In this document: piece after piece, positions 1 to 57,119 of the stretch
Layout: the number at the start of each line of letters is the position of its first letter
Position numbering within the stretch: position 1 is the stretch's first letter
Assembly: GCA_030656555.1 (NCBI GenBank)
Contig: JAUSPN010000080.1
Coordinates: 1-57,119 of the forward strand
DNA: 57,119 nucleotides
Origin: Candidatus Desulfaltia sp.
GTDB lineage: Bacteria; Desulfobacterota; Desulfobacteria; Desulfobacterales; ETH-SRB1
Direction of reading: 5' to 3'
Program-made: the position numbers and the translations under genes
The notes under the pieces: generated by a model
The model's database searches: none
Told to the model about the DNA's origin: nothing
The model's input: only the letters and a program-made list of their open reading frames with translations

Positions 1-1
1 A

Positions 2-34
2 CGTAAAGAAGAACGACAGCAAAAATTATTTTAA
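2..34 (+). CDS. rnfG: C-terminal tail of probable rnfG (partial)
   Basis: Only the last ten codons and a TAA stop are in the window. The frame reads R-K-E-E-R-Q-Q-K-L-F-stop. The call rests on position: in Rnf clusters rnfG normally lies directly before rnfE, and RnfG is the subunit carrying a covalent FMN. The residues themselves are too few to prove the family, so this is an inference from gene order. Confidence 0.45.
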   Translation, partial: RKEERQQKLF

Positions 35-55
35 TCAGAGTTTGGGACAACTCAT

Positions 56-130
56 CCTTGCCCCCTCAGGAGGCAAGGCAGTTTCATCCCCTTCCAGGGG
101 TTATTCCAAAGCCAGCCCCTCTGGGGTTGG
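56..130 (+). repeat. Three consecutive small hairpins between rnfG tail and rnfE
   Basis: Three GC-rich inverted repeats follow one another in the 118-bp gap. The first pairs 56-62 with 72-78 (7 bp). The second pairs 88-91 with 97-100 (4 bp). The third pairs 112-119 with 123-130 (8 bp including one G-T, 3-nt loop). No T-run follows, so this is not a normal intrinsic terminator. It may act in mRNA processing or stabilisation between rnfG and rnfE. Confidence 0.5.
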
Positions 131-152
131 ATATTTACTTAGGGAGAAAAAG

Positions 153-746
153 ATGGCTAAGTCTATTACTCGGGAATTTACAAAAGGTTTGTGGGATGAG
201 ATACCACCATTTAGACTTGTGCTTGGCCTTTGTCCTATACTTGCCGTTACTAAAACTGTAGAAAACGGACTTGGAATGGGAGTGGCTGTAATCTTTGTTC
301 TGGTATGTTCTAATGTTTTGGTTTCTTTATTACGTAAAATAATACCTTCACAAGTAAGAATAGCCTGTTTTATCGTTATCATCGCAACATTTGTTATTGT
401 TGTTGAACTTCTTATGCAGGCTTTTGCATATCCATTGTTTCTTAAACTCGGTATATTTATACCACTTATTGTTGTTAACTGTATAGTGCTTGGGCGCGCC
501 GAGGCTTTTGCTTACAAAAACGGTATTGTCGCTTCAATCGCGGATGGGCTTGGAATAGGTGTTGGGAATACAATTTCCCTGGTTGCTCTTGGAGCTTTAC
601 GGGAGGTGTTCGGCAGCGGCACATTTTACGGAATGTCTGTATTTGGCTCCTCTTTTCAGCCTTTTACATTCATGATTGAGGCGCCGGGCGCTTTTGTGTG
701 TCTTGGGCTTATGCTCGCCTTGATGAATCTTGCAGGAAATAAATAG
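153..746 (+). CDS. rnfE: Rnf/Rsx electron transport complex subunit E
   Basis: A 197-residue integral membrane subunit of the Rnf complex, which couples ferredoxin:NAD+ (or cytochrome) electron transfer to Na+ or H+ translocation. The sequence shows the family's repeated helices, the segment LGLCPILAVTKTVENGLGMG near the N terminus, and LIVVNCIVLGRAEAFA in the middle, where the conserved Asn-Cys of RnfA/RnfE paralogs sits (in known RnfA/E these cysteines hold a membrane Fe-S cluster). The ATG at 153 is preferred over the longer frame open from 42 because the extra residues come from the hairpin-rich gap and GGGAG lies just upstream of 153. It is followed after 11 bp by its paralog rnfA. Confidence 0.95.
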   Translation: MAKSITREFTKGLWDEIPPFRLVLGLCPILAVTKTVENGLGMGVAVIFVLVCSNVLVSLLRKIIPSQVRIACFIVIIATFVIVVELLMQAFAYPLFLKLGIFIPLIVVNCIVLGRAEAFAYKNGIVASIADGLGIGVGNTISLVALGALREVFGSGTFYGMSVFGSSFQPFTFMIEAPGAFVCLGLMLALMNLAGNK

Positions 747-757
747 GAGAAAATCCC

Positions 758-1333
758 ATGGGTGATTATGTACTTCTTGCTGTAAGCTGTATCCTTGTTA
801 ACAACATTCTGCTAATCCAGTATTTGGGGAATTGTCCTTTTCTTGGCACGTCAAAGAAAATGGAAACAGCGGTTGGCATGGGGATGGCTGTTGTCTTTGT
901 CCTGGTTATGGCGGGAGCAATTACATGGCTTATCGAAGTATATATTTTAAAATCTTTCGGCCTTGAATATCTTAGAACTATTGCGTTTATTCTTGTTATT
1001 GCAGCTTTGGTACAGTTTGTTGAAATGTTCTTAAAAAAGAGCATTCCTGCGCTGTATAAAGGCCTTGGTATCTTTCTGCCGCTTATCACGACAAACTGCG
1101 CTGTAATGGGTGTCTGTCTGATAAATATTAATGAAGAATATACTTTCATGCAAACAGTTGTTTCATCATTCAGTTATGCTGCTGGTTTTGGTCTTGCGCT
1201 CGTTCTTTTTGCAGGTGTACGTGAACGCATCCTCCTGGCCAGGGTCCCAAAACCACTTCAGGATACATCAATCGGGCTTGTAACCGCAGGGTTGCTTTCT
1301 CTTGCTTTTTTTGCCTTCAAAGGCATGGCTTAA
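758..1333 (+). CDS. rnfA: Rnf/Rsx electron transport complex subunit A
   Basis: A 191-residue, six-helix membrane subunit paralogous to RnfE. The N-terminal stretch VNNILLIQYLGNCPFLGTSK and the mid-protein PLITTNCAVMGVCL carry the conserved cysteines of RnfA. In the family these ligate a [2Fe-2S] cluster at the RnfA/RnfE interface that passes electrons across the membrane. The start has AGGAGA upstream, inside the rnfE end. In many bacteria rnfB follows rnfA. Here an intergenic repeat region and an rseC-like gene follow instead, so rnfB must be elsewhere (possibly left of this window). Confidence 0.95.
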   Translation: MGDYVLLAVSCILVNNILLIQYLGNCPFLGTSKKMETAVGMGMAVVFVLVMAGAITWLIEVYILKSFGLEYLRTIAFILVIAALVQFVEMFLKKSIPALYKGLGIFLPLITTNCAVMGVCLININEEYTFMQTVVSSFSYAAGFGLALVLFAGVRERILLARVPKPLQDTSIGLVTAGLLSLAFFAFKGMA

Positions 1334-1351
1334 AATAGTAAATACACCCAG

Positions 1352-1381
1352 CCCTTTGTAAATTAAATTTGCTACAAAGGG
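1352..1381 (+). terminator. Hairpin after rnfA, possible terminator
   Basis: A perfect 9-bp stem (1352-1360 with 1373-1381) and a 12-nt loop lie 18 bp after the rnfA stop. There is no following T-run, so it could be a weak or factor-assisted terminator or a 3'-end protecting stem. Confidence 0.4.
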
Positions 1382-1478
1382 TTAAGCGCACGTCTAGAAT
1401 AAAACACCGCTTAATTTCCTCGCATATGTTATAATACTAAAGTCAATGCCGTTGACTTAATGGCCGTTCCTTAAAAGT

Positions 1479-1556
1479 CCCCCTTTGAAGGGGGATTAAG
1501 AGGGATGTTATTTCAATGGGTTACACCCCCCTGTTCCCCCTCAAGGGGGGGGGATT
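1479..1556 (+). repeat. C/G-run inverted repeats upstream of rseC-like gene
   Basis: A palindrome CCCCCTTTGAAGGGGG (1479-1494) is followed by a second inverted pair built of C5-6 and G8-9 runs (about 1527-1553). It looks like the dispersed 'TCCCCC..GGGGGA' intergenic repeat seen in many environmental bacteria. The open frame from the ATG at 1505 runs through it, which argues against that start for the downstream gene. Confidence 0.55.
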
Positions 1557-1588
1557 GTTTTTTTAATTTATCGAAAAAGGGTTATATT

Positions 1589-2026
1589 TTGGCAACTGAA
1601 GAAGGTGTTGTAATAAGGGTTGGTGGTTCTTCCACGGCATGGGTTAAATGCACCAAATCCGCTGCGTGTGAGTCATGCTCGGGGAAAGGTTTGTGTAATA
1701 CTATGGGCGGGTCTGATGATAATGTGGAGGTGGAAGCAATAAATGCTGTAGGAGCAAAGGTTAATGACAGGGTTACTATAAGCTTTGAAACCTCTTCATT
1801 ATTAAAAGCATCTTTTCTCGTTTATATAATTCCTGTTTTATTTTTAATCCTGGGGGTAATTATCGGCAATAAAATTGCGCTGATATTTCATTATGATCAG
1901 TCAATATCTGCGATTCTTGTTGGTTTTTTATTTTTATTTGCCGCATTTTTCTTTGTTAAAATAAAAGGAAATAAAATGTCTAAAAAGGATCAATACCGCC
2001 CTAAGATTATCAGAATCTTAAAATAA
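1589..2026 (+). CDS. rseC: RseC/MucC-like SoxR-reducing system protein
   Basis: A 145-residue membrane protein of the RseC family, which in enterobacteria works with the Rnf-like Rsx complex to keep SoxR reduced. Visible features are an N-terminal cytoplasmic part with a four-cysteine pattern (CTKSAACESCSGKGLC, probably metal or Fe-S binding), a small beta-rich stretch, and two transmembrane helices (LVYIIPVLFLILGVIIG and ILVGFLFLFAAFFFV) before a basic tail. The start is uncertain. I choose the TTG at 1589 (reading ATEEGVVIRVGG) because an upstream ATG at 1505 would translate the G/C-run repeat. Its position after rnfA supports a role with Rnf. It ends 26 bp from the convergent Mrp operon. 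Confidence 0.75.
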   Translation: MATEEGVVIRVGGSSTAWVKCTKSAACESCSGKGLCNTMGGSDDNVEVEAINAVGAKVNDRVTISFETSSLLKASFLVYIIPVLFLILGVIIGNKIALIFHYDQSISAILVGFLFLFAAFFFVKIKGNKMSKKDQYRPKIIRILK

Positions 2027-2052
2027 TAATTAAAAACTAACTACCAGCTCTC

Positions 2053-3828
2053 TTACCCTGCCTTTATATAAAAGATACCTAAGAAAAAGAGGAATATAAT
2101 CGCTGCGCAGGCGCCAATACCGATCTGAATCCTGTAAGAGTTCTCATTATAAGGTCTATTTATAATATCTTGATACAACACCTTTTTCCCTTGAATTGAG
2201 TTTATAACCATTTCCAGAAAGACATACGGGTTTTTACTGATCTTTCCTACTGAGATCACTTCGCTTGAAAGCGAGCCCTGCACACCTGATCTGATTCCAT
2301 TCAACAGACGATTGCAAAACCATAGACACCCTCTGCCGAACATCCTGTAAAACCAATCTGTATCAAGACTAACCGTGGCCTCACCGCCTAACTTATCGAT
2401 GTAAATCCAGAATGCGGCTAGAGTAAGCAGTAGTAATTGTATCATCCCCACAACATGACTTGCGGCATAAGGATGATAATGCACCGGATACGGCAAAATA
2501 TCATAGAGTACTTTTGGGTAAACGCCGGTAAATATACACAAGAAAGCGGCAATCCCCATTGCCAGTAACATGTTGAATGGAGGCTCTTTTACATCCTCTA
2601 TTTCGTCCTCATCGCCCTTCTTCAGGCCAAACCATACGCCCCACGGGAGTTTTAATCCGGTGTGCAGGAATGTACCGATGGATGCAAGATGAAGCATCAA
2701 CTCAATCGAAGGCCTCTGGAGAAGTCCTGCTGCCGCGCCGATCATTGTCTTGCTCACAAATCCGTTAAAAAGCGGAACTGCGGAAATGGAAAAGGCGCCG
2801 ACCATATAAAGAGCGAGCGTGATCGGCATCTTTTTGTATAAGTCTCTCCCCTGCAGGTCCGTCATTTTTTCCCTGCCGGTTACATGTATCACCGCCCCCA
2901 TCCCCATAAAAAGCACGGATTTGTAAAGAATATGACAAAAAGCATGGGCGCTGGCGCCATTGATCGCCATTTCGCTCCCAAGCCCGACACCGCAGACCAT
3001 ATACCCGACCTGGCTGATAATATGATAAGCAAGAAGCCGGCGAATGTCGTTTTCGAGCACGGCGTAAACGACCCCGTAAAGGGCCATTATCGCCCCTAAC
3101 CAGACCAGAAGTTCGACACCTGGAAAAGACCTCAGCAAGACGTATACAGCGCTTTTCGTAGTAAACGCCGTCATAAATACCGCGCCGGTAATAGTTGCTG
3201 CAGGATAAGCATCTGACAGCCATGCGTGAAGAGGAGGCACGGCTGCATTAAGTATGAATCCAAACAGAATAAATTTGGCAGCAACGGTTCCAAAGTCAAA
3301 CAGCTCGAATGCAATCGACCCAGTGGTTACCACATGAATGATAATTCCTGCCAATAACATACATCCACCAAAAAGATGTACTAAGACATATCGGAATCCT
3401 GCATCGAGCGAAGCCTTTGTTTTTCGGTACCAGACCAGGAATACCGAAGCAATAGCCATAATTTCCCAAAAAACAAAGAGAGTGAACAGATCTCCGGCAA
3501 ATACCACGCCGAGAGTACTTCCCACATAGAATAATGCAGCCACATGTTGTCCGTATTCCTTTATATGAATGGCATAAACCATTCCTATAAAGGACATGAT
3601 TACGAAAACATACGCAAAAACCATGCTGAGCTTGTCCACACGGCCCAGGATAAGTTCGTAATCCAGAAACTGGTATGTCCAATAGACACCGTGTGGCATG
3701 TTTACAAGATTCCAGAAAGCTATGGCCGGAATCAACAGCACAAGGGCTTGCTTTAATATTCTTATCCGGATCAGGGGGATCAAAAGCGCCCCTATAATGT
3801 AAATAAATGCGGGGGGGATATTAATCAT
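2053..3828 (-). CDS. Mrp-type Na+/H+ antiporter subunit D homolog (third copy, long)
   Basis: A 591-residue polytopic protein of the proton-conducting transporter family (MrpD/NuoM/NuoN-like). Family marks are the FVFWEIMAIASVFLVWY helix with its membrane Glu, PLHAWLSDAYPAAT with the following AFTTKSAVYVLLR lysine helix, and HILYKSVLFMGMGAV. It is longer than the other two D copies in the operon, with about 100 extra C-terminal residues ending in one more transmembrane helix. The start overlaps the small upstream gene by 8 bp, so the two are probably translationally coupled. It is the last gene of the operon. A seven-base G run (3811-3817 on the + strand) lies within the first codons. The role is ion translocation in an Mrp/MBH-type membrane complex. 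Which ion is moved is not visible. Confidence 0.88.
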   Translation of the reverse strand: MINIPPAFIYIIGALLIPLIRIRILKQALVLLIPAIAFWNLVNMPHGVYWTYQFLDYELILGRVDKLSMVFAYVFVIMSFIGMVYAIHIKEYGQHVAALFYVGSTLGVVFAGDLFTLFVFWEIMAIASVFLVWYRKTKASLDAGFRYVLVHLFGGCMLLAGIIIHVVTTGSIAFELFDFGTVAAKFILFGFILNAAVPPLHAWLSDAYPAATITGAVFMTAFTTKSAVYVLLRSFPGVELLVWLGAIMALYGVVYAVLENDIRRLLAYHIISQVGYMVCGVGLGSEMAINGASAHAFCHILYKSVLFMGMGAVIHVTGREKMTDLQGRDLYKKMPITLALYMVGAFSISAVPLFNGFVSKTMIGAAAGLLQRPSIELMLHLASIGTFLHTGLKLPWGVWFGLKKGDEDEIEDVKEPPFNMLLAMGIAAFLCIFTGVYPKVLYDILPYPVHYHPYAASHVVGMIQLLLLTLAAFWIYIDKLGGEATVSLDTDWFYRMFGRGCLWFCNRLLNGIRSGVQGSLSSEVISVGKISKNPYVFLEMVINSIQGKKVLYQDIINRPYNENSYRIQIGIGACAAIIFLFFLGIFYIKAG

Positions 3829-4033
3829 AATAATCCTCTTTCTTCATGAGCCAGGCATGGCCCAACCATTTGGATACAAGCACAATCACAATACATCCGA
3901 TAAATCCGTACACAACGTCAAAAACCGGTATCTTTTGCCACCAGAAATGAGGGTGCTTGTTCGGGAATACAAATCCCAGGATGCACACTACCGCGATACT
4001 TATGTAAAGAATACCCTTTAATTTTTTTACCAT
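3821..4033 (-). CDS. Small two-helix membrane protein of the Mrp operon
   Basis: A 70-residue protein with two predicted transmembrane segments (ILYISIAVVCILGFVF and VVYGFIGCIVIVLVSKWLG) and a charged C-terminal end, MKKEDYYD. It starts 1 bp after the preceding D-type subunit and overlaps the following one by 8 bp, so it is certainly part of the operon. I do not recognise a named family. Small membrane subunits of this kind sit between D-type subunits in MBH/Mrp-like clusters and may act as an accessory subunit of the complex. Confidence 0.75.
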   Translation of the reverse strand: MVKKLKGILYISIAVVCILGFVFPNKHPHFWWQKIPVFDVVYGFIGCIVIVLVSKWLGHAWLMKKEDYYD

Positions 4034-4034
4034 C

Positions 4035-5531
4035 CTATCCTGCTCCTAATATGTTTTGTACGGCCAGAGATGCTATGCTGAAAAAGCTAACAAACGCATC
4101 AGGCGCTATTCCAAAGATAATTGACAACAAAGCTGTAATGGTAATAGGTATCACCATTAACATTGGGGCCTCGTCAAAATGCGGGACAATACCAGCCGGC
4201 AGCTTTTTGAAAAAGGAATTGTAAATAATAGGGAAGAAAAAGGCCGCATCAAGCATGGCGCTGGTTAAAAACACAAACAGAAAGACAATCTGCTTTGCTT
4301 CAAGAGCGCCAAGGCATAAAAACCATTTGCTTATAAATCCGTTAATGGGCGGAAGACCCGAAAGCCCCAATGCCCCAATAGCAAAGGCGCCCATGGTCAT
4401 TGGCATCTGTCTGCCCACTCCATCAAGTTGGCTAACATATTCCTTATGTGTTTTTACATATATAGCCCCTGCGCAAAAAAACAGGGTGATCTTCATAAAG
4501 GCATGATTTGCAAGGTGAAGGATCCCGCCTGTCATGGAACTTTTGGTCAGAAGTATTGCTCCAAGAATAATTATTGCAAGGTTGTTAATGGTTGAAAAAG
4601 CAAGTCTCCTTTTCAGATGATCCTGGCCTAATGCCAGTAAACCGGCTCCCACCACTGTAATCGAAATAAAATATGCCAACAATATCCAGAGCCCTAAATC
4701 ATGAAGAAGATTTGGACCAAACACATACAGAATCACTCTTAAACAACCAAAAACACCGGCTTTCACAACAGCCACCGCATGCAGAAGGGCGCTTACGGGG
4801 GTAGGAGCGACCATAGCGGTAGGAAGCCATTCATGCATCGGCATGATACCGGCCTTAACACCAAAACCAAGTATAAACATTATAAACAGAAGTATCAGGA
4901 TACCGTTTGAACCACTGCCCTCTCCTATAAATCCGCCGGCTTTAAAATCAAGAGTGCCTGTCAGATAATAGGTCATTGCTATGGCAAACAGGAGAACGCA
5001 ACCTGCAACAAGCGTATATACCAGATATTTTCTTCCTCCAATGATCGCCTCAGGCGTCTCCTTGTGAGCCACTAAAGGATAAGTGGCAATGGTAAGTATT
5101 TCGTAAAAGACAAGAAAGGTAAGGAGATTGGCGGAAAACGCAATACCAATTGCTGATGAAAGACACATGGCAAAAGCGAAAAAATATCTTGTCTGCGCAT
5201 GTTCGTTAAGACTTCTGACATAACCTATGGAATAAAATGAGGTTGCAATCCAGAGAGAGGATGCAACCAGCCCGAACATCATTCCAAAAGCGTCCACTCT
5301 GAACTGTAAGCAAATCCCGGGATAAAAAGTAAATAGGGTATATTCGATCACTTTCCCCTGCAAAATCAAAGGGATCATGGAAAAGACGATCAAAAACTTT
5401 ATCAATGCAGCTATGATGGTCCACGACTCCCTGATATTCCTGTTCTTCTCTCCGGTAGCAAGAATCAAAAAAGCAGCAATCATTGACACCAGGACAGCCC
5501 AAAGGGGCCTTGATGAACATACAACATCCAT
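4035..5531 (-). CDS. mrpD: Mrp-type Na+/H+ antiporter subunit D homolog (second copy)
   Basis: A 498-residue proton-conducting transporter family protein with about 14 transmembrane helices. Visible signatures are FLVFYEILTIATYPLVAHK (membrane Glu helix), AGIMPMHEWLPTAMVAPTPV, and ALLHAVAVVKAGVFGCLRV with the channel lysine, followed by LKRRLAFSTINNLAIIILGA. This form with HAVAVVKAG is close to the D subunits of Mrp/MBH-like complexes and to NuoL/M. GGGAGA lies upstream of the chosen ATG. It follows another D-type gene (18 bp gap) and is followed by a small membrane gene. Confidence 0.9.
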   Translation of the reverse strand: MDVVCSSRPLWAVLVSMIAAFLILATGEKNRNIRESWTIIAALIKFLIVFSMIPLILQGKVIEYTLFTFYPGICLQFRVDAFGMMFGLVASSLWIATSFYSIGYVRSLNEHAQTRYFFAFAMCLSSAIGIAFSANLLTFLVFYEILTIATYPLVAHKETPEAIIGGRKYLVYTLVAGCVLLFAIAMTYYLTGTLDFKAGGFIGEGSGSNGILILLFIMFILGFGVKAGIMPMHEWLPTAMVAPTPVSALLHAVAVVKAGVFGCLRVILYVFGPNLLHDLGLWILLAYFISITVVGAGLLALGQDHLKRRLAFSTINNLAIIILGAILLTKSSMTGGILHLANHAFMKITLFFCAGAIYVKTHKEYVSQLDGVGRQMPMTMGAFAIGALGLSGLPPINGFISKWFLCLGALEAKQIVFLFVFLTSAMLDAAFFFPIIYNSFFKKLPAGIVPHFDEAPMLMVIPITITALLSIIFGIAPDAFVSFFSIASLAVQNILGAG

Positions 5532-5549
5532 TTACATTCTCCCAAACAA

Positions 5550-7046
5550 TTAAAAGCTCGCAGGAACTGCAAACTGAATTATAGATGAAATAATATTTCC
5601 GCTAAATATGCCGAGCAAAATAATCCCTGCTGCCATGATAACAATGGGAACAAGCATAGTAAGAGGGGCTTCGTCCCTTTGTGCCATATGTGTTTCCCCG
5701 CCATCATTGGCATACGCCGGCTCCATAGGTTTAAAATAAGCACATTCGATAACCCTGAAAAACAGAACCGCATTTATCAAACTGCTGCATAACAGCGCTG
5801 CCGCGAATGCCCACTGCCCGGCCTCGATAGTGCCCAGGATGAGATACCACTTGCTGAAAAAGCCACATGCAGGCGGTATGCCAACCATGGAAAGCGCTGT
5901 TATAGTAAAGGCACCCATAGTAAACGGCATTATTTTATTCAGATTATGCAACTTGTGTATATCACGCGTCCCAATTCTGTATGATATCGCGCCCACAATC
6001 AAAAACAGACATGCCATCATAAAAGCGTCGTTCAAGATATGAAGAATGGCCCCTGTAAGTCCTATTTTATTCGCCACACTCACACCCATTACAATATACC
6101 CTACTTCCGCAACCAGGATATAAACCAGCATTTTCTTAAGGTCTGTTTGTGCAAGCGCTTTGATTCCCCCAGCGAAAATAGCGATGAACGAGAGCCATCC
6201 CAATATGGTCATTACCGGCACCGTCTCCACGGAAAAACGAGGTTGAAATATTGTAAACATTATCCTGATCATCACATATGCGGCTACTTTGGTCATTAAG
6301 GGAGCAATAAGTGCGCTTACAGCGGACGGAGCGGTAGAATAAGCATCCGGCATCCATATGTGCAACGGGAAGATCGCCCCTTTAATCATTATGCCGACGG
6401 TAAAAAAAGCAAAAGCAACAAGGATAATTTTAGAATGATACATATTAGGCAAAATGACGGCCAGGTCTGCCATGTTAAGCGATCCGGTTGCTACGTAGAG
6501 ATACCCAACACCTAACAGGTAAAAGCATGCCCCGATAGTCCCCATAATAACATAATTGAAGGCGGCTATCGGCGCTCCTTCCTCACCGATTGCTATTAGG
6601 GCATAACAGGAAAGAGAGGAAATCTCCAAAAAAACAAAGAGATTGAATACATCTCCGGTAATCACAATCCCCAGGAGCCCGGTAATAAGAAGGAGAAAAA
6701 GCGTATAAAAGGGGACGGTTTTCTCCGGCAGTTCTTTCTCCACAGACTTTTTTGAATAAACGGCAACCATCAGACTGATAAAAGAAACAATGACCAGCAT
6801 AAATGCGCTGAGATAATCCAACGCATATTCTATACCCCATGGGGGTGCCCAGCCACCCAGACGATAGGAGAATTTGCCGGTCGTCATGACAGTATTTATT
6901 ATACCTAAAGAGGAGATGAAGGTTACAACAAGGACAGCGACAACCCATGGATAGCAAAGCTGTTTTTTCCACCATCCAATAAGCGGGATAAAGAAAGCGG
7001 CAATTAAAGGAACCACTATAATCAAAGCAGGAAATTGTTCTGCCAT
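5550..7046 (-). CDS. mrpD: Mrp-type Na+/H+ antiporter subunit D (first copy)
   Basis: A 498-residue polytopic antiporter subunit. It carries the MrpD marks LFVFLEISSLSCYALIAIG (Glu helix), GAIFPLHIWMPDAYSTAPSA, and ALIAPLMTKVAAYVMIRIMF (Lys helix), with LKKMLVYILVAEVGYIVMG in the second half. It is the best match of the three D copies to true MrpD and sits where mrpD normally does, 2 bp after mrpC. AGGAGT precedes the ATG. It should form part of the ion channel of the Mrp complex in the cytoplasmic membrane. Confidence 0.92.
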   Translation of the reverse strand: MAEQFPALIIVVPLIAAFFIPLIGWWKKQLCYPWVVAVLVVTFISSLGIINTVMTTGKFSYRLGGWAPPWGIEYALDYLSAFMLVIVSFISLMVAVYSKKSVEKELPEKTVPFYTLFLLLITGLLGIVITGDVFNLFVFLEISSLSCYALIAIGEEGAPIAAFNYVIMGTIGACFYLLGVGYLYVATGSLNMADLAVILPNMYHSKIILVAFAFFTVGIMIKGAIFPLHIWMPDAYSTAPSAVSALIAPLMTKVAAYVMIRIMFTIFQPRFSVETVPVMTILGWLSFIAIFAGGIKALAQTDLKKMLVYILVAEVGYIVMGVSVANKIGLTGAILHILNDAFMMACLFLIVGAISYRIGTRDIHKLHNLNKIMPFTMGAFTITALSMVGIPPACGFFSKWYLILGTIEAGQWAFAAALLCSSLINAVLFFRVIECAYFKPMEPAYANDGGETHMAQRDEAPLTMLVPIVIMAAGIILLGIFSGNIISSIIQFAVPASF

Positions 7047-7048
7047 AT

Positions 7049-7447
7049 TTAGACTCCTGTATCCTTTCTGATCTTCAGAATTTCATCTTCTTCCAGGGTG
7101 TTATATCTTCTGTAGATTAAAATAAGTATCGCAAGGGCGACACCGGTTGTAGCAATTGAAACTACAATTGCCGTAAGCATCAGCACGTGTGGCAATGGAT
7201 TCAAATAACCGGCGACATCAATTGCTTGATGGCCGTGCCCCTGAGCATGCCCCATTAATATGGGAACTGTTGCTCCTCCCTTTTTTACGCCCGTGGAAAT
7301 ATAAAAAAGAATTATTGCTGATTGGAATATATTCATCCCAATAAGTTTTTTGACGAGATTTTTTTTGCCCATCATTGCATACAGCCCGATCATCATCAGA
7401 ACCACGTATATCCAGAAATTGTATTTGCCAATTACGTAGTCGAGCAT
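7049..7447 (-). CDS. mrpC: Mrp antiporter subunit C (NuoK-like)
   Basis: A 132-residue membrane protein with three helices, like MrpC/MnhC and NuoK. IGLYAMMGKKNLVKKLIGMN, NIFQSAIILFYI and the family's PLPHVLMLTAIVVSIATTGV are all present. Between helices 2 and 3 there is a His/Gly-rich loop, GHAQGHGHQ, longer than in typical MrpC. The ATG has a GGAGGGG box upstream. The gene lies 1 bp after the MbhE-like gene and 2 bp before mrpD. Confidence 0.92.
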   Translation of the reverse strand: MLDYVIGKYNFWIYVVLMMIGLYAMMGKKNLVKKLIGMNIFQSAIILFYISTGVKKGGATVPILMGHAQGHGHQAIDVAGYLNPLPHVLMLTAIVVSIATTGVALAILILIYRRYNTLEEDEILKIRKDTGV

Positions 7448-7448
7448 T

Positions 7449-7733
7449 TTAATCCCCTCCTCCCTTGCGCTTCTTTCGCAACATCAGCACGCATGCAATG
7501 CCGGCCGTAAAAATCACAGTGGTCTCACCCAGCGTGTCATACCCTCTGTAATCCGCAAGTACGGCCGTCACCATATTGGGTGTTGCTGTTTTCTCTATGG
7601 CCTCCTGGATATACAGCGGTGAAACGTGCGAACTGGCCGGAGAATTGGGATCACCCCATTCGGGCATTTCTTCGATACCGTATATAAGCAGTGCGCCTGT
7701 CATAATGGCTGCGATTAAAGCAATAACTTTCAA
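7449..7733 (-). CDS. MrpA C-terminal/MbhE-like subunit
   Basis: A 94-residue membrane protein matching the MbhE-type module, which in canonical MrpA is fused at the C terminus. After a first helix it has the extracytoplasmic segment around PNMVTAVLADYRGYDTLGET, the family hallmark, then VIFTAGIACVLMLRKKRK as the second helix. The start is a TTG with a strong AAGGAGGT box. The TTG overlaps the TGA of the preceding gene (TTGA), so the pair is translationally coupled. Confidence 0.85.
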   Translation of the reverse strand: MKVIALIAAIMTGALLIYGIEEMPEWGDPNSPASSHVSPLYIQEAIEKTATPNMVTAVLADYRGYDTLGETTVIFTAGIACVLMLRKKRKGGGD

Positions 7734-7975
7734 TCTTTTGACCTCCTTTTTGTTTTACTAACCGCTGCGATAAACAATACTGTCCCAACTCCTGCGCCTA
7801 CGGAGGCCTCGGTAAAGGCAACATCCACCGCCCCCATTTCCGTCCAGAGAAGACACATAAAAAAGCTGTAAGCGCCAAGTATAATAACAGCGGCTAAAAG
7901 ATCCTTAATGGTAATAGCAGCGATCGCGCAGATAATTACAAAGATACAGAAAATAAGATCAAGTTGCCAGATCAT
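7730..7975 (-). CDS. DUF4040/MbhD-like subunit
   Basis: An 81-residue, three-helix membrane protein of the DUF4040/MbhD type, equivalent to another part of the MrpA tail. The family signature around TEMGAVDVAFTEASVGAGVG is clear. I place the start at 7975 because GGGAGGGAAA lies seven bases upstream, and the ATG overlaps the mrpG stop as ATGA. An in-frame ATG at 7996 would add seven residues and deeper overlap. Together with the MbhE-like gene this shows MrpA is split here. Confidence 0.87.
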   Translation of the reverse strand: MIWQLDLIFCIFVIICAIAAITIKDLLAAVIILGAYSFFMCLLWTEMGAVDVAFTEASVGAGVGTVLFIAAVSKTKRRSKD

Positions 7976-8295
7976 TTGTTTCCCTCCCTGGTCCATGGTT
8001 TAACACCACACCGAAAAGCGGCCCTGGAAATGGCATGAGTCGCCGTAGGATTAGCTAAAAAGACAAAAACAGCAATAACGACCAGCTTAATACTGTCTAA
8101 AATAGCTCCATGATGAAAGGCATGATATAATGCAAGACCGACAAGACATATAAGCACTGCAAGAGTGTCTCCTTTTCCGGTGGCATGCATCCTGGAATAA
8201 AAATCCGGGAAACGTATCAGGCCGATGGTGCCGGTAGTAAAAAAGAAACATCCTATCAAAATCAAAACAATGGATATTGTTTTAACAACTTCCAT
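7972..8295 (-). CDS. mrpG: Mrp antiporter subunit G
   Basis: A 107-residue three-helix membrane protein. The family signature GLIRFPDFYSRMHATGKGDT, followed by the LANPTATHAISRAA segment, identifies MrpG/MnhG. The ATG overlaps the mrpF stop (TGATG) and has GAGGTGA upstream. The stop overlaps the next gene's start. It is a small structural subunit of the Na+/H+ antiporter complex. Confidence 0.95.
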   Translation of the reverse strand: MEVVKTISIVLILIGCFFFTTGTIGLIRFPDFYSRMHATGKGDTLAVLICLVGLALYHAFHHGAILDSIKLVVIAVFVFLANPTATHAISRAAFRCGVKPWTREGNK

Positions 8296-8561
8296 CAGAT
8301 TTCACCTCTTCCTTCAAAATACTTTGCTGCCGCCAGGGTCCCGATAAAATTTAAAATAGCATATACCATGCTGATATCGATGAACATTTCTATCCTGTTG
8401 TAAATAAAACCCATGAGCACCAGAACTATTAATGTTTTTGTGCCGATTGCTCCAACACTTACAAGCCTGTCAATAATAGTCGGTCCGAATACTACCCGAT
8501 ACAAACAGACTAAAACAAGCAGGCAAAGAAAAATGCTGACACCTAAATAAAAATTTCCCAT
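8295..8561 (-). CDS. mrpF: Mrp antiporter subunit F
   Basis: An 88-residue three-helix membrane protein with the MrpF/MnhF signature RVVFGPTIIDRLVSVGAIGT followed by IDISMVYAILNFIGTLAAAKY. AGGAG precedes the ATG. It is coupled to mrpG by a TGATG overlap. The gene upstream in the operon is the degenerate sigma-54 regulator, which separates mrpF from mrpB and mrpE, an unusual arrangement. Confidence 0.94.
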   Translation of the reverse strand: MGNFYLGVSIFLCLLVLVCLYRVVFGPTIIDRLVSVGAIGTKTLIVLVLMGFIYNRIEMFIDISMVYAILNFIGTLAAAKYFEGRGEI

Positions 8562-8573
8562 ATCGCTGCTCCT

Positions 8574-8598
8574 GAACTTAGTTCGCTTTGCTTACAAT
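8574..8598 (-). repeat. 25-bp repeat upstream of mrpF (pair with 10098-10122)
   Basis: This 25-bp stretch matches 10098-10122 at 22 positions in the same orientation. The core is GAACTTAGTTC, an inverted repeat with GAAC/GTTC arms. One copy lies just before mrpF and the other just before mrpB, so the two bracket the mrpB and regulator genes. Confidence 0.55.
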
Positions 8599-8612
8599 CC
8601 GAGCCAAGATTA

Positions 8613-9560
8613 TCAGCCAACCTGTTGTTTTGATGTTAAGTTATACTTTTTAACCTTTGCGTATAGTGTGCTGCGGCTCACATTGAGCTGTTTTGCGACC
8701 TGTAATTTGTTCCAGTTACATTCCTGTAAAATCTTCATCAGGAACCGTTTTTCATTTTCTTCAAAAGAGGTTATCGCATCTCGCCGCTCGGTTAAAACCT
8801 CATTTAAGATACGAGGTGGTAAAGACTCACGTTCAATTACATCCCCTTTTGTCAAGAGAAAAGCATGTTGAATGTTGTTTTCCAATTCCTTGACATTGCC
8901 GGGCCAGGAATAGTCCATTAACACCTGCATGGTATCAGGAGTCACGCCCTTAACATTTTTCTTTATTTCAATGTTTAGCTCTTTTATAAAGCATTGTATT
9001 AAAGGAGGTATATCTTCTTTTCTTTGCCTTAAAGAAGGCACATGAATATTGATTACATTCAGCATATAAGAAAACTCTTCGTTAAAAGTGCCCCCTTCGA
9101 CCTCTCTTCCCAGATCTGTATTAACGGCAGCAATTATTCTGACATCGGTCATTATCGACTTATTTCCGCCCAGTCTCTTAATTTTCCGGTTTTGCATAAA
9201 CTTTAGGAGCTTTATCTGAGTCATCGGAGAGATTTTGTCGATTTCAGATAGAACCACTGTTCCACCATCAGCCAATTCCAAACAGCCTTTCTTCTGATAT
9301 ACAGCCCCTTCAAATGCCGCGATTTCATGGCCAAAAAGCCCGCTCTCCACTATAAACTGCGGATAAGCCGAACAGTTATACACCTCAAAAGGTTTATCTT
9401 TTCTAGCGCTGTTCAAATGGATAGATCTTGCCACCAACGCCTTTTCCGTCCCTTCTTCTCCCCGGATCAGAACCGTAGTATCTGTGGGAGCCAGGTTCAA
9501 TATCATCTTGTAAACCTGCTGCATTTTTACGGACAGTTTGTTAATATCCTGAATTCTCAA
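8613..9560 (-). CDS. Degenerate sigma-54 activator (pseudo-EBP) with Fis-type DNA-binding domain
   Basis: A 315-residue protein made only of an AAA+ domain of the enhancer-binding type (about 5-245) and a C-terminal HTH_8/Fis domain (about 270-311). It has no receiver domain. The fold is clear, but nearly all working residues are changed. Walker A is GEEGTEKA (34-41, canonical GESGTGKE). The sigma-54 contact loop is AAFEGA (81-86, canonical GAFTGA). Walker B is VVLSEI (102-107, the Asp replaced by Ser105). The arginine-finger segment is FNEEFSYML (Asn160 and Met166 where the family has Arg). Sensor II reads GNVKELEN. It should therefore not hydrolyse ATP well or remodel sigma-54 polymerase. 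The DNA-binding domain is intact and very similar to that of the activator at 18147-20021. It starts with TTG (AAGGA box upstream) 16 bp after mrpB, inside the Mrp operon. Binding without activation, as repressor or competitor, is an inference. Confidence 0.85.
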   Translation of the reverse strand: MRIQDINKLSVKMQQVYKMILNLAPTDTTVLIRGEEGTEKALVARSIHLNSARKDKPFEVYNCSAYPQFIVESGLFGHEIAAFEGAVYQKKGCLELADGGTVVLSEIDKISPMTQIKLLKFMQNRKIKRLGGNKSIMTDVRIIAAVNTDLGREVEGGTFNEEFSYMLNVINIHVPSLRQRKEDIPPLIQCFIKELNIEIKKNVKGVTPDTMQVLMDYSWPGNVKELENNIQHAFLLTKGDVIERESLPPRILNEVLTERRDAITSFEENEKRFLMKILQECNWNKLQVAKQLNVSRSTLYAKVKKYNLTSKQQVG

Positions 9561-9576
9561 GTTTAATCCTTAAAGA

Positions 9577-10068
9577 TTAATCAGATTGATTCCGCTCTTT
9601 TGTTGAAGGGAGCCCCCCTGTAGATATGTCTAAAAAAATCGAGGTCATAACAGCCATGACAGCAATTCCTACGCCTGTCTCAATGCCAAGAATGCCGAGC
9701 GATCTTGCTTGCGCTATCCCTACGTGAAATATCTTGTCAAGCGCTCCATAATCCAAATAATTACCCCCGAGTATGATGCACAACAACCCTATTCCAGCAA
9801 ATATAAAGACTCCGAGACTGCACAAAATTGTATTTAATCTCTCGGTCATCCTCCGTAACGCGTTATCCAGCCCGAATGTAATGACCAGTAGAATAAAGCT
9901 TGCGCCTAAAATCACACCTCCCTGGAAACCTCCTCCAGGGCTGTAATGCCCATGCGCGATGACATATAGGGCATATATCTGAATAAACGGTATTAATAAC
10001 CGGGAAAGTGTCTTAACAATAACATCATCCGATTGTCTGGTCATGTCTATTGTACGTTTGATTATCAT
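9577..10068 (-). CDS. mrpB: Mrp antiporter subunit B
   Basis: A membrane protein of about 163 residues with the MrpB/MnhB signature YVIAHGHYSPGGGFQGGVIL and four helices. The ATG at 10068 with GAGG upstream is preferred. A TTG at 10083 would add five residues, and an ATG at 10044 lacks a ribosome binding site. The C-terminal helix contains GILGIETGVGIAVMAVMT. It lies 119 bp after mrpE and 16 bp before the degenerate regulator. Confidence 0.93.
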   Translation of the reverse strand: MIIKRTIDMTRQSDDVIVKTLSRLLIPFIQIYALYVIAHGHYSPGGGFQGGVILGASFILLVITFGLDNALRRMTERLNTILCSLGVFIFAGIGLLCIILGGNYLDYGALDKIFHVGIAQARSLGILGIETGVGIAVMAVMTSIFLDISTGGLPSTKERNQSD

Positions 10069-10097
10069 ATAGTCCGGCCTCAATTCTCAAGATTATA

Positions 10098-10122
10098 GAA
10101 CTTAGTTCGCTTCGTTCACAAT
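10098..10122 (-). repeat. 25-bp repeat upstream of mrpB (pair with 8574-8598)
   Basis: Second copy of the repeat described at 8574-8598, with three mismatches and the same orientation. It starts 30 bp upstream of the mrpB ATG on the minus strand. Confidence 0.55.
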
Positions 10123-10138
10123 TGGTCAAGTAGTTGAT

Positions 10139-10181
10139 TAGTCGAGTGGTTCAAGAACCTTACAACTCGACGACTCGACTA
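10139..10181. repeat. Nested inverted repeat between mrpE and mrpB
   Basis: An outer perfect 9-bp stem pairs 10139-10147 with 10173-10181 (TAGTCGAGT arms). Just inside its left arm a second small hairpin pairs 10148-10152 with 10155-10159 (GGTTC/GAACC). It is built from TCGAGT-like words that recur at 13389-13438. Within the operon it could be a processing or attenuation element. Confidence 0.5.
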
Positions 10182-10187
10182 TGTTGT

Positions 10188-10901
10188 CTACTTTAATTCT
10201 ACAAAGATAGGCGCCATATCAAGAACATCCTGAACATACACATGATCGGCTTCCATGAATATATGAGCGATTCTATCCTCCATCTCGCCGGTCATAAGAT
10301 CTTCCGCAACCTTCTTGCTAACAGCGTGCACATAATATATGCCGTCTTTCACATCTACTGTGATAGTGCCCGGGGTAAGGGTTATCGAATTAGCAAGAGT
10401 AACCATCGAGATGTCACTTTCCAGTTTCGACTTAAACTCAATTATCTTCGGGTCAATGAGCCTTTTAGGCCACAGAGCCAGTCTTGCAACATGCAGATTG
10501 GACAGGACAATCTGATACATTAGCCATGGGACATAAACAATAAACCTCTTAACTATAACACGCATATCTCCAGCCCTTGGATTGGCAAAAAGGAGATCAT
10601 GCGATAAGTGTGACACCAAGCCGCAACACAGAACTCCTATGCTGATATGAAATAAATCATAGTGGCCTGATAAGAGCAGCCAGAAACCCAACAAAAGGAT
10701 AAAGGTCGATATAAATCTGATGACTTCGGCTTTTGTTTGTTTGGCTCCTTTAAATATTGCCTCTACTCTCTTCCGCTGCAGGATTTGAGCCTCTGAAGTC
10801 AGTCTGGCCGCCGTATCCAAAACCTGCCTGGCTCTATTTCTTGACTCCTCTAATATTCTAAAAGACTCATCAGCAGCCTGCACCAATATGGTTACTTCCA
10901 T
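10188..10901 (-). CDS. mrpE: Mrp antiporter subunit E with N-terminal cytoplasmic extension
   Basis: A 237-residue protein. Residues from about 62 on match MrpE: two N-terminal helices (FILLLGFWLLLSGHYDLFHI and beyond), then VYVPWLMYQIVLSNLHVARL, and the soluble domain with NSITLTPGTITVDVKDGIYYVHAV. Usual MrpE is about 160 residues. Here 60 extra residues, rich in Arg, Lys, Glu and Gln and probably an amphipathic helix or coiled coil, precede the first membrane helix. The extension looks genuine because the first ATG has a strong AAGGAG box six bases upstream. It is the first gene of the Mrp operon, about 250 bp downstream of uspA on the same strand. Confidence 0.9.
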   Translation of the reverse strand: MEVTILVQAADESFRILEESRNRARQVLDTAARLTSEAQILQRKRVEAIFKGAKQTKAEVIRFISTFILLLGFWLLLSGHYDLFHISIGVLCCGLVSHLSHDLLFANPRAGDMRVIVKRFIVYVPWLMYQIVLSNLHVARLALWPKRLIDPKIIEFKSKLESDISMVTLANSITLTPGTITVDVKDGIYYVHAVSKKVAEDLMTGEMEDRIAHIFMEADHVYVQDVLDMAPIFVELK

Positions 10902-10971
10902 ACACGACTCCTTTTATATACCTGCAAAAAAACAAATCCATCTTCCTGCTAATAACCAACTATAACTTAAG

Positions 10972-11124
10972 TTGAGCGATTAGCTGTTAGCCATTAGCGT
11001 TTAGCTCTAAAAAATCAGGGCATTACGTTAATTAGAAATAACACCCAATGAGTAAAAATTTGTAATAGTAAAACACCTTGGAATCATTAAACTAATAGCT
11101 AACCGCTAAAGGCTAATCGCTCAA
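10972..11124. repeat. Long-spaced inverted repeat of TTAGC-rich words
   Basis: A 13-bp perfect pair (10972-10984 with 11112-11124) continues on both sides into arms made of repeated TTAGC/GCTAA words, with about 80 bp of AT-rich DNA between the arms. It fills the gap between uspA (ending 11152) and mrpE (starting 10901), both on the minus strand. I see no clear T-run. The Mrp operon promoter must lie in or beside this stretch, but I could not find a convincing one. Confidence 0.55.
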
Positions 11125-11151
11125 TTTGGGTATAAACTAACTGAAACAAAG

Positions 11152-11925
11152 TTATGAAATTATCAACGCTGGTATGGATGATCTTTCTGCAACACGAGAC
11201 GACGGCTTTCCCCTAAAAATGTCCTTGAGCTTTTGCACCCTCGTTGCATCCATGATTATCACTGTAGAATCGTAATCTTGTGCGGCAAGCAAAATCTCAT
11301 CAGCGATATCTCCGGCATAGAGATGATATTCTGCTTCAATTCCAATATCCGTACACCTCTTGCGGGTTTCTATCATTTTTTCCTTGAGCTGCCGCAAATC
11401 ACGCACAGTCAACTTTTCATATATTACAGTAACAATATCCAGTTCGCTAATTAACTCTTTAAGGCCGATAACATACTGCAAGGCATTCTCAGATGCATCA
11501 GGCCAATCAGAAACCAACAAAACACGCTCAAACATTCCTTTTGAACTAAAATTCAATCCTTTTTCGTCCTTATCGACAATAAGAAGAGGAATATTGGTGG
11601 ACTTAATAATATCATTTAAGATTGAACCACCAAATATTCTTCGATTCTCTTTTTTATTAAAATGAAGTACAACAAGCGATATACTGTTTTCATGGATTAT
11701 GTTTAAAACACTTGTGGAGAGGTTGCAGGGATCAATTTTAATGCTTACATGTATCCCTAAACCACTCAATCTCTTTTTCCATACCTCAAACAGGTCAAGA
11801 CTTGCGTTGTTTGAAAGGAGAACAATCTCTTGCAAACCAAGATTTTTGAGACCCGACAATCCATCCAGCACACGAAAGGTGGGTTCGCTTAAATTTGTAG
11901 CGTAAACAATTTTTTTTACGTCCAT
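11152..11925 (-). CDS. Tandem-domain universal stress protein (UspA family)
   Basis: A 257-residue cytoplasmic protein with two Usp domains, roughly 1-120 and 130-257. The first domain starts VKKIVYATNLSEPTFRVLDG, and the second starts FERVLLVSDWPDASENALQY. The ATP-binding G-2x-G-9x-G(S/T) motif is not intact in either half. The second half has VIIMDATRVQKLKDIFRG where ATP-binding Usps have a G-rich loop, so it is probably a non-ATP-binding type. AGGGAAG precedes the ATG. It shares layout with the Usp gene at 12519, transcribed divergently from the same 590-bp gap. It is likely stress-responsive, but its regulon is not visible. Confidence 0.88.
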   Translation of the reverse strand: MDVKKIVYATNLSEPTFRVLDGLSGLKNLGLQEIVLLSNNASLDLFEVWKKRLSGLGIHVSIKIDPCNLSTSVLNIIHENSISLVVLHFNKKENRRIFGGSILNDIIKSTNIPLLIVDKDEKGLNFSSKGMFERVLLVSDWPDASENALQYVIGLKELISELDIVTVIYEKLTVRDLRQLKEKMIETRKRCTDIGIEAEYHLYAGDIADEILLAAQDYDSTVIIMDATRVQKLKDIFRGKPSSRVAERSSIPALIIS

Positions 11926-12518
11926 AACTTCCCTATGTCATAGTTATACGAGGTCAATTCATAAATACATATAATGCCTGCTTTAAGAATCTATACCGAC
12001 CTTATCGATAGTTGATAAAATCGTAAAAAGTCACGCTCCAAGTTGTTGCGAGGAGTGTACCAACCCATGACACGTTTTCAGACTTTTTACGAGTTTATTA
12101 TCATTAAACATGATACAAAAATTAGGTTTGTTTGTTGATTTTGACAGTGTATTGCAATGTTCATGCCTTTTCGATTGCAACTCATATATAACTGTTTTAT
12201 TTAATGTTTTTGAATTCAAAAACAAAATACGATCAAAAGCCCTAACACAGTCTGTCCAACAACTGGACAAAAAGTAGCTATGTTTAGGAACATATTTATA
12301 TCTTTACATAATTTTGTGTACAAATAAAGGACACTTCTTGCCACAATATCATACAGTAAGATTTTATGTATTTCTTTTTTTCTGTTCCTGTTATTGTCTT
12401 TCATGCTGCCTGCTTGCCTATATAATACACATGTTCAGGCATACAATAAGAACTTGACAATCTAAACACTTTCTGATTATCTTCAAAAAATTTAAAAGTG
12501 TGTTCAGGAGGAAGTTTT
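11926..12518. other. Intergenic region between divergent usp genes
   Basis: A 593-bp AT-rich gap without a supported gene. It holds an inverted repeat (12014-12032 with 12081-12102) whose arms carry the TCGTAAAAAGTC word found at three other places in the window. It also has a GG-N10-GC pattern at 12265-12278 (only a partial sigma-54 match), and a TTGACA at 12454-12459 with a 15-bp spaced GATTAT that could serve the usp gene at 12519. Short open frames here have no ribosome binding site or recognisable product. Confidence 0.45.
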
Positions 12519-13385
12519 ATGAAATTTAAAAAGATGCTGTTTGTAACCGATTTCGATGAACTGTGGTTTGATGCCTTGGAATCATTGATGGGACTGAGAA
12601 AGGCAGGGCTTAATCATGTGGTTTTTCTCCATGTAATAAACAGAGAAGAAGTTGCCATGCGTCGCGGGGCAGGTTACCTTAAAGAGGAAGATGTCAGATT
12701 AAAACAAATGGCAGATGTGCGTTTTATTGATTGGGCGGAAAGCGTATTTGAAAAAGGAATGGAATGCGGCGCCTATGTTGTTGTTGGAAATCCCATCCCC
12801 AAAATTCTTTCAACGGCTGAAACAGAAGGAGTGGACTTTATCGTAACAGAAGCCCACAAAAGAACAAAATTAGAGAAACTTTTTGCGAGTTCAACAACAA
12901 TGGAACTCCTCCGGCGGTCAAAAGCTCCTGTGCTGGTTCATAAATATATGCTGCCGTCAGGCAGGGTTAATAATAAGCCGTTTGATACACCTCTACTGGT
13001 AACAGACTGGTCATCTCCATGCGAAAGGGCGTTGGAACAGTTAATAGATATAAAAAAGGCAGTAAAAAATGTGGTGGTGATACATGTTATCGGTGATGAT
13101 GTTGTAAAGGGCAAATCAAAAGATGACCTTATGAAGATTCAAAAGGAAAATAAAAAAAGGCTGGAAGATGTCTGCAAAACTTTTGAAGATGAAGGAGTCG
13201 AAGCGGATTCTCATCTTTGCATGGGTGACGTGGTCTCCCAGATTGAAAACGCCGCGCGTGAATATAATGCTACAATGATTGTTATGGGCTCTACAGGAAA
13301 AGGGGCCTGGCGGGCACGCTGGCTTGGCAGTGTATCTCAGGAAATAACAGAAACTTCTGAATTTCCGACACTGCTTATTCCCTAA
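12519..13385 (+). CDS. Tandem-domain universal stress protein (UspA family)
   Basis: A 288-residue protein with two Usp domains (about 1-145 and 155-288). The first begins KFKKMLFVTDFDELWFDALE. The second begins FDTPLLVTDWSSPCERALEQ and ends with an ATP-binding-like loop, VMGSTGKGAWRARWLGSVSQ, i.e. G-2x-G followed by the G-S pair. The second domain is therefore likely ATP-binding and the first not. The ATG at 12519 is chosen over the frame opening at 12498 because AGGAGGAAG lies directly upstream. It is divergent from the Usp gene at 11152 and convergent with the signalling operon ending at 13443. Confidence 0.9.
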   Translation: MKFKKMLFVTDFDELWFDALESLMGLRKAGLNHVVFLHVINREEVAMRRGAGYLKEEDVRLKQMADVRFIDWAESVFEKGMECGAYVVVGNPIPKILSTAETEGVDFIVTEAHKRTKLEKLFASSTTMELLRRSKAPVLVHKYMLPSGRVNNKPFDTPLLVTDWSSPCERALEQLIDIKKAVKNVVVIHVIGDDVVKGKSKDDLMKIQKENKKRLEDVCKTFEDEGVEADSHLCMGDVVSQIENAAREYNATMIVMGSTGKGAWRARWLGSVSQEITETSEFPTLLIP

Positions 13386-13388
13386 AAA

Positions 13389-13438
13389 AATTTGGTTGAG
13401 TTGTTGAGTTATTAACCACTCGACTGCTCGACCAAATT
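13389..13438. terminator. Long imperfect hairpin between convergent genes, likely terminator for the minus-strand operon
   Basis: The arms 13389-13409 and 13418-13438 pair over about 20 positions with a few G-T pairs and one T-T mismatch. Read on the minus strand, the stem is followed by a run of T (complement of A 13384-13390). That makes it a plausible intrinsic terminator of the signalling operon. The arms consist of GTTGAG/CTCGAC words related to the repeat at 10139-10181. Confidence 0.55.
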
Positions 13439-13442
13439 CGAA

Positions 13443-13835
13443 TCAGGACAAAAACTTCTTTAGGGTTTTCTCCAGTTCTTCCGGTTCAACCGGTTTTTCC
13501 AGATAGGCATCCGGTTCAGGTATGTCTTGACCCTCAAACTCCGTAAGGGCTTTTTGAGAACGGGTAAAGGTTCTTTGGGCTATTCCTGAAAGTATTATCA
13601 CCGGAATATCACTAAGCTCAGGGTCTGTTTTGACTTTCCTGTACATCTTAATCCCGCTTTCTTTAGGCATTAATACATCTAATATAATTGCGTCCGGTTT
13701 TTCTTCCCTTATTTTATTCATAGCTTCTTCGCCGTTTAATGCGCTTATCGGCGTATAACCGCTATTTTCTATAACGCTTGATGCAAATGTTATTATGTCA
13801 GTATCATCATCAACAATCAGAACCTTTTTACCCAT
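13443..13835 (-). CDS. Single-domain response regulator
   Basis: A 130-residue CheY-like receiver with no output domain. The acidic pocket DDD (9-11), phosphoacceptor Asp53 in AIILDVLMP, switch Ser in VIILSG and the Lys of YLEKP are all present. An insertion of about 20 residues (RTFTRSQKALTEFEGQDIPE) lies between beta-4 and beta-5, a variant seen in stand-alone receivers of sulfate reducers. AGGAGGAG lies upstream of the ATG. It is the last gene of the signalling operon, 111 bp after the receiver-PAS-kinase gene. It probably takes phosphate from one of the two kinases and acts by protein contact. Confidence 0.9.
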   Translation of the reverse strand: MGKKVLIVDDDTDIITFASSVIENSGYTPISALNGEEAMNKIREEKPDAIILDVLMPKESGIKMYRKVKTDPELSDIPVIILSGIAQRTFTRSQKALTEFEGQDIPEPDAYLEKPVEPEELEKTLKKFLS

Positions 13836-13946
13836 TTTTACTCCTCCTTTATTGAAAGCTTTAGTACCAACAAGATAAAAATTTTCAAACTACTCACTTT
13901 TTTAAAAAAAATTATATAGTAAATTACATATAAATTACAAGTAAAA

Positions 13947-15521
13947 TTATTTTTTCTCTGGGAATTCTTGTTTCGCAAGCCTGATTGAAAACCTTGTGCC
14001 CCTGCCAAGTTCCGATTCCACATCCAAGATCCCTTTATGCTCATGAATTATCTTTTGAGAGACAAGCAGCCCAAGGCCTGTGCCACGATTTCCCTTTGTG
14101 CTGAAAAATTCGGTAAAAATTCTATCCTTAACCTCCTGATCCATACCACAACCATTATCAACCACATCGTAGATCACACCGCCTTTTCTGTCAGAATGAG
14201 TCCTAACCTTTACCTGCCAATCTTTTTCCGTATCAGGGTCAAAAATGCAGGCGTCAATTGCATTTGAAACCAGATTAAGAAGGCAGCTGTGTATCCCTTT
14301 GGGTTCAAGGTAAACCTCGCCTATTTCCTTATCTAAATCCCTTATAAGTTTAACATCGTTTTCTTTAGCCTTTGACTCCATAAGATTGCAGACCTCATCC
14401 ACAATAATATTTGGATCATATTTTTCATATTCCGGTTCACGTTCCTTTGAATAACTGAGAAGATCCAAAACCAGACCAGAAACTCTATTAATATTTCTTT
14501 CCACCATGTCCCAACCTGTTCTTAGTTTGCTCCCATTGCCCCCCTCTTTTACACCAGCGCCGGCAAAGCTATCAGGCGACTTTTTCATTGCGGTGTTAAC
14601 GATATAGACACCCCCCTTTAAGCCGTTTAAAATATTCTTTATGCCATGCGCAAGACCGGCCACTGTCTGTCCTACAGCCGCCAATCTTTCAGATTGTATA
14701 AGTTCCTTTTGGAGCCGCTTGATTTCTCTCAAGTCCTGGAAAAATCCAACGCTTCCTATAGGCTTATCAGTTTCATAAAGTATTGCGCCTGAAAATCTTA
14801 TCGGTATTACCTCACCATTTTTTCCTTCAACACTCGTATCTTCCAATACAAAAATGTCATCAGCGCTTCTTGATTCGCCAGATAAAATACCAGTGGTTTT
14901 CTGTCCTATCCCCTCAGGGAAAAGATGGTGGACCTTCTTCCGTGTTTTAACCTCATCTTCTGTATATCCAAAAATCCTTTCTGCTGCAGCGTTAAATATC
15001 AGAACATTCCCTTCCTTATCCGTAGCAATAATTCCATCGATAGACTGCTGGATCAGTTTACTCTCGAACTCATATCTTCTTTTTACCTCTTCGGTAGCAT
15101 CCTTTACCATATTCTCCAGGTTATTGGTATACTCCCTTAACAGCCTTTTTGTTTCAAGCCGCTCTTTGGCTCTATTTAGGGCAACCGCAAGAACTTGATC
15201 CCCCACCGGTTTGGTTATGAAATCGGATGCGCCCAGTTGAAGGGATTTGATCGCCGATTCCATATCGCCATGACCAGTAATAACTATTACCTGGGTATCC
15301 GGGTCTATTTCTTTAACTCTTTTCAAGACCTCAATGCCATCCATACCCGGCATTTTTATATCAGTAAGAACAATAATCGGAAGATTTTTACGGAACAGTT
15401 CTATACCTTTTCCACCATCTTCCGCGGTTAAGACCTGATAGCCATCTCTTTTTAAGGATAAAGATAAGACCTTTCTTATCCCTTCTTCATCGTCGATTAG
15501 CAATAGCTTTAGCTTTGACAC
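13947..15521 (-). CDS. Receiver-PAS-histidine kinase protein
   Basis: A 524-residue cytoplasmic protein with no membrane helix. Order: receiver domain (1-122, phosphoacceptor Asp54, Lys104), a helical linker, PAS domain (about 152-268), dimerisation/phosphotransfer helix with His292 in VAGLAHGIKNILNG, and ATPase domain with NAIDA, DNGCGM and GTGLGLLVS boxes. An N-terminal receiver in front of a kinase suggests it receives phosphate and then controls its own kinase or phosphatase output. The receiver closely resembles that of the sigma-54 regulator in the same operon. It starts with GTG one base after the stop of the heme kinase, with GGAGAA upstream, so the two are coupled. Confidence 0.9.
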   Translation of the reverse strand: MSKLKLLLIDDEEGIRKVLSLSLKRDGYQVLTAEDGGKGIELFRKNLPIIVLTDIKMPGMDGIEVLKRVKEIDPDTQVIVITGHGDMESAIKSLQLGASDFITKPVGDQVLAVALNRAKERLETKRLLREYTNNLENMVKDATEEVKRRYEFESKLIQQSIDGIIATDKEGNVLIFNAAAERIFGYTEDEVKTRKKVHHLFPEGIGQKTTGILSGESRSADDIFVLEDTSVEGKNGEVIPIRFSGAILYETDKPIGSVGFFQDLREIKRLQKELIQSERLAAVGQTVAGLAHGIKNILNGLKGGVYIVNTAMKKSPDSFAGAGVKEGGNGSKLRTGWDMVERNINRVSGLVLDLLSYSKEREPEYEKYDPNIIVDEVCNLMESKAKENDVKLIRDLDKEIGEVYLEPKGIHSCLLNLVSNAIDACIFDPDTEKDWQVKVRTHSDRKGGVIYDVVDNGCGMDQEVKDRIFTEFFSTKGNRGTGLGLLVSQKIIHEHKGILDVESELGRGTRFSIRLAKQEFPEKK

Positions 15522-15522
15522 A

Positions 15523-17610
15523 TCAATTCTCCAATGCCTGCCAATGAGCAGGAAATCTTAACTCAAAGGTTGTACCAACACCTTCTTTGCTCTTTACATC
15601 AAATGTCCCATCATAGTCGCGGACAATTCCATAACTAATGGACATGCCAAGCCCTGTACCTTTACCAACCTTCTTAGTGGTAAAAAACGGTTCAAATATC
15701 CTATCTCTGACGCTGTCAGAAATCCCCATACCGGTATCAGATATCATGACTACAACCTGGTTTTCCTTTAGCAATGACTTTATTGTTATAGATTTTTCAA
15801 CATCTGTGCCCATCTTTTCAACCTTTTCATCTATAGCATCAAGCGCATTGGTCACCAGGTTGATAAAAATCTGCTCCAGCCGGTTGTGTTCAGCCATTAT
15901 AGCGGGTAAGTTTTCTGTTAATTCAAGCTTAAGTTCTATCTGATGCAATCTTAGCTGCTGACCTAATACCTTAAATACGTCCCTGATAGGGCTATTAATA
16001 TCTACAGGCGACTTCACAGAAGGAGATATTCGGGAAAACTCCCGTAAATGATTAATAATTCCAGATGCCCTGTCCACATGGCCGCTTATTTCCTCAGACA
16101 CGATTTTTAATTCTTCAATATCAATCTTTTCGTCTTGTTTAATTACTTTTTGAATAAAATCGCTTCCAATCTTGATAACATTCAAAGGCTGATTCAATTC
16201 ATGGGCAATACCTGAGGCCATGGTGCCTATGGTGGTCATTTTACTGGCCTGTACAAGCTGGGCCTCCTTTTCCATGCTCTCCGTAATATCAATAGAGGCC
16301 ACGATTAATACCTCCATTCCCATATATTTTGCCGGACAAGCCGTAATATTTACATAGAATGGATGACCATTCTTGCGCACGTGCCTTTTTTTAGTAAAGA
16401 ATCCCCTTTGGCCAAAGGAAAGTTCTTGAAACCCGGCTACAACCTCTCCGGTTTGTTTATGCCCCAAACTAATAAAAGACATTTTTACTAATTCTTCCCT
16501 TGAATAACCATAGATATCCAAAGCCCTTTCATTGATATCCAGGATTTGGAAGTTATCCCGTTCTATAATAAAGATGGGATCAGGATTAGTATTAAACAAG
16601 AGTCTATATTTTTCCTCTGATGTCCTGAGATCTTTCTCATAAGATCTTAATTTATAAAGCATGTGTTGAAAGGAGTCCCGGAGTCTAATTATTTCATCCC
16701 CTTTATAACGTCGATAAACGGAACACTTCACACATTGATCTAATTTTTGCGGAAATTTTCCTGACGGCCCGCCAAAGCATAATGTGTCTAACACATACCA
16801 GCACGGGATAGTACCGTCTTTATAGGCCGGGCAATCTGTCTTGTCACAGTTCAATAACCTCCAGCACGCTATTGATCGCCTTGGGAGTTTCTCAAAATCA
16901 TAGTCATATCCTCCACGGCTAATCTCATCAGCGGCCTGAGTCAGCCGGACAATATGTCGAACAATATATCTGTTAAACCATAATATCAGGAAAAAACCGA
17001 GCATTGTTACTGATATAATGGCTCTAATTATATTCTGGTTTCGTACCGAGGTAAGTGTTTTCTGAATCGGCTCCCAGCTAAACCCAACCGACAACACTCC
17101 CAAAAGAGATTTTTCATCCCCGTGACACTTATAACAGGCCTTTTCATTATAAACAGGAATGGCATAACGCAATAGTTTGATATCCACATTATTATGATGG
17201 CGCTTTTCCAGCCCCTGTGCTAATTTGCCTGTGCTAAACGTTTCCAGGGTGATCTTAGAAACGGCCTTCCTGTCGATATCATAGGGGTCTACTCCATTAC
17301 GCCTGATGATACCAGTGTCATCACAAAGATGAACTGCCTTTATATCTTCCAGAGTGCCCAGCCTCTCCAATATGGCCTGAACCTGCTCCATTTCGCCATC
17401 CAGCATGGGATACTCTATGCTCTTCATAACAGTATCACTTATTTCCATGGCCATTTTTTTGTTCTCTTCAGCATGACGATTAACCTGGGTAATCACATCA
17501 AAATAGCTAAAGGTGCCCAGCACCGTAAGCAGGATTATACTCATGCCCAGCATTATCTTGATTCTTAAACTTCCTGACATGAATTCCTTTAAATTTATCC
17601 AGCTAAACAT
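15523..17610 (-). CDS. Membrane histidine kinase with heme-c motif and two-CW-like cysteine domain
   Basis: A 695-residue sensor kinase. TM1 is at 17-36. A periplasmic domain (37-192) contains CYKCH (159-163), a covalent heme-c site, in a layout like DUF3365/Tll0287 sensors. TM2 is at 194-213, followed by a HAMP-like segment. Next is a cysteine-rich insert (247-301) with CW at 249-250 and 270-271 and further cysteines at 255, 260, 278, 293 and 296, resembling the two-CW domain. A PAS domain follows (about 335-445), then phosphotransfer His470 in SGIAHELNQPLN, and an ATPase domain with NALDA, DTGMGI and GTGLGMSIS. The ATG at 17610 with AGAGGGA upstream is preferred over a TTG ten codons earlier. 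Heme plus cysteines suggests sensing of redox state or a small ligand. The following gene is a cytoplasmic kinase and the preceding one a tetraheme cytochrome. Confidence 0.9.
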   Translation of the reverse strand: MFSWINLKEFMSGSLRIKIMLGMSIILLTVLGTFSYFDVITQVNRHAEENKKMAMEISDTVMKSIEYPMLDGEMEQVQAILERLGTLEDIKAVHLCDDTGIIRRNGVDPYDIDRKAVSKITLETFSTGKLAQGLEKRHHNNVDIKLLRYAIPVYNEKACYKCHGDEKSLLGVLSVGFSWEPIQKTLTSVRNQNIIRAIISVTMLGFFLILWFNRYIVRHIVRLTQAADEISRGGYDYDFEKLPRRSIACWRLLNCDKTDCPAYKDGTIPCWYVLDTLCFGGPSGKFPQKLDQCVKCSVYRRYKGDEIIRLRDSFQHMLYKLRSYEKDLRTSEEKYRLLFNTNPDPIFIIERDNFQILDINERALDIYGYSREELVKMSFISLGHKQTGEVVAGFQELSFGQRGFFTKKRHVRKNGHPFYVNITACPAKYMGMEVLIVASIDITESMEKEAQLVQASKMTTIGTMASGIAHELNQPLNVIKIGSDFIQKVIKQDEKIDIEELKIVSEEISGHVDRASGIINHLREFSRISPSVKSPVDINSPIRDVFKVLGQQLRLHQIELKLELTENLPAIMAEHNRLEQIFINLVTNALDAIDEKVEKMGTDVEKSITIKSLLKENQVVVMISDTGMGISDSVRDRIFEPFFTTKKVGKGTGLGMSISYGIVRDYDGTFDVKSKEGVGTTFELRFPAHWQALEN

Positions 17611-17639
17611 AAAAAATTCCCTCTTAAACCTAAAAGGCA

Positions 17640-17668
17640 ACCGTTCACGGTTGTCGGTTCACAGTTCG
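17640..17668. repeat. Short GTTCACGG-type repeat
   Basis: Repeated words ACCGTTCACGGTTGTCGGTT and TTCACAGTTC lie between the cytochrome gene and the kinase. The same word family forms the inverted repeat at 49944-50081. Confidence 0.4.
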
Positions 17669-17692
17669 AATGTCATAGACAACCCATTTTCT

Positions 17693-18136
17693 TTAGTACC
17701 CTGGATGCTTATGGCCGCTGTGACAGCCTGTACAAATATTCTTTGGGATACTCAATGTTTCTTGATGTTCGCGCTTGGTAGGAGCCTTGAGGTGCAGGCT
17801 TGCCGGACCATGACAGCTTTCACATTGTTTATTGATCATGCATGGAGTCTCTTGGACACTGGCAAACCCCCCGGGTTTTCCGTATCCCGTAGTATGACAG
17901 GGAAGACAGTTCGGGTCATTATCTTTTTTCCTCATCTGTATGATCCGGAAATTTTTTGAGTATTTCCAGGAATAATAGCTTGTCACGTGTTCGGGATGGC
18001 AGTCTTTACATTTTTCCATTCCAACATATACTGCCCCCGCTGTTTTTTTTTCAGCAATAGCTGCATTAGAAAGAAACAGTGCGCATAAAATTAATAAAAT
18101 GGATATTGTAATTAAAACAAAAATTTTGTCTTTCAT
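17693..18136 (-). CDS. Periplasmic tetraheme cytochrome c
   Basis: A 147-residue secreted protein. A signal peptide (MKDKIFVLITISILLILCAL onward, Ala-rich before the cut) is followed by four CXXCH heme sites: CKDCH, CLPCH, CESCH and CTGCH. The spacing and extra histidines resemble small cytochrome c554-type proteins. I place the start at 18136 with GAGGCGG upstream. A start at 18160 would overlap the preceding gene and spoil the signal peptide. It lies between a sigma-54 response regulator and a heme-containing kinase, so it could be an electron donor or redox partner for the sensor, or a target of the pathway. Its real substrate is not visible. Confidence 0.88.
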   Translation of the reverse strand: MKDKIFVLITISILLILCALFLSNAAIAEKKTAGAVYVGMEKCKDCHPEHVTSYYSWKYSKNFRIIQMRKKDNDPNCLPCHTTGYGKPGGFASVQETPCMINKQCESCHGPASLHLKAPTKREHQETLSIPKNICTGCHSGHKHPGY

Positions 18137-18146
18137 AATAACCGCC

Positions 18147-20021
18147 TCATTTATCCACATGATTAATATTATATTTTTTCAGCTTTGCATACAATGTGCT
18201 TCGGCTGATATTCAGCTTTTTTGCGACCTGTAATTTATTCCATTGATATTCTTCCAGCACTTTAGTTAGAAATCTTCTTTCATTTTCCTGAAAGGAGCTT
18301 ATCTTTTTTTCTTTATCCGCAGTAAAATATATATTATCGGGAAAATTTTGTTCGCTGATAAATCCATTCTTTGTTAGAATAAAAGAGTGTTCGATAATAT
18401 TCTCCAGTTCCCTAACATTGCCTGGCCAACTGTAATTCATCAACAATTTCGTAGCCTTGGAAGAAATCTCTTTAACTTTTTTATTCCCTTGCGAGTTCAG
18501 TTTTTCAATAAAATATTCAACCAGAAGAGATATATCATTTCGTCTAACCCTGAGAGGTGGAATATTTATTGGAATAACATTTAATCTGTAATATAAATCC
18601 TCACGAAAGTTTCCCTTTTCCACCTCTTTTTGTAAATCTTTATTAGTGGCTGCTATTATTCTGACATTCACTCCAATGGTTTCCTGCCCTCCCAATCTCT
18701 CAAACTTTTGGAACTGGAGAAATCTAAGGAGCTTAACCTGTGACATTAAAGGAATCTCGCCAATTTCATCCAGAAAAAGGGTCCCCTCGTTTGCCAGTTC
18801 AAATCGTCCGATCCTCTTATGTGTTGCGCCTGTAAAGGCTCCCTTCTCGTGGCCGAACAGTTCGCTTTCTAACAACGTATGAGGGTATGCAGAGCAATTT
18901 ACAACAACAAAACGCTTGTCTTTTCTATGGCTATGCAAATGAACCGCCCTTGCAATAAGCTCTTTTCCTGACCCGCTTTCACCTTGAATCAATACTGTTG
19001 CATCGGTAGGAGCTATATCTAAAATCAAATTATAAAGCTGACGCATCTTGTGATCTTTTCCGATAATGCCTCCAAAGCCTGAAAACATTTCTACCTTATC
19101 ATCTAATCCCTTCAGCTTTTCTTCGTTCAGCGCTATTCTTCTAATATCATAGGCAACCTGTGAAAGCATAAGATAAAAAAAGCGTAAATCATCTCCTGAA
19201 AAAACATTAGCCTCAGATGCAAGCAGAATCACTCCGCCGGCAATATCACCATTTCTATCTATTGGGACAACGGATAAAGACTTATAATTTTCAAAGTTTT
19301 TTAACCAGCCATAGCCCATAGCGCTTAGTTCGGCAATCTCCATTGGATAACGCATAGAATTAATCGCAGATATAATCTCTTCTTTATCCTCTGTTTGCAA
19401 GCATCTATAACCATTGACCTTAATGAAATCGTCTTTTGCTTCGTTAAAAACAAGGGGGATTGCCGTTTTAAACAAAAATATATTTTTGATCCTCTCGATG
19501 ATAAGATTAAAGGCATCTACAAGATATTTCTTTTCACTGAGGTTACATGTAATATCGCAAAGAGTTTTCATTCCTTTATGTGATTTTTCAAGCGCTGCTG
19601 TCTTTTCCTCTACCGCCTTTTCAAGATTAAATGTATAATGCTTAAGCGTTTCTTTGACCTTCAACTTTGCTTCAGCACGTTGAAGAGCCTTGGAAAGAGC
19701 ATCCGCATTAACAGGTTTTGTTATAAAATCAGAGGCTTCAAGCTGTATTGACTTGACAGCCTTTTCCATGTCTCCATGCCCGGTTATTATAATGACCTCT
19801 GCATCCGGATTTATTTCTTTGATATTTCTTAAAACATCTATACCATCCATCCCAGGCATTTTAATGTCTGTTAAAACAATCGAAGGGGCTTCCTGTTTAA
19901 ACAGTTCAATACCGTTGTGTCCATTATCGGCAGTTATAACATCATATCCCTCGTTCCTAAGAGACATGCTCAATAATTTTCTAATGCCTTCCTCATCATC
20001 TATAAGCAATAACTTCAACAC
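18147..20021 (-). CDS. Sigma-54-dependent response regulator (REC-GAF-AAA+-Fis)
   Basis: A 624-residue NtrC-family activator. Order: receiver (1-120, Asp52), linker helix, GAF-like domain (about 150-310), AAA+ domain (about 325-560), HTH_8/Fis domain (about 578-620). All working motifs are intact: [33 protein letters not shown] and GNVRELEN. It should activate sigma-54 promoters when phosphorylated, and the GAF domain may add a ligand input. The start is GTG with GGAGG six bases upstream. It heads an operon with a tetraheme cytochrome and two kinases, which are its likely partners. The AAA+ and DNA-binding parts closely match the degenerate regulator at 8613-9560. Confidence 0.93.
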
Positions 20022-20135
20022 ACCTATCCTCCCAATTAAGACACCGGGGACTCCAAAATTGTTTGATTAAATTTGCGAAACAGCATATTTTTATTTCAAA
20101 CAAAATATACCTTCTAAAATAGCTTGTTTGGCCTT

Positions 20136-20165
20136 TTAATAGGGTATTGTTTGACAAATTGTCAA
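20136..20165 (-). promoter_or_regulatory. Candidate promoter and palindromic operator of the signalling operon
   Basis: TTGACAAATTGTCAA (20151-20165) is a perfect palindrome with a one-base centre. On the minus strand it supplies TTGACA (20165-20160), with TATTAA 18 bp downstream (20141-20136), a fair sigma-70-type pair for the operon starting at 20021. A repressor binding the palindrome would cover the -35 box. This is a candidate only. Confidence 0.35.
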
Positions 20166-20386
20166 TAAAATTACCAGATACACATGTATTCGCAGGAAAC
20201 AAAGCCTGTGTCTAATCTAAACACAATCTTTTTCGTTGATGTTTTTTATTTTTTTGATAGTTTTTATTTGATGGATTCGGAGATAAAATATGCGTCAAAA
20301 AAAATGAGACGAATGCTATGGGTTCGTGCCTTCTTGGAGCGCATTTTTCAATTGTAAACGGGCTGCATAACGCTCTCTATGAGACA

Positions 20387-20419
20387 AAAAAGCTGAAATG
20401 CAATGCACTTCAGCTTTTT
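20387..20419 (+). terminator. Hairpin with T-run just upstream of ETF-QO gene
   Basis: A perfect 11-bp stem (20387-20397 with 20409-20419) and 11-nt loop ends in a TTTTT run, 25 bp before the ETF-QO start codon. In plus orientation it has the shape of an intrinsic terminator within the leader, so attenuation is possible. It could also end read-through from upstream. Confidence 0.5.
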
Positions 20420-20444
20420 GCAATTATAAAGGACCATAAAGAAA

Positions 20445-22121
20445 ATGGATATAGAACATGAAAAGATAGATTTTGATATACTTTTTGTTGGAGGCGGTCC
20501 TGCAAGCCTTGCAGGCGCCATTAGATTAATGCAGTTAGCCAAACAAAAAGGAATCAACCTGGAGCTGGCTATTATTGAAAAGGGGGCTGAAATAGGATCG
20601 CACGCTTTGAGTGGAGCTGTTTTAAATCCTGTTGCATTAAAAGAGCTTATCCCTGATTTTCTTGAAAAAGGATGCCCTGTTGAAAAAACCGTAAGAGAAG
20701 ACGAATTTTACTTTTTGACACGGAACAGATATTGTCGCCTCCCTTATACACCGCGATATATGCGAAACAAAGGCTTTTATATTATAAGCCTTTCGCGGTT
20801 TACAAGATGGCTTGCGGAAATTGCCGAAGAGCTTGGAATAAACATCTTTCCAGGTTTTGCCGGAAAAGAGGTCATTTACTCTCCTGATAATAAGTCAATC
20901 ATCGGGATACGCACCGGAGACAAGGGGCTTGATAAAGCAGGTAAGCCTAAAGGCAATTTTGAGCCGGGGATAGATATATTGGCCAAGGTTACTGTGTTCG
21001 GAGAAGGTTCAAAGGGAAGTCTTATGCAGAATATTGCAACAAAATTTGATATCTTTTCCGGGAAAATGCCGCAGGTCTTTGAAACAGGCATCAAAGAGGT
21101 TATACAACTGCCTGAAAATAACTATTTTAAGACCAGCAAAGGCAATGATATCCATACGTTCGGCTATCCGCTGGGCATTAATATCCCTGGTGGCGGTTTT
21201 ATTTACGAAATGGAAGACAATAAAGCATCTCTGGGATTTATTGCTGGTCTTTCATATCAGGAGCCTATGCTTGACCTGTATGAGGAATTTATTAAATTCA
21301 AACGTCATCCTTTGATATCAAAAATCATTCAAAACGGCAAAGTAATCGAACAGGGAGCAAGGACTGTTTCCACCGGAGGATATTATACTATTCCAAGGCT
21401 CGCTGTAAATGGAGGAATGTTCATTGGTGGCAGCGCGTCAATGCAGAATACTCAAGGGCTAAAGGGCATACATGTTTCTATGAAATCCGGTATGCTGGCA
21501 GCAGAGGCAATCATAAAAGCCAATGAAAAAAACAGCTTTACACAGGAAACACTCGATAATTATCATGAATTGTTTGAAACAAGCTGGTTAAAAAAAGAAA
21601 TTTATGAAGGAAGAAACTTTTCCCAGGCCATGTCAAAAAAGGGACTGGTAAAATTTATCCATCTTGGCGCGCAGTATTTCACAAAAGGACGCGGTATATG
21701 TGACAAAATGCCTGTTGAAGAAGATTACAAGACCCTGCGGCCTGTAAAAGCCGACGCTGAAGACTTTAAAGATACAGATTCTGATAAAAAGTTTTTTGAC
21801 GGTGTTTTATATGTTGATAAACTTACAGGAATTTATCTGTCAAAGACCATGCACAGAGAGGATCAGCCGTGCCATATTATTATCCACGATCAAAATCTGT
21901 GCATGAATGAATGTTATATTACCTATCAATGCCCATGTATAAGATTCTGTCCTGGTAATGTTTACGAAATCGAGACAGACGAAAACGGCTCCAAAAGACG
22001 GCTTAAACTTAACCCGTCTAATTGCCTGCACTGCAAAACCTGTGAAATAAAAGATCCTTATAAAAACATAACCTGGACATGCCCGGAAGGCGGAGACGGA
22101 CCGGGTTATACAACGCTGTAA
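20445..22121 (+). CDS. Electron transfer flavoprotein-quinone oxidoreductase
   Basis: A 558-residue ETF:(mena)quinone oxidoreductase that passes electrons from reduced ETF, and so from acyl-CoA dehydrogenases, to membrane quinone. Visible features are an FAD-binding N terminus with LFVGGGPASLAGAIRLMQ, the SHALSGAVLNP segment, a quinone-binding central region with GGGFIYEMEDNKASLGF, and a C-terminal [4Fe-4S] ferredoxin domain with cysteines in CPCIRFCPGNVYE and NCLHCKTCEIKDP. Length is typical. AAGGA lies upstream of the ATG. The ETF genes are not adjacent. The acyl-CoA dehydrogenase at 24259 is a plausible electron source. A hairpin with T-run in the leader may regulate it. Confidence 0.95.
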   Translation: MDIEHEKIDFDILFVGGGPASLAGAIRLMQLAKQKGINLELAIIEKGAEIGSHALSGAVLNPVALKELIPDFLEKGCPVEKTVREDEFYFLTRNRYCRLPYTPRYMRNKGFYIISLSRFTRWLAEIAEELGINIFPGFAGKEVIYSPDNKSIIGIRTGDKGLDKAGKPKGNFEPGIDILAKVTVFGEGSKGSLMQNIATKFDIFSGKMPQVFETGIKEVIQLPENNYFKTSKGNDIHTFGYPLGINIPGGGFIYEMEDNKASLGFIAGLSYQEPMLDLYEEFIKFKRHPLISKIIQNGKVIEQGARTVSTGGYYTIPRLAVNGGMFIGGSASMQNTQGLKGIHVSMKSGMLAAEAIIKANEKNSFTQETLDNYHELFETSWLKKEIYEGRNFSQAMSKKGLVKFIHLGAQYFTKGRGICDKMPVEEDYKTLRPVKADAEDFKDTDSDKKFFDGVLYVDKLTGIYLSKTMHREDQPCHIIIHDQNLCMNECYITYQCPCIRFCPGNVYEIETDENGSKRRLKLNPSNCLHCKTCEIKDPYKNITWTCPEGGDGPGYTTL

Positions 22122-22122
22122 T

Positions 22123-23820
22123 TTATAATCTCCCTTTTCTTAAAATAGCCACGAGAAGCCAGATCCCCATTATTGCGGCAGAAATGAACCCTATAATGCC
22201 GATTATAGACAGTCCGTGAAACAGCGGAGGGGTTTTTGCAAAAACTATCAGGGCGGAACCGATAATAAGTGATGCTATAACGATTGAAAAGGATATCCTG
22301 TTACTTATCTGGTTATAGGTTTCAAGAACAGGCTCAAAACCTCTATGCTCAAATCTGATGCTCAATTTCTGCTGTTTTATCAGCCGTGTAATTTCAAGAG
22401 CATCCTTAGGGAACTGCTGAACAAATTGAAACGTGGTAGATATAAGGCCGATAATATCTTCTGCAATCCTTTTTGGATAAAACCTTGCGGTTTTTACCTT
22501 CTCAATAAACGGTGCCGCTTGTGCTATCATATCAAAATCAGGATTCAGCCGGAGACCAACACCCTCTATAGCGCTGAAGACTTTCATCATAAGAAATATA
22601 TCAGCCGGAATTCTTAAGCAATGACGTGAAGCCATTTCAAGCAGACCCCGAAGTATTTTGCCGACTTCGATATCCTTTAGCGACTTGTAAAGGTGCAGGC
22701 TCATGAATTCTGACACCCCTCTTTCAAGCATTCGCATATCAGGATCTTCATCATATATGGTAAGTTTAAGCAGCGCCTTGGTTGCTTTTGCCGAATCTTT
22801 ATGTACCACATGATCGATAAGATCAACAAAGTCCTCCCGTGTCTGCCTATCGACAGTTCCTACCATACCATAATCGAGCAAGCATATCACATTATTCGGC
22901 AGCACATAAATATTTCCAGGATGCGGATCTGCGTGAAAAAACCCGTGCTCAAACACCTGGCGTAAATATAGATTTGCTCCGCGTGAGATGATAATCTTTT
23001 TGTCAAGTCCGGCCTTATCCAGCTTGTCAATTTCAGATATTTTGATCCCATCCACAAATTCCATTGTAATAACACGCGATGTTGTTGCCTCTCGAAAAAC
23101 CTTCGGGATATAAATGGTAGAGTCATCCAAAAATTCTTTGGCAAATCGCTCCATGTTTGAGGCTTCTATGTTATAGTCTATTTCTCTTCCAATTGTCCTG
23201 GAGAACTCCTCGACTACTTTAACTGGACGGTGCAGGGCCATCTCCTCTATGTGACGTTCCATAAGGGTTGCCAGATGGAACATGATCTCGAGATCAACCT
23301 CTATAATTTTCCGGATGCCCGGGCGTTGAACCTTGACAACAACCTCTTCGCCATCCTTTAACCTGGCCTTGTAAACCTGGCCTATCGACGCAGAAGCCAG
23401 AGGAGTCTTATCTATAAAATCAAATATCTTTTCGGGCGGGGAACCGAGTTCCATCTCGATTATATTACTTGCTTCATCAAAGGAGCAGGGAGGCACCATA
23501 TCCTGAAGCTTGGAAAGTTCATCAATCAAATCAACCGGAATCAAATCGGGACGGGTAGAAAGTATCTGTCCGAGCTTAATAAAGGTCGGCCCCAGTTCTT
23601 CTAAAGCCAATCTGATCCTTTCTGCTTTTGAAAGCTTTTCAAGGCGATCGCGCCGTTTTTTTGAAATCATATTTAAACCGATTTCAAGATACTGCTCTAT
23701 CTTCAACACCTCAACAAGATTGCCGAATCCATATTTAAAAAGGACGGTCAATATCTGGCGATAGCGTTGCAGATGACGATAGGTACGCCCTATTATTCCG
23801 ATTTTTCGTATGCTAAACAT
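22123..23820 (-). CDS. ubiB: UbiB/ABC1-family atypical kinase
   Basis: A 565-residue protein of the ABC1/ADCK/UbiB family, needed for quinone biosynthesis or lipid homeostasis in other bacteria. Family marks are FIKLGQILSTRPDLIP (KxGQ motif), the Ala-rich nucleotide loop ASASIGQVYKARL, VVKVQRPG with the catalytic-type Lys, FFHADPHPGNIYV and CLLDYGMVG (in place of DFG). Two C-terminal transmembrane helices (FSIVIASLIIGSALIVF and IIGFISAAIMGIWLLVAI) anchor it. It begins five bases after the stop of the phasin-like gene, a pairing common in this family. The stop is one base from the convergent ETF-QO stop. Confidence 0.93.
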   Translation of the reverse strand: MFSIRKIGIIGRTYRHLQRYRQILTVLFKYGFGNLVEVLKIEQYLEIGLNMISKKRRDRLEKLSKAERIRLALEELGPTFIKLGQILSTRPDLIPVDLIDELSKLQDMVPPCSFDEASNIIEMELGSPPEKIFDFIDKTPLASASIGQVYKARLKDGEEVVVKVQRPGIRKIIEVDLEIMFHLATLMERHIEEMALHRPVKVVEEFSRTIGREIDYNIEASNMERFAKEFLDDSTIYIPKVFREATTSRVITMEFVDGIKISEIDKLDKAGLDKKIIISRGANLYLRQVFEHGFFHADPHPGNIYVLPNNVICLLDYGMVGTVDRQTREDFVDLIDHVVHKDSAKATKALLKLTIYDEDPDMRMLERGVSEFMSLHLYKSLKDIEVGKILRGLLEMASRHCLRIPADIFLMMKVFSAIEGVGLRLNPDFDMIAQAAPFIEKVKTARFYPKRIAEDIIGLISTTFQFVQQFPKDALEITRLIKQQKLSIRFEHRGFEPVLETYNQISNRISFSIVIASLIIGSALIVFAKTPPLFHGLSIIGIIGFISAAIMGIWLLVAILRKGRL

Positions 23821-23825
23821 GATAA

Positions 23826-24128
23826 CTATGCTTTTTCGCTGACAGCCTTTTTCAGCTCCCTTATCTCTTTTTTCAAACCCTTTAACTCATCCGCGGTTAC
23901 TAAATCCGCCTTTTTTATCAACTTTTTTACTATGTTCTCTACCCTTTGTTCCAGTTTATTCTGGGCATCATCATACCTTTCCTGAAGCTCATCAAGAAAT
24001 TCTTTTCCTTCCTTTTCAGACACCTCTCCCTTTTTTACAAGCTCTTCAGCCAGGTCTTTCACCTCGTCCTTTGTTTTAAGGGCAAGGCCGATACCGGTAA
24101 ACATAGCTTTTTTGATAAGATTAAACAT
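23826..24128 (-). CDS. Phasin-family small coiled-coil protein
   Basis: A 100-residue, highly charged, almost wholly helical protein. A short hydrophobic start (MFNLIKKAMFTGIGLAL) is followed by DEVKDLAEELVKKGEVSEKE and a coiled coil ending KGLKKEIRELKKAV. This matches the small phasin/PHA-regulator-like proteins found next to ubiB in many anaerobes. AAGGAG precedes the ATG. It is co-transcribed with ubiB. Whether it touches granules or membranes cannot be read here. Confidence 0.8.
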   Translation of the reverse strand: MFNLIKKAMFTGIGLALKTKDEVKDLAEELVKKGEVSEKEGKEFLDELQERYDDAQNKLEQRVENIVKKLIKKADLVTADELKGLKKEIRELKKAVSEKA

Positions 24129-24258
24129 AATATGCTCCTTTGTTATGATTTGTCTGTTTATAACCGTTCAGCTTGCACAAGTCTCTTAGGCCTGTAGCCC
24201 TTTGCAAATCCTGGTTTGTCTGTCAGATTTTTTTATTTTTTTTGTTCTTGGCTGCAAA

Positions 24259-25413
24259 CTACTTCAATTTCCCAATAATGGCGCTTGCAATGGTGTTTTT
24301 CTGAATTTCTTTTGTTCCTTCATATATCTCGGTAATTTTGGCATCACGGTAAAAGCGTTCAACTTCGTAATCGGCCATATATCCATATCCGCCCAGCAAC
24401 TGTATTGCTTCGTCGGCCACCTCCACGGCAGTCCTTGCAGCAAACATCTTGGTCATAGATGTCAGTTTGGGATCAATACGACCCTGGTCAAAGTTCCAGG
24501 CTGCCTTATAGGTTATAAGCCTTGCAAGCTCTATTTTTGTGGCCATATCTGCGAGCTTATGCTGCGTAACCTGGAATTGAGCAATTTTTTTCCCAAACTG
24601 CTCTCTTTGCTTAACATATGCCAGCGCCCGATCAAAAGCTCCCTGTGCTATTCCAAGAGCTTGAGCAGCGATCAGAATCCTGCTTTCATCAAAAAATTCC
24701 AATGCCTGATAAAAACCTCTTCCCTCTTTACCGATAAGATGTGATGATGGCACGCGAACATCCTTAAAGGTTACCTCTGCCGTGGGTACCAGATGAATGC
24801 CCATCTTTTCTCCAGCATCCATGGCAGCCACACCTTCTTGCTCGGCCTCAACAAGAATCATGCTGATGCCTTTGTAAGTCGGCACGGCATCAGGATCAGT
24901 CTGGCAAAGAACAGTATAAAAGCCGGCATGACCGCCATTGGTAATAAACGTTTTAGCGCCGTTAACGACCCATTCGTCCGAGTCCTTTACCGCTGTTGTA
25001 TCCATAAATGTTATGTCGGAACCATGATTGGGTTCGGTAAAAGCGCCGCCGGAAAGCATTTTGCCTTCCGCTACCAGCGGAAGAAATTTTTCTTTCAATT
25101 CATTACTGCCAAAACGCAAAATACATTCAGAAGCAAACGATGAAAGAATTAAAGCGCTTCCGATGCTGGAATCACCACTGCAGAACTCTTCAGCGACAAG
25201 AATATTCTCCAGAACTCCAAGACCCTGTCCGGAATATTCTTCAGGAAATTGAATGCCGATAAATCCAAGATCAGCCGCTTTTTTCCAAATCTTCTTTGGG
25301 AATTCATGTTTTTTTACAAGTTCAAGGATAAGCTCCTTGTCGAATTCACCCTTTGCAAAATCCTTTGCAGCCTTCTTAATTTCTTTTTGCGACCTTGAAA
25401 GTTCAAAATCCAT
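24259..25413 (-). CDS. Acyl-CoA dehydrogenase
   Basis: A 384-residue FAD enzyme that introduces an alpha,beta double bond into an acyl-CoA and gives electrons to ETF. Helical N-terminal domain, then the FAD-contact segment GGAFTEPNHGSDITFMDTTA and WVVNGAKTFITNGG, and the C-terminal helical domain with QFGKKIAQFQVTQHKLADMA and LLGGYGYMADYEVERFYRDA. The catalytic Glu lies in ITEIYEGTKEIQ. Chain-length preference cannot be deduced. GGAGG precedes the ATG. An imperfect palindrome at 25447-25471 could be its operator. It is a single gene, functionally linked to the ETF-QO gene 2.1 kb away. Confidence 0.95.
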   Translation of the reverse strand: MDFELSRSQKEIKKAAKDFAKGEFDKELILELVKKHEFPKKIWKKAADLGFIGIQFPEEYSGQGLGVLENILVAEEFCSGDSSIGSALILSSFASECILRFGSNELKEKFLPLVAEGKMLSGGAFTEPNHGSDITFMDTTAVKDSDEWVVNGAKTFITNGGHAGFYTVLCQTDPDAVPTYKGISMILVEAEQEGVAAMDAGEKMGIHLVPTAEVTFKDVRVPSSHLIGKEGRGFYQALEFFDESRILIAAQALGIAQGAFDRALAYVKQREQFGKKIAQFQVTQHKLADMATKIELARLITYKAAWNFDQGRIDPKLTSMTKMFAARTAVEVADEAIQLLGGYGYMADYEVERFYRDAKITEIYEGTKEIQKNTIASAIIGKLK

Positions 25414-25446
25414 CTAATCCTCCCAAAACTATAAATAACTATAACC

Positions 25447-25471
25447 TTATTAACAAACTATTGTTTAATAA
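25447..25471. promoter_or_regulatory. Imperfect palindrome upstream of acyl-CoA dehydrogenase, candidate operator
   Basis: TTATTAACAA (25447-25456) and TTGTTTAATAA (25461-25471) form an AT-rich inverted repeat with one extra T. It lies 34-58 bp upstream of the gene's start codon. It looks like a site for a dimeric repressor of the TetR or GntR sort. No such regulator is next to it. Confidence 0.35.
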
Positions 25472-25482
25472 ATTAACATATA

Positions 25483-25515
25483 TATAAGGCTATTGCAAGG
25501 AGTTTAAGCCTTATA
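25483..25515. repeat. Inverted repeat in the gap before tRNA-Ala
   Basis: A perfect 9-bp pair TATAAGGCT/AGCCTTATA (25483-25491 with 25507-25515) and 15-nt loop. The rest of 25516-25670 shows no gene. A 20-codon frame at 25536 has no ribosome binding site. Confidence 0.45.
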
Positions 25516-25670
25516 AGCATTTAAGCAATGAGACCATGAAGGTAGTGGAAGTGACGAAGGAATTGATTACAGGATTCAGGGAACAAGGGATAGGGTGAAG
25601 CATGGACTGACTTTTTCAAAACCTACCATTGACAGTGCCATAAAACTGTTACATTATAACCAATAAGCAT

Positions 25671-25702
25671 AAAAAAAGCGCTTAGTTTATTTCTAAGCGC
25701 TT
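25671..25702 (-). terminator. Intrinsic terminator downstream of tRNA-Ala
   Basis: A perfect 10-bp stem AAGCGCTTAG/CTAAGCGCTT (25676-25685 with 25693-25702), loop of 7. On the minus strand it is followed by seven T (complement of A 25671-25677), the classical intrinsic terminator layout for the tRNA transcript. Confidence 0.7.
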
Positions 25703-25704
25703 AA

Positions 25705-25789
25705 ACCGCAATAGCGAGTGAATCTAAAAATGGCTAACTTCCTTACGGTCGAAGATTCCATGTAGCTTGCTACATGGAATCTTCAATTT
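25705..25789. repeat. Dispersed hairpin element, copy 1
   Basis: An element of about 85 bp, also present at 33560-33662 and, less complete, at 55436-55495. Its left half holds GCGAGTGAATCT and GGCTAACTTCCTTACGGTC. Its right half is a perfect 16-bp palindrome (25751-25766 with 25769-25784). It lies directly 3' of tRNA-Ala (minus strand) and would be transcribed with it before the terminator at 25671-25702. Confidence 0.7.
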
Positions 25790-25793
25790 ATTA

Positions 25794-25869
25794 TGGTGGA
25801 GCTGAGGGGGATCGAACCCCTGACCTCATGACTGCCAGTCATGCGCTCTCCCAGCTGAGCTACAGCCCC
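25794..25869 (-). tRNA. tRNA-Ala (GGC anticodon)
   Basis: A 76-nt tRNA gene including the encoded CCA end. Reading the minus strand, the acceptor GGGGCTG pairs with CAGCTCC and contains G3:U70, the identity pair of alanine tRNAs. The D arm AGCTCAGCTGGGAGAGC, the anticodon stem-loop with loop CTGGCAG (anticodon GGC), and the T arm with GGTTCGATCC are all standard. It is followed by repeat copy 1 and a terminator. Confidence 0.97.
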
Positions 25870-26041
25870 ATGCTATACAGGCAAGGCGCAACCAGTAACA
25901 AAAAGCATTTAAGGTGTCAATATCTATTTTATATAGGCACATTACAAACAGATTTGGAAATTTTATATGGTAAAAACATATTTTATCGTTTCCATTATGG
26001 TGTTGAAGCATAGCTTAAAAGACTGGAGTTAAGAACAGAGA

Positions 26042-26290
26042 ATGGCTCGCCAAAAATTTACTAAAGCACATGGAGGATATGCTAAGCAGGAAAATGCTGC
26101 TGATATGTTCAAGGAGTTTGATGCAACACAGCTTTATTGCCCTTGTTGCAAACAGGCGGTTCCTGTCCGGAAACGCCTTCTTCTCGTTCTTCCAGAAGGG
26201 AATAAGTATGAATATTTATGCGCATTTTGTTCAGAGACTGTTGGAACAAAGATGGATAAAAATGTAGTGCAAGACAGTATAATTATTTAA
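26042..26290 (+). CDS. Small zinc-ribbon-like cytoplasmic protein
   Basis: An 82-residue hydrophilic protein with two CXXC pairs, LYCPCCKQ and LCAFCSET (about residues 32-35 and 60-63), separated by a beta-rich stretch, which fits a single zinc ribbon. The N terminus is Lys-rich. No named family is recognised. It looks like a conserved uncharacterised protein of sulfate reducers. It lies between tRNA-Ala and the PpiD-type gene, with a weak ribosome binding site. A role in nucleic-acid binding is possible but unproven. Confidence 0.65.
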   Translation: MARQKFTKAHGGYAKQENAADMFKEFDATQLYCPCCKQAVPVRKRLLLVLPEGNKYEYLCAFCSETVGTKMDKNVVQDSIII

Positions 26291-26296
26291 AACATT

Positions 26297-26328
26297 ATGG
26301 ATTCGACTTTTTACGGATTCATCAATTA
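26297..26328. repeat. Dispersed palindromic repeat with GACTTTTTACG core
   Basis: ATTCGACTTTTTACGGATTC flanked by ATGG and ATCAAT. Related copies are at 12014-12102 (two arms), 35071-35100 and 46048-46067. It sits just upstream of the PpiD-type gene. Confidence 0.5.
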
Positions 26329-26346
26329 TGATAAAGGTGGATTGCA

Positions 26347-27924
26347 ATGCTTAGATTAATGCGGGACTATGCCAGTAGCTGGTTAATCAAGGTTATATTA
26401 GGAGCTATCGTTATTGTTTTTGTGTTCTGGGGAGTTGGAAGCTTTCGCGCTCAAAAGGGAGGCAGGGTTGCCGTCGTCAATGGAGATTCTATCACCAGGG
26501 AAGAATACAAAGAGGAGTATAACAACCTTATTGAGCAGCTCCGTCAAAGATTCGGCAATAGATTAGACGATGAAATGATACAGATGCTTCAGATAAAAAA
26601 TCAGGCTTTAAACCGCCTTATAGACCAGAAGCTTTTGCTTCAGGAAGCCGAAAAGCTCAATTTTCGTGTTTCAGATGACGAACTTGCCGCAGCTATCAGG
26701 GAAATAAAAGCATTTCAAACATCCGGAGTATTTGACAAACTCATTTATAAAAGTATTTTAAATCGCTACGGCTTGACTCCTAAGCAGTTCGAGGTTAACC
26801 AGAAAGGCTTTATGCTGATAGAAAAGTTAAGATCATTTTTGCTTGGCAATCTCAAAGTCTCAGACGGGGAGGCCATGGAATGGTTCAAATGGAGCAATGC
26901 GTCGGTAAATATAGATTATATTCTGTTCGAGCCCGGCAGATATAAAGATATCAAGCCTTCTGCTGAAGACATTAAGACTTTTTTTGTTGATCATAAAGAA
27001 TCATATAAAACAGAACCGATGATAAAAGTTCGATTTTTATGTTTTGCCCCGGATAATTACAGGCCAAAGGTCAATATTTCCGATAAGAAGATCCAGGATT
27101 ATTATGAAGCACATCAGGAAGAATTTAAAACAGATAAAACTGTTGATGAAGCAAAAAAAGAAATACGCAAAAAACTTATAGATGAAGAGGCAAAAACTCT
27201 TGCTTATGAAGAGGCGGAATCGGTTTTTGATACTATTTTTCAAGGAGATGATCTGGAAAAGGCTTCCAATGAACGAAATCTCAAAATACAGACAACAGAT
27301 TTTTTTACAATAAAAGGCCCAAATAAGGGCATAAAAAACCGTGAAAAGTTTGCATCCGCTGCTTTTAATCTTTCGGCCATGGAGATTAGCGATGTACAGG
27401 ACCTTGGAGATGGATATTACATCCTTCAGGTGATTGAAAAAAATCCCGGAGAAATACCTGAATTAAAAGACGTTAAAGAAAAGATCATAGCAGCCCTGAT
27501 AAAGGAAAAACAGGATGAAAAGGCGAGTACGGATGCAAATGAGTTTCTGTCTGGTCTAAAAAAGGGCAAATTGATGAACGCACAGAGAGCAAAATACGAT
27601 TTGAAATTAAGCAGCACCGGTTTTTTTAAGCGGAATGAGCCTGTTCCTGATATTGGCTTGGATAAAGGAATTATTGAAGCTGCCTTTAAGCTTTCGAATA
27701 AAATAAAATTGCCGGAAAAGATAGTCAAAGGGGAAAAAGGTTATTACGCAATCAGCTTTAAGGAGAGAAAAGACGCAGACATAGAAGGGTTTGTCAAAGA
27801 AAAAGCAAACATACAAGAAGGATTGCTGCGCCAAAAAAGAATAAAAACATTTGATGAATGGCTGACTCAAATAAGAAACAAAAGCAACATTTCCATTGAA
27901 AAGGACTTTTTAAAACAATCATAA
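26347..27924 (+). CDS. ppiD: PpiD-type periplasmic chaperone (SurA_N/PPIC)
   Basis: A 525-residue membrane-anchored folding factor. One N-terminal transmembrane helix (residues about 13-31, VILGAIVIVFVFWGVG) is followed by a SurA_N-type chaperone region with GDSITREEYKEEYNNLIEQL and RLIDQKLLLQEAEKLNFRVS, then a parvulin-like section (about 200-370, ending DLGDGYYILQVIEKNPGEIP) and a second helical part. It should help outer-membrane and periplasmic proteins leaving the Sec channel to fold. Catalytic parvulin residues are not convincingly retained, as in E. coli PpiD. The stop lies in the bidirectional terminator at 27921-27939. Confidence 0.88.
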   Translation: MLRLMRDYASSWLIKVILGAIVIVFVFWGVGSFRAQKGGRVAVVNGDSITREEYKEEYNNLIEQLRQRFGNRLDDEMIQMLQIKNQALNRLIDQKLLLQEAEKLNFRVSDDELAAAIREIKAFQTSGVFDKLIYKSILNRYGLTPKQFEVNQKGFMLIEKLRSFLLGNLKVSDGEAMEWFKWSNASVNIDYILFEPGRYKDIKPSAEDIKTFFVDHKESYKTEPMIKVRFLCFAPDNYRPKVNISDKKIQDYYEAHQEEFKTDKTVDEAKKEIRKKLIDEEAKTLAYEEAESVFDTIFQGDDLEKASNERNLKIQTTDFFTIKGPNKGIKNREKFASAAFNLSAMEISDVQDLGDGYYILQVIEKNPGEIPELKDVKEKIIAALIKEKQDEKASTDANEFLSGLKKGKLMNAQRAKYDLKLSSTGFFKRNEPVPDIGLDKGIIEAAFKLSNKIKLPEKIVKGEKGYYAISFKERKDADIEGFVKEKANIQEGLLRQKRIKTFDEWLTQIRNKSNISIEKDFLKQS

Positions 27925-27939
27925 AAAGAGACTTTTTAT
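27921..27939. terminator. Bidirectional terminator between convergent genes
   Basis: ATAAAAAG (27921-27928) pairs with CTTTTTAT (27932-27939) around a 3-nt loop, giving A and T tracts on both sides. It overlaps the stop codons of the ppiD-like gene and of the DUF47 gene. Confidence 0.55.
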
Positions 27940-28604
27940 TTTGCGATCATAGCTCTCATCATATCGCCGGAGTCTTCAACATGATCTGCTATATTGCCAA
28001 TTATTTCAGTCAATTGGATCAGATGGAATACTGAAATCGGATCTGAAATAGTTTCAAAGATCTTTCGCTTGAGCCCGTCTTCCACTTTATCTGCTTCATG
28101 TTCCATGTGGCGTATATTACGGATTATTTCCTTGACTAAATTTCGCTGGGTTTCATTAAAGGTTTCAAAGTACTTTTTTGCTTCTAATAACATTTTGCAC
28201 ATTTCTTCGGTGGCGGTAATATTTGAGTCAATCAGAAGCAAAAAATCAGTTTTAAGATTTTCTGGAATTCCCGGTTCGGGTCTATAAAAAATCCAGTCAA
28301 GAGCATCTTCTACTCTGTCAAGGACACTGTCCTGTTCCTTTAAATATCGAAATAACTGGAATTTATCAACCGGCATCATGGTTCCTTTCGGGAGGTGTCC
28401 GCGTATCCGACGCTTTATAGCATCTGCTTCGCTTTCCATTCGAATAACCTCCTCTCTGAATGCATCAAACTCTTCGCATTGTTTTGAAAAATGGCACTCT
28501 ATGGCTCGTTGAAATGCCCATACGCAGTCTTTAACCTTTTCAGCATGTTCCAGCAGGCCGTCAAAAGGTGATGTGATAAACAGCGATAAAAATGGTATAC
28601 GCAT
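27936..28604 (-). CDS. DUF47/TIGR00153 PhoU-like phosphate transport accessory protein
   Basis: A 222-residue all-helical cytoplasmic protein of the DUF47 (PhoU-like) family. Two acidic metal-binding-type helices are visible: REEVIRMESEADAIKRRIRG and IRNIRHMEHEADKVEDGLKR, both with the E..EAD pattern. The family is almost always coded next to PiT transporters and is thought to regulate them. It follows the pit gene by 11 bp with AAGGAG upstream. Confidence 0.93.
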   Translation of the reverse strand: MRIPFLSLFITSPFDGLLEHAEKVKDCVWAFQRAIECHFSKQCEEFDAFREEVIRMESEADAIKRRIRGHLPKGTMMPVDKFQLFRYLKEQDSVLDRVEDALDWIFYRPEPGIPENLKTDFLLLIDSNITATEEMCKMLLEAKKYFETFNETQRNLVKEIIRNIRHMEHEADKVEDGLKRKIFETISDPISVFHLIQLTEIIGNIADHVEDSGDMMRAMIAK

Positions 28605-28615
28605 AATTATCTCCT

Positions 28616-29839
28616 TTATAGAATTAATTGAAGTATTTTAAAAATTATCATGCTGGTTATGGCGGAAATGGGTACGGTTAAAACCCAGTAAAGCATAATT
28701 TTTGTGATTATCCTGAAATTGACTGCTTCTAAACCGCGTGCGAGTCCTACACCCAGCACACCGCCAACTGCCGCATGCGTTGTGGAAACAGGAAGCCCCA
28801 TTTTTGAGGCGATAAGAACAGTTGTCGCAGCGGCAAATTCAACGCAGAAACCACGTGTATTAGTAAGGGTTGTAATTTTTTTGCCGACAGTTTCCATGAC
28901 TCGTGTGCCGGCCATAGCAATTCCGCACGCAATTCCTAAGCCTCCGAAAAGAAGTAGAAAAACAGGCACAGGAACCTCAGCGCCGACACCGCCTGTTTTA
29001 ACCAAAAAATAGATTACTGCAAGTGGACCGATTGCGTTAGCCACATCATTTGCGCCTTGAGCCAGTGCAACATAGCAGGATGTTCCGATCTGAATACTCC
29101 TGAAGATCCCTTCCGCTCCGTTTTCTTTGTTTTTAACAAATCGTTTTAAAAGCAGCCTTCCGGCATATCCGAGAGCGACAGCTAGAATAAGCGCTATGAG
29201 TAATGCAGACGGAGTTCCAACCGCAAGTTTTTTACCAAGGGGTGTTTTAAAAAGAAACGATAAAACAACAACAAAAAAGGTAATACCGATAAAAAACGGG
29301 GATGATTTAAGCGCCAAGGCAAATGACTGCTCCTTTGAAATAATAAATCTTACAATAAGTTTAAACATTACAAAGGCAATGACAAGGCTGAAAACCGGAG
29401 ATATGACCCAGCTTGATACAACAGCGCCGAGTTTACTCCATTTGATAACTTCGAATCCTCCTGCCATTATTCCAAAACCGATCATGGCGCCTACAATAGA
29501 ATGAGTTGTAGATACAGGCAAAGATTTCCATGTGGCAAAGCTCACCCAAAGCGCGGCAGACAGCAGAGCGGAAAGAGCGCCGATAAGCGCCATGTGTGGA
29601 TCGCAGAGAATTTCAGTCGAGACAATGCCTTTACGTATTGTGTCTGTAACATGCGATCCTATAAATACGGCGCCGATTACATTCAGTATCCCAGCAATAA
29701 AAATTGCCTGGCGGACCGTAATAGCCTTGGCTCCGACAGCAGAAGCCATGGAATTGGCGACATCATTGGCGCCAATATTCCAAGCCATATAAAAACCTAA
29801 GATATAACCGGCGATCAGGATATAATATTCTGTCGGCAT
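28616..29839 (-). CDS. pit: Inorganic phosphate transporter, PiT family
   Basis: A 407-residue, about 10-helix secondary phosphate carrier using H+ or Na+. The two inverted family signatures are present: GANDVANSMASAVGAKAITV near the N terminus and AQGANDVANAIGPLAVIYF in the second half, with LPVSTTHSIVGAMIGFG and LPVSTTHAAVGGVLGVGLAR. It forms an operon with the DUF47 gene downstream. No PHO box was found in the 210-bp upstream gap. Confidence 0.95.
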   Translation of the reverse strand: MPTEYYILIAGYILGFYMAWNIGANDVANSMASAVGAKAITVRQAIFIAGILNVIGAVFIGSHVTDTIRKGIVSTEILCDPHMALIGALSALLSAALWVSFATWKSLPVSTTHSIVGAMIGFGIMAGGFEVIKWSKLGAVVSSWVISPVFSLVIAFVMFKLIVRFIISKEQSFALALKSSPFFIGITFFVVVLSFLFKTPLGKKLAVGTPSALLIALILAVALGYAGRLLLKRFVKNKENGAEGIFRSIQIGTSCYVALAQGANDVANAIGPLAVIYFLVKTGGVGAEVPVPVFLLLFGGLGIACGIAMAGTRVMETVGKKITTLTNTRGFCVEFAAATTVLIASKMGLPVSTTHAAVGGVLGVGLARGLEAVNFRIITKIMLYWVLTVPISAITSMIIFKILQLIL

Positions 29840-30050
29840 TATTAATTAGTTGGTGTTCCTTTAAGTGTTTAAAAAAAGAATTTTGCATAAGTTTTATTCA
29901 TTGTCAATATTAGTTCTTCTTTTTGTTGACTTGTAATAATGTGTATGTTACGAATTTAACAGAAGGAAAATTGTGAATATATTGTAGTATCTCTATTTGT
30001 CGACCATAAAGAACTTTTCAATTACTTAAATTTTAAGGAGGGATATTTCG

Positions 30051-30416
30051 ATGAAGAAATTACAGGCCCAATTAAAATCCATATCTAAGTCTCTTGTGGC
30101 GCTTTCCAAGCAGGTTGATAAAATTTCAAACCAGATAAGTAAACCGCAAGCACCCAAGGCAACTACTGCTGCTAAAAAAGTGAAAACTACTGCTACAAAG
30201 GCAAAAAAGACAGGTGTAAAGGGAAAAACCGCAAAGAAGGAGACTGCCATTGAAGCAGTATTTAACATAATTAAAAGAAGCAAAAAAGGAGCAACAATTG
30301 CCTGGCTTAAAGAAAAAACCGGTCTTGTTCCCAGGCAGCTCAGCAATGCTCTTTACAAACTTGGAAAAAAAGGGCAAATTATCGCAAAGGACCGCGGCCT
30401 TTATATTAAAAAATAA
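30051..30416 (+). CDS. Histone-H1-like, winged-helix DNA-binding protein
   Basis: A 121-residue basic protein with three parts: a coiled coil (1-32), a Lys/Ala/Thr-rich low-complexity tail (about 33-66, KKVKTTATKAKKTGVKGKTA) like eukaryotic H1 and bacterial HctB/AlgP tails, and a C-terminal winged-helix-like domain (67-121) reading AIEAVFNIIKRSKKGATIAW, LKEKTGLVPRQLSNALYKLG and ending IIAKDRGLYIKK. AAGGAGGG lies upstream. It is a single gene followed by a strong terminator. It is likely a nucleoid-associated protein that anchors by the winged helix and compacts DNA with the basic tail. That role is inferred. Confidence 0.8.
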   Translation: MKKLQAQLKSISKSLVALSKQVDKISNQISKPQAPKATTAAKKVKTTATKAKKTGVKGKTAKKETAIEAVFNIIKRSKKGATIAWLKEKTGLVPRQLSNALYKLGKKGQIIAKDRGLYIKK

Positions 30417-30462
30417 TAGTTGAGCGGTTTTTTTAAATATGAGTTAAGACGGCTTAACGTAA

Positions 30463-30523
30463 AGACAAAAAGCCTTTAGCTTGCCAAGCATATCATGGCA
30501 AGTTTGCTAAAGGCTTTTTGTCT
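30463..30523 (+). terminator. Strong terminator hairpin
   Basis: An 18-bp perfect stem (30463-30480 with 30506-30523) is topped by a further stem (30481-30485 with 30497-30501), with T-rich right arm and TCTTT after it. It terminates the H1-like gene. The following gene's ATG lies only 19 bp beyond it. Confidence 0.75.
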
Positions 30524-30541
30524 TTCATAAGGGGTTTTGCA

Positions 30542-33460
30542 ATGCTGAAAAAGCTTTTCAGGCAGTTTGTTTTTAAATATTTACTCTACAGCCTTATTTT
30601 TTTCATTGTATTATCTTTTTCAATTACTGAGCGTCAAACAGATGAGACTTGCAAGTATTTAACATCTGCAAATGCCGCTGTTGACGGTTGCTGTTTTAGG
30701 CCAGAGTGGCCACATGAAAAAAGCGAACTTTTTCCAGATCCATCTCTTGTGTTTGGAAGATTGCCTAACGGCTTCAGGTACGTATTGATGGAAAACCGAA
30801 CACCAAAGGACAGGGTGAGCATGCATCTGAATATTAATGTTGGATCGATGCATGAGTCTGACCAGCAGCAAGGACTGGCCCACTTTCTTGAACATATGCT
30901 TTTTGATGGTTCGACCCATTTCAAGCCCGGAGAACTCGTAAAATACTTCCAAAGCATAGGGATGAAGTTTGGTCCTGATGCAAATGCGCATACAGGATAT
31001 TATGAAACGGTTTATGATATGCTTTTACCAAAGGGAGACAGGCAAAGTCTGGATAAAGGACTTGCTGTGCTGAAAGACTTTGCAGACGGCGCCATTTTCC
31101 CAAGCTCGGAGATAGACAGGGAACGCCGGGTTGTCCTGGCTGAAAAACGTACACGTGATTCTGAGTCCTATCGCAAGTTTGTTTCAATTATGAAGTTTGA
31201 GTTTCCTGAAGCAAAAATATCAAAAAGATTTCCCATAGGCCTAGAAAATTTTATTAAAAATGCAGACCGTAAAATATTTAAAAGTTTTTATGACACATGG
31301 TATAGACCGGAAAAGATGATACTTGTAATGACGGGAGACTTTGATGCCGGATCAGCTGCTTTACTTATAGATAAAAAATTTTCTGCGTTAGCTGTAAGAG
31401 CTTCTCGTTTGCCGGAACCGGATCTGGGTAAAATAAATCATAAAGGGATCAAACCATTTTATCATTTTGAAAAGGAAACTGGAAACACCACTGTCAGCAT
31501 AGAGGTAATAAGAAAAATCTTGCAGCAGCCGGATTCCTTTGATTTTCAGAAAAGATTACTTATTAAGGACATTGCGGATCAAATTGTTCAGAACCGACTG
31601 GATATTTTGGTAAGCAAGCCTGATACCCCCTTTACATCGGCTTCCATCAGCAGCGGTATTTTCGGAAATCAGATAGAATCCGCCGAGATTACGGCAGAAT
31701 GCAGCCCTGAGAACTGGGAGAAAACACTTGCGCTTCTTGAGCAAACTCTAAGAAGGTCATTGAAATACGGATTTACCACGGCAGAGCTTGAGAGGGTAAA
31801 AAAGGATTTCATATCAAAACTGGATAGTGCTGTAAACAAGGCCCAAACACGAGAAAGTGGATTGCTGGCGCGTGAAATAATAATGCATCTTAATGCGGAC
31901 ATGGTTTTTCTTTCTCCAGAGCAAAGAAGAGATCTCCTGTCGCCGGTTGTTAACTTCCTGACATTAAAGCAGGCGCATGATTCATTCAAGGAGAGTTGGG
32001 CGCCTGAACACAGGCTTGTGCTTGTCACAGGAAATGTTGAGCTGAAAACCATTGATGAAAAACCAAAAGACCTGATAATTGCCGCATATAATAGAAGCAG
32101 CATGCTCGATGTGTCAAGACCGTCTGAAATAAATGTGCCGGTTTTTCCTTATCTGCCGGAACCTGAAAAAAAAGGGGAAATCATCAGTAGAGTCGAGATA
32201 CTGGAGCTTGGCATTGTCCAGGTTGATTTTAAGAATGGCGTCAGCCTAGCCCTGAAAAAGACAGATTTTGAGGCCGACGAGGTGCTTGTTAATCTGTCCT
32301 TTGGATTAGGCAGAACTGTCGAACCCTTGGATAAAGCTGGACTTGCTGATTTAAGCGCTGAAGTAATTAATGAAAGCGGACTCGGCCGGCTCAAAAAAGA
32401 TGAAATTGAAAGCGCCCTGACAGGAAGAAACACGGATGTTAATTTTTTTGTTAACGAAGATAGTTTTTCCTTCAAAGGCAAAACAGTATCAAAAGAGGTA
32501 CAGTTACTCTTTCGGCTACTTTATGCTCATTTGACGGATCCTGGATATATGGCAGATGCTTATAAACTTTCCATGGAGAGATTCAGGCAAAAATATCTTA
32601 AACTTTCCAGTTCCATTGACGGCGCCATGAGCCTTACCGGAAAGCGCTTTCTGGCCGGAGAAGACAGCCGTTTCGGGCTTCCACCTTATAATATATTCAA
32701 CCATTTGACCCTTAATGATGTTAAATCATGGCTTGGCGCATCATTAAGGCACGATAAAATTAATATTTCAGTGGTTGGTGTTTTTGATATTAATGCAGTA
32801 GTTGATCTGACCTCTAAATATTTTGGGAGCCTTCCTGAGCGACGCGATATATATAAACAGAACATGTTAAGATTGCCCCAATTTCCTGCTGCTCAAACAT
32901 TTAAAATAAATGTCGCAACAGAAATTCCAAAAGGTCTTGTGGTTGTTGCATATCCAACTGAAGACTTGTGGGATATCCATAGAACACGCCTTTTTTCAGT
33001 GTTGGCCGATATTGTTTCAGAAAGGTTGCGTGAAAGGGTTCGGGAAAAATTGGGGGCTGCTTATTCCTTTGTCGCATACAACACGTCTAGCCGCACATAT
33101 CCCGGATATGGAGTGTTTCAAACCTTTGTCCATGTCGATCCAAAAGAAGGGAACATGGTGGTTGGGGAAGTAAAAAAAATCATATCAGATCTAGTTGTTA
33201 CCGGAGTAAACAATGAAGAGTTGAGGCGTGCCATCAAGCCTACACTTACAGGCATAAAGGATATGCTGCAAAATAATTATTACTGGCTGAATACCGTTCT
33301 TTCAGGATCAAAAAAGCATCCTCAGCAGCTTGACTGGAGCAGGACAATAATGGATGATTATGCTTCCATTACAAAAGAAGAGCTGTCTATTCTGGCAAAA
33401 CAATATCTGGACAATGATAAAGCAGCAGTAATTATTGTTAAACCGGAACAAAGAGATTAG
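30542..33460 (+). CDS. M16 family zinc metallopeptidase (pitrilysin-like)
   Basis: A 972-residue exported protease with two M16 repeats. An N-terminal signal or anchor (FVFKYLLYSLIFFIVLSF) precedes a catalytic domain with the inverted zinc motif HFLEH (His114, Glu117, His118) and the downstream acidic ligand region RERRVVLAEKRTRDSESYRK. The second half (about 540-972) is the inactive partner half, with VREKLGAAYSFVAYNTSSRT near its end. The ATG at 30542 with AAGGGG upstream is chosen over a TTG inside the terminator. It is probably periplasmic. Its substrates are unknown. It ends about 220 bp before resB, with a repeat element between them. Confidence 0.92.
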   Translation: MLKKLFRQFVFKYLLYSLIFFIVLSFSITERQTDETCKYLTSANAAVDGCCFRPEWPHEKSELFPDPSLVFGRLPNGFRYVLMENRTPKDRVSMHLNINVGSMHESDQQQGLAHFLEHMLFDGSTHFKPGELVKYFQSIGMKFGPDANAHTGYYETVYDMLLPKGDRQSLDKGLAVLKDFADGAIFPSSEIDRERRVVLAEKRTRDSESYRKFVSIMKFEFPEAKISKRFPIGLENFIKNADRKIFKSFYDTWYRPEKMILVMTGDFDAGSAALLIDKKFSALAVRASRLPEPDLGKINHKGIKPFYHFEKETGNTTVSIEVIRKILQQPDSFDFQKRLLIKDIADQIVQNRLDILVSKPDTPFTSASISSGIFGNQIESAEITAECSPENWEKTLALLEQTLRRSLKYGFTTAELERVKKDFISKLDSAVNKAQTRESGLLAREIIMHLNADMVFLSPEQRRDLLSPVVNFLTLKQAHDSFKESWAPEHRLVLVTGNVELKTIDEKPKDLIIAAYNRSSMLDVSRPSEINVPVFPYLPEPEKKGEIISRVEILELGIVQVDFKNGVSLALKKTDFEADEVLVNLSFGLGRTVEPLDKAGLADLSAEVINESGLGRLKKDEIESALTGRNTDVNFFVNEDSFSFKGKTVSKEVQLLFRLLYAHLTDPGYMADAYKLSMERFRQKYLKLSSSIDGAMSLTGKRFLAGEDSRFGLPPYNIFNHLTLNDVKSWLGASLRHDKINISVVGVFDINAVVDLTSKYFGSLPERRDIYKQNMLRLPQFPAAQTFKINVATEIPKGLVVVAYPTEDLWDIHRTRLFSVLADIVSERLRERVREKLGAAYSFVAYNTSSRTYPGYGVFQTFVHVDPKEGNMVVGEVKKIISDLVVTGVNNEELRRAIKPTLTGIKDMLQNNYYWLNTVLSGSKKHPQQLDWSRTIMDDYASITKEELSILAKQYLDNDKAAVIIVKPEQRD

Positions 33461-33559
33461 AAACATAAAATACTTGTCAGTTGTTTATTTGTCTGTGTTA
33501 ACAGTAAGATTATTTTGTTGTTTTTACGTTGATATTTTGATAATTTAAATAAAGTATTG

Positions 33560-33662
33560 AACCGCAATAGCCGTAGCTTACTGTGGGGTTAGCGAGCGAA
33601 TCTAAAAATGGCTAACTTCCTTACAGTCAAAGATTCCGTGTAGCAAGCTACATGGAATCTTT
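33560..33662. repeat. Dispersed hairpin element, copy 2
   Basis: Same element as at 25705-25789, with 18 extra bases after ACCGCAATAG. The hairpin arms 33629-33643 and 33648-33662 pair over 15 positions. The one difference from copy 1 in the left arm turns an A-T pair into G-T, which keeps pairing in RNA. It lies just upstream of the resB start. A frame open from an ATG at 33652 begins inside the repeat and is not taken as the start. Confidence 0.7.
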
Positions 33663-33684
33663 AATATATATATGGAAAGGACAA

Positions 33685-35052
33685 ATGATGAACAAAAAGA
33701 CAGGGTCTGCTGATTTTTCCGGCAGATTATGGAAATTATTTGCGTCGGTCAAACTAACCGTTGTGCTTCTTCTGTCTCTTGCTGTTACTTCTATTCTCGG
33801 GACGATTATTCCTCAGAATGAAAGCGCTGATGCATACCTGAATGAATATGGTGAATTTCTTTATAAAATATTATCAGCCTTTGACATTTTTGACATGTAT
33901 CATTCATGGTGGTTTCAGTTCCTTCTTCTTATGCTGACAATTAATGTCGTTGTCTGCTCAATAAACAGATTCTCTGCATCATGGAAAATTATATTTGTTA
34001 AAAACCTTTTTTTTGATGTTTCAAAATTCAGAAATCTTGCTGATAAGGAAGAATTTACCGACAGCCGTTCACCTGAAGATTTGAAAAGCATATATGTTCC
34101 GATTGTTTCCAGAAGCTTTAGATACAGAAGGATTGAAGAAACAGGCAATGGGTTCTGTATTTTTGCTGAAAAAGGGCGTTGGACCCGTATCGGGGTTTAT
34201 GCTGTTCATCTTAGCGTTATTCTATTGCTGGTCGGCGGTCTGATAGGTTCGATTTTCGGTTTTGCAGGATTTGTTAATATTCCTGAGGGTGAAACAGTTA
34301 ATGATATCAGTCTGAATAATATCGGCAAAACACAGAGATTAAATTTTAAAATCAGATGTGATAATTTTAATGTAAAGTTTTACGATTCCGGCGCTCCAAG
34401 CGAATATCGTTCAAAACTGACAATCCTTGAACAAGGGAAATCTGTTTTGACAAGGGATATTATTGTGAATGATCCTCTTCGCTACAAGGGAATAAATATC
34501 TTTCAGGCCAGTTATGGTGAGCTTCCTCCCAGAGAGATTGCTTTGAATTTTAAAAACCGTGTAACCGGCATGAGTCATAAGAAAAAGGTGCCTTTGGGGG
34601 AGAAGTTTAATTTATCCGGAGATACGGGGCAGTTTGTTATAGAGGGCTACAGAAATTCATATAATTTCGGAGGCCATAATCTTGGAAAAACATTTATGGG
34701 TATTCTTACTCCTAACAATGGGAGCCCTGTCCACGTCATACTTCCTGTGCGTTTTCCGTTTTTTGACGGGATGAGAAAGGGCGATCTGATTATTTCTGTG
34801 GAAGATTATGATCATAGATATTATACAGGGCTGCAGGTTACAAGAGATCCAGGGGTTTTAGTCGTCTATTCAGGGTTTCTAATAATGATTCTCGGATGTT
34901 TTATAACTTTTTTTATGTCTCATCAAAGACTTTGTGTTGAAATAAGCAAGAGCGAAAAGAAAAGCAGGATTATGGTAGCAGGGACAGCAAACAAAAATAA
35001 ACTTGGAATGCAAAACAGAATAAAGAATATAGTGAAAAGCATGGGCAAGTAA
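33685..35052 (+). CDS. resB: Cytochrome c biogenesis protein ResB
   Basis: A 455-residue membrane protein of the system II heme handling pair. The N terminus LWKLFASVKLTVVLLLSLAV with TSILGTIIPQNESADAYLNE is the family signature. Four transmembrane helices are visible: two near the N terminus, one at IGVYAVHLSVILLLVGGLIG and one near the C terminus, VLVVYSGFLIMILGCFITFF. A large periplasmic domain lies between helices 3 and 4. ResB works with CcsA to move heme and attach it to apocytochromes. Start: ATG 33685 or 33688, both after GGAAAGG. The ccsA gene follows. The many multiheme cytochromes of this window depend on it. Confidence 0.92.
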   Translation: MMNKKTGSADFSGRLWKLFASVKLTVVLLLSLAVTSILGTIIPQNESADAYLNEYGEFLYKILSAFDIFDMYHSWWFQFLLLMLTINVVVCSINRFSASWKIIFVKNLFFDVSKFRNLADKEEFTDSRSPEDLKSIYVPIVSRSFRYRRIEETGNGFCIFAEKGRWTRIGVYAVHLSVILLLVGGLIGSIFGFAGFVNIPEGETVNDISLNNIGKTQRLNFKIRCDNFNVKFYDSGAPSEYRSKLTILEQGKSVLTRDIIVNDPLRYKGINIFQASYGELPPREIALNFKNRVTGMSHKKKVPLGEKFNLSGDTGQFVIEGYRNSYNFGGHNLGKTFMGILTPNNGSPVHVILPVRFPFFDGMRKGDLIISVEDYDHRYYTGLQVTRDPGVLVVYSGFLIMILGCFITFFMSHQRLCVEISKSEKKSRIMVAGTANKNKLGMQNRIKNIVKSMGK

Positions 35053-35070
35053 TCAAGAATTATTAACACA

Positions 35071-35100
35071 TGATGAATTCGGTTTTTTACGAATTAATCA
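35071..35100. repeat. Dispersed palindromic repeat with TTTTTTACG core
   Basis: GATGAATTCGGTTTTTTACG followed by AATTAATCA, a copy of the repeat at 26297-26328, placed between resB and ccsA. An upstream ATG for ccsA at 35070 would translate through it. Confidence 0.5.
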
Positions 35101-35117
35101 ATATTAAGGATAGATTA

Positions 35118-35957
35118 ATGAATAGTTCAAACTTGTTATCAATTGTAACATTTATTTATGGCACGGCAGCATTTTTATATATTGTTTCCTGGATTTTTAA
35201 GAAACAGATGCCTGGCAGAATTGCCACATGGGTAGCTATAATTGCTGTTGTCGGCAATACAGGGGGTATTGCCTTGCGATGGATAGAATCTTACAGGCTT
35301 GGAATAGGTCATGCCCCGCTTTCAAATATGTATGAATCTCTTGTTTTTTTTGCGTGGACTATCGGAATAATATATCTTGTAGTTGAACAGACTTATAAAA
35401 ACCGGACAATTGGAGCCCTTGCAACTCCTCTTGCCTTTATGGCCATAGCTTATGCCTCACTTTCTCCAAATATTAATAATCAGATACAGCCTTTGATTCC
35501 AGCATTAAAAAGCAACTGGCTTATTGCTCATGTAATCACATGTTTTATTGGATATGCCGCTTTTGCAATCGCTTTTGGTGTAAGCATCATATATCTTTTT
35601 AAGCAACGAAAAACAGGGGGTAAACAAAGTATGTTTGTTCGTTCCCCGGATTCCAGCGTCTTGGATGAATTAACGCATCAAATGGTAACGCTTGGTTTTT
35701 TATTTCTGACAATCGGTATAATAACAGGGGCTGTATGGGCAAATTCAGCCTGGGGGAGTTACTGGTCATGGGATCCGAAAGAAACATGGTCTCTTATAAC
35801 CTGGTTTATTTATGCAACACTATTACATGCAAGGATGATGAGAGGATGGGAAGGAAAGAGGATTGCGTATCTTTCCATAATAGGATTTATGGCCGTTATT
35901 TTTACATATTTTGGCGTGAATCTCCTTCCAGGTTTGCATAGCTATGGATCAGGATAA
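35118..35957 (+). CDS. ccsA: Cytochrome c biogenesis protein CcsA/CcsB (ResC)
   Basis: A 279-residue polytopic heme-handling protein. The tryptophan-rich heme-binding WWD motif WGSYWSWDPKETWSLITW and the flanking histidines (LIAHVITCFIGY, ATLLHARMMRGW) are clear. With ResB it exports heme and ligates it to CXXCH motifs outside the membrane. The ATG at 35118 has AAGGA seven bases before it. An ATG at 35070 would read through the palindromic repeat. It directly precedes the qrc operon, whose first gene encodes a multiheme cytochrome. Confidence 0.93.
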   Translation: MNSSNLLSIVTFIYGTAAFLYIVSWIFKKQMPGRIATWVAIIAVVGNTGGIALRWIESYRLGIGHAPLSNMYESLVFFAWTIGIIYLVVEQTYKNRTIGALATPLAFMAIAYASLSPNINNQIQPLIPALKSNWLIAHVITCFIGYAAFAIAFGVSIIYLFKQRKTGGKQSMFVRSPDSSVLDELTHQMVTLGFLFLTIGIITGAVWANSAWGSYWSWDPKETWSLITWFIYATLLHARMMRGWEGKRIAYLSIIGFMAVIFTYFGVNLLPGLHSYGSG

Positions 35958-36089
35958 TAATAATTTTTCTTGACAAAAATGATATTTATAGGTAAACGTC
36001 CAAAAATTATTTTTGTATATCATACATTCATACCATAATAAAAAATTGTTCAACTTTGTTCACTTCAATTAAAACTTAACGGAGTTTCT

Positions 36090-36854
36090 ATGAGTACATT
36101 AGATGATAAAGCTGAAGAGACTGTCGAGCAGGTAGAAACAACGAAATGCCCTGAAAAAGAACAGAAAAATAGAGCGTGTGGAATCATACTCATATTTTTT
36201 GTTATTGGATTAGTTGGAAGCCTTGCAGTGGGTTGGCTAATATTCCCCAAGCTTCTCTATTCCCAGAAAAAACAGCCTATCGATTTCAATCATGTTGTTC
36301 ATGTTGCTGCTGTTGAGGATGGATGTGAAAGTTGTCATTATTTTCGTGAAGATGGAAGCTTTTCCGGTGTGCCGAAACTCGCTCAGTGCGTTGGCTGTCA
36401 CGAAGAGGCTCAGGGAGAAAATCCTGAGGAGTTAAAGTTTGTCGAGGAACATGTGACAAAAGGAAATGAAGTGCCGTGGCTGGTCTATTCAAGGCAGCCT
36501 GATTGTGTATTCTTTTCCCATGCATCCCACATAAAGATGGGAAAGCTGGATTGTGTTGTATGTCACGGACATATCGGCGAATCAAAGCATTCAAGAGTTT
36601 ACGAAGAAAACAGGCTTACAGGTTACAGCCGTGATATTTGGGGGAAAAACCTCGCCGGGCTCAAGAAGGATACCTGGGACCGGATGAAAATGGATGATTG
36701 TGCTGAATGTCACGCAGAATTGAAGGCTAAGGGGGAAACCGTTACAACTCTTCCGTGGCCTATTAACTGGATGCCTCGACCTTATGAAAAACCGGCGAGC
36801 AGCCAGGTGAGAGTTAATATACAGAAAGATGCATGTTTTGTATGCCACAAATAG
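36090..36854 (+). CDS. qrcA: Menaquinone reductase multiheme cytochrome c subunit QrcA
   Basis: A 254-residue membrane-anchored cytochrome. One N-terminal helix (about 31-52) is followed by a periplasmic domain with five CXXCH sites: CESCH, CVGCH, CVVCH, CAECH and CFVCH, plus FSHASH-type ligand histidines. Known QrcA is described as hexaheme, so one heme site here is non-canonical or missing. QrcA takes electrons from the periplasmic type I cytochrome c3 pool (fed by hydrogenases and formate dehydrogenases) and gives them to QrcB/C. The gene starts an operon. A TTGACA at 35970-35975 lies upstream but without a good -10. ACGGAGTTT precedes the ATG. Confidence 0.93.
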   Translation: MSTLDDKAEETVEQVETTKCPEKEQKNRACGIILIFFVIGLVGSLAVGWLIFPKLLYSQKKQPIDFNHVVHVAAVEDGCESCHYFREDGSFSGVPKLAQCVGCHEEAQGENPEELKFVEEHVTKGNEVPWLVYSRQPDCVFFSHASHIKMGKLDCVVCHGHIGESKHSRVYEENRLTGYSRDIWGKNLAGLKKDTWDRMKMDDCAECHAELKAKGETVTTLPWPINWMPRPYEKPASSQVRVNIQKDACFVCHK

Positions 36855-36903
36855 GCTGATAACCTCATTAGTTTATTAGCAAGATTTTAAGGGGTAGAAT
36901 CTT

Positions 36904-39105
36904 ATGAAGGTATGTAGAAGAAGTTTTTTATCATTGATAATTGGTGGCGCAGCAGGCACAGCCCTTTCACCCTTGCCATTGAAGTTGATGGATGACAGTT
37001 CTATATGGTCACAGGCGTGGCCATGGACTCCTGTGCCGGAGGATGGAGAGGTCAGTCATGTAGGTTCTATATGCACACTCTGCCCCGGTGGCTGTGGTAT
37101 TACTGTTCGCAAGGTTAATGATCGGGCGATTAAGATAGAGGGTATGAAAGGGCACCCTGTAAATAATGGCGGCATATGTGTTCTGGGCCTATCCGGACTT
37201 CAGCTGCTTTACGGCCCGACACGCGTCAAAACACCATTAAAGAGGGTAGGAGCGAGAGGCGAAGGAAGATGGGAAAAAATCTCCTGGGATGAAGCCATTG
37301 CAGAAGTTGTAAAAAAACTTGGAGGGTTAAGAGAAAAAGGCAAGTCCCATACGGTTGCCTGTATTTCCGGTACCGATCGCGGAACAGTAGCTCAGCTTTT
37401 GGGGAGATTTTTGACTGTATATGGTTCTCCAAACTTTATACGCATTCCGTCAATTCAGGATTCATATGAGCTAACAATGCACCTGATGCAGGGCGTGCAG
37501 GCTTCAGCCGGATTTGATGTTGAAAATGCCGATTTTGTCTTGAGCTTTGGAAGCGGACTGATAGAGGGCTGGGGTTCGCCGGTGCGTATGATCAAGGCAA
37601 ATAGTAAATGGAAAGAGCGAGGTAAGGTTGTTCAGATCGAATCCCGCCTGTCCAATACGGCTGCTAAGGCAGATAAATGGGTTCCTATAAATCCGGGAAC
37701 AGAAGCTGCTCTGGCTTTGGCTATTGCCAATGTGATTATTCAAAAATCCTTGTATAACGCTGATTTTGTCAAAAACTATTCTTCCGGTTTTGAAGAATTC
37801 AAGCAGATGGTACTTAATGAATTCAGTCCCGATGATGTTTCCGGGATTACCGGTGTTTCTGCTTCTACAATAGAATCTTTGGCCAAGAGCTTTGCAGGCT
37901 CATCAAAACCTCTGGCGGTTTGCGGTCGAGGTCAGGGAGAAACACCAGGCAGCCTGAATGAATTTATGGCAGTGCATACATTAAATGCACTTGTCGGCAA
38001 TATCGATAAAAAGGGAGGTGTCTGGACTGTTCCAGATCCTGATTATATAAAATGGCCTGAAGTAGAAATGGATCGTATTGCCGCAAATGGTATGTCTAAG
38101 GCTCGTATTGACGGTGCAGGGAGCAAAAGATATCCGGATACAAGATATCTGTTAGACAGGTTGCCCAACGCTATTAATTCCGGGAAAGAATATCCTGTCG
38201 AGGCTCTTTTTGTTGCAGGCGCCAATCCGGTTTATACAATACCTGACAGTAAAGCGGTAAAAGAGGCATTCAACAAAGTGCCGTTTGTTGTAAGTTTTTC
38301 TTCATATATGGATGAAACAGCTGTAAATTCCGATCTTATCCTTCCAAACCATGTTTTTCTTGAACGCTATGAGGATGTGCCGACACCGGTTGGACTACAG
38401 AAGCCGATTATAGGCCTTTCAAAGCCGGTAGTAAAGCCACTGTTTAATACAAAACATTTGGGCGATGTGATACTTCTTATGGCAAAAGCATTTGGGGGAC
38501 AGATAGCAAAGGCCTTCCCATGGGACAGTTATGAGGTTTGCCTAAAGGAAACACTGGGAAACAAGTGGGATAAATTAATTAATGATGGATTCTGGGCTGA
38601 TTCTAATTTCAGGCCTGCGGTCTGGGGGGGTGCATTTCATACACCTTCCAGAAAATTTGAGTTTGTTAACAAGGGCAAAGCAGAATCAATAAAGATTGAA
38701 GGAGATGAAAAAGCTTATCCTCTTATTCTCATGCCGTACGATTCCATGAGACTCGCAAGCGGTTTTATCGGAGACCCTCCATTTGTCATAAAAACCGTAG
38801 AGGATACAGTTCTTAAGGGCAAAGAGATCGTCGTCGAAGTTAATCCAAAATCGGCAAGAGGATTTAGAGAGGGCGATCAAGCAATTCTTAGTACTCCGAA
38901 AGGTAGTGTAAAGGTTAGGGTTCATCATTTTAATGGAATTATGCCCGGATTGGTGGCTTTGCCCAGAGGGCTGGGCCATACAGCTTATGACGAGTACCTG
39001 GCTGACAAGGGTGTTAATTTTAACGAACTCATCGGTCCGGTCGAAGATCCTGTTTCAGGCCTGAATGCAGCCTGGGGAATAAGGGCCAAGCTGACAAGAG
39101 CATAA
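36904..39105 (+). CDS. qrcB: Menaquinone reductase molybdopterin-fold subunit QrcB
   Basis: A 733-residue protein of the molybdopterin oxidoreductase family. A twin-arginine export signal (CRRSFLSLIIGGAAG) is at the start. A [4Fe-4S] site has cysteines at 57, 60, 64 and 92 (CTLCPGGCG ... GGIC). The rest follows the DMSO-reductase fold (GRGQGETPGSLNEF, GANPVYTIPDSKAV, DSRAR-like C-terminal NPKSARGFREGD). In characterised Qrc complexes this subunit binds no molybdenum and serves as an electron-transfer scaffold. Length and place in the operon (49 bp after qrcA, 19 bp before qrcC) fit. It should sit on the periplasmic side with QrcA and QrcC. Confidence 0.94.
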   Translation: MKVCRRSFLSLIIGGAAGTALSPLPLKLMDDSSIWSQAWPWTPVPEDGEVSHVGSICTLCPGGCGITVRKVNDRAIKIEGMKGHPVNNGGICVLGLSGLQLLYGPTRVKTPLKRVGARGEGRWEKISWDEAIAEVVKKLGGLREKGKSHTVACISGTDRGTVAQLLGRFLTVYGSPNFIRIPSIQDSYELTMHLMQGVQASAGFDVENADFVLSFGSGLIEGWGSPVRMIKANSKWKERGKVVQIESRLSNTAAKADKWVPINPGTEAALALAIANVIIQKSLYNADFVKNYSSGFEEFKQMVLNEFSPDDVSGITGVSASTIESLAKSFAGSSKPLAVCGRGQGETPGSLNEFMAVHTLNALVGNIDKKGGVWTVPDPDYIKWPEVEMDRIAANGMSKARIDGAGSKRYPDTRYLLDRLPNAINSGKEYPVEALFVAGANPVYTIPDSKAVKEAFNKVPFVVSFSSYMDETAVNSDLILPNHVFLERYEDVPTPVGLQKPIIGLSKPVVKPLFNTKHLGDVILLMAKAFGGQIAKAFPWDSYEVCLKETLGNKWDKLINDGFWADSNFRPAVWGGAFHTPSRKFEFVNKGKAESIKIEGDEKAYPLILMPYDSMRLASGFIGDPPFVIKTVEDTVLKGKEIVVEVNPKSARGFREGDQAILSTPKGSVKVRVHHFNGIMPGLVALPRGLGHTAYDEYLADKGVNFNELIGPVEDPVSGLNAAWGIRAKLTRA

Positions 39106-39124
39106 ATCAAAGGATGGGGTTTTG

Positions 39125-39940
39125 ATGAAAGAACAGCACAAAAACACAAAAGCCAAAAAGTATGGGATGGTCATAGATTTAGATAAATGTACCGGATGCG
39201 GAGCCTGTATGGCGGCCTGTATGGCTGAAAATAACGTTCCGTTTAAAAAGGACGAATCAAACAAGCTCGACAGCATTACATGGATGCGTGTTTACAGCCT
39301 GACAAACGGCAAAAAATTTCCTGAAGCCGACATGTGTTATATCCCCAGACCCTGTATGCATTGCGAGGCACATAATGGCCATGCACCATGCGTATCTGTT
39401 TGCCCTGCGGTTGCTACTGATTATAATCATGAAACAGGGATCGTCAGCCAGATTTATACGCGCTGTTTTGGATGCAGGTACTGTATGGCTGCATGCCCTT
39501 ATCATGCACGTTATTTTAACTGGTGGGATCCTGTCTGGCCTGATGGTATGGAAAAATATTTAAGCCCGAATGTTTCTCCACGCATGAGAGGTGTGGTGGA
39601 AAAATGCAGCTTTTGCTTTCACAGATATCAATTAGCAATGAACAAGGCTTATGTTGAAGGCCGCCGCGAACTGGAGGAGGATGAATATCAAACTTCATGT
39701 ACACAGGCGTGTCCTGCCGGCGCTATTATATTTGGTGATCTGAACAATCCAGGCCATGCTGTAAATCAAATAGCAAAGCCTGACCCTAAACATGGGGGTC
39801 GCCCGATGAATCCTCATGCATTTCGGTTACTTGAGAGACTAGGCACAAATCCAAAAGTTTACTATCTTTCAAGTCGTGAGTGGGTGAGGCGAGCCGGAGA
39901 TAATTATATTAAAGACGAGGGTAAACAAGGAAACCATTAA
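39125..39940 (+). CDS. qrcC: Menaquinone reductase iron-sulfur subunit QrcC
   Basis: A 271-residue ferredoxin-like subunit of the DmsB/NrfC type with four Fe-S sites. The first motif is CTGCGACMAAC (22-32). CMHCE with HAPCVSVCP, CFGCRYCMAACP, and CSFC with CTQACP follow. It should conduct electrons from QrcB to the quinone site near QrcD. The ATG at 39125 is used. A TTG just before it is less likely, and GGATGGGG lies upstream. No export signal is visible, in line with co-export with QrcB. Confidence 0.94.
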   Translation: MKEQHKNTKAKKYGMVIDLDKCTGCGACMAACMAENNVPFKKDESNKLDSITWMRVYSLTNGKKFPEADMCYIPRPCMHCEAHNGHAPCVSVCPAVATDYNHETGIVSQIYTRCFGCRYCMAACPYHARYFNWWDPVWPDGMEKYLSPNVSPRMRGVVEKCSFCFHRYQLAMNKAYVEGRRELEEDEYQTSCTQACPAGAIIFGDLNNPGHAVNQIAKPDPKHGGRPMNPHAFRLLERLGTNPKVYYLSSREWVRRAGDNYIKDEGKQGNH

Positions 39941-39977
39941 AAAATTATAACCGCATATTTTTAGGAGCACATAACTT

Positions 39978-41216
39978 ATGGATTCTGCATTAATACCCGA
40001 GGGGGTTAAACGCTGTTCATTCGGAAAGTTTATTTTCTGGATCATCGTGGTCGGTGCTGTGTTATTATGGGGCGTTTTTGCCATGCTGCTATGCTGGTTC
40101 AAGGGCCTTAACCAGACCAACATGAACGATGCCTACGGATTTGCCGTGTGGATCTGGGCTGACCTTGCGGTTATTGCACTTGGCGGCGGAGCCTTTTTTA
40201 CAGGTTTATTAAGATATATTTTTGGAAAGGATGAACTGAAAAATATTATAAACTATGCTGTTTTAATAGGGTTTATCTGTTACAGTTCTGCGCTTCTTAT
40301 CCTTGCCATTGATATTGGACAACCGCTTAGAGGGTGGTTTATTTTCTGGCATGCAAATGTCCATTCCATGCTGACCGAAGTGGCATTTTGCCTTTCATGT
40401 TATTTTGCGGTTCTTACAATAGAATATATCCCGCTTATTCTTGAAAACCGGCAGGTTGACAAGGTACCATTTTTTCATAATCTGAGCCACAATATGCATG
40501 GAATAATGGCAATATTTGCGGCAACAGGCGCTTTTCTTTCCTTTTTCCATCAGGGATCTCTTGGTGGAGTTGCGGGCGTGCTTTTTGGACGTCCCTTTGC
40601 ATACAGGGAAGGGGTTTTTATCTGGCCATGGACATTTTTTCTCTTTACCTGGTCGGCTGCAGCATGCGGGCCGTGCTTTACAATATTTATTACATGGATT
40701 ACCGAAAAGATAACAAGGAAAAAGCTTGTTAAAAAAAATGTTATCATGCTGCTGGCCAAGATCGCCGGCTGGATGCTTGCAACATACACCATTGCAAAGA
40801 TAATAGATACTTGGTACTGGGCTGCAGTTACAGTGCCATCTAAAGGATTTACTTTAATGGATTTTTATTCCAACAATCCTTTATATGGAATATGGATCCT
40901 TGTGCTTGAAATTGTGATATGCGGAGTTGTTCCATCTATAATACTTATTACAAAAAAAGGTCGCGAGTCTTCATTTTTACTTATTAGCGCTGTGTTCCTT
41001 GGTGCGCTTGGGGCATGCGTGAATCGATGGGTAATGGTGCTTCAGGTTATGGCTGTTCCGGTGATGACCTTTGAATCCTGGCCCATGTATTTTCCGAGCT
41101 GGCAGGAGATTGCCACAACAATTCTTCCAGTAGCATACGGCATTATTCTAATAATGATTTCATACCGTTATTTGCCGATATTCCCGCAGGAACGGGAGAT
41201 AGAGCAGATAGGATAG
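39978..41216 (+). CDS. qrcD: Menaquinone reductase integral membrane subunit QrcD
   Basis: A 412-residue NrfD/PsrC-family membrane protein with about ten helices. Helix segments such as FIFWIIVVGAVLLWGVFAML and AYGFAVWIWADLAVIALGGG are typical, and LLILAIDIGQPLRGWFIFWH and HNMHGIMAIFAATGAFLSFF carry polar residues of the quinone/proton region. It binds menaquinone and in Qrc couples its reduction to charge movement. AGGAGCACA precedes the ATG. The next gene is a very small membrane ORF starting 12 bp later. Confidence 0.94.
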   Translation: MDSALIPEGVKRCSFGKFIFWIIVVGAVLLWGVFAMLLCWFKGLNQTNMNDAYGFAVWIWADLAVIALGGGAFFTGLLRYIFGKDELKNIINYAVLIGFICYSSALLILAIDIGQPLRGWFIFWHANVHSMLTEVAFCLSCYFAVLTIEYIPLILENRQVDKVPFFHNLSHNMHGIMAIFAATGAFLSFFHQGSLGGVAGVLFGRPFAYREGVFIWPWTFFLFTWSAAACGPCFTIFITWITEKITRKKLVKKNVIMLLAKIAGWMLATYTIAKIIDTWYWAAVTVPSKGFTLMDFYSNNPLYGIWILVLEIVICGVVPSIILITKKGRESSFLLISAVFLGALGACVNRWVMVLQVMAVPVMTFESWPMYFPSWQEIATTILPVAYGIILIMISYRYLPIFPQEREIEQIG

Positions 41217-41228
41217 AGGAGGACAAAT

Positions 41229-41390
41229 ATGCTTCCGTTTTCATTTGAATGGATATGGGACTTAAGTCACATGGTATTTATGGGCGGCCTTTGGTATGCG
41301 CTTACTATTATAGGCCTCGGCATGACTTATTGTATTATCAAGGCTGCTGTTGATACTTGCAAGGGTAAAGGCGGTCATTGCGGTCATTAA
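41229..41390 (+). CDS. 53-residue membrane protein closing the qrc operon
   Basis: A short ORF with a strong GAGGAGGA box five bases before its ATG, 12 bp after qrcD and before the operon terminator. The product begins MLPFSFEWIWDLSHMVFMGG, has one transmembrane helix (about 14-38, with GLWYALTIIGLGMTYCII) and ends in a basic, Cys/His-rich tail, CKGKGGHCGH. No member of the published QrcABCD set corresponds to it. It resembles small single-helix subunits of respiratory complexes such as CcoQ or CydX types only in size and layout. It may stabilise QrcD or bind a metal or heme by its tail. Function is unproven, but coding status looks good. Confidence 0.75.
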   Translation: MLPFSFEWIWDLSHMVFMGGLWYALTIIGLGMTYCIIKAAVDTCKGKGGHCGH

Positions 41391-41464
41391 AAATTGTCAA
41401 TTTTGAATTAAAATAAATTTTTTTCTTGATTATTCACAACTAAAAATTAGAAACTCAAAATTAT

Positions 41465-41509
41465 AAAAGCGCTTACCCCATTGTTAAATGCCGGTAGGCG
41501 CTTTTTTTT
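41465..41509 (+). terminator. Intrinsic terminator of the qrc operon
   Basis: A 13-bp stem with one G-T pair (41465-41477 with 41493-41505), 15-nt loop, ending in an eight-T run (41502-41509). It lies between the small Qrc-linked ORF and murA. Confidence 0.8.
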
Positions 41510-41535
41510 CTGAAATCCTACTTAACGGGGAACAA

Positions 41536-42789
41536 ATGGATAAAATTATCATAGAGGGGGGACGCTCCCTTAAGGGTGAAGTGAAGATAAGCGGATCTAA
41601 AAATGCCGCCCTCCCGATATTGGTTTCTTCGCTCCTTGCCGATGGCTGGAATACTTATAATAATGTTCCGGACTTGAAAGACATACAGAGTATAAAACTT
41701 TTGCTTACAGGCCTTGGGGCAAGGATAGAGGAAGATGGAAGCAGTGTTAGGATAGATGCGGGAGGTCTCTGTAATCCCGAGGCGCCATACGAACTGGTCA
41801 GGAAGATGAGGGCGTCTATACTGGTTCTTGGCCCTCTTGTGGCTAGGCTTAAAAAGGCCAGAGTATCTTTACCGGGTGGATGTTCTATCGGCGCAAGGCC
41901 GATTAATCTCCATCTAAAGGGACTTGCACGTCTTGGGGCCTCGATTGAATTAAAACACGGCTATGTCGAAGCTTTTGCTGATCGTCTTACAGGAAACGAA
42001 ATTTATTTTGATATTATAACAGTAACCGGAACAGAAAACCTGATGATGGCCGCTGTGCTGGCTGATGGTATTACCGTTCTTCGTAATGCTGCTTGTGAGC
42101 CTGAGGTGGTGGCGCTTGCCGATGTATTAATCAAAATGGGTGCAGATATTCAGGGTGCTGGAACATCTGTAATTACAATAAAAGGAGTTCCTTCCCTTCA
42201 TCCAGCGTCGATTTCCATTATACCCGACCGGATAGAAACGGGCACCTTTATGGTTGCAGCGGCGCTGACAGGGGGCGATATAAAGCTTTTGAATTGTGAA
42301 CCTGATCATATGCAAACTATTATTCACAAACTAAGGCTGACGAATGCCGATATTAAGGTAAACAATAAAAATATTCATATTATCGGATCAAACGAAATCA
42401 GCAGCATTGATATTAAAACCATGCCGTATCCTGGTTTTCCTACCGATATGCAGGCTCAGTTTATGGTCTTGATGTCGATTGCCAAAGGCCTGAGCATCAT
42501 TTCAGAAACCATCTTTGAAAACCGTTTTATTCATGTAAGCGAACTCAAGCGTATGGGAGCGGATATTACGATATCAGGCAATGCGGCAATGGTTAAAGGT
42601 GTTCCCCTGCTGTCAGGAGCCCCTGTTATTGCATCAGATCTTCGTGCCAGTGCATCGCTTATACTGGCTGGTCTTGTGGCAAGGGGCAAAACAGAGGTAA
42701 ATCGCGTGTATCACTTAGATCGTGGATATGAAGCAATTGAAAAAAAGTTTGTTAAAATCGGAGCTGCAATAAAACGAGTTAGAGAATGA
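41536..42789 (+). CDS. murA: UDP-N-acetylglucosamine 1-carboxyvinyltransferase MurA
   Basis: A 417-residue enzyme of the first committed step of peptidoglycan synthesis, transferring enolpyruvate from PEP to UDP-GlcNAc. The substrate-binding Lys22 ([10 protein letters not shown]) and catalytic Cys116 in [15 protein letters not shown] are both present, so the fosfomycin-sensitive cysteine is retained. The C-terminal [15 protein letters not shown] and [12 protein letters not shown] are typical. The start at 41536 is chosen since an earlier ATG (41488) lies in the terminator hairpin. It is followed by comEC after 3 bp. Confidence 0.96.
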
Positions 42790-42792
42790 GAA

Positions 42793-45288
42793 ATGGCCTA
42801 CAGAATCTGTTCACGTCCAATTATCCCTCTTCTAATATCAATGATATTTGGAATTGTTTCTGGGTCCTGGTTCTCAGGCAATGCTATCTGGGCATATTTT
42901 ACCATTTTTTTATGCGCAGGCTTAATACTTCTTAAAATAATATATAAAAAAAACAGGTTTTTTTTGCCGTTACCTGTTTTTTTTGCATTTGGATACCTTC
43001 TTATACAACCATGGGTTGCTCCCCTGTTTCCTTCCAATCACATCACAAATTTTACAGATAACCATCAATGGGAAATTGTCGGAGTTGTCGACAAGAACCC
43101 GGAAACCTATAATGATCGCTTAGGAATAATTTTACGCGTTGAAACCCTTGGCAGGGACAACAGCTCCTTTCCGGTCGAAGGAAATATCCGCGTGACAGTA
43201 ACAAAGCCTTTCCCTGACATCTTTGTCGGAGACAGGCTCTCCTTAATCAGCAAAATCAGATTAATCAGAAATTTCAATAATCCAGGCGGCTTTGATTATA
43301 GAAGATATATGGCCTTTAAAAAAATATGGGGAAGCGCCTATATCCCAGATAAAAGACTTGTCATATTAAATCGAAATTCAGCCATGGGACTTAATACCAT
43401 AATAGAAAAAGTTAGAAGCAGAATTTCCGATCTGATTGATGAGACAGATGAGAGCGGCAACCAACTGGGGGTATTAAAAGCCCTTATTGTGGGGGATAGA
43501 ACCGGAATTGAAAAAATTGCAAGGGAAGCATTTAACCGGGCTGGGATCGGGCATATCCTTGCTATATCAGGGCTTCACATTGGGATTATTGCAACTGCAT
43601 CATTTATATTTTTCAGGTGGCTCCTTTCTTATATTAAATTTTTTATATGGAATGCGTGGACTAAAAAAGGGGCTGCGATTTTATCGTTATTTCCTGTAAT
43701 TTTATACGGTTTGATTTCAGGGATGTCGCCGTCTACTCAGAGAGCGGTAATTATGGTTACTGTTTTTCTGATGACATTTCTGTTTGAAAGGGAACAGGAC
43801 CCTATGAATACCCTGGCAATGGCTGCAATGATTATTCTTGTCGCCCATCCCCCGTCTTTTTTTTCGATTTCATTTCAGCTTTCCTTTATAGCCGTTCTTT
43901 CAATAATATATGGTTGGTCTTTAAGGCATATTAAATCTGCAGACAATAAGAAGGCAATCAATGATGGATGGCACATCAGAATAACGAGAAAGCTGTTTTC
44001 CTTTGTATTGGTTTCTTTTTTTGCCATACTCGGTACATTGCCAATCGTCATGTTTTACTTTAACCAGATTTCTCTGGTTGGTATTGCTGCAAACTTATTA
44101 ATAGTTCCAATAATAGGCTTTGTTGTAGTTCCTCTTGGATTGATTTCTGTGTTCTTATATCCGCTGAGCATTTTCGTAGCCTCAATCTGTATTAAGATCA
44201 GTGCCGGTGTACTTGCATATACACTAAGTATTGTGCATTATATCGCCGGACTTCCTTTTGCGGCAATTAAAACAATAACCCCCAATTTTTTTGAAATGTG
44301 TTGCTATTATATTTTGGCCTGGGCGATTTTGAACCTGAACCGGATTGGTCTCAGGCAGAAAACAGCAATTATTGCCGCGGCATTTGTCATTTTTGCCGGC
44401 AGTGTTGATGCCTGTTACTGGGCATATAACAGGTTCTGGCGCAATGATCTCAGGGTTACTGTTATCGATGTTGGTCAGGGGAGCTGTGCTCTTGTGGAAC
44501 TACCAGGGGGCCATTGCTTTCTTGTTGATGGAGGGGGCTTTTCAGATAATTCGATTTTTGATGTGGGAGAAAGAATTGTTGCCCCTTTTTTATGGCGCAA
44601 AAAGATCAAAACAATCGATACAATCGTTCTTTCCCATCCAAATGCCGATCACCTGAATGGGTTGTTATATATAGCCAGGCATTTTAATGTAAAAAGGTTA
44701 TGGTGTAACAGCGATTCTGCAGATATAGATAGTTATCGAGAGTTTATGGAAATTATAAAGAAAAACAGGATAGAAACGGTTGCATTTAAAGACATGCCGC
44801 GCAGTTATGAAATAAATGGAGCAAGCTTTAAGATTCTTTATCCCCCAAAAGATTACATTGATAAAAGAAAAAATGAAAAATGGCGAAATATTAACAACAA
44901 CTCCCTTGTAATAAAGGTAAGCTTTGGATCAAAATCGATTCTGTTTCCCGGGGATATTATGGCTTGCGCAGAGAGGGACATTGTTGCAACTCATGGAGAT
45001 GAATTAAAAAGCACAGTCCTTATTGCGCCACACCATGGCAGCAAGACATCCAGCACAGCCATGTTTTTGCAAAAGATCAAACCGGAAATTGTAATAATAT
45101 CGGCTGGCTGGAAAAATAGTTTTAGATTTCCGGATCCATCAGTTTTGAAAAGATATAATGAAAATGGTTGCCGTATATTTCGTACTGACAAAAATGGAGC
45201 ATTGGCGATATCGACAGATGGCAAAGCTCTTAAAATCAAGCCCTTTATTACCAGCTCTTTCGAACCTTTATTCCCAGGCCTTTTTTAA
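42793..45288 (+). CDS. comEC: ComEC/Rec2-family DNA uptake channel protein
   Basis: An 831-residue membrane protein with the three ComEC parts: an N-terminal soluble OB-like domain (about 70-200) after two or three helices, the Competence helix domain (about 210-510, with AISGLHIGIIATASFIFFRW and GMSPSTQRAVIMVTVFLMTF), and a C-terminal metallo-beta-lactamase domain (about 555-800) with VIDVGQGSCALVELPGG, HPNADHLNG and APHHGSKTSS. It carries transforming DNA strands across the inner membrane and may act as nuclease. No other competence genes are in this window. Its last 21 bp overlap the end of the convergent cvpA gene. Confidence 0.93.
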   Translation: MAYRICSRPIIPLLISMIFGIVSGSWFSGNAIWAYFTIFLCAGLILLKIIYKKNRFFLPLPVFFAFGYLLIQPWVAPLFPSNHITNFTDNHQWEIVGVVDKNPETYNDRLGIILRVETLGRDNSSFPVEGNIRVTVTKPFPDIFVGDRLSLISKIRLIRNFNNPGGFDYRRYMAFKKIWGSAYIPDKRLVILNRNSAMGLNTIIEKVRSRISDLIDETDESGNQLGVLKALIVGDRTGIEKIAREAFNRAGIGHILAISGLHIGIIATASFIFFRWLLSYIKFFIWNAWTKKGAAILSLFPVILYGLISGMSPSTQRAVIMVTVFLMTFLFEREQDPMNTLAMAAMIILVAHPPSFFSISFQLSFIAVLSIIYGWSLRHIKSADNKKAINDGWHIRITRKLFSFVLVSFFAILGTLPIVMFYFNQISLVGIAANLLIVPIIGFVVVPLGLISVFLYPLSIFVASICIKISAGVLAYTLSIVHYIAGLPFAAIKTITPNFFEMCCYYILAWAILNLNRIGLRQKTAIIAAAFVIFAGSVDACYWAYNRFWRNDLRVTVIDVGQGSCALVELPGGHCFLVDGGGFSDNSIFDVGERIVAPFLWRKKIKTIDTIVLSHPNADHLNGLLYIARHFNVKRLWCNSDSADIDSYREFMEIIKKNRIETVAFKDMPRSYEINGASFKILYPPKDYIDKRKNEKWRNINNNSLVIKVSFGSKSILFPGDIMACAERDIVATHGDELKSTVLIAPHHGSKTSSTAMFLQKIKPEIVIISAGWKNSFRFPDPSVLKRYNENGCRIFRTDKNGALAISTDGKALKIKPFITSSFEPLFPGLF

Positions 45289-45786
45289 CTCTTCCATTTT
45301 GGATAGAAAGTTGCGTTTCATTTCTGACGGAACAACTTTAACCATCTTTTCAGAAACCATTCTCACATGAGGTGCGAGCAGGGAGTTTTTGATTACAGGC
45401 GCGCCTTTTGGAAGGAATGTAGTAAAGGCAATAAGCAGAACAGATACAATAAGCACCCCTTTGATTAAGCCGAATCCAGTACCGCAAATGCGATCTGCCC
45501 AGCCCAAAAAGGCAATATTGAGAATATATTTGATTATTATGCCCAGGATGCCTGTTATTATAAAAACTGCGCAAAAAATGATCAAAAAACTTATTATATT
45601 GCGATATGAATCGTTTTGTATCCAGCCGGGTAAAGAAGTTGCAACCCTCATGTAATATGTATATGCAGCATAAAAACCGCCTAATACCCCTATGATCGAA
45701 GACAGTTCCTTGATAAGCCCTCTAAAAAACCCTCTTATTATGCAAAAACCGAAAATAATTATTATCACAATATCAAAACTATTCAT
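45268..45786 (-). CDS. cvpA: CvpA family membrane protein
   Basis: A 172-residue protein with four N-terminal helices. DIVIIIIFGFCIIRGFFRGL with IKELSSIIGVLGGFYAAYTY is the family signature, and WADRICGTGFGLIKGVLIVS carries the conserved Gly-rich stretch. CvpA family members are linked to envelope stress tolerance and colicin V production. The ATG has an AGGA box. It is convergent with comEC, overlapping it by 21 bp, and read away from the repeat-rich gap at 45787-46198. Confidence 0.85.
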   Translation of the reverse strand: MNSFDIVIIIIFGFCIIRGFFRGLIKELSSIIGVLGGFYAAYTYYMRVATSLPGWIQNDSYRNIISFLIIFCAVFIITGILGIIIKYILNIAFLGWADRICGTGFGLIKGVLIVSVLLIAFTTFLPKGAPVIKNSLLAPHVRMVSEKMVKVVPSEMKRNFLSKMEELKKAWE

Positions 45787-46198
45787 TGGATTATCCTGTC
45801 AGCCACCGATCTACACTGATCATCACTGATATTTTTTCTTTTATTGTAATAGCTTAGCCAAAAGGTCACAAAGATTATAATATTGTCGATTGAATATTGT
45901 CGATTGAATATTGAAGGAATTCTATCAATTTTTAAAAAGAAATAGAGCAAAGCGATTCCACAAATCTTCAATCTTCAATAATTCCCCTTACTCTGTGATT
46001 TCTTTGTATTTAAATCTATCTGCGTTCATCTGCGTGAATCTGTGGCTGATGAATTCGACTTTTTATAATATAATAATTGAAAATAACAAAGCAAATCTTA
46101 TCAGTCAAGGTGTTTTACTTTATCACCTTAAAATTGTAGTTTGCATTAGATTAAAGGATTGTGATACATAAAAAAATCAAAGCAGATTTAACACCAGC
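45787..46198. repeat. Repeat-rich gap upstream of phoH
   Basis: No gene is seen in these 412 bp. They contain a perfect 14-bp tandem duplication (TATTGTCGATTGAA at 45881-45894 and 45895-45908), a stretch of ATCTGCGT/ATCTGTGG words (46018-46045) of a type common in Deltaproteobacteria and Planctomycetes, and a half copy of the GAATTCGACTTTTTA repeat (46048-46067). The phoH promoter must lie at its right end but is not obvious. Confidence 0.55.
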
Positions 46199-47197
46199 AT
46201 GAAAGATAAATCAGACAAAGACGATAAAAAAATCGAATATACATTTTCAGATATAAATGTGGCAAAGCAGCTTTTCGGCGAGCATAACGGCAACCTTCAA
46301 AGAATTGCCGATGCATTAAATGTCACAATTAATGCAAGAGGCAGTACTGTATTTATCCGGGGCGACAGTATCGCCGTAAAGCTGTCGCAAAATATACTTG
46401 AGCAGATCTATGGCCTGTTAAAGAATAATTATCCGATTTATCCGAATGATGTTGATTATGCGATCAGGGTTCTGAGCGGAGATGACAGCGTTAATTTAAA
46501 GGAGATTTTTCTGGATACTGTTTACGTTACTTCTAAAAAACATTCGATAACTCCAAAAAGCCGGGCTCAAAAAGAATATATAGATGCTATTCGAAAATAT
46601 GATATGGTTTTTGGGATCGGGCCTGCGGGAACGGGTAAAACCTATCTGTCGATGGCAATGGCGGTTGCCTCACTTTCAGAAGGGCGGGTTAGTCGTATAA
46701 TTTTAACCAGACCCGCGGTTGAAGCCGGAGAAGCGCTTGGATTTTTACCTGGTGATTTAACCGAAAAAGTCGATCCGTATTTAAGACCTCTCTACGATGC
46801 GCTTCATGATATGATGCATTTTGAGAAGGTGTCGAGTCTGATGAAGAAGGGAATTATTGAAGTGGCTCCCCTCGCTTTCATGCGAGGCAGAACATTAAAC
46901 GATTCTTTTGTTATTTTAGATGAAGCGCAAAACACCACTTCAGAACAGATGAAGATGTTTCTCACCCGAATAGGTTTTAGCTCCAAGGCTGTTATTACAG
47001 GCGATATTACACAGACCGATCTTCCGGCTGGAAAACCTTCCGGACTTATAGAAACAAAGAATATCCTTCAGGACATAAATGGCATAAAGTTCGTCTTTTT
47101 TTCAAAAACCGATGTTGTACGCCATAAATTGGTCCAGGAAATCATTAGGGCGTATGAAGAACTGGATGCAAAAAAAAAGAATAATGAAACCCATTAA
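46199..47197 (+). CDS. phoH: PhoH-like ATPase
   Basis: A 332-residue cytoplasmic ATPase of the PhoH family. The N-terminal domain (to about 115) resembles a KH-like fold (FGEHNGNLQRIADALNVTIN). The P-loop domain has Walker A GPAGTGKT and Walker B FVILDEAQNTT, with a downstream GDITQTDLPAG motif. PhoH is coded with ybeY in most bacteria and takes part in RNA metabolism. Start: ATG 46199. No good Shine-Dalgarno is visible. It overlaps the pgpH gene by 14 bp and so begins an operon phoH-pgpH-ybeY. Confidence 0.93.
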   Translation: MKDKSDKDDKKIEYTFSDINVAKQLFGEHNGNLQRIADALNVTINARGSTVFIRGDSIAVKLSQNILEQIYGLLKNNYPIYPNDVDYAIRVLSGDDSVNLKEIFLDTVYVTSKKHSITPKSRAQKEYIDAIRKYDMVFGIGPAGTGKTYLSMAMAVASLSEGRVSRIILTRPAVEAGEALGFLPGDLTEKVDPYLRPLYDALHDMMHFEKVSSLMKKGIIEVAPLAFMRGRTLNDSFVILDEAQNTTSEQMKMFLTRIGFSSKAVITGDITQTDLPAGKPSGLIETKNILQDINGIKFVFFSKTDVVRHKLVQEIIRAYEELDAKKKNNETH

Positions 47198-49580
47198 AAT
47201 AAATATAGAGAAAAGCAAAGAATCGATTAATCGACTTTTATGCTCCAGCAATTATGTTCGATGGAGCATACTTGTCGGGGTCGCCGTAATATTTAGCATC
47301 ATTCTTTACCCGAGTCTGGTTATTACAGAGCATTCTTATAAAACAGGCGATGTCGCTGACAGGGACATTAAGTCTCCGAGAGATTTTTTTATTGAGGATG
47401 AGTCTGCTACAGAAGCAAACCGCAAGCTTGCTGTTGAGAAAATTTTAACTGTTTATGATTATGATAAACTATTATCGTCAAGATTGACGGCGCGTGTGCA
47501 GCAGGGCTTTGCTGATCTTAGAGCGGTTTTTGAAGATGAAATACAAAATCAGAGTAAAGGGGTCCCCAAGGATGCGGCCTCCGCCCATGGACGGATATGG
47601 AAGATGAAGGAGAGCTTTGAGAAAACAATAGGTATTTCCGTCAGTAAAGGGGCATATCAGATTCTTGAAAAGGAAGAGTTCTCGAAAGATATTGCTTATC
47701 TTATTTCCAAAATATTAACACAGATTTTGGAAAACGGCGTTGTGGCAAATAAGGAAATACTCCTTAAAGATGCCGACAAGGGAATATTTATAAGGGATGT
47801 CGGAACCGAAACAAAAATATTGTTCAACAACTTAAGGCAATATTATGGTCTTGACCAGGCAAAAACCATGGTCAGAATTATTGGTCAACCCCTCATTAAG
47901 GACTTAGACTATACATCGATAAACCTGATAGTAGATTTTGTTCAAAGGCTTCTACAACCTAATATAACATTAAACAGAAGCGCAATTGAAGAACTGAAAA
48001 AGAGCGCGGCAGCAGAAATCAAGCCTGTGCTTTATAGAATAAAGGCGGGTGAGATGCTCTTGCGTGAAGGGGAAAGGGTCACCGAAGTTCAGCTTTTAAA
48101 ACTGAAAACCCTGCAGACCCATATAAAAAATAAGCAAATACTTGCAAGCAGCATTGGAGCCTCAATGCTGCTTTTATGCCTTTTGATAATAACATATATT
48201 ATTAATATAAATCCTCAAAGCCGCCAAGCTCTTAACAACAATAAAAATCTGCTCTTTATCGCAAGTATGCTTATAACTTTTATTTTTATTGCAAGGATTT
48301 CCTCATCACTTTCTGGTGTACTTACTCAAAACACCACTTTTTCAGTATCCTCTTCACCAATTCTTTATGGTGTTCCCCTTGCTGCAGGCGCTATGATCGT
48401 ATGTTTATTTATGGGTTTTGATATTGCCATCTCTTTTGCCATGTTGATCGCGCTCTGCACGGCTATCATATTCCAAAATAGATTTGAAGTTTTTATTTAC
48501 TTCCTGCTTAACAGCGCAATGGCTGCCTATTGGATCAGGAATTGCAGAGAACGCAAGGTATTTATAAAGGCTGGAGCAAAACTTGGATTGCTGAATTTAA
48601 TACTTGTAACAGCTATAAATATTTATATAACCGAGTTTTCAGGTTCTAACCTGTTATATGGCTGGGTTTTTGCGTTTATAGCAGGGGGAGTCGGTTCCGG
48701 AGTTGTTGCGGCAGGTATTGTGCCTCTTGTAGAAATAGCCTTTGATTACACGACAGACATAAAGCTGCTGGAGCTCGCAAATCTTGATCGTCCCATTTTA
48801 CGCAAACTTATGATAGAGGCTCCAGGGACTTATCATCATTCTGTAATTGTAGGCTCTATGGTTGAAGCGGCAGCATCTTCAATAGGGGCTAACTCTTTGC
48901 TGGCAAAAGTATGCGGGTATTATCACGATATCGGCAAGATTAATAAACCGCTGTATTTTATTGAAAACCAGAAAAACGGCAGGAACAGGCATGATAAGCT
49001 TGCTCCATCCATGTCAAGTCTGATCTTGATATCTCACGTAAAGGAAGGGGTTGAGATAGCCAAAGAAAATAAATTGGGTCAGGCTATAATCGACACTATC
49101 AGTCAGCACCACGGCACAAGCCTTATCAGTTACTTTTATGACAAGGCAAAGAAAATGAAAGGAGCAGATGCGGTAAATATCGACAACTTCCTTTATCCAG
49201 GTCCAAAACCCCAAACCAGGGAGGCGGCTCTTGTCATGCTTGCAGATGTTGTTGAGGCGGCGTCAAGAGTGCTTGATGATCCCACTCAGCCCAGGATACA
49301 GGGTCTTGTGCAGGATCTTATGAACAAGATTTTTTCCAACGGCCAGCTTGAAAACTGTGAGCTGACTTTAAAAGATTTGCACAACATAGCAAAAAGCTTT
49401 AACAAGATATTAAACGGTATGTACCATCATCGAATTGAATATCCCGAGCAACTCGCCACAAACAATGGGAAGGACGGCAATGGAAATCCTGATAGACAAC
49501 AGTCAAAACAAGAGCAGGATATTACAAGAGAAAATACAGCAAACAGCACGGGTCATATTAAACGCCTTGGACTGTCCTGA
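47184..49580 (+). CDS. pgpH: 7TM-HD family cyclic-di-AMP phosphodiesterase-like protein
   Basis: A 798-residue membrane protein with one N-terminal helix, a large extracytoplasmic 7TMR-HDED-type domain (about 70-330), seven helices (about 340-540) and a cytoplasmic HD domain with APGTYHHSVIVGSMVEAAA, YYHDIGKINKP and SQHHGTSLISYFY. In Firmicutes PgpH breaks down c-di-AMP. The same substrate here is inferred. The ATG at 47184 is chosen inside the phoH end. A frame open from 47112 would overlap phoH further. The end overlaps the ybeY start by 101 bp. Confidence 0.92.
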   Translation: MKPIKINIEKSKESINRLLCSSNYVRWSILVGVAVIFSIILYPSLVITEHSYKTGDVADRDIKSPRDFFIEDESATEANRKLAVEKILTVYDYDKLLSSRLTARVQQGFADLRAVFEDEIQNQSKGVPKDAASAHGRIWKMKESFEKTIGISVSKGAYQILEKEEFSKDIAYLISKILTQILENGVVANKEILLKDADKGIFIRDVGTETKILFNNLRQYYGLDQAKTMVRIIGQPLIKDLDYTSINLIVDFVQRLLQPNITLNRSAIEELKKSAAAEIKPVLYRIKAGEMLLREGERVTEVQLLKLKTLQTHIKNKQILASSIGASMLLLCLLIITYIININPQSRQALNNNKNLLFIASMLITFIFIARISSSLSGVLTQNTTFSVSSSPILYGVPLAAGAMIVCLFMGFDIAISFAMLIALCTAIIFQNRFEVFIYFLLNSAMAAYWIRNCRERKVFIKAGAKLGLLNLILVTAINIYITEFSGSNLLYGWVFAFIAGGVGSGVVAAGIVPLVEIAFDYTTDIKLLELANLDRPILRKLMIEAPGTYHHSVIVGSMVEAAASSIGANSLLAKVCGYYHDIGKINKPLYFIENQKNGRNRHDKLAPSMSSLILISHVKEGVEIAKENKLGQAIIDTISQHHGTSLISYFYDKAKKMKGADAVNIDNFLYPGPKPQTREAALVMLADVVEAASRVLDDPTQPRIQGLVQDLMNKIFSNGQLENCELTLKDLHNIAKSFNKILNGMYHHRIEYPEQLATNNGKDGNGNPDRQQSKQEQDITRENTANSTGHIKRLGLS

Positions 49581-49917
49581 TGGAGAACTTTCGATCCTTA
49601 TCGTTGATGATTTTCAAATAGAGGCGCTGAATAAAAGGTATCTTAATCGATCAGGTCCCACAAATGTTATTGCTTTCCCTATGCGCGAAGGGAGGTTTTC
49701 AAATATAACTCCTCAGCTTCTTGGAGATGTGGTTATTTCGGTTGAAGCTGCCATGCGAGAGGGAGAACTCGTTAAAATAAGCATGGAAGATCGTTTTGAT
49801 CAGCTCCTGGTACACGGAATTTTGCACCTGTTTGGTTATGATCATGAAAAAGCTGAGGAAGAAGCGGATAAAATGGAAGATAAGAGTAATGAATTGTTAG
49901 GCATGTTAGGTTACTAA
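49480..49917 (+). CDS. ybeY: Endoribonuclease YbeY
   Basis: A 145-residue metal-dependent RNase for 16S rRNA 3'-end maturation and quality control. The zinc motif HGILHLFGYDH holds His112, His116 and His122. The upstream TNVIAFPMREG and LGDVVISVEAA are family marks. The start at 49480 with GGAAGGA upstream gives normal family length. It overlaps pgpH by 101 bp. A 12-bp inverted repeat overlaps its stop codon. Confidence 0.95.
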   Translation: MEILIDNSQNKSRILQEKIQQTARVILNALDCPDGELSILIVDDFQIEALNKRYLNRSGPTNVIAFPMREGRFSNITPQLLGDVVISVEAAMREGELVKISMEDRFDQLLVHGILHLFGYDHEKAEEEADKMEDKSNELLGMLGY

Positions 49918-49946
49918 AGTTACAAGTCACTTCAAACTTTAGTAAC
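49910..49946 (+). terminator. Hairpin at the end of ybeY
   Basis: A 12-bp perfect stem (49910-49921 with 49935-49946) and 13-nt loop overlaps the ybeY stop. No T-run follows, so it is a weak terminator at best. Confidence 0.4.
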
Positions 49947-50081
49947 CGTTCACGGTTAGCAGTTTACAGTTAACGGTTGATAAAAACATAAAAGCAATCA
50001 GTCGTTGCATAGTTCATTGAAAAAAGTGTGAATCCGTCAAAGTGCTCGGGCGGAATAACCGTGAACCGTGAACCGTGAACG
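49944..50081. repeat. Inverted repeat of GTTCACGG/CCGTGAAC words
   Basis: The left arm (49944-49978) and right arm (50057-50081) consist of imperfectly repeated CGTTCACGGTT and AACCGTGAACG words. The exact 11-bp pair is 49947-49957 with 50071-50081. The same words occur at 17640-17668. It fills the ybeY-pdxJ gap, where no gene is seen. Confidence 0.55.
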
Positions 50082-50128
50082 ATTACAGGTATTGTTACCA
50101 AATCTTTTTATATGCAGGAGGCTTGTTA

Positions 50129-50848
50129 ATGGCTGGATTAGCTGTAAATGTTGATCATGTTGCAACATTGAGGGAGGCACGGGGAGTTCATTATCCCGAG
50201 CCTGTAGCGGCAGCGGTGCTGGCCGAATTGGCCGGGGCAGATGGTATTGTAGTTCACCTTCGGGAGGATAGACGTCACATTCATGATCGGGATGTCAGAA
50301 TTCTGCGACAGGTTGTGCAGACAAGGCTTATCCTGGAAATGGCTCCGACCTCTGAAATGGTCGGGATTGCTCTTGATATAAAACCTGATCTTGTGACACT
50401 GGTGCCTGAAAAAAAGGAGGAGTTGACAACCGAAGGGGGGCTGGATTTGATTATTCACAAACGTGTTGTTTCTGAAACAGTCGCCTTACTTCATGACAGC
50501 AGTATTCCAGTCAGTATATTTATTGATCCGGATCCTGACCAGATAAAGTTGGCTTACCAGATAAATGCCAATGTGGTTGAAATTCATACAGGGTCATTTT
50601 GTGACGCGACAACAGCTGCCAAAAAAGAAAAGGCCTTTTCTAAAATAACTGATGCAATCAAGCTGTCTAGTAAACTTAAACTTGGCGTTAATGTCGGTCA
50701 TGGAATTTGCTATAAAACCATAAAAGCTTTTAAGGGCCTTAAAGAAATTGACGAGTTCAGTATCGGCCATAGTATTGTTTCAAGGGCGGTTCTTGTGGGA
50801 ATGGAACAAGCAGTCAGAGAAATGGCGATGTTGATAAAGGAATTATAG
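50129..50848 (+). CDS. pdxJ: Pyridoxine 5'-phosphate synthase PdxJ
   Basis: A 239-residue TIM-barrel enzyme that joins deoxyxylulose 5-phosphate and aminoacetone phosphate in the DXP-dependent vitamin B6 pathway. The N terminus GLAVNVDHVATLREARG and GADGIVVHLREDRRHIHDRD are the family hallmark, and the end FSIGHSIVSRAVLVGMEQAV is typical. ATG 50129 has AGGAGG seven bases upstream. In related bacteria acpS often lies between pdxJ and nnr. Here the nnr gene follows after 11 bp. Confidence 0.96.
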   Translation: MAGLAVNVDHVATLREARGVHYPEPVAAAVLAELAGADGIVVHLREDRRHIHDRDVRILRQVVQTRLILEMAPTSEMVGIALDIKPDLVTLVPEKKEELTTEGGLDLIIHKRVVSETVALLHDSSIPVSIFIDPDPDQIKLAYQINANVVEIHTGSFCDATTAAKKEKAFSKITDAIKLSSKLKLGVNVGHGICYKTIKAFKGLKEIDEFSIGHSIVSRAVLVGMEQAVREMAMLIKEL

Positions 50849-50859
50849 GCAGGTTGACC

Positions 50860-52419
50860 ATGTATCTTGTAACAGCCGGCGAAATGCAGAAAATGGATCG
50901 GCTTACCATTGAATCTTTTGGTATTCCTGGCAGGGTTCTAATGGAGAATGCCGGCCGGGGCGCAACACAAATTCTTTTTGAAAAGTTCGGCGATCTTAAA
51001 ACCAAAAGGGTCGGTATTGTGGCAGGGCGTGGCAACAACGGTGGAGACGGTTTTGTTATAGCCCGTTATCTTGCCCAAAAGGGCATTAAAGCGACCGTAT
51101 ATCTTCTATCAAAAAAAGCTGTGATTAAGGGTGATGCTGCTGCAAACCTGAAGCTGCTGGCTCCTTTAAGTGTACCTGTTATTGAAATTCCTGACAAAAA
51201 GGCTTTTTTAACACATAGAACTTCTATGGTTCATCAGGAGATATGGGTTGATGCCATACTCGGAACAGGGCTGAAATCGCAAGTAAAAGGATATTTCAGA
51301 GAAATTATCGAGTTTATCAACAGTCTAAATAAACCGGTTTTTGCGGTTGATATACCATCTGGTTTGGATTCAGATACGGGTCAGCCGTGTGGCGCATGTA
51401 TTTGTGCGCAAGCCACGGCGACATTTGGGTTTGCCAAAACAGGACATATTCTTTTTCCGGGCGCAAGTTATACCGGAAGCCTTGAAATAGTGGACATAGG
51501 GATACCGCATCATATTGCTGAAGATGTGGGTCCAAAACAACATCTTCTTACAACTGATCTGATCGGTAATTATTTTAAACCAAGGCCGCCTGATGCACAC
51601 AAGGGCGATGCAGGTCATCTCTTGTTGGTTGCCGGATCTCCAGGAAAAACAGGCGCAGCAGCCATGACGGCCATGTCTGCCATGCGTGTTGGCGCAGGTC
51701 TTGTTACTCTTGGGCTGCCAAACGGCATAAATGATATACTGGAGACCTGGATTCTCGAGGCAATGACCTTTCCTCTTCCTGAGACCGATGACGGTATGCT
51801 TGGTGAATCATCATTTAATGCTATTATGGAGCTGCTTTCAGGCAAAAGATGTCTTGCCATAGGGCCTGGCCTTGGAAGCGCTGTTGAAACAAAGAGCCTT
51901 GTTCGTCGGGTCATTCAGGAAAGCACGGTGCCGATCGTTATTGATGCCGATGGGATAAACAGCCTGGCAGGCCACACGAAGATTTTGCGAAATCTGAAAC
52001 TCCCGGTTATATTAACGCCCCATCCCGGAGAAATGGCAAGGCTTGTTGATTCAACCGCCAAAAACATACAAAAAGACCGTGTGGGTTGTGCAAGGGATTT
52101 TGCAAAAAGGTTCAATGTCCATGTAGTGCTTAAAGGTGCAAGGACGGTAATTGCCCATCCGGATGGCAGGGTGTTTATCAATTCTACCGGCAATCCCGGC
52201 ATGGCGTCCGGAGGAATGGGTGATGTGCTGACAGGAATGATAGCAGGTCTTGTGACTCAGGGTTATTCTCCTGAAACAGCCGCACATGCCGGCGTGTTCC
52301 TGCATGGAACAACCGCGGATGCCGTAGCGAAAAAGACGGGTCCTTTTGGTTTTCTGGCAACCGATGTTATAATGGCTATACCTGAGCAGATCGGCAGGCT
52401 GATGAAGTCTGAGCTTTGA
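50860..52419 (+). CDS. nnr: Bifunctional NAD(P)H-hydrate epimerase/dehydratase
   Basis: A 519-residue repair enzyme. The N-terminal YjeF epimerase domain (1-215; GRVLMENAGRGATQILFEKF, VGIVAGRGNNGGDGFVIARY) is fused to the C-terminal ADP-dependent dehydratase domain (about 225-519; HKGDAGHLLLVAGSPGKTGA, LTPHPGEMARL, GNPGMASGGMGDVLTGMIAG). It restores damaged hydrated NADH and NADPH. ATG 50860 is preferred over a TTG two codons upstream. It is followed by tsaE after 3 bp. Confidence 0.95.
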   Translation: MYLVTAGEMQKMDRLTIESFGIPGRVLMENAGRGATQILFEKFGDLKTKRVGIVAGRGNNGGDGFVIARYLAQKGIKATVYLLSKKAVIKGDAAANLKLLAPLSVPVIEIPDKKAFLTHRTSMVHQEIWVDAILGTGLKSQVKGYFREIIEFINSLNKPVFAVDIPSGLDSDTGQPCGACICAQATATFGFAKTGHILFPGASYTGSLEIVDIGIPHHIAEDVGPKQHLLTTDLIGNYFKPRPPDAHKGDAGHLLLVAGSPGKTGAAAMTAMSAMRVGAGLVTLGLPNGINDILETWILEAMTFPLPETDDGMLGESSFNAIMELLSGKRCLAIGPGLGSAVETKSLVRRVIQESTVPIVIDADGINSLAGHTKILRNLKLPVILTPHPGEMARLVDSTAKNIQKDRVGCARDFAKRFNVHVVLKGARTVIAHPDGRVFINSTGNPGMASGGMGDVLTGMIAGLVTQGYSPETAAHAGVFLHGTTADAVAKKTGPFGFLATDVIMAIPEQIGRLMKSEL

Positions 52420-52422
52420 GAA

Positions 52423-52899
52423 ATGTCAAATTTTGCCGGGACTCAAACAATAACTTGCTGCCTTGAAGAAACTCAACAGCTGGGACGAAAGATAGGTACA
52501 TCGATTTCAGCCGGAACAGTTATATGCTTAACCGGTGATCTTGGAAGCGGGAAGACTTCATTTGTTCAGGGCCTGGCCATGGGTCTTGGAGTACCGGATG
52601 ATTACTATATAACAAGCCCTACATATGTTTTGATAAATGAATATCCGGGCAGATATCCTCTGTTCCATGTTGATCTTTATCGAATAGAAGACCCTGTTGA
52701 TTTTGAAGATATCGGGCTGTATGAAATACTTCATGGCAAAGGCGTGGTAGCTGTTGAATGGGCCGATAAACTGAGTAAAGATTTTTTGTCGGAATATGTG
52801 TCCATACATTTTGAGACATTAAATGATAACTCACGCAAGATTACTATAACTGTAAAGGGACATGATAAATGTAGTTTGATAGATGAGGAGAAAAAATGA
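52423..52899 (+). CDS. tsaE: tRNA threonylcarbamoyladenosine biosynthesis protein TsaE
   Basis: A 158-residue ATPase needed for t6A37 modification of tRNA. Walker A GDLGSGKT lies at 38-45. SPTYVLINEY and the conserved HVDLYRIEDPVDFEDIGLYE and VVAVEWADKL follow. The stop overlaps the lysC start (ATGA). Confidence 0.95.
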   Translation: MSNFAGTQTITCCLEETQQLGRKIGTSISAGTVICLTGDLGSGKTSFVQGLAMGLGVPDDYYITSPTYVLINEYPGRYPLFHVDLYRIEDPVDFEDIGLYEILHGKGVVAVEWADKLSKDFLSEYVSIHFETLNDNSRKITITVKGHDKCSLIDEEKK

Positions 52900-54119
52900 G
52901 TTTGATTGTTCAAAAATTCGGCGGCACTTCAGTGGCCGATCTTGAGCGGATTCGTAATGTAGCAGAGCGGGTTGCAAAAACCTTTGACCAGGGCAATAAC
53001 GTAGTTGTTGTACTTTCAGCCATGGCAGGTATTACGGACGGCCTGATTGATATGGCAAATCAGGTTGCTGTTTCGCCCGATAAGCGCGAACTGGATGTTT
53101 TGCTTGCCACAGGTGAGCAGACAACAGCGGCTCTTCTGGCAATGACTTTGCAATCAATGAACTATCCGGCTAAATCCATACTTGGGTATCAGGCTGAAAT
53201 TATTACCAACCGTAATTATGGTAGCGCCCGTATCCTTGAAATAGGGGCTGATCGTATAAAGAAGCTTATTGAAAAACATAATATAGTAGTGATGGCGGGA
53301 TTTCAGGGATGTGACGCGGAAGGCAACATAACGACTCTTGGTCGTGGCGGCTCAGACACATCTGCTGTGGCAATAGCTGCGGCGCTTAACGCAGACAAAT
53401 GTGAAATATTTACAGATGTTGACGGCATATATACCGCGGACCCCAATATCTGTGAGAAGGCAAGAAAACTCAGCGTAATCTCTTATGATGAAATGCTTGA
53501 AATGTCGGGTCTTGGCGCCAAGGTGTTGCAGATTCGGTCTGTTGAATTTGCGAAAAAATATAATGTTTCTGTGCATGTAAGATCATCATTCAGTGAGGAG
53601 GAAGGTACAATGGTTGTTAATGAAGATTCTGATATGGAACGCCTGGTCGTATCAGGTGTAACTCTCAACAAAGATGCCGCCCGTATAACCCTTAAAAAGG
53701 TTCCGGATCAACCTGGAGTAGCTGCAAAGATTTTTTCACCTATTGCCGACGAAAAAATACTGGTGGACATGATTATACAAAACACCCGTGCCGAAGGGTT
53801 GACAGACCTTACATTTACTGTTTCAAAAAAGGATTTCATCAAGGCGCTGGAAATAGAAAAACAGGTGGCACAGCAGATCGGAGCTGAAAAGGTATTCGGC
53901 GATGAAAATATCGCAAAGGTATCTGTTACCGGAGTTGGGATGAGGAGCCATTCAGGGGTAGCGTCAAAGGTGTTTTCAACTCTGGCCGGTGAAAATATTA
54001 ATATTCTTATGATAAGCACATCAGAAATCAGGATTTCCTGTATAATAGAAGAAAAGTATGGAGAGCTGGCGGTGCGTGTTCTTCACAAGGCATTTGGACT
54101 GGATAAAGTTGGAAAATAA
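52896..54119 (+). CDS. lysC: Aspartate kinase
   Basis: A 407-residue enzyme starting the aspartate family pathway (lysine, threonine, methionine, diaminopimelate). The N-terminal kinase domain has VQKFGGTSVAD and VVVLSAMAGITDGLI, and TLGRGGSDTSAVAIAAALNA for aspartate and ATP binding. Two C-terminal ACT domains (about 265-335 and 345-405) suggest feedback inhibition by lysine and/or threonine. GAGGAG lies upstream, in the tsaE end. Confidence 0.96.
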   Translation: MSLIVQKFGGTSVADLERIRNVAERVAKTFDQGNNVVVVLSAMAGITDGLIDMANQVAVSPDKRELDVLLATGEQTTAALLAMTLQSMNYPAKSILGYQAEIITNRNYGSARILEIGADRIKKLIEKHNIVVMAGFQGCDAEGNITTLGRGGSDTSAVAIAAALNADKCEIFTDVDGIYTADPNICEKARKLSVISYDEMLEMSGLGAKVLQIRSVEFAKKYNVSVHVRSSFSEEEGTMVVNEDSDMERLVVSGVTLNKDAARITLKKVPDQPGVAAKIFSPIADEKILVDMIIQNTRAEGLTDLTFTVSKKDFIKALEIEKQVAQQIGAEKVFGDENIAKVSVTGVGMRSHSGVASKVFSTLAGENINILMISTSEIRISCIIEEKYGELAVRVLHKAFGLDKVGK

Positions 54120-54122
54120 AAA

Positions 54123-55433
54123 ATGGTAACATTTAAGTCTCTTTGTTCTGGTAAGGATAAGATTGCCGTAGTAGGTCTGGGATATGTAGGGCTTCCTTTG
54201 GCTGTCAGCATGTCGAAACATTTCGAAGTGATCGGCTATGATCTTAAAGCCGATAGAATTAAGGAGCTTGAGTCCGGCTTTGACCGGACAATGGAAGTTT
54301 CAACAGAGACTTTGCGTGATGCAAAGATACTGTTTACAAGCAAACCTGAAAATCTTTCTTTAAGCAGGCTTGTTGTGGTTGCCGTGCCTACACCGATCGA
54401 CGGGCATCGCATCCCGGATTTAAAGCCGCTTCGCGGTGCATCGGCAACTGTAGGCAGATATATGTCAAAAGGCTCATGCATAGTTTTTGAATCCACAGTA
54501 TATCCAGGGGCTACGGAAGAGGTATGCATTCCCATTATGGAGAGGGAGTCAGGGTTTAAATATGGCGCTGATTTTACGGTCGGCTATTCGCCTGAACGTA
54601 TAAATCCAGGTGACAAGGAGCATTCATTTGAAAACATAGTAAAGATTGTTTCCGGGTCTGATCAGGATACCGCCAGGTTTTTATCCGATGTTTACGGAAG
54701 GGTTATAAAGGCCGGGATACATCTGGTTTCATCGATCAAGGTGGCTGAAGCGGCAAAGGTTATCGAAAACACACAAAGGGATATAAATATAGCTCTTATC
54801 AATGAGCTTGCGATGATTTTCCACAAAATGGGTATAAATACTGATGAGGTTCTTGAAGCTGCTGGGACAAAATGGAATTTTCTTCCATTTAAGCCCGGCC
54901 TTGTTGGAGGACACTGCATAGGGGTTGATCCATATTATTTGACCTTTAAGGCCGAGTCGCTTGGATACCATCCTGAAATGATACTGGCAGGACGCCGTAT
55001 AAACGACTGCATGGGCAAATATGTAGCGGAACAGACCGTAAAGCTGCTTGTATTGGCGGGAAAGCGGGTTAAAGGTTTAAAGATTGCTGTTTTAGGGGTT
55101 ACTTTCAAGGAGGATATACCGGATATCAGAAACAGCAAGGTGGTTGATATAATACATGAGCTTAAAACTTACGGGATTAAAGTTCTGGTGCATGATCCTC
55201 TTGCAGATGCCGAAGAGACTGTAAATCATTATGGGATTGAGCTGGCAGGCATGGAAAACCTTGAAGGGGTTGATGCGGTTATAATAACGGTTGGGCACAA
55301 ATTCTATAAGAAACTCGGCTTTTCAAGAATTGCCGGTTTATGCCAGGGTAAAGCGCCTGTTGTTATAGATGTCAAAGGTATCTTTAGCCAGAATGAAGCA
55401 GAAAAAACAAATACAACATACTGGAGCCTTTAG
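54123..55433 (+). CDS. Nucleotide-sugar dehydrogenase (UDP-GlcNAc/GalNAc 6-dehydrogenase-like)
   Basis: A 436-residue NAD-dependent dehydrogenase of the UDP-glucose/GDP-mannose dehydrogenase family. Rossmann motif IAVVGLGYVGLPLAVSMSKH, middle domain with EAAKVIENTQRDINIALINE, catalytic Cys in GLVGGHCIGVDPYYL, and C-terminal NAD domain AVLGVTFKEDIPDIRNSKV. The sequence looks closer to the TviB/WbpO group (UDP-N-acetylhexosamine dehydrogenases) than to plain UDP-glucose dehydrogenase. Substrate is inferred. It would supply a uronic sugar for surface polysaccharide. It is last in the collinear housekeeping run, 3 bp after lysC. Confidence 0.9.
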   Translation: MVTFKSLCSGKDKIAVVGLGYVGLPLAVSMSKHFEVIGYDLKADRIKELESGFDRTMEVSTETLRDAKILFTSKPENLSLSRLVVVAVPTPIDGHRIPDLKPLRGASATVGRYMSKGSCIVFESTVYPGATEEVCIPIMERESGFKYGADFTVGYSPERINPGDKEHSFENIVKIVSGSDQDTARFLSDVYGRVIKAGIHLVSSIKVAEAAKVIENTQRDINIALINELAMIFHKMGINTDEVLEAAGTKWNFLPFKPGLVGGHCIGVDPYYLTFKAESLGYHPEMILAGRRINDCMGKYVAEQTVKLLVLAGKRVKGLKIAVLGVTFKEDIPDIRNSKVVDIIHELKTYGIKVLVHDPLADAEETVNHYGIELAGMENLEGVDAVIITVGHKFYKKLGFSRIAGLCQGKAPVVIDVKGIFSQNEAEKTNTTYWSL

Positions 55434-55435
55434 CT

Positions 55436-55495
55436 TGAACCGGAAAAGCGAGCGAATCCAGAAACAGCAAACTTCCTTACGGTCGAAGACCCCCT
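55436..55495. repeat. Dispersed hairpin element, copy 3 (left part only)
   Basis: AACCGGAAAAGCGAGCGAAT and ACTTCCTTACGGTCGAAGAC match copies 1 and 2, with several substitutions between these blocks. The hairpin half is lost after GAAGA. It marks the border between housekeeping genes and the accessory region. Confidence 0.6.
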
Positions 55496-55581
55496 GTATT
55501 TTCCAATCCTCAAAAAAGAACTTGCAAATTATTCTTATCGCGCTTACAATGTATTACAAATAAATACACTGGAGGCAATGT

Positions 55582-55800
55582 ATGAGTAAAGCATTATCAA
55601 TAAGAGTCCCTGACGAACTCGCCCTAAAACTATCTGAAATAGCAAAAGAAACTGAACGCCCTAAATCGTTTCATGTCCAAAAAGCGTTAGAATCCTATTT
55701 GTCTGAAACCGCTGATTTACAGGTTGCTTATGATCGTTTGCATGACACCACTGATCCGGTTATTTCTATAGAGGACATGAGGAAAGAACTTGAACTATAA
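55582..55800 (+). CDS. Ribbon-helix-helix antitoxin
   Basis: A 72-residue protein with an N-terminal RHH DNA-binding segment (SKALSIRVPDELALKLSEIA, KETERPKSFHVQKALESYL) and an acidic tail that would bind the toxin. GGAGGCA precedes the ATG. It overlaps the following RelE/ParE-type toxin gene by 11 bp. Such antitoxins usually repress their own operon. Confidence 0.88.
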   Translation: MSKALSIRVPDELALKLSEIAKETERPKSFHVQKALESYLSETADLQVAYDRLHDTTDPVISIEDMRKELEL

Positions 55801-56050
55801 AATCGCATTCAAGAAATCAGTTGCCCGTGATCTCAAGAAAATAGACAAGGAACAGGCCAATAGAATTTTGAAAAAAATTGAAGATGAACTCCCCTCAAAA
55901 GCTGAAACTTTACCAATATTAACAGGTAAATTCTCTGGTTTGAGAAAATTCAGGGTTGGAGATTTCAGGGTGATTTTTTCGATCATAGGGGACACGGCTC
56001 TCATCTTGAGAATAACGCATCGGAAAGAAGCCTGCAGAGCGAGAACCTAA
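55790..56050 (+). CDS. RelE/ParE family toxin
   Basis: An 86-residue protein with RelE/ParE marks: YKIAFKKSVARDLKKIDKEQ, LTGKFSGLRKFRVGDFRVIF and a C-terminal ALILRITHRKEAC. The start is a TTG in the antitoxin end with AGGAAAG upstream, overlapping by 11 bp, which couples toxin to antitoxin translation. The RVGDFRVIF plus THRKE pattern fits mRNA interferases of the RelE type. It could also be a ParE-type gyrase toxin. Confidence 0.87.
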   Translation: MNYKIAFKKSVARDLKKIDKEQANRILKKIEDELPSKAETLPILTGKFSGLRKFRVGDFRVIFSIIGDTALILRITHRKEACRART

Positions 56051-56086
56051 ACAAATGTTCGCTGAACAGTAAATAAGTTGATAAGT
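56036..56086 (+). repeat. 51-bp direct repeat, left copy
   Basis: Matches 56880-56930 at 45 of 51 positions without gaps. It starts inside the last codons of the RelE-like toxin gene. Contains AGCGAGAAC and GTTCGCT as an imperfect inverted pair, and ends AATAAGTTGATAAGT. Confidence 0.7.
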
Positions 56087-56117
56087 TGAGTAGGTTAAAT
56101 CCTATATAAGAAAAGAA

Positions 56118-56315
56118 ATGAAAAAAATAGAAGAAAATTATCAACGCATAACAGATGATAAGCGTTTATTCGATATCCGCTTCTGGCAATCCCAGGGAGA
56201 TTTTGCCATTTTTGAGGCAGTAGCGGAAATGCTGAATGATTATTTTTTAATTCGAGGGGAAAATGCTGACGAGTCCAGACTTCAGAGAACTATTGAAAGT
56301 TTTCGAAAAGCATAA
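56118..56315 (+). CDS. Small acidic protein paired with nucleotidyltransferase
   Basis: A 65-residue, probably helical cytoplasmic protein with no recognised domain. It reads ITDDKRLFDIRFWQSQGDFA in the middle and ends in a charged helix. Its last 53 bp overlap the following nucleotidyltransferase gene, suggesting translational coupling. Small partners of this sort occur before DUF6036/AbiEii-type nucleotidyltransferases. It could be the antitoxin or partner. The ribosome binding site (AAGAAAAGAA) is weak. Confidence 0.6.
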   Translation: MKKIEENYQRITDDKRLFDIRFWQSQGDFAIFEAVAEMLNDYFLIRGENADESRLQRTIESFRKA

Positions 56316-56736
56316 AATTCGTTATCTTGTAGTAGGCGGATACGCTGTAATGAAATACAGTGAGCCCCGATTCACGAAAGATCTTGATGTGTTTATAGCG
56401 ACAGATCAAGAAAATGCAAATGGTGTGTATGCGGCATTGAAGGAATTTGGTGCTCCACTGGAAAATCTTACTTCAGATGACTTTACACAAAAAGGCTATT
56501 TCTATCAGATGGGAAGGCCACCTATACGGGTCGATATTATGATGTCGATTCCAGGAATTGAGTTTGATGAGGCATGGGAAAAACGTGAAGTAGTTGAATT
56601 GGATGATCTGAAAATCCTCTTCATTTCGCGATCTGACCTTATCCGAGCAAAACAAGCAAGCACAAGGCCACAAGATAAAATCGATATTGATAAACTCAAG
56701 CAAGCCGAACAATTGGAAGCACTTACCAACAAATAG
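56263..56736 (+). CDS. Nucleotidyltransferase (DUF6036/AbiEii-like)
   Basis: A 157-residue protein with the nucleotidyltransferase fold marks RYLVVGGYAVMKYSEPRFTK followed by DLDVFIA (the GG...D-x-D metal site) and a third acidic residue in PIRVDIMMS. Such proteins act as toxins or tRNA-modifying enzymes in AbiE- or MNT-like systems. It is coupled to the small gene before it. The pair lies between 51-bp direct repeats, so it looks like a movable cassette. GAGGGGAAA precedes the start. Confidence 0.8.
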   Translation: MLTSPDFRELLKVFEKHKIRYLVVGGYAVMKYSEPRFTKDLDVFIATDQENANGVYAALKEFGAPLENLTSDDFTQKGYFYQMGRPPIRVDIMMSIPGIEFDEAWEKREVVELDDLKILFISRSDLIRAKQASTRPQDKIDIDKLKQAEQLEALTNK

Positions 56737-56879
56737 CGGCCATTGTTGCATCAATTTCTAATTAACGGTTTATGGCTTACTACTCGAAGATTTTAAACGG
56801 CAGGGAATCGGGATGCAATTCGAATAACATATTCCCAGACAATAATTAAGTTTAATAGTTGAGTACCCTAAATGCCCCC

Positions 56880-56930
56880 AGAGCGAGAAGCTAAACAAAT
56901 ATTCGCTGACCGGCACATAAGTTGATAAGT
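56880..56930 (+). repeat. 51-bp direct repeat, right copy
   Basis: Ungapped partner of 56036-56086 (45 of 51 identical). Apart from this, the 56737-56947 gap shows nothing I can name. The next gene starts 17 bp after the repeat. Confidence 0.7.
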
Positions 56931-56947
56931 GGTTTAAAGGAATTAAT

Positions 56948-57119
56948 ATGAACACCGATTTATCATTTATTACAAACCAAGAAAATCAAACCCTTAAAGA
57001 GCGGTTTGAAGTCCTTATTAAAGACACTTCATTCTTTGACTGCCTTGCAGGTTACTTCTATTCCAGCGGATTTCACGCTATCTATCACTCTTTGGAACAC
57101 ACGGAAAAGATAAGAATTC
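56948..57119 (+). CDS. N-terminal part of probable PLD-like/helicase protein (cut by window edge)
   Basis: The first 57 codons of a gene that runs out of the window. AAAGGA lies eight bases before the ATG. The segment DTSFFDCLAGYFYSSGFHAI and LEHTEKIRI matches, from memory, the start of large SNF2-type helicases with an N-terminal phospholipase-D-like domain found in restriction and defence islands. The family call is tentative because only a small part is seen. The toxin-antitoxin and nucleotidyltransferase genes beside it fit a defence or accessory region. Confidence 0.55.
   Translation, partial: MNTDLSFITNQENQTLKERFEVLIKDTSFFDCLAGYFYSSGFHAIYHSLEHTEKIRI

Follow-up and report, generated by a model that had tools for sequence, protein, structure and literature searches.

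Activators of the NtrC family such as ZraR, NtrC1 and PspF have in common an AAA+ fold, a lid and a Fis-type helix-turn-helix (HTH). In TyrR, DhaR, HupR, VpsR and the NtrC proteins of Rhodobacter and Caulobacter the GAFTGA motif has been lost or altered (PMC3162934, PMC10274813); proteins of this TyrR/HupR type mostly have a regulatory domain and several act at sigma-70 promoters. Other enhancer-binding proteins (EBPs) function as pairs. The recognition helices of the Azotobacter paralogues VnfA1 and VnfA3 are similar; the two proteins have common targets and form hetero-oligomers, and the gene of one paralogue lies in a sigma-54 operon that the other partner activates (PMC9542535). HrpR/HrpS and FleQ/FleT are hetero-oligomeric pairs cited in the same article (PMC9542535), and in each pair both partners activate. 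Among sulfate reducers, Desulfovibrio DVU2106, the regulator of orp, is an EBP with palindromic sites that exerts negative feedback, the feedback consisting of one protein acting on its own sigma-70 promoter (PMC3897727).

The window analysed here, a stretch of 57,119 nucleotides from Candidatus Desulfaltia sp., encodes a relative of these activators, which we call pEBP, and its intact paralogue EBPpar. pEBP shares the AAA+ fold, the lid and the Fis-type HTH with EBPpar and the other NtrC-family activators but has neither a GAFTGA loop nor a sensory domain, and key residues of the ATPase are missing. It resembles the TyrR/HupR-type proteins in the loss of GAFTGA, and goes beyond them in that it has no sensory domain, in that Walker A, Walker B and arginine-finger residues have also been lost, and in that the promoter of its operon is predicted to be a sigma-54 promoter, probably controlled by the intact paralogue. 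The VnfA1/VnfA3 pair is a parallel in gene placement, but VnfA3 co-activates, unlike the role we propose for pEBP, and the lost catalytic motifs of pEBP do not agree with a pair in which both partners would be catalytically competent. The same holds for HrpR/HrpS and FleQ/FleT, beside which pEBP looks dead, and the single-protein loop of DVU2106 is unlike the pEBP scheme. Among the papers searched, none described a dead paralogue of an EBP that serves as a brake, or control of Mrp by sigma-54. pEBP differs from the known EBP relatives without GAFTGA in the breadth of the loss, the missing sensory domain, the place in an operon probably run by the intact sister and the constant co-occurrence of the two.

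pEBP and the uspA-mrp operon

pEBP is a 315-residue protein encoded at 8613-9560 on the minus strand, the strand of the operon genes and pEBP motifs given in this and the next section. Its TTG start codon is preceded by a Shine-Dalgarno-like AAGGA (9567-9571). Pfam recognizes an AAA+ domain (residues 10-173; Sigma54_activat, PF00158, 1.4e-51), a lid (residues 178-258; AAA_lid_14, PF25601, 2e-25) and a Fis-type HTH (residues 266-306; HTH_8, 5.8e-12), the last within a DNA-binding domain that spans residues 264-308 (8637-8771). The Pfam search of pEBP gave no receiver domain, no GAF domain and nothing N-terminal of the AAA+ domain. A structure model built from 12 close sequences had a pLDDT of 59, whereas with a deeper alignment the AAA+ model was confident (pLDDT 87.9), its top match being ZraR; over sequence and fold together the closest proteins were ZraR (1ojl) and NtrC1.

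The pEBP gene lies between mrpB (9577-10083), about 17 bp upstream, and mrpF (8295-8561), about 50 bp downstream. The first-pass annotation had reported this embedding and had quoted the open reading frame together with GEEGTEKA, AAFEGA, S105, N160, M166 and K224, and all of these proved correct; the strand, which it had left unstated, is minus for gene and operon alike. The predicted operon begins with uspA (11152-11925), which encodes a universal stress protein, and continues through mrpE (10188-10901), mrpB, pEBP, mrpF and mrpG (7972-8295) to mbhD-like (7730-7996) and mbhE-like (7449-7733) subunits that together occupy 7449-7996, the mrp and mbh genes to this point being assigned by Pfam. 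For mrpC and the mrpD/A-like genes that follow in 2053-7447 (7049-7447, 5550-7046, 4035-5531, 3821-4033 and 2053-3828), the names come from sequence and synteny. The operon has a mosaic end: in L055, L057 and L061 the mrpD-like genes downstream of mrpD1 are about 30% identical to those of the window. A palindromic, MITE-like element of about 150 bp lies between uspA and mrpE (10905-11120); it is not found at the equivalent place in a 95% identical relative (L053), and the genome has three more near-full-length copies. Elsewhere in the window, 36090-41216 encodes a multihaem cytochrome, a molybdopterin-like subunit, a ferredoxin and a membrane subunit, a set that by its translations alone resembles the Qrc quinone reductase complex.

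Degenerate motifs and their conservation

pEBP was found in 13 genomes including that of the window, these being 11 of the 17 available for the window's family and two of a second family, and no further pEBP came up at E values up to 1e-115 among 389 sampled genomes of the order. The hosts are sulfate-reducing bacteria that partner methane- or ethane-oxidising archaea. They belong to the Eth-SRB1 family and to Seep-SRB1g: carriers include Eth-SRB1 (RPGP01000001), CR9063A and Meg22_02_Bin_90, three members of Seep-SRB1a within the GTDB family ETH-SRB1 (PMC10553843), as well as C00003106 (Seep-SRB1g). The window and the orthologues come mostly from metagenome assemblies.

Walker A of pEBP reads GEEGTEKA (residues 34-41; 9438-9461), with the change of Gly to Glu39 present in 13 of 13 genomes. 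GAFTGA is replaced by AAFEGA (residues 81-86; 9303-9320), Thr having become Glu or Asp in 12 genomes, and in G006 the loop is deleted. Asp105 of Walker B, here TVVLSEI (residues 101-107; 9240-9260), is Ser, Thr, Cys or Asn among the orthologues. The arginine-finger segment (9060-9086) is FNEEFSYML against FREDLYYRL, with N160 in all 13 genomes and M166 in 12, the second arginine finger being still there in G006. Sensor II (WPGNVKEL; 8883-8906) has Lys224 for Arg in 13/13. These positions are thus altered throughout, and it is in G006 alone that M166 and the GAFTGA loop depart from the pattern. The first-pass annotation had the protein stripped of every catalytic motif, which is right for most of them and overstated for the rest: Lys40 of Walker A and Glu106 of Walker B are invariant among the orthologues, and the switch residue Asn62 and the sensor I residue Asn147 are for the most part retained.

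The losses are peculiar to pEBP. In the window's genome 17 other activators were matched, and every one of them has Walker A as GxxGxGK, Walker B as D-D/E, two arginine fingers and Arg in sensor II, with no more than mild variants of GAFTGA. Across 52 aligned proteins, loss of these catalytic residues was limited to the pEBP orthologues. Measured against a sigma-54 activator, pEBP therefore has the AAA+ domain, lid and DNA-binding domain and lacks GAFTGA, the Walker A and B residues, the arginine fingers and sensor II. An unusual ATPase that still activates by relying on Lys40 and Glu106 would account for the invariance of these two residues, but changes affect Walker A (Gly), Walker B (Asp), the arginine fingers, sensor II (Arg) and also the sigma-54 loop, and most GAFTGA mutants cannot activate (PMC7175178); we consider such an enzyme very improbable. 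ATP hydrolysis by pEBP has presumably been lost.

The same degeneration recurs at the same place in the Mrp operons of the 13 genomes, as the first-pass annotation would have it if the protein were maintained in this form. Of the sequence-level findings that it had named as refuting, neither was seen: the motifs are intact in none of the orthologues, and the frame is broken in none of the close relatives. The frame is open in 13/13 genomes, and the start codon is weak (TTG or GTG) in every one. Between unsaturated pairs, the only ones used, Nei-Gojobori dN/dS was 0.07-0.18 for the whole of pEBP and 0.03-0.16 for its AAA+ domain, similar to the 0.05-0.11 of the same domain in EBPpar, the active paralogue. 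Such low values imply that the AAA+ domain is still used, and a use in protein-protein contacts would fit. Given that E39, N160 and K224 are fixed, that the Walker B position varies but is never Asp, and that G006 has its own pattern, the dead state is old, with further parts lost separately in different lineages. A recent pseudogene, an activator copy that was inserted in the operon and is decaying, could explain why several catalytic residues are gone together, but it is to all intents ruled out by the 13 genomes with open frames, the fixed substitutions, the constant place and the dN/dS of 0.07-0.18. Hence, the proposal of selection for a pseudo-EBP with a preserved DNA-binding domain stands, and extends to the AAA+ domain, where dN/dS is also low: sequence comparison supports pEBP as a pseudo-activator kept by selection.

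The intact paralogue and the region upstream of uspA

EBPpar (18147-20021, minus strand) is an intact response regulator of 624 residues with a receiver, a middle region, an AAA+ domain and a Fis HTH, and is the predicted activator of uspA-mrp. It is the closest paralogue of pEBP (54% identical), and in a tree of 51 sequences the pEBP and EBPpar clades were sisters with support of 100/98. The two are most alike in the core of the HTH (residues 283-306 of pEBP), where 21 of 24 residues are identical, whereas the AAA+ domains are 55% and the lids 43% identical; comparing pEBP with EBPpar within each genome, 17-21 of the 24 recognition-helix core residues agreed. We therefore think it probable that the two proteins read the same DNA sites. 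In our best explanation, which we favor by a small measure as a whole, pEBP is an old paralogue of EBPpar from which the sensory domains have gone, as have the parts required for ATP hydrolysis and for remodelling sigma-54 polymerase, but in which the AAA+ fold and the DNA-reading helix remain.

The genes also travel together. Thirteen genomes contain pEBP as well as EBPpar, and five relatives lack the pair. Mrp is of a separate type in four of those relatives (order E-F-G-mbhD-mbhE-B-C), and the fifth gave no MrpB match. G015 has EBPpar without pEBP, but its contig ends inside mrpE. Wherever contigs permit, the order is EBPpar, cytochrome, kinase, receiver-kinase, receiver, usp2 (reversed) and then uspA-mrpE-mrpB-pEBP-mrpF-mrpG-mbhD-mbhE-mrpC, with a cytochrome match missing from some loci. 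The histidine kinase (15523-17640, minus strand), which has a PAS domain and a CxxCH haem-type motif in its sensor, is the probable partner of EBPpar and is adjoined by a c554-like multihaem cytochrome (17693-18160). Given the haem-type sensor and the adjoining multihaem cytochrome, the signal sensed may be redox state or electron flow. In L063 (from G006) mrpE-mrpB-pEBP-mrpF is far more diverged (56-67%) than the adjoining EBPpar-kinase block (74-88%), as if replaced as a unit, and the pEBP-type Mrp genes of Seep-SRB1g (L056, L137) group, with weak support, within those of the Eth-SRB1 family (f1), which hints at transfer between partner lineages.

The first-pass annotation had directed attention to the DNA upstream of mrpE, where we found no sigma-54 promoter directly upstream of the gene; the conserved site lies instead upstream of uspA. 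This predicted sigma-54 promoter, GGCATGAACATTGC (12154-12167, minus strand), is directed into uspA-mrp and agrees with the -24/-12 spacing of sigma-54 promoters. The pattern GGCAY-N5-TTGC occurs once in the window; each of the 11 loci that span the region, the window's included, has the site or its equivalent at this position, and the four pEBP-less Mrp loci have no such site. In place of the consensus T before the GG of the -24 element there is A or G, and in L056 C; owing to the lack of this T, consensus scoring of the window alone missed the site, which was revealed by comparison across loci. The genome of the window encodes rpoN.

Farther upstream are two dyads that are candidate activator sites. 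The proximal one, TGTCCAACAACTGGACA (12253-12269), matches the dyad motif perfectly, as does no other site in the 2.73-Mb genome; the distal one, TGTACAAATAAAGGACA (12317-12333), lies 64 bp farther upstream. Across loci the consensus is TGTMCA-N5-TGKACA in two copies 63-67 bp apart, one starting about 102-105 bp and the other about 166-170 bp upstream of the -24 GG (119 and 186 in G006); the best candidate pEBP sites flank a conserved sigma-54-type promoter. The mismatch sum of the pair was 1 or 2 in five of 10 loci and 3 in two more; the proximal dyad was weak or undetected in L056, L059, L062 and L083. An equally good pair (mismatch sum ≤2) was present in 0.7% of random 240-bp segments, draws that may include the true site. 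Matches with one mismatch were not commoner in the genome than those of a reversed control (12 versus 24) and perfect matches also occur in two relatives that lack pEBP and EBPpar; the case for the dyads is hence one of position, pairing and conservation rather than of motif counts. The segment upstream of EBPpar (20022-20444) contained no dyad with one mismatch or fewer.

A wide sigma-54 regulon of pEBP and EBPpar found no support, as single dyads with one mismatch were no more frequent outside the locus than those of the reversed control. The target of the two proteins is probably the uspA-mrp operon alone. The same data bear on a role of the TyrR/HupR kind, in which pEBP would work with sigma-70 polymerase as a repressor or activator at promoters outside the EBPpar target. 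TyrR, DhaR, HupR and Caulobacter NtrC, all without GAFTGA, do act at sigma-70 promoters (PMC3162934, PMC10274813), and the Thr to Glu change in GAFTGA has been noted in relatives from genomes that lack sigma-54 (PMC3162934). We nevertheless judge this role unlikely, in that rpoN is encoded in the genome, the recognition helix of pEBP is nearly that of EBPpar and the only perfect dyad of the genome is at the sigma-54-type promoter of pEBP's own operon.

A proposed brake on uspA-mrp expression

The reading that we prefer, by a modest lean, is that pEBP is a catalytically dead paralogue encoded in an operon likely switched on by EBPpar, and that it binds the same sites and dampens activation. The histidine kinase would activate EBPpar, which at the dyads would turn on uspA-mrp via sigma-54. 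The operon would then produce pEBP, from its weak TTG or GTG start, and pEBP would sit on the same dyads and/or join EBPpar rings as a dead subunit, capping uspA-mrp expression. Since pEBP is predicted to be unable to give arginine fingers in trans or a sigma-54 loop, either occupation of the dyads or mixed rings should have this effect. Oligomers of pEBP with EBPpar are presumed in the second case, and in both the dampening sign is one that we infer.

That sign could be the opposite. As a non-hydrolysing architectural DNA-binding subunit in mixed rings or cooperative complexes with EBPpar, pEBP might be needed for full activation. The cooperating paralogues VnfA1/VnfA3 and HrpR/HrpS would be precedents (PMC9542535), purifying selection on the AAA+ domain of pEBP means that its surfaces matter, and two dyads could seat two complexes. 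Set against this, a subunit without trans arginine fingers and a sigma-54 loop should weaken mixed rings, and an autocatalytic loop would require a brake elsewhere. The subunits of VnfA1/VnfA3 and HrpR/HrpS, moreover, are not known to have lost their ATPase motifs. We therefore take co-activation to be a less probable role, though one with a real share of the probability, and our preference for dampening is restrained because its negative sign is inferred and because VnfA1/VnfA3 paralogues that share sites can co-activate.

Returning to dampening by a dead paralogue, the first-pass annotation had envisaged feedback of the antiporter operon on a sigma-54 regulon. Feedback on sigma-54 transcription gains circumstantial support from the conserved sigma-54-type promoter, the paired dyads and the intact sister nearby; the wide regulon does not. 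A more specific version, offered tentatively and with somewhat less conviction, is that of a dominant-negative pseudo-activator in its own target operon: EBPpar would switch on a dead copy of itself that poisons activator rings or blocks the enhancer, and the module would be common to Seep-SRB1a/Eth-SRB1 and Seep-SRB1g, two separate clades of bacteria that partner archaea.

If true, a sigma-54 enhancer system would have built a feedback brake from a killed activator copy placed in the operon that it controls, and pEBP would offer a natural way of testing how the surfaces of AAA+ subunits act when no ATP is hydrolysed. The sodium/proton antiporter would come under a self-limiting sigma-54 switch, and there would be a concrete regulatory handle on Mrp energy conservation in sulfate reducers, as yet uncultured, that draw electrons from archaea oxidising methane and ethane.
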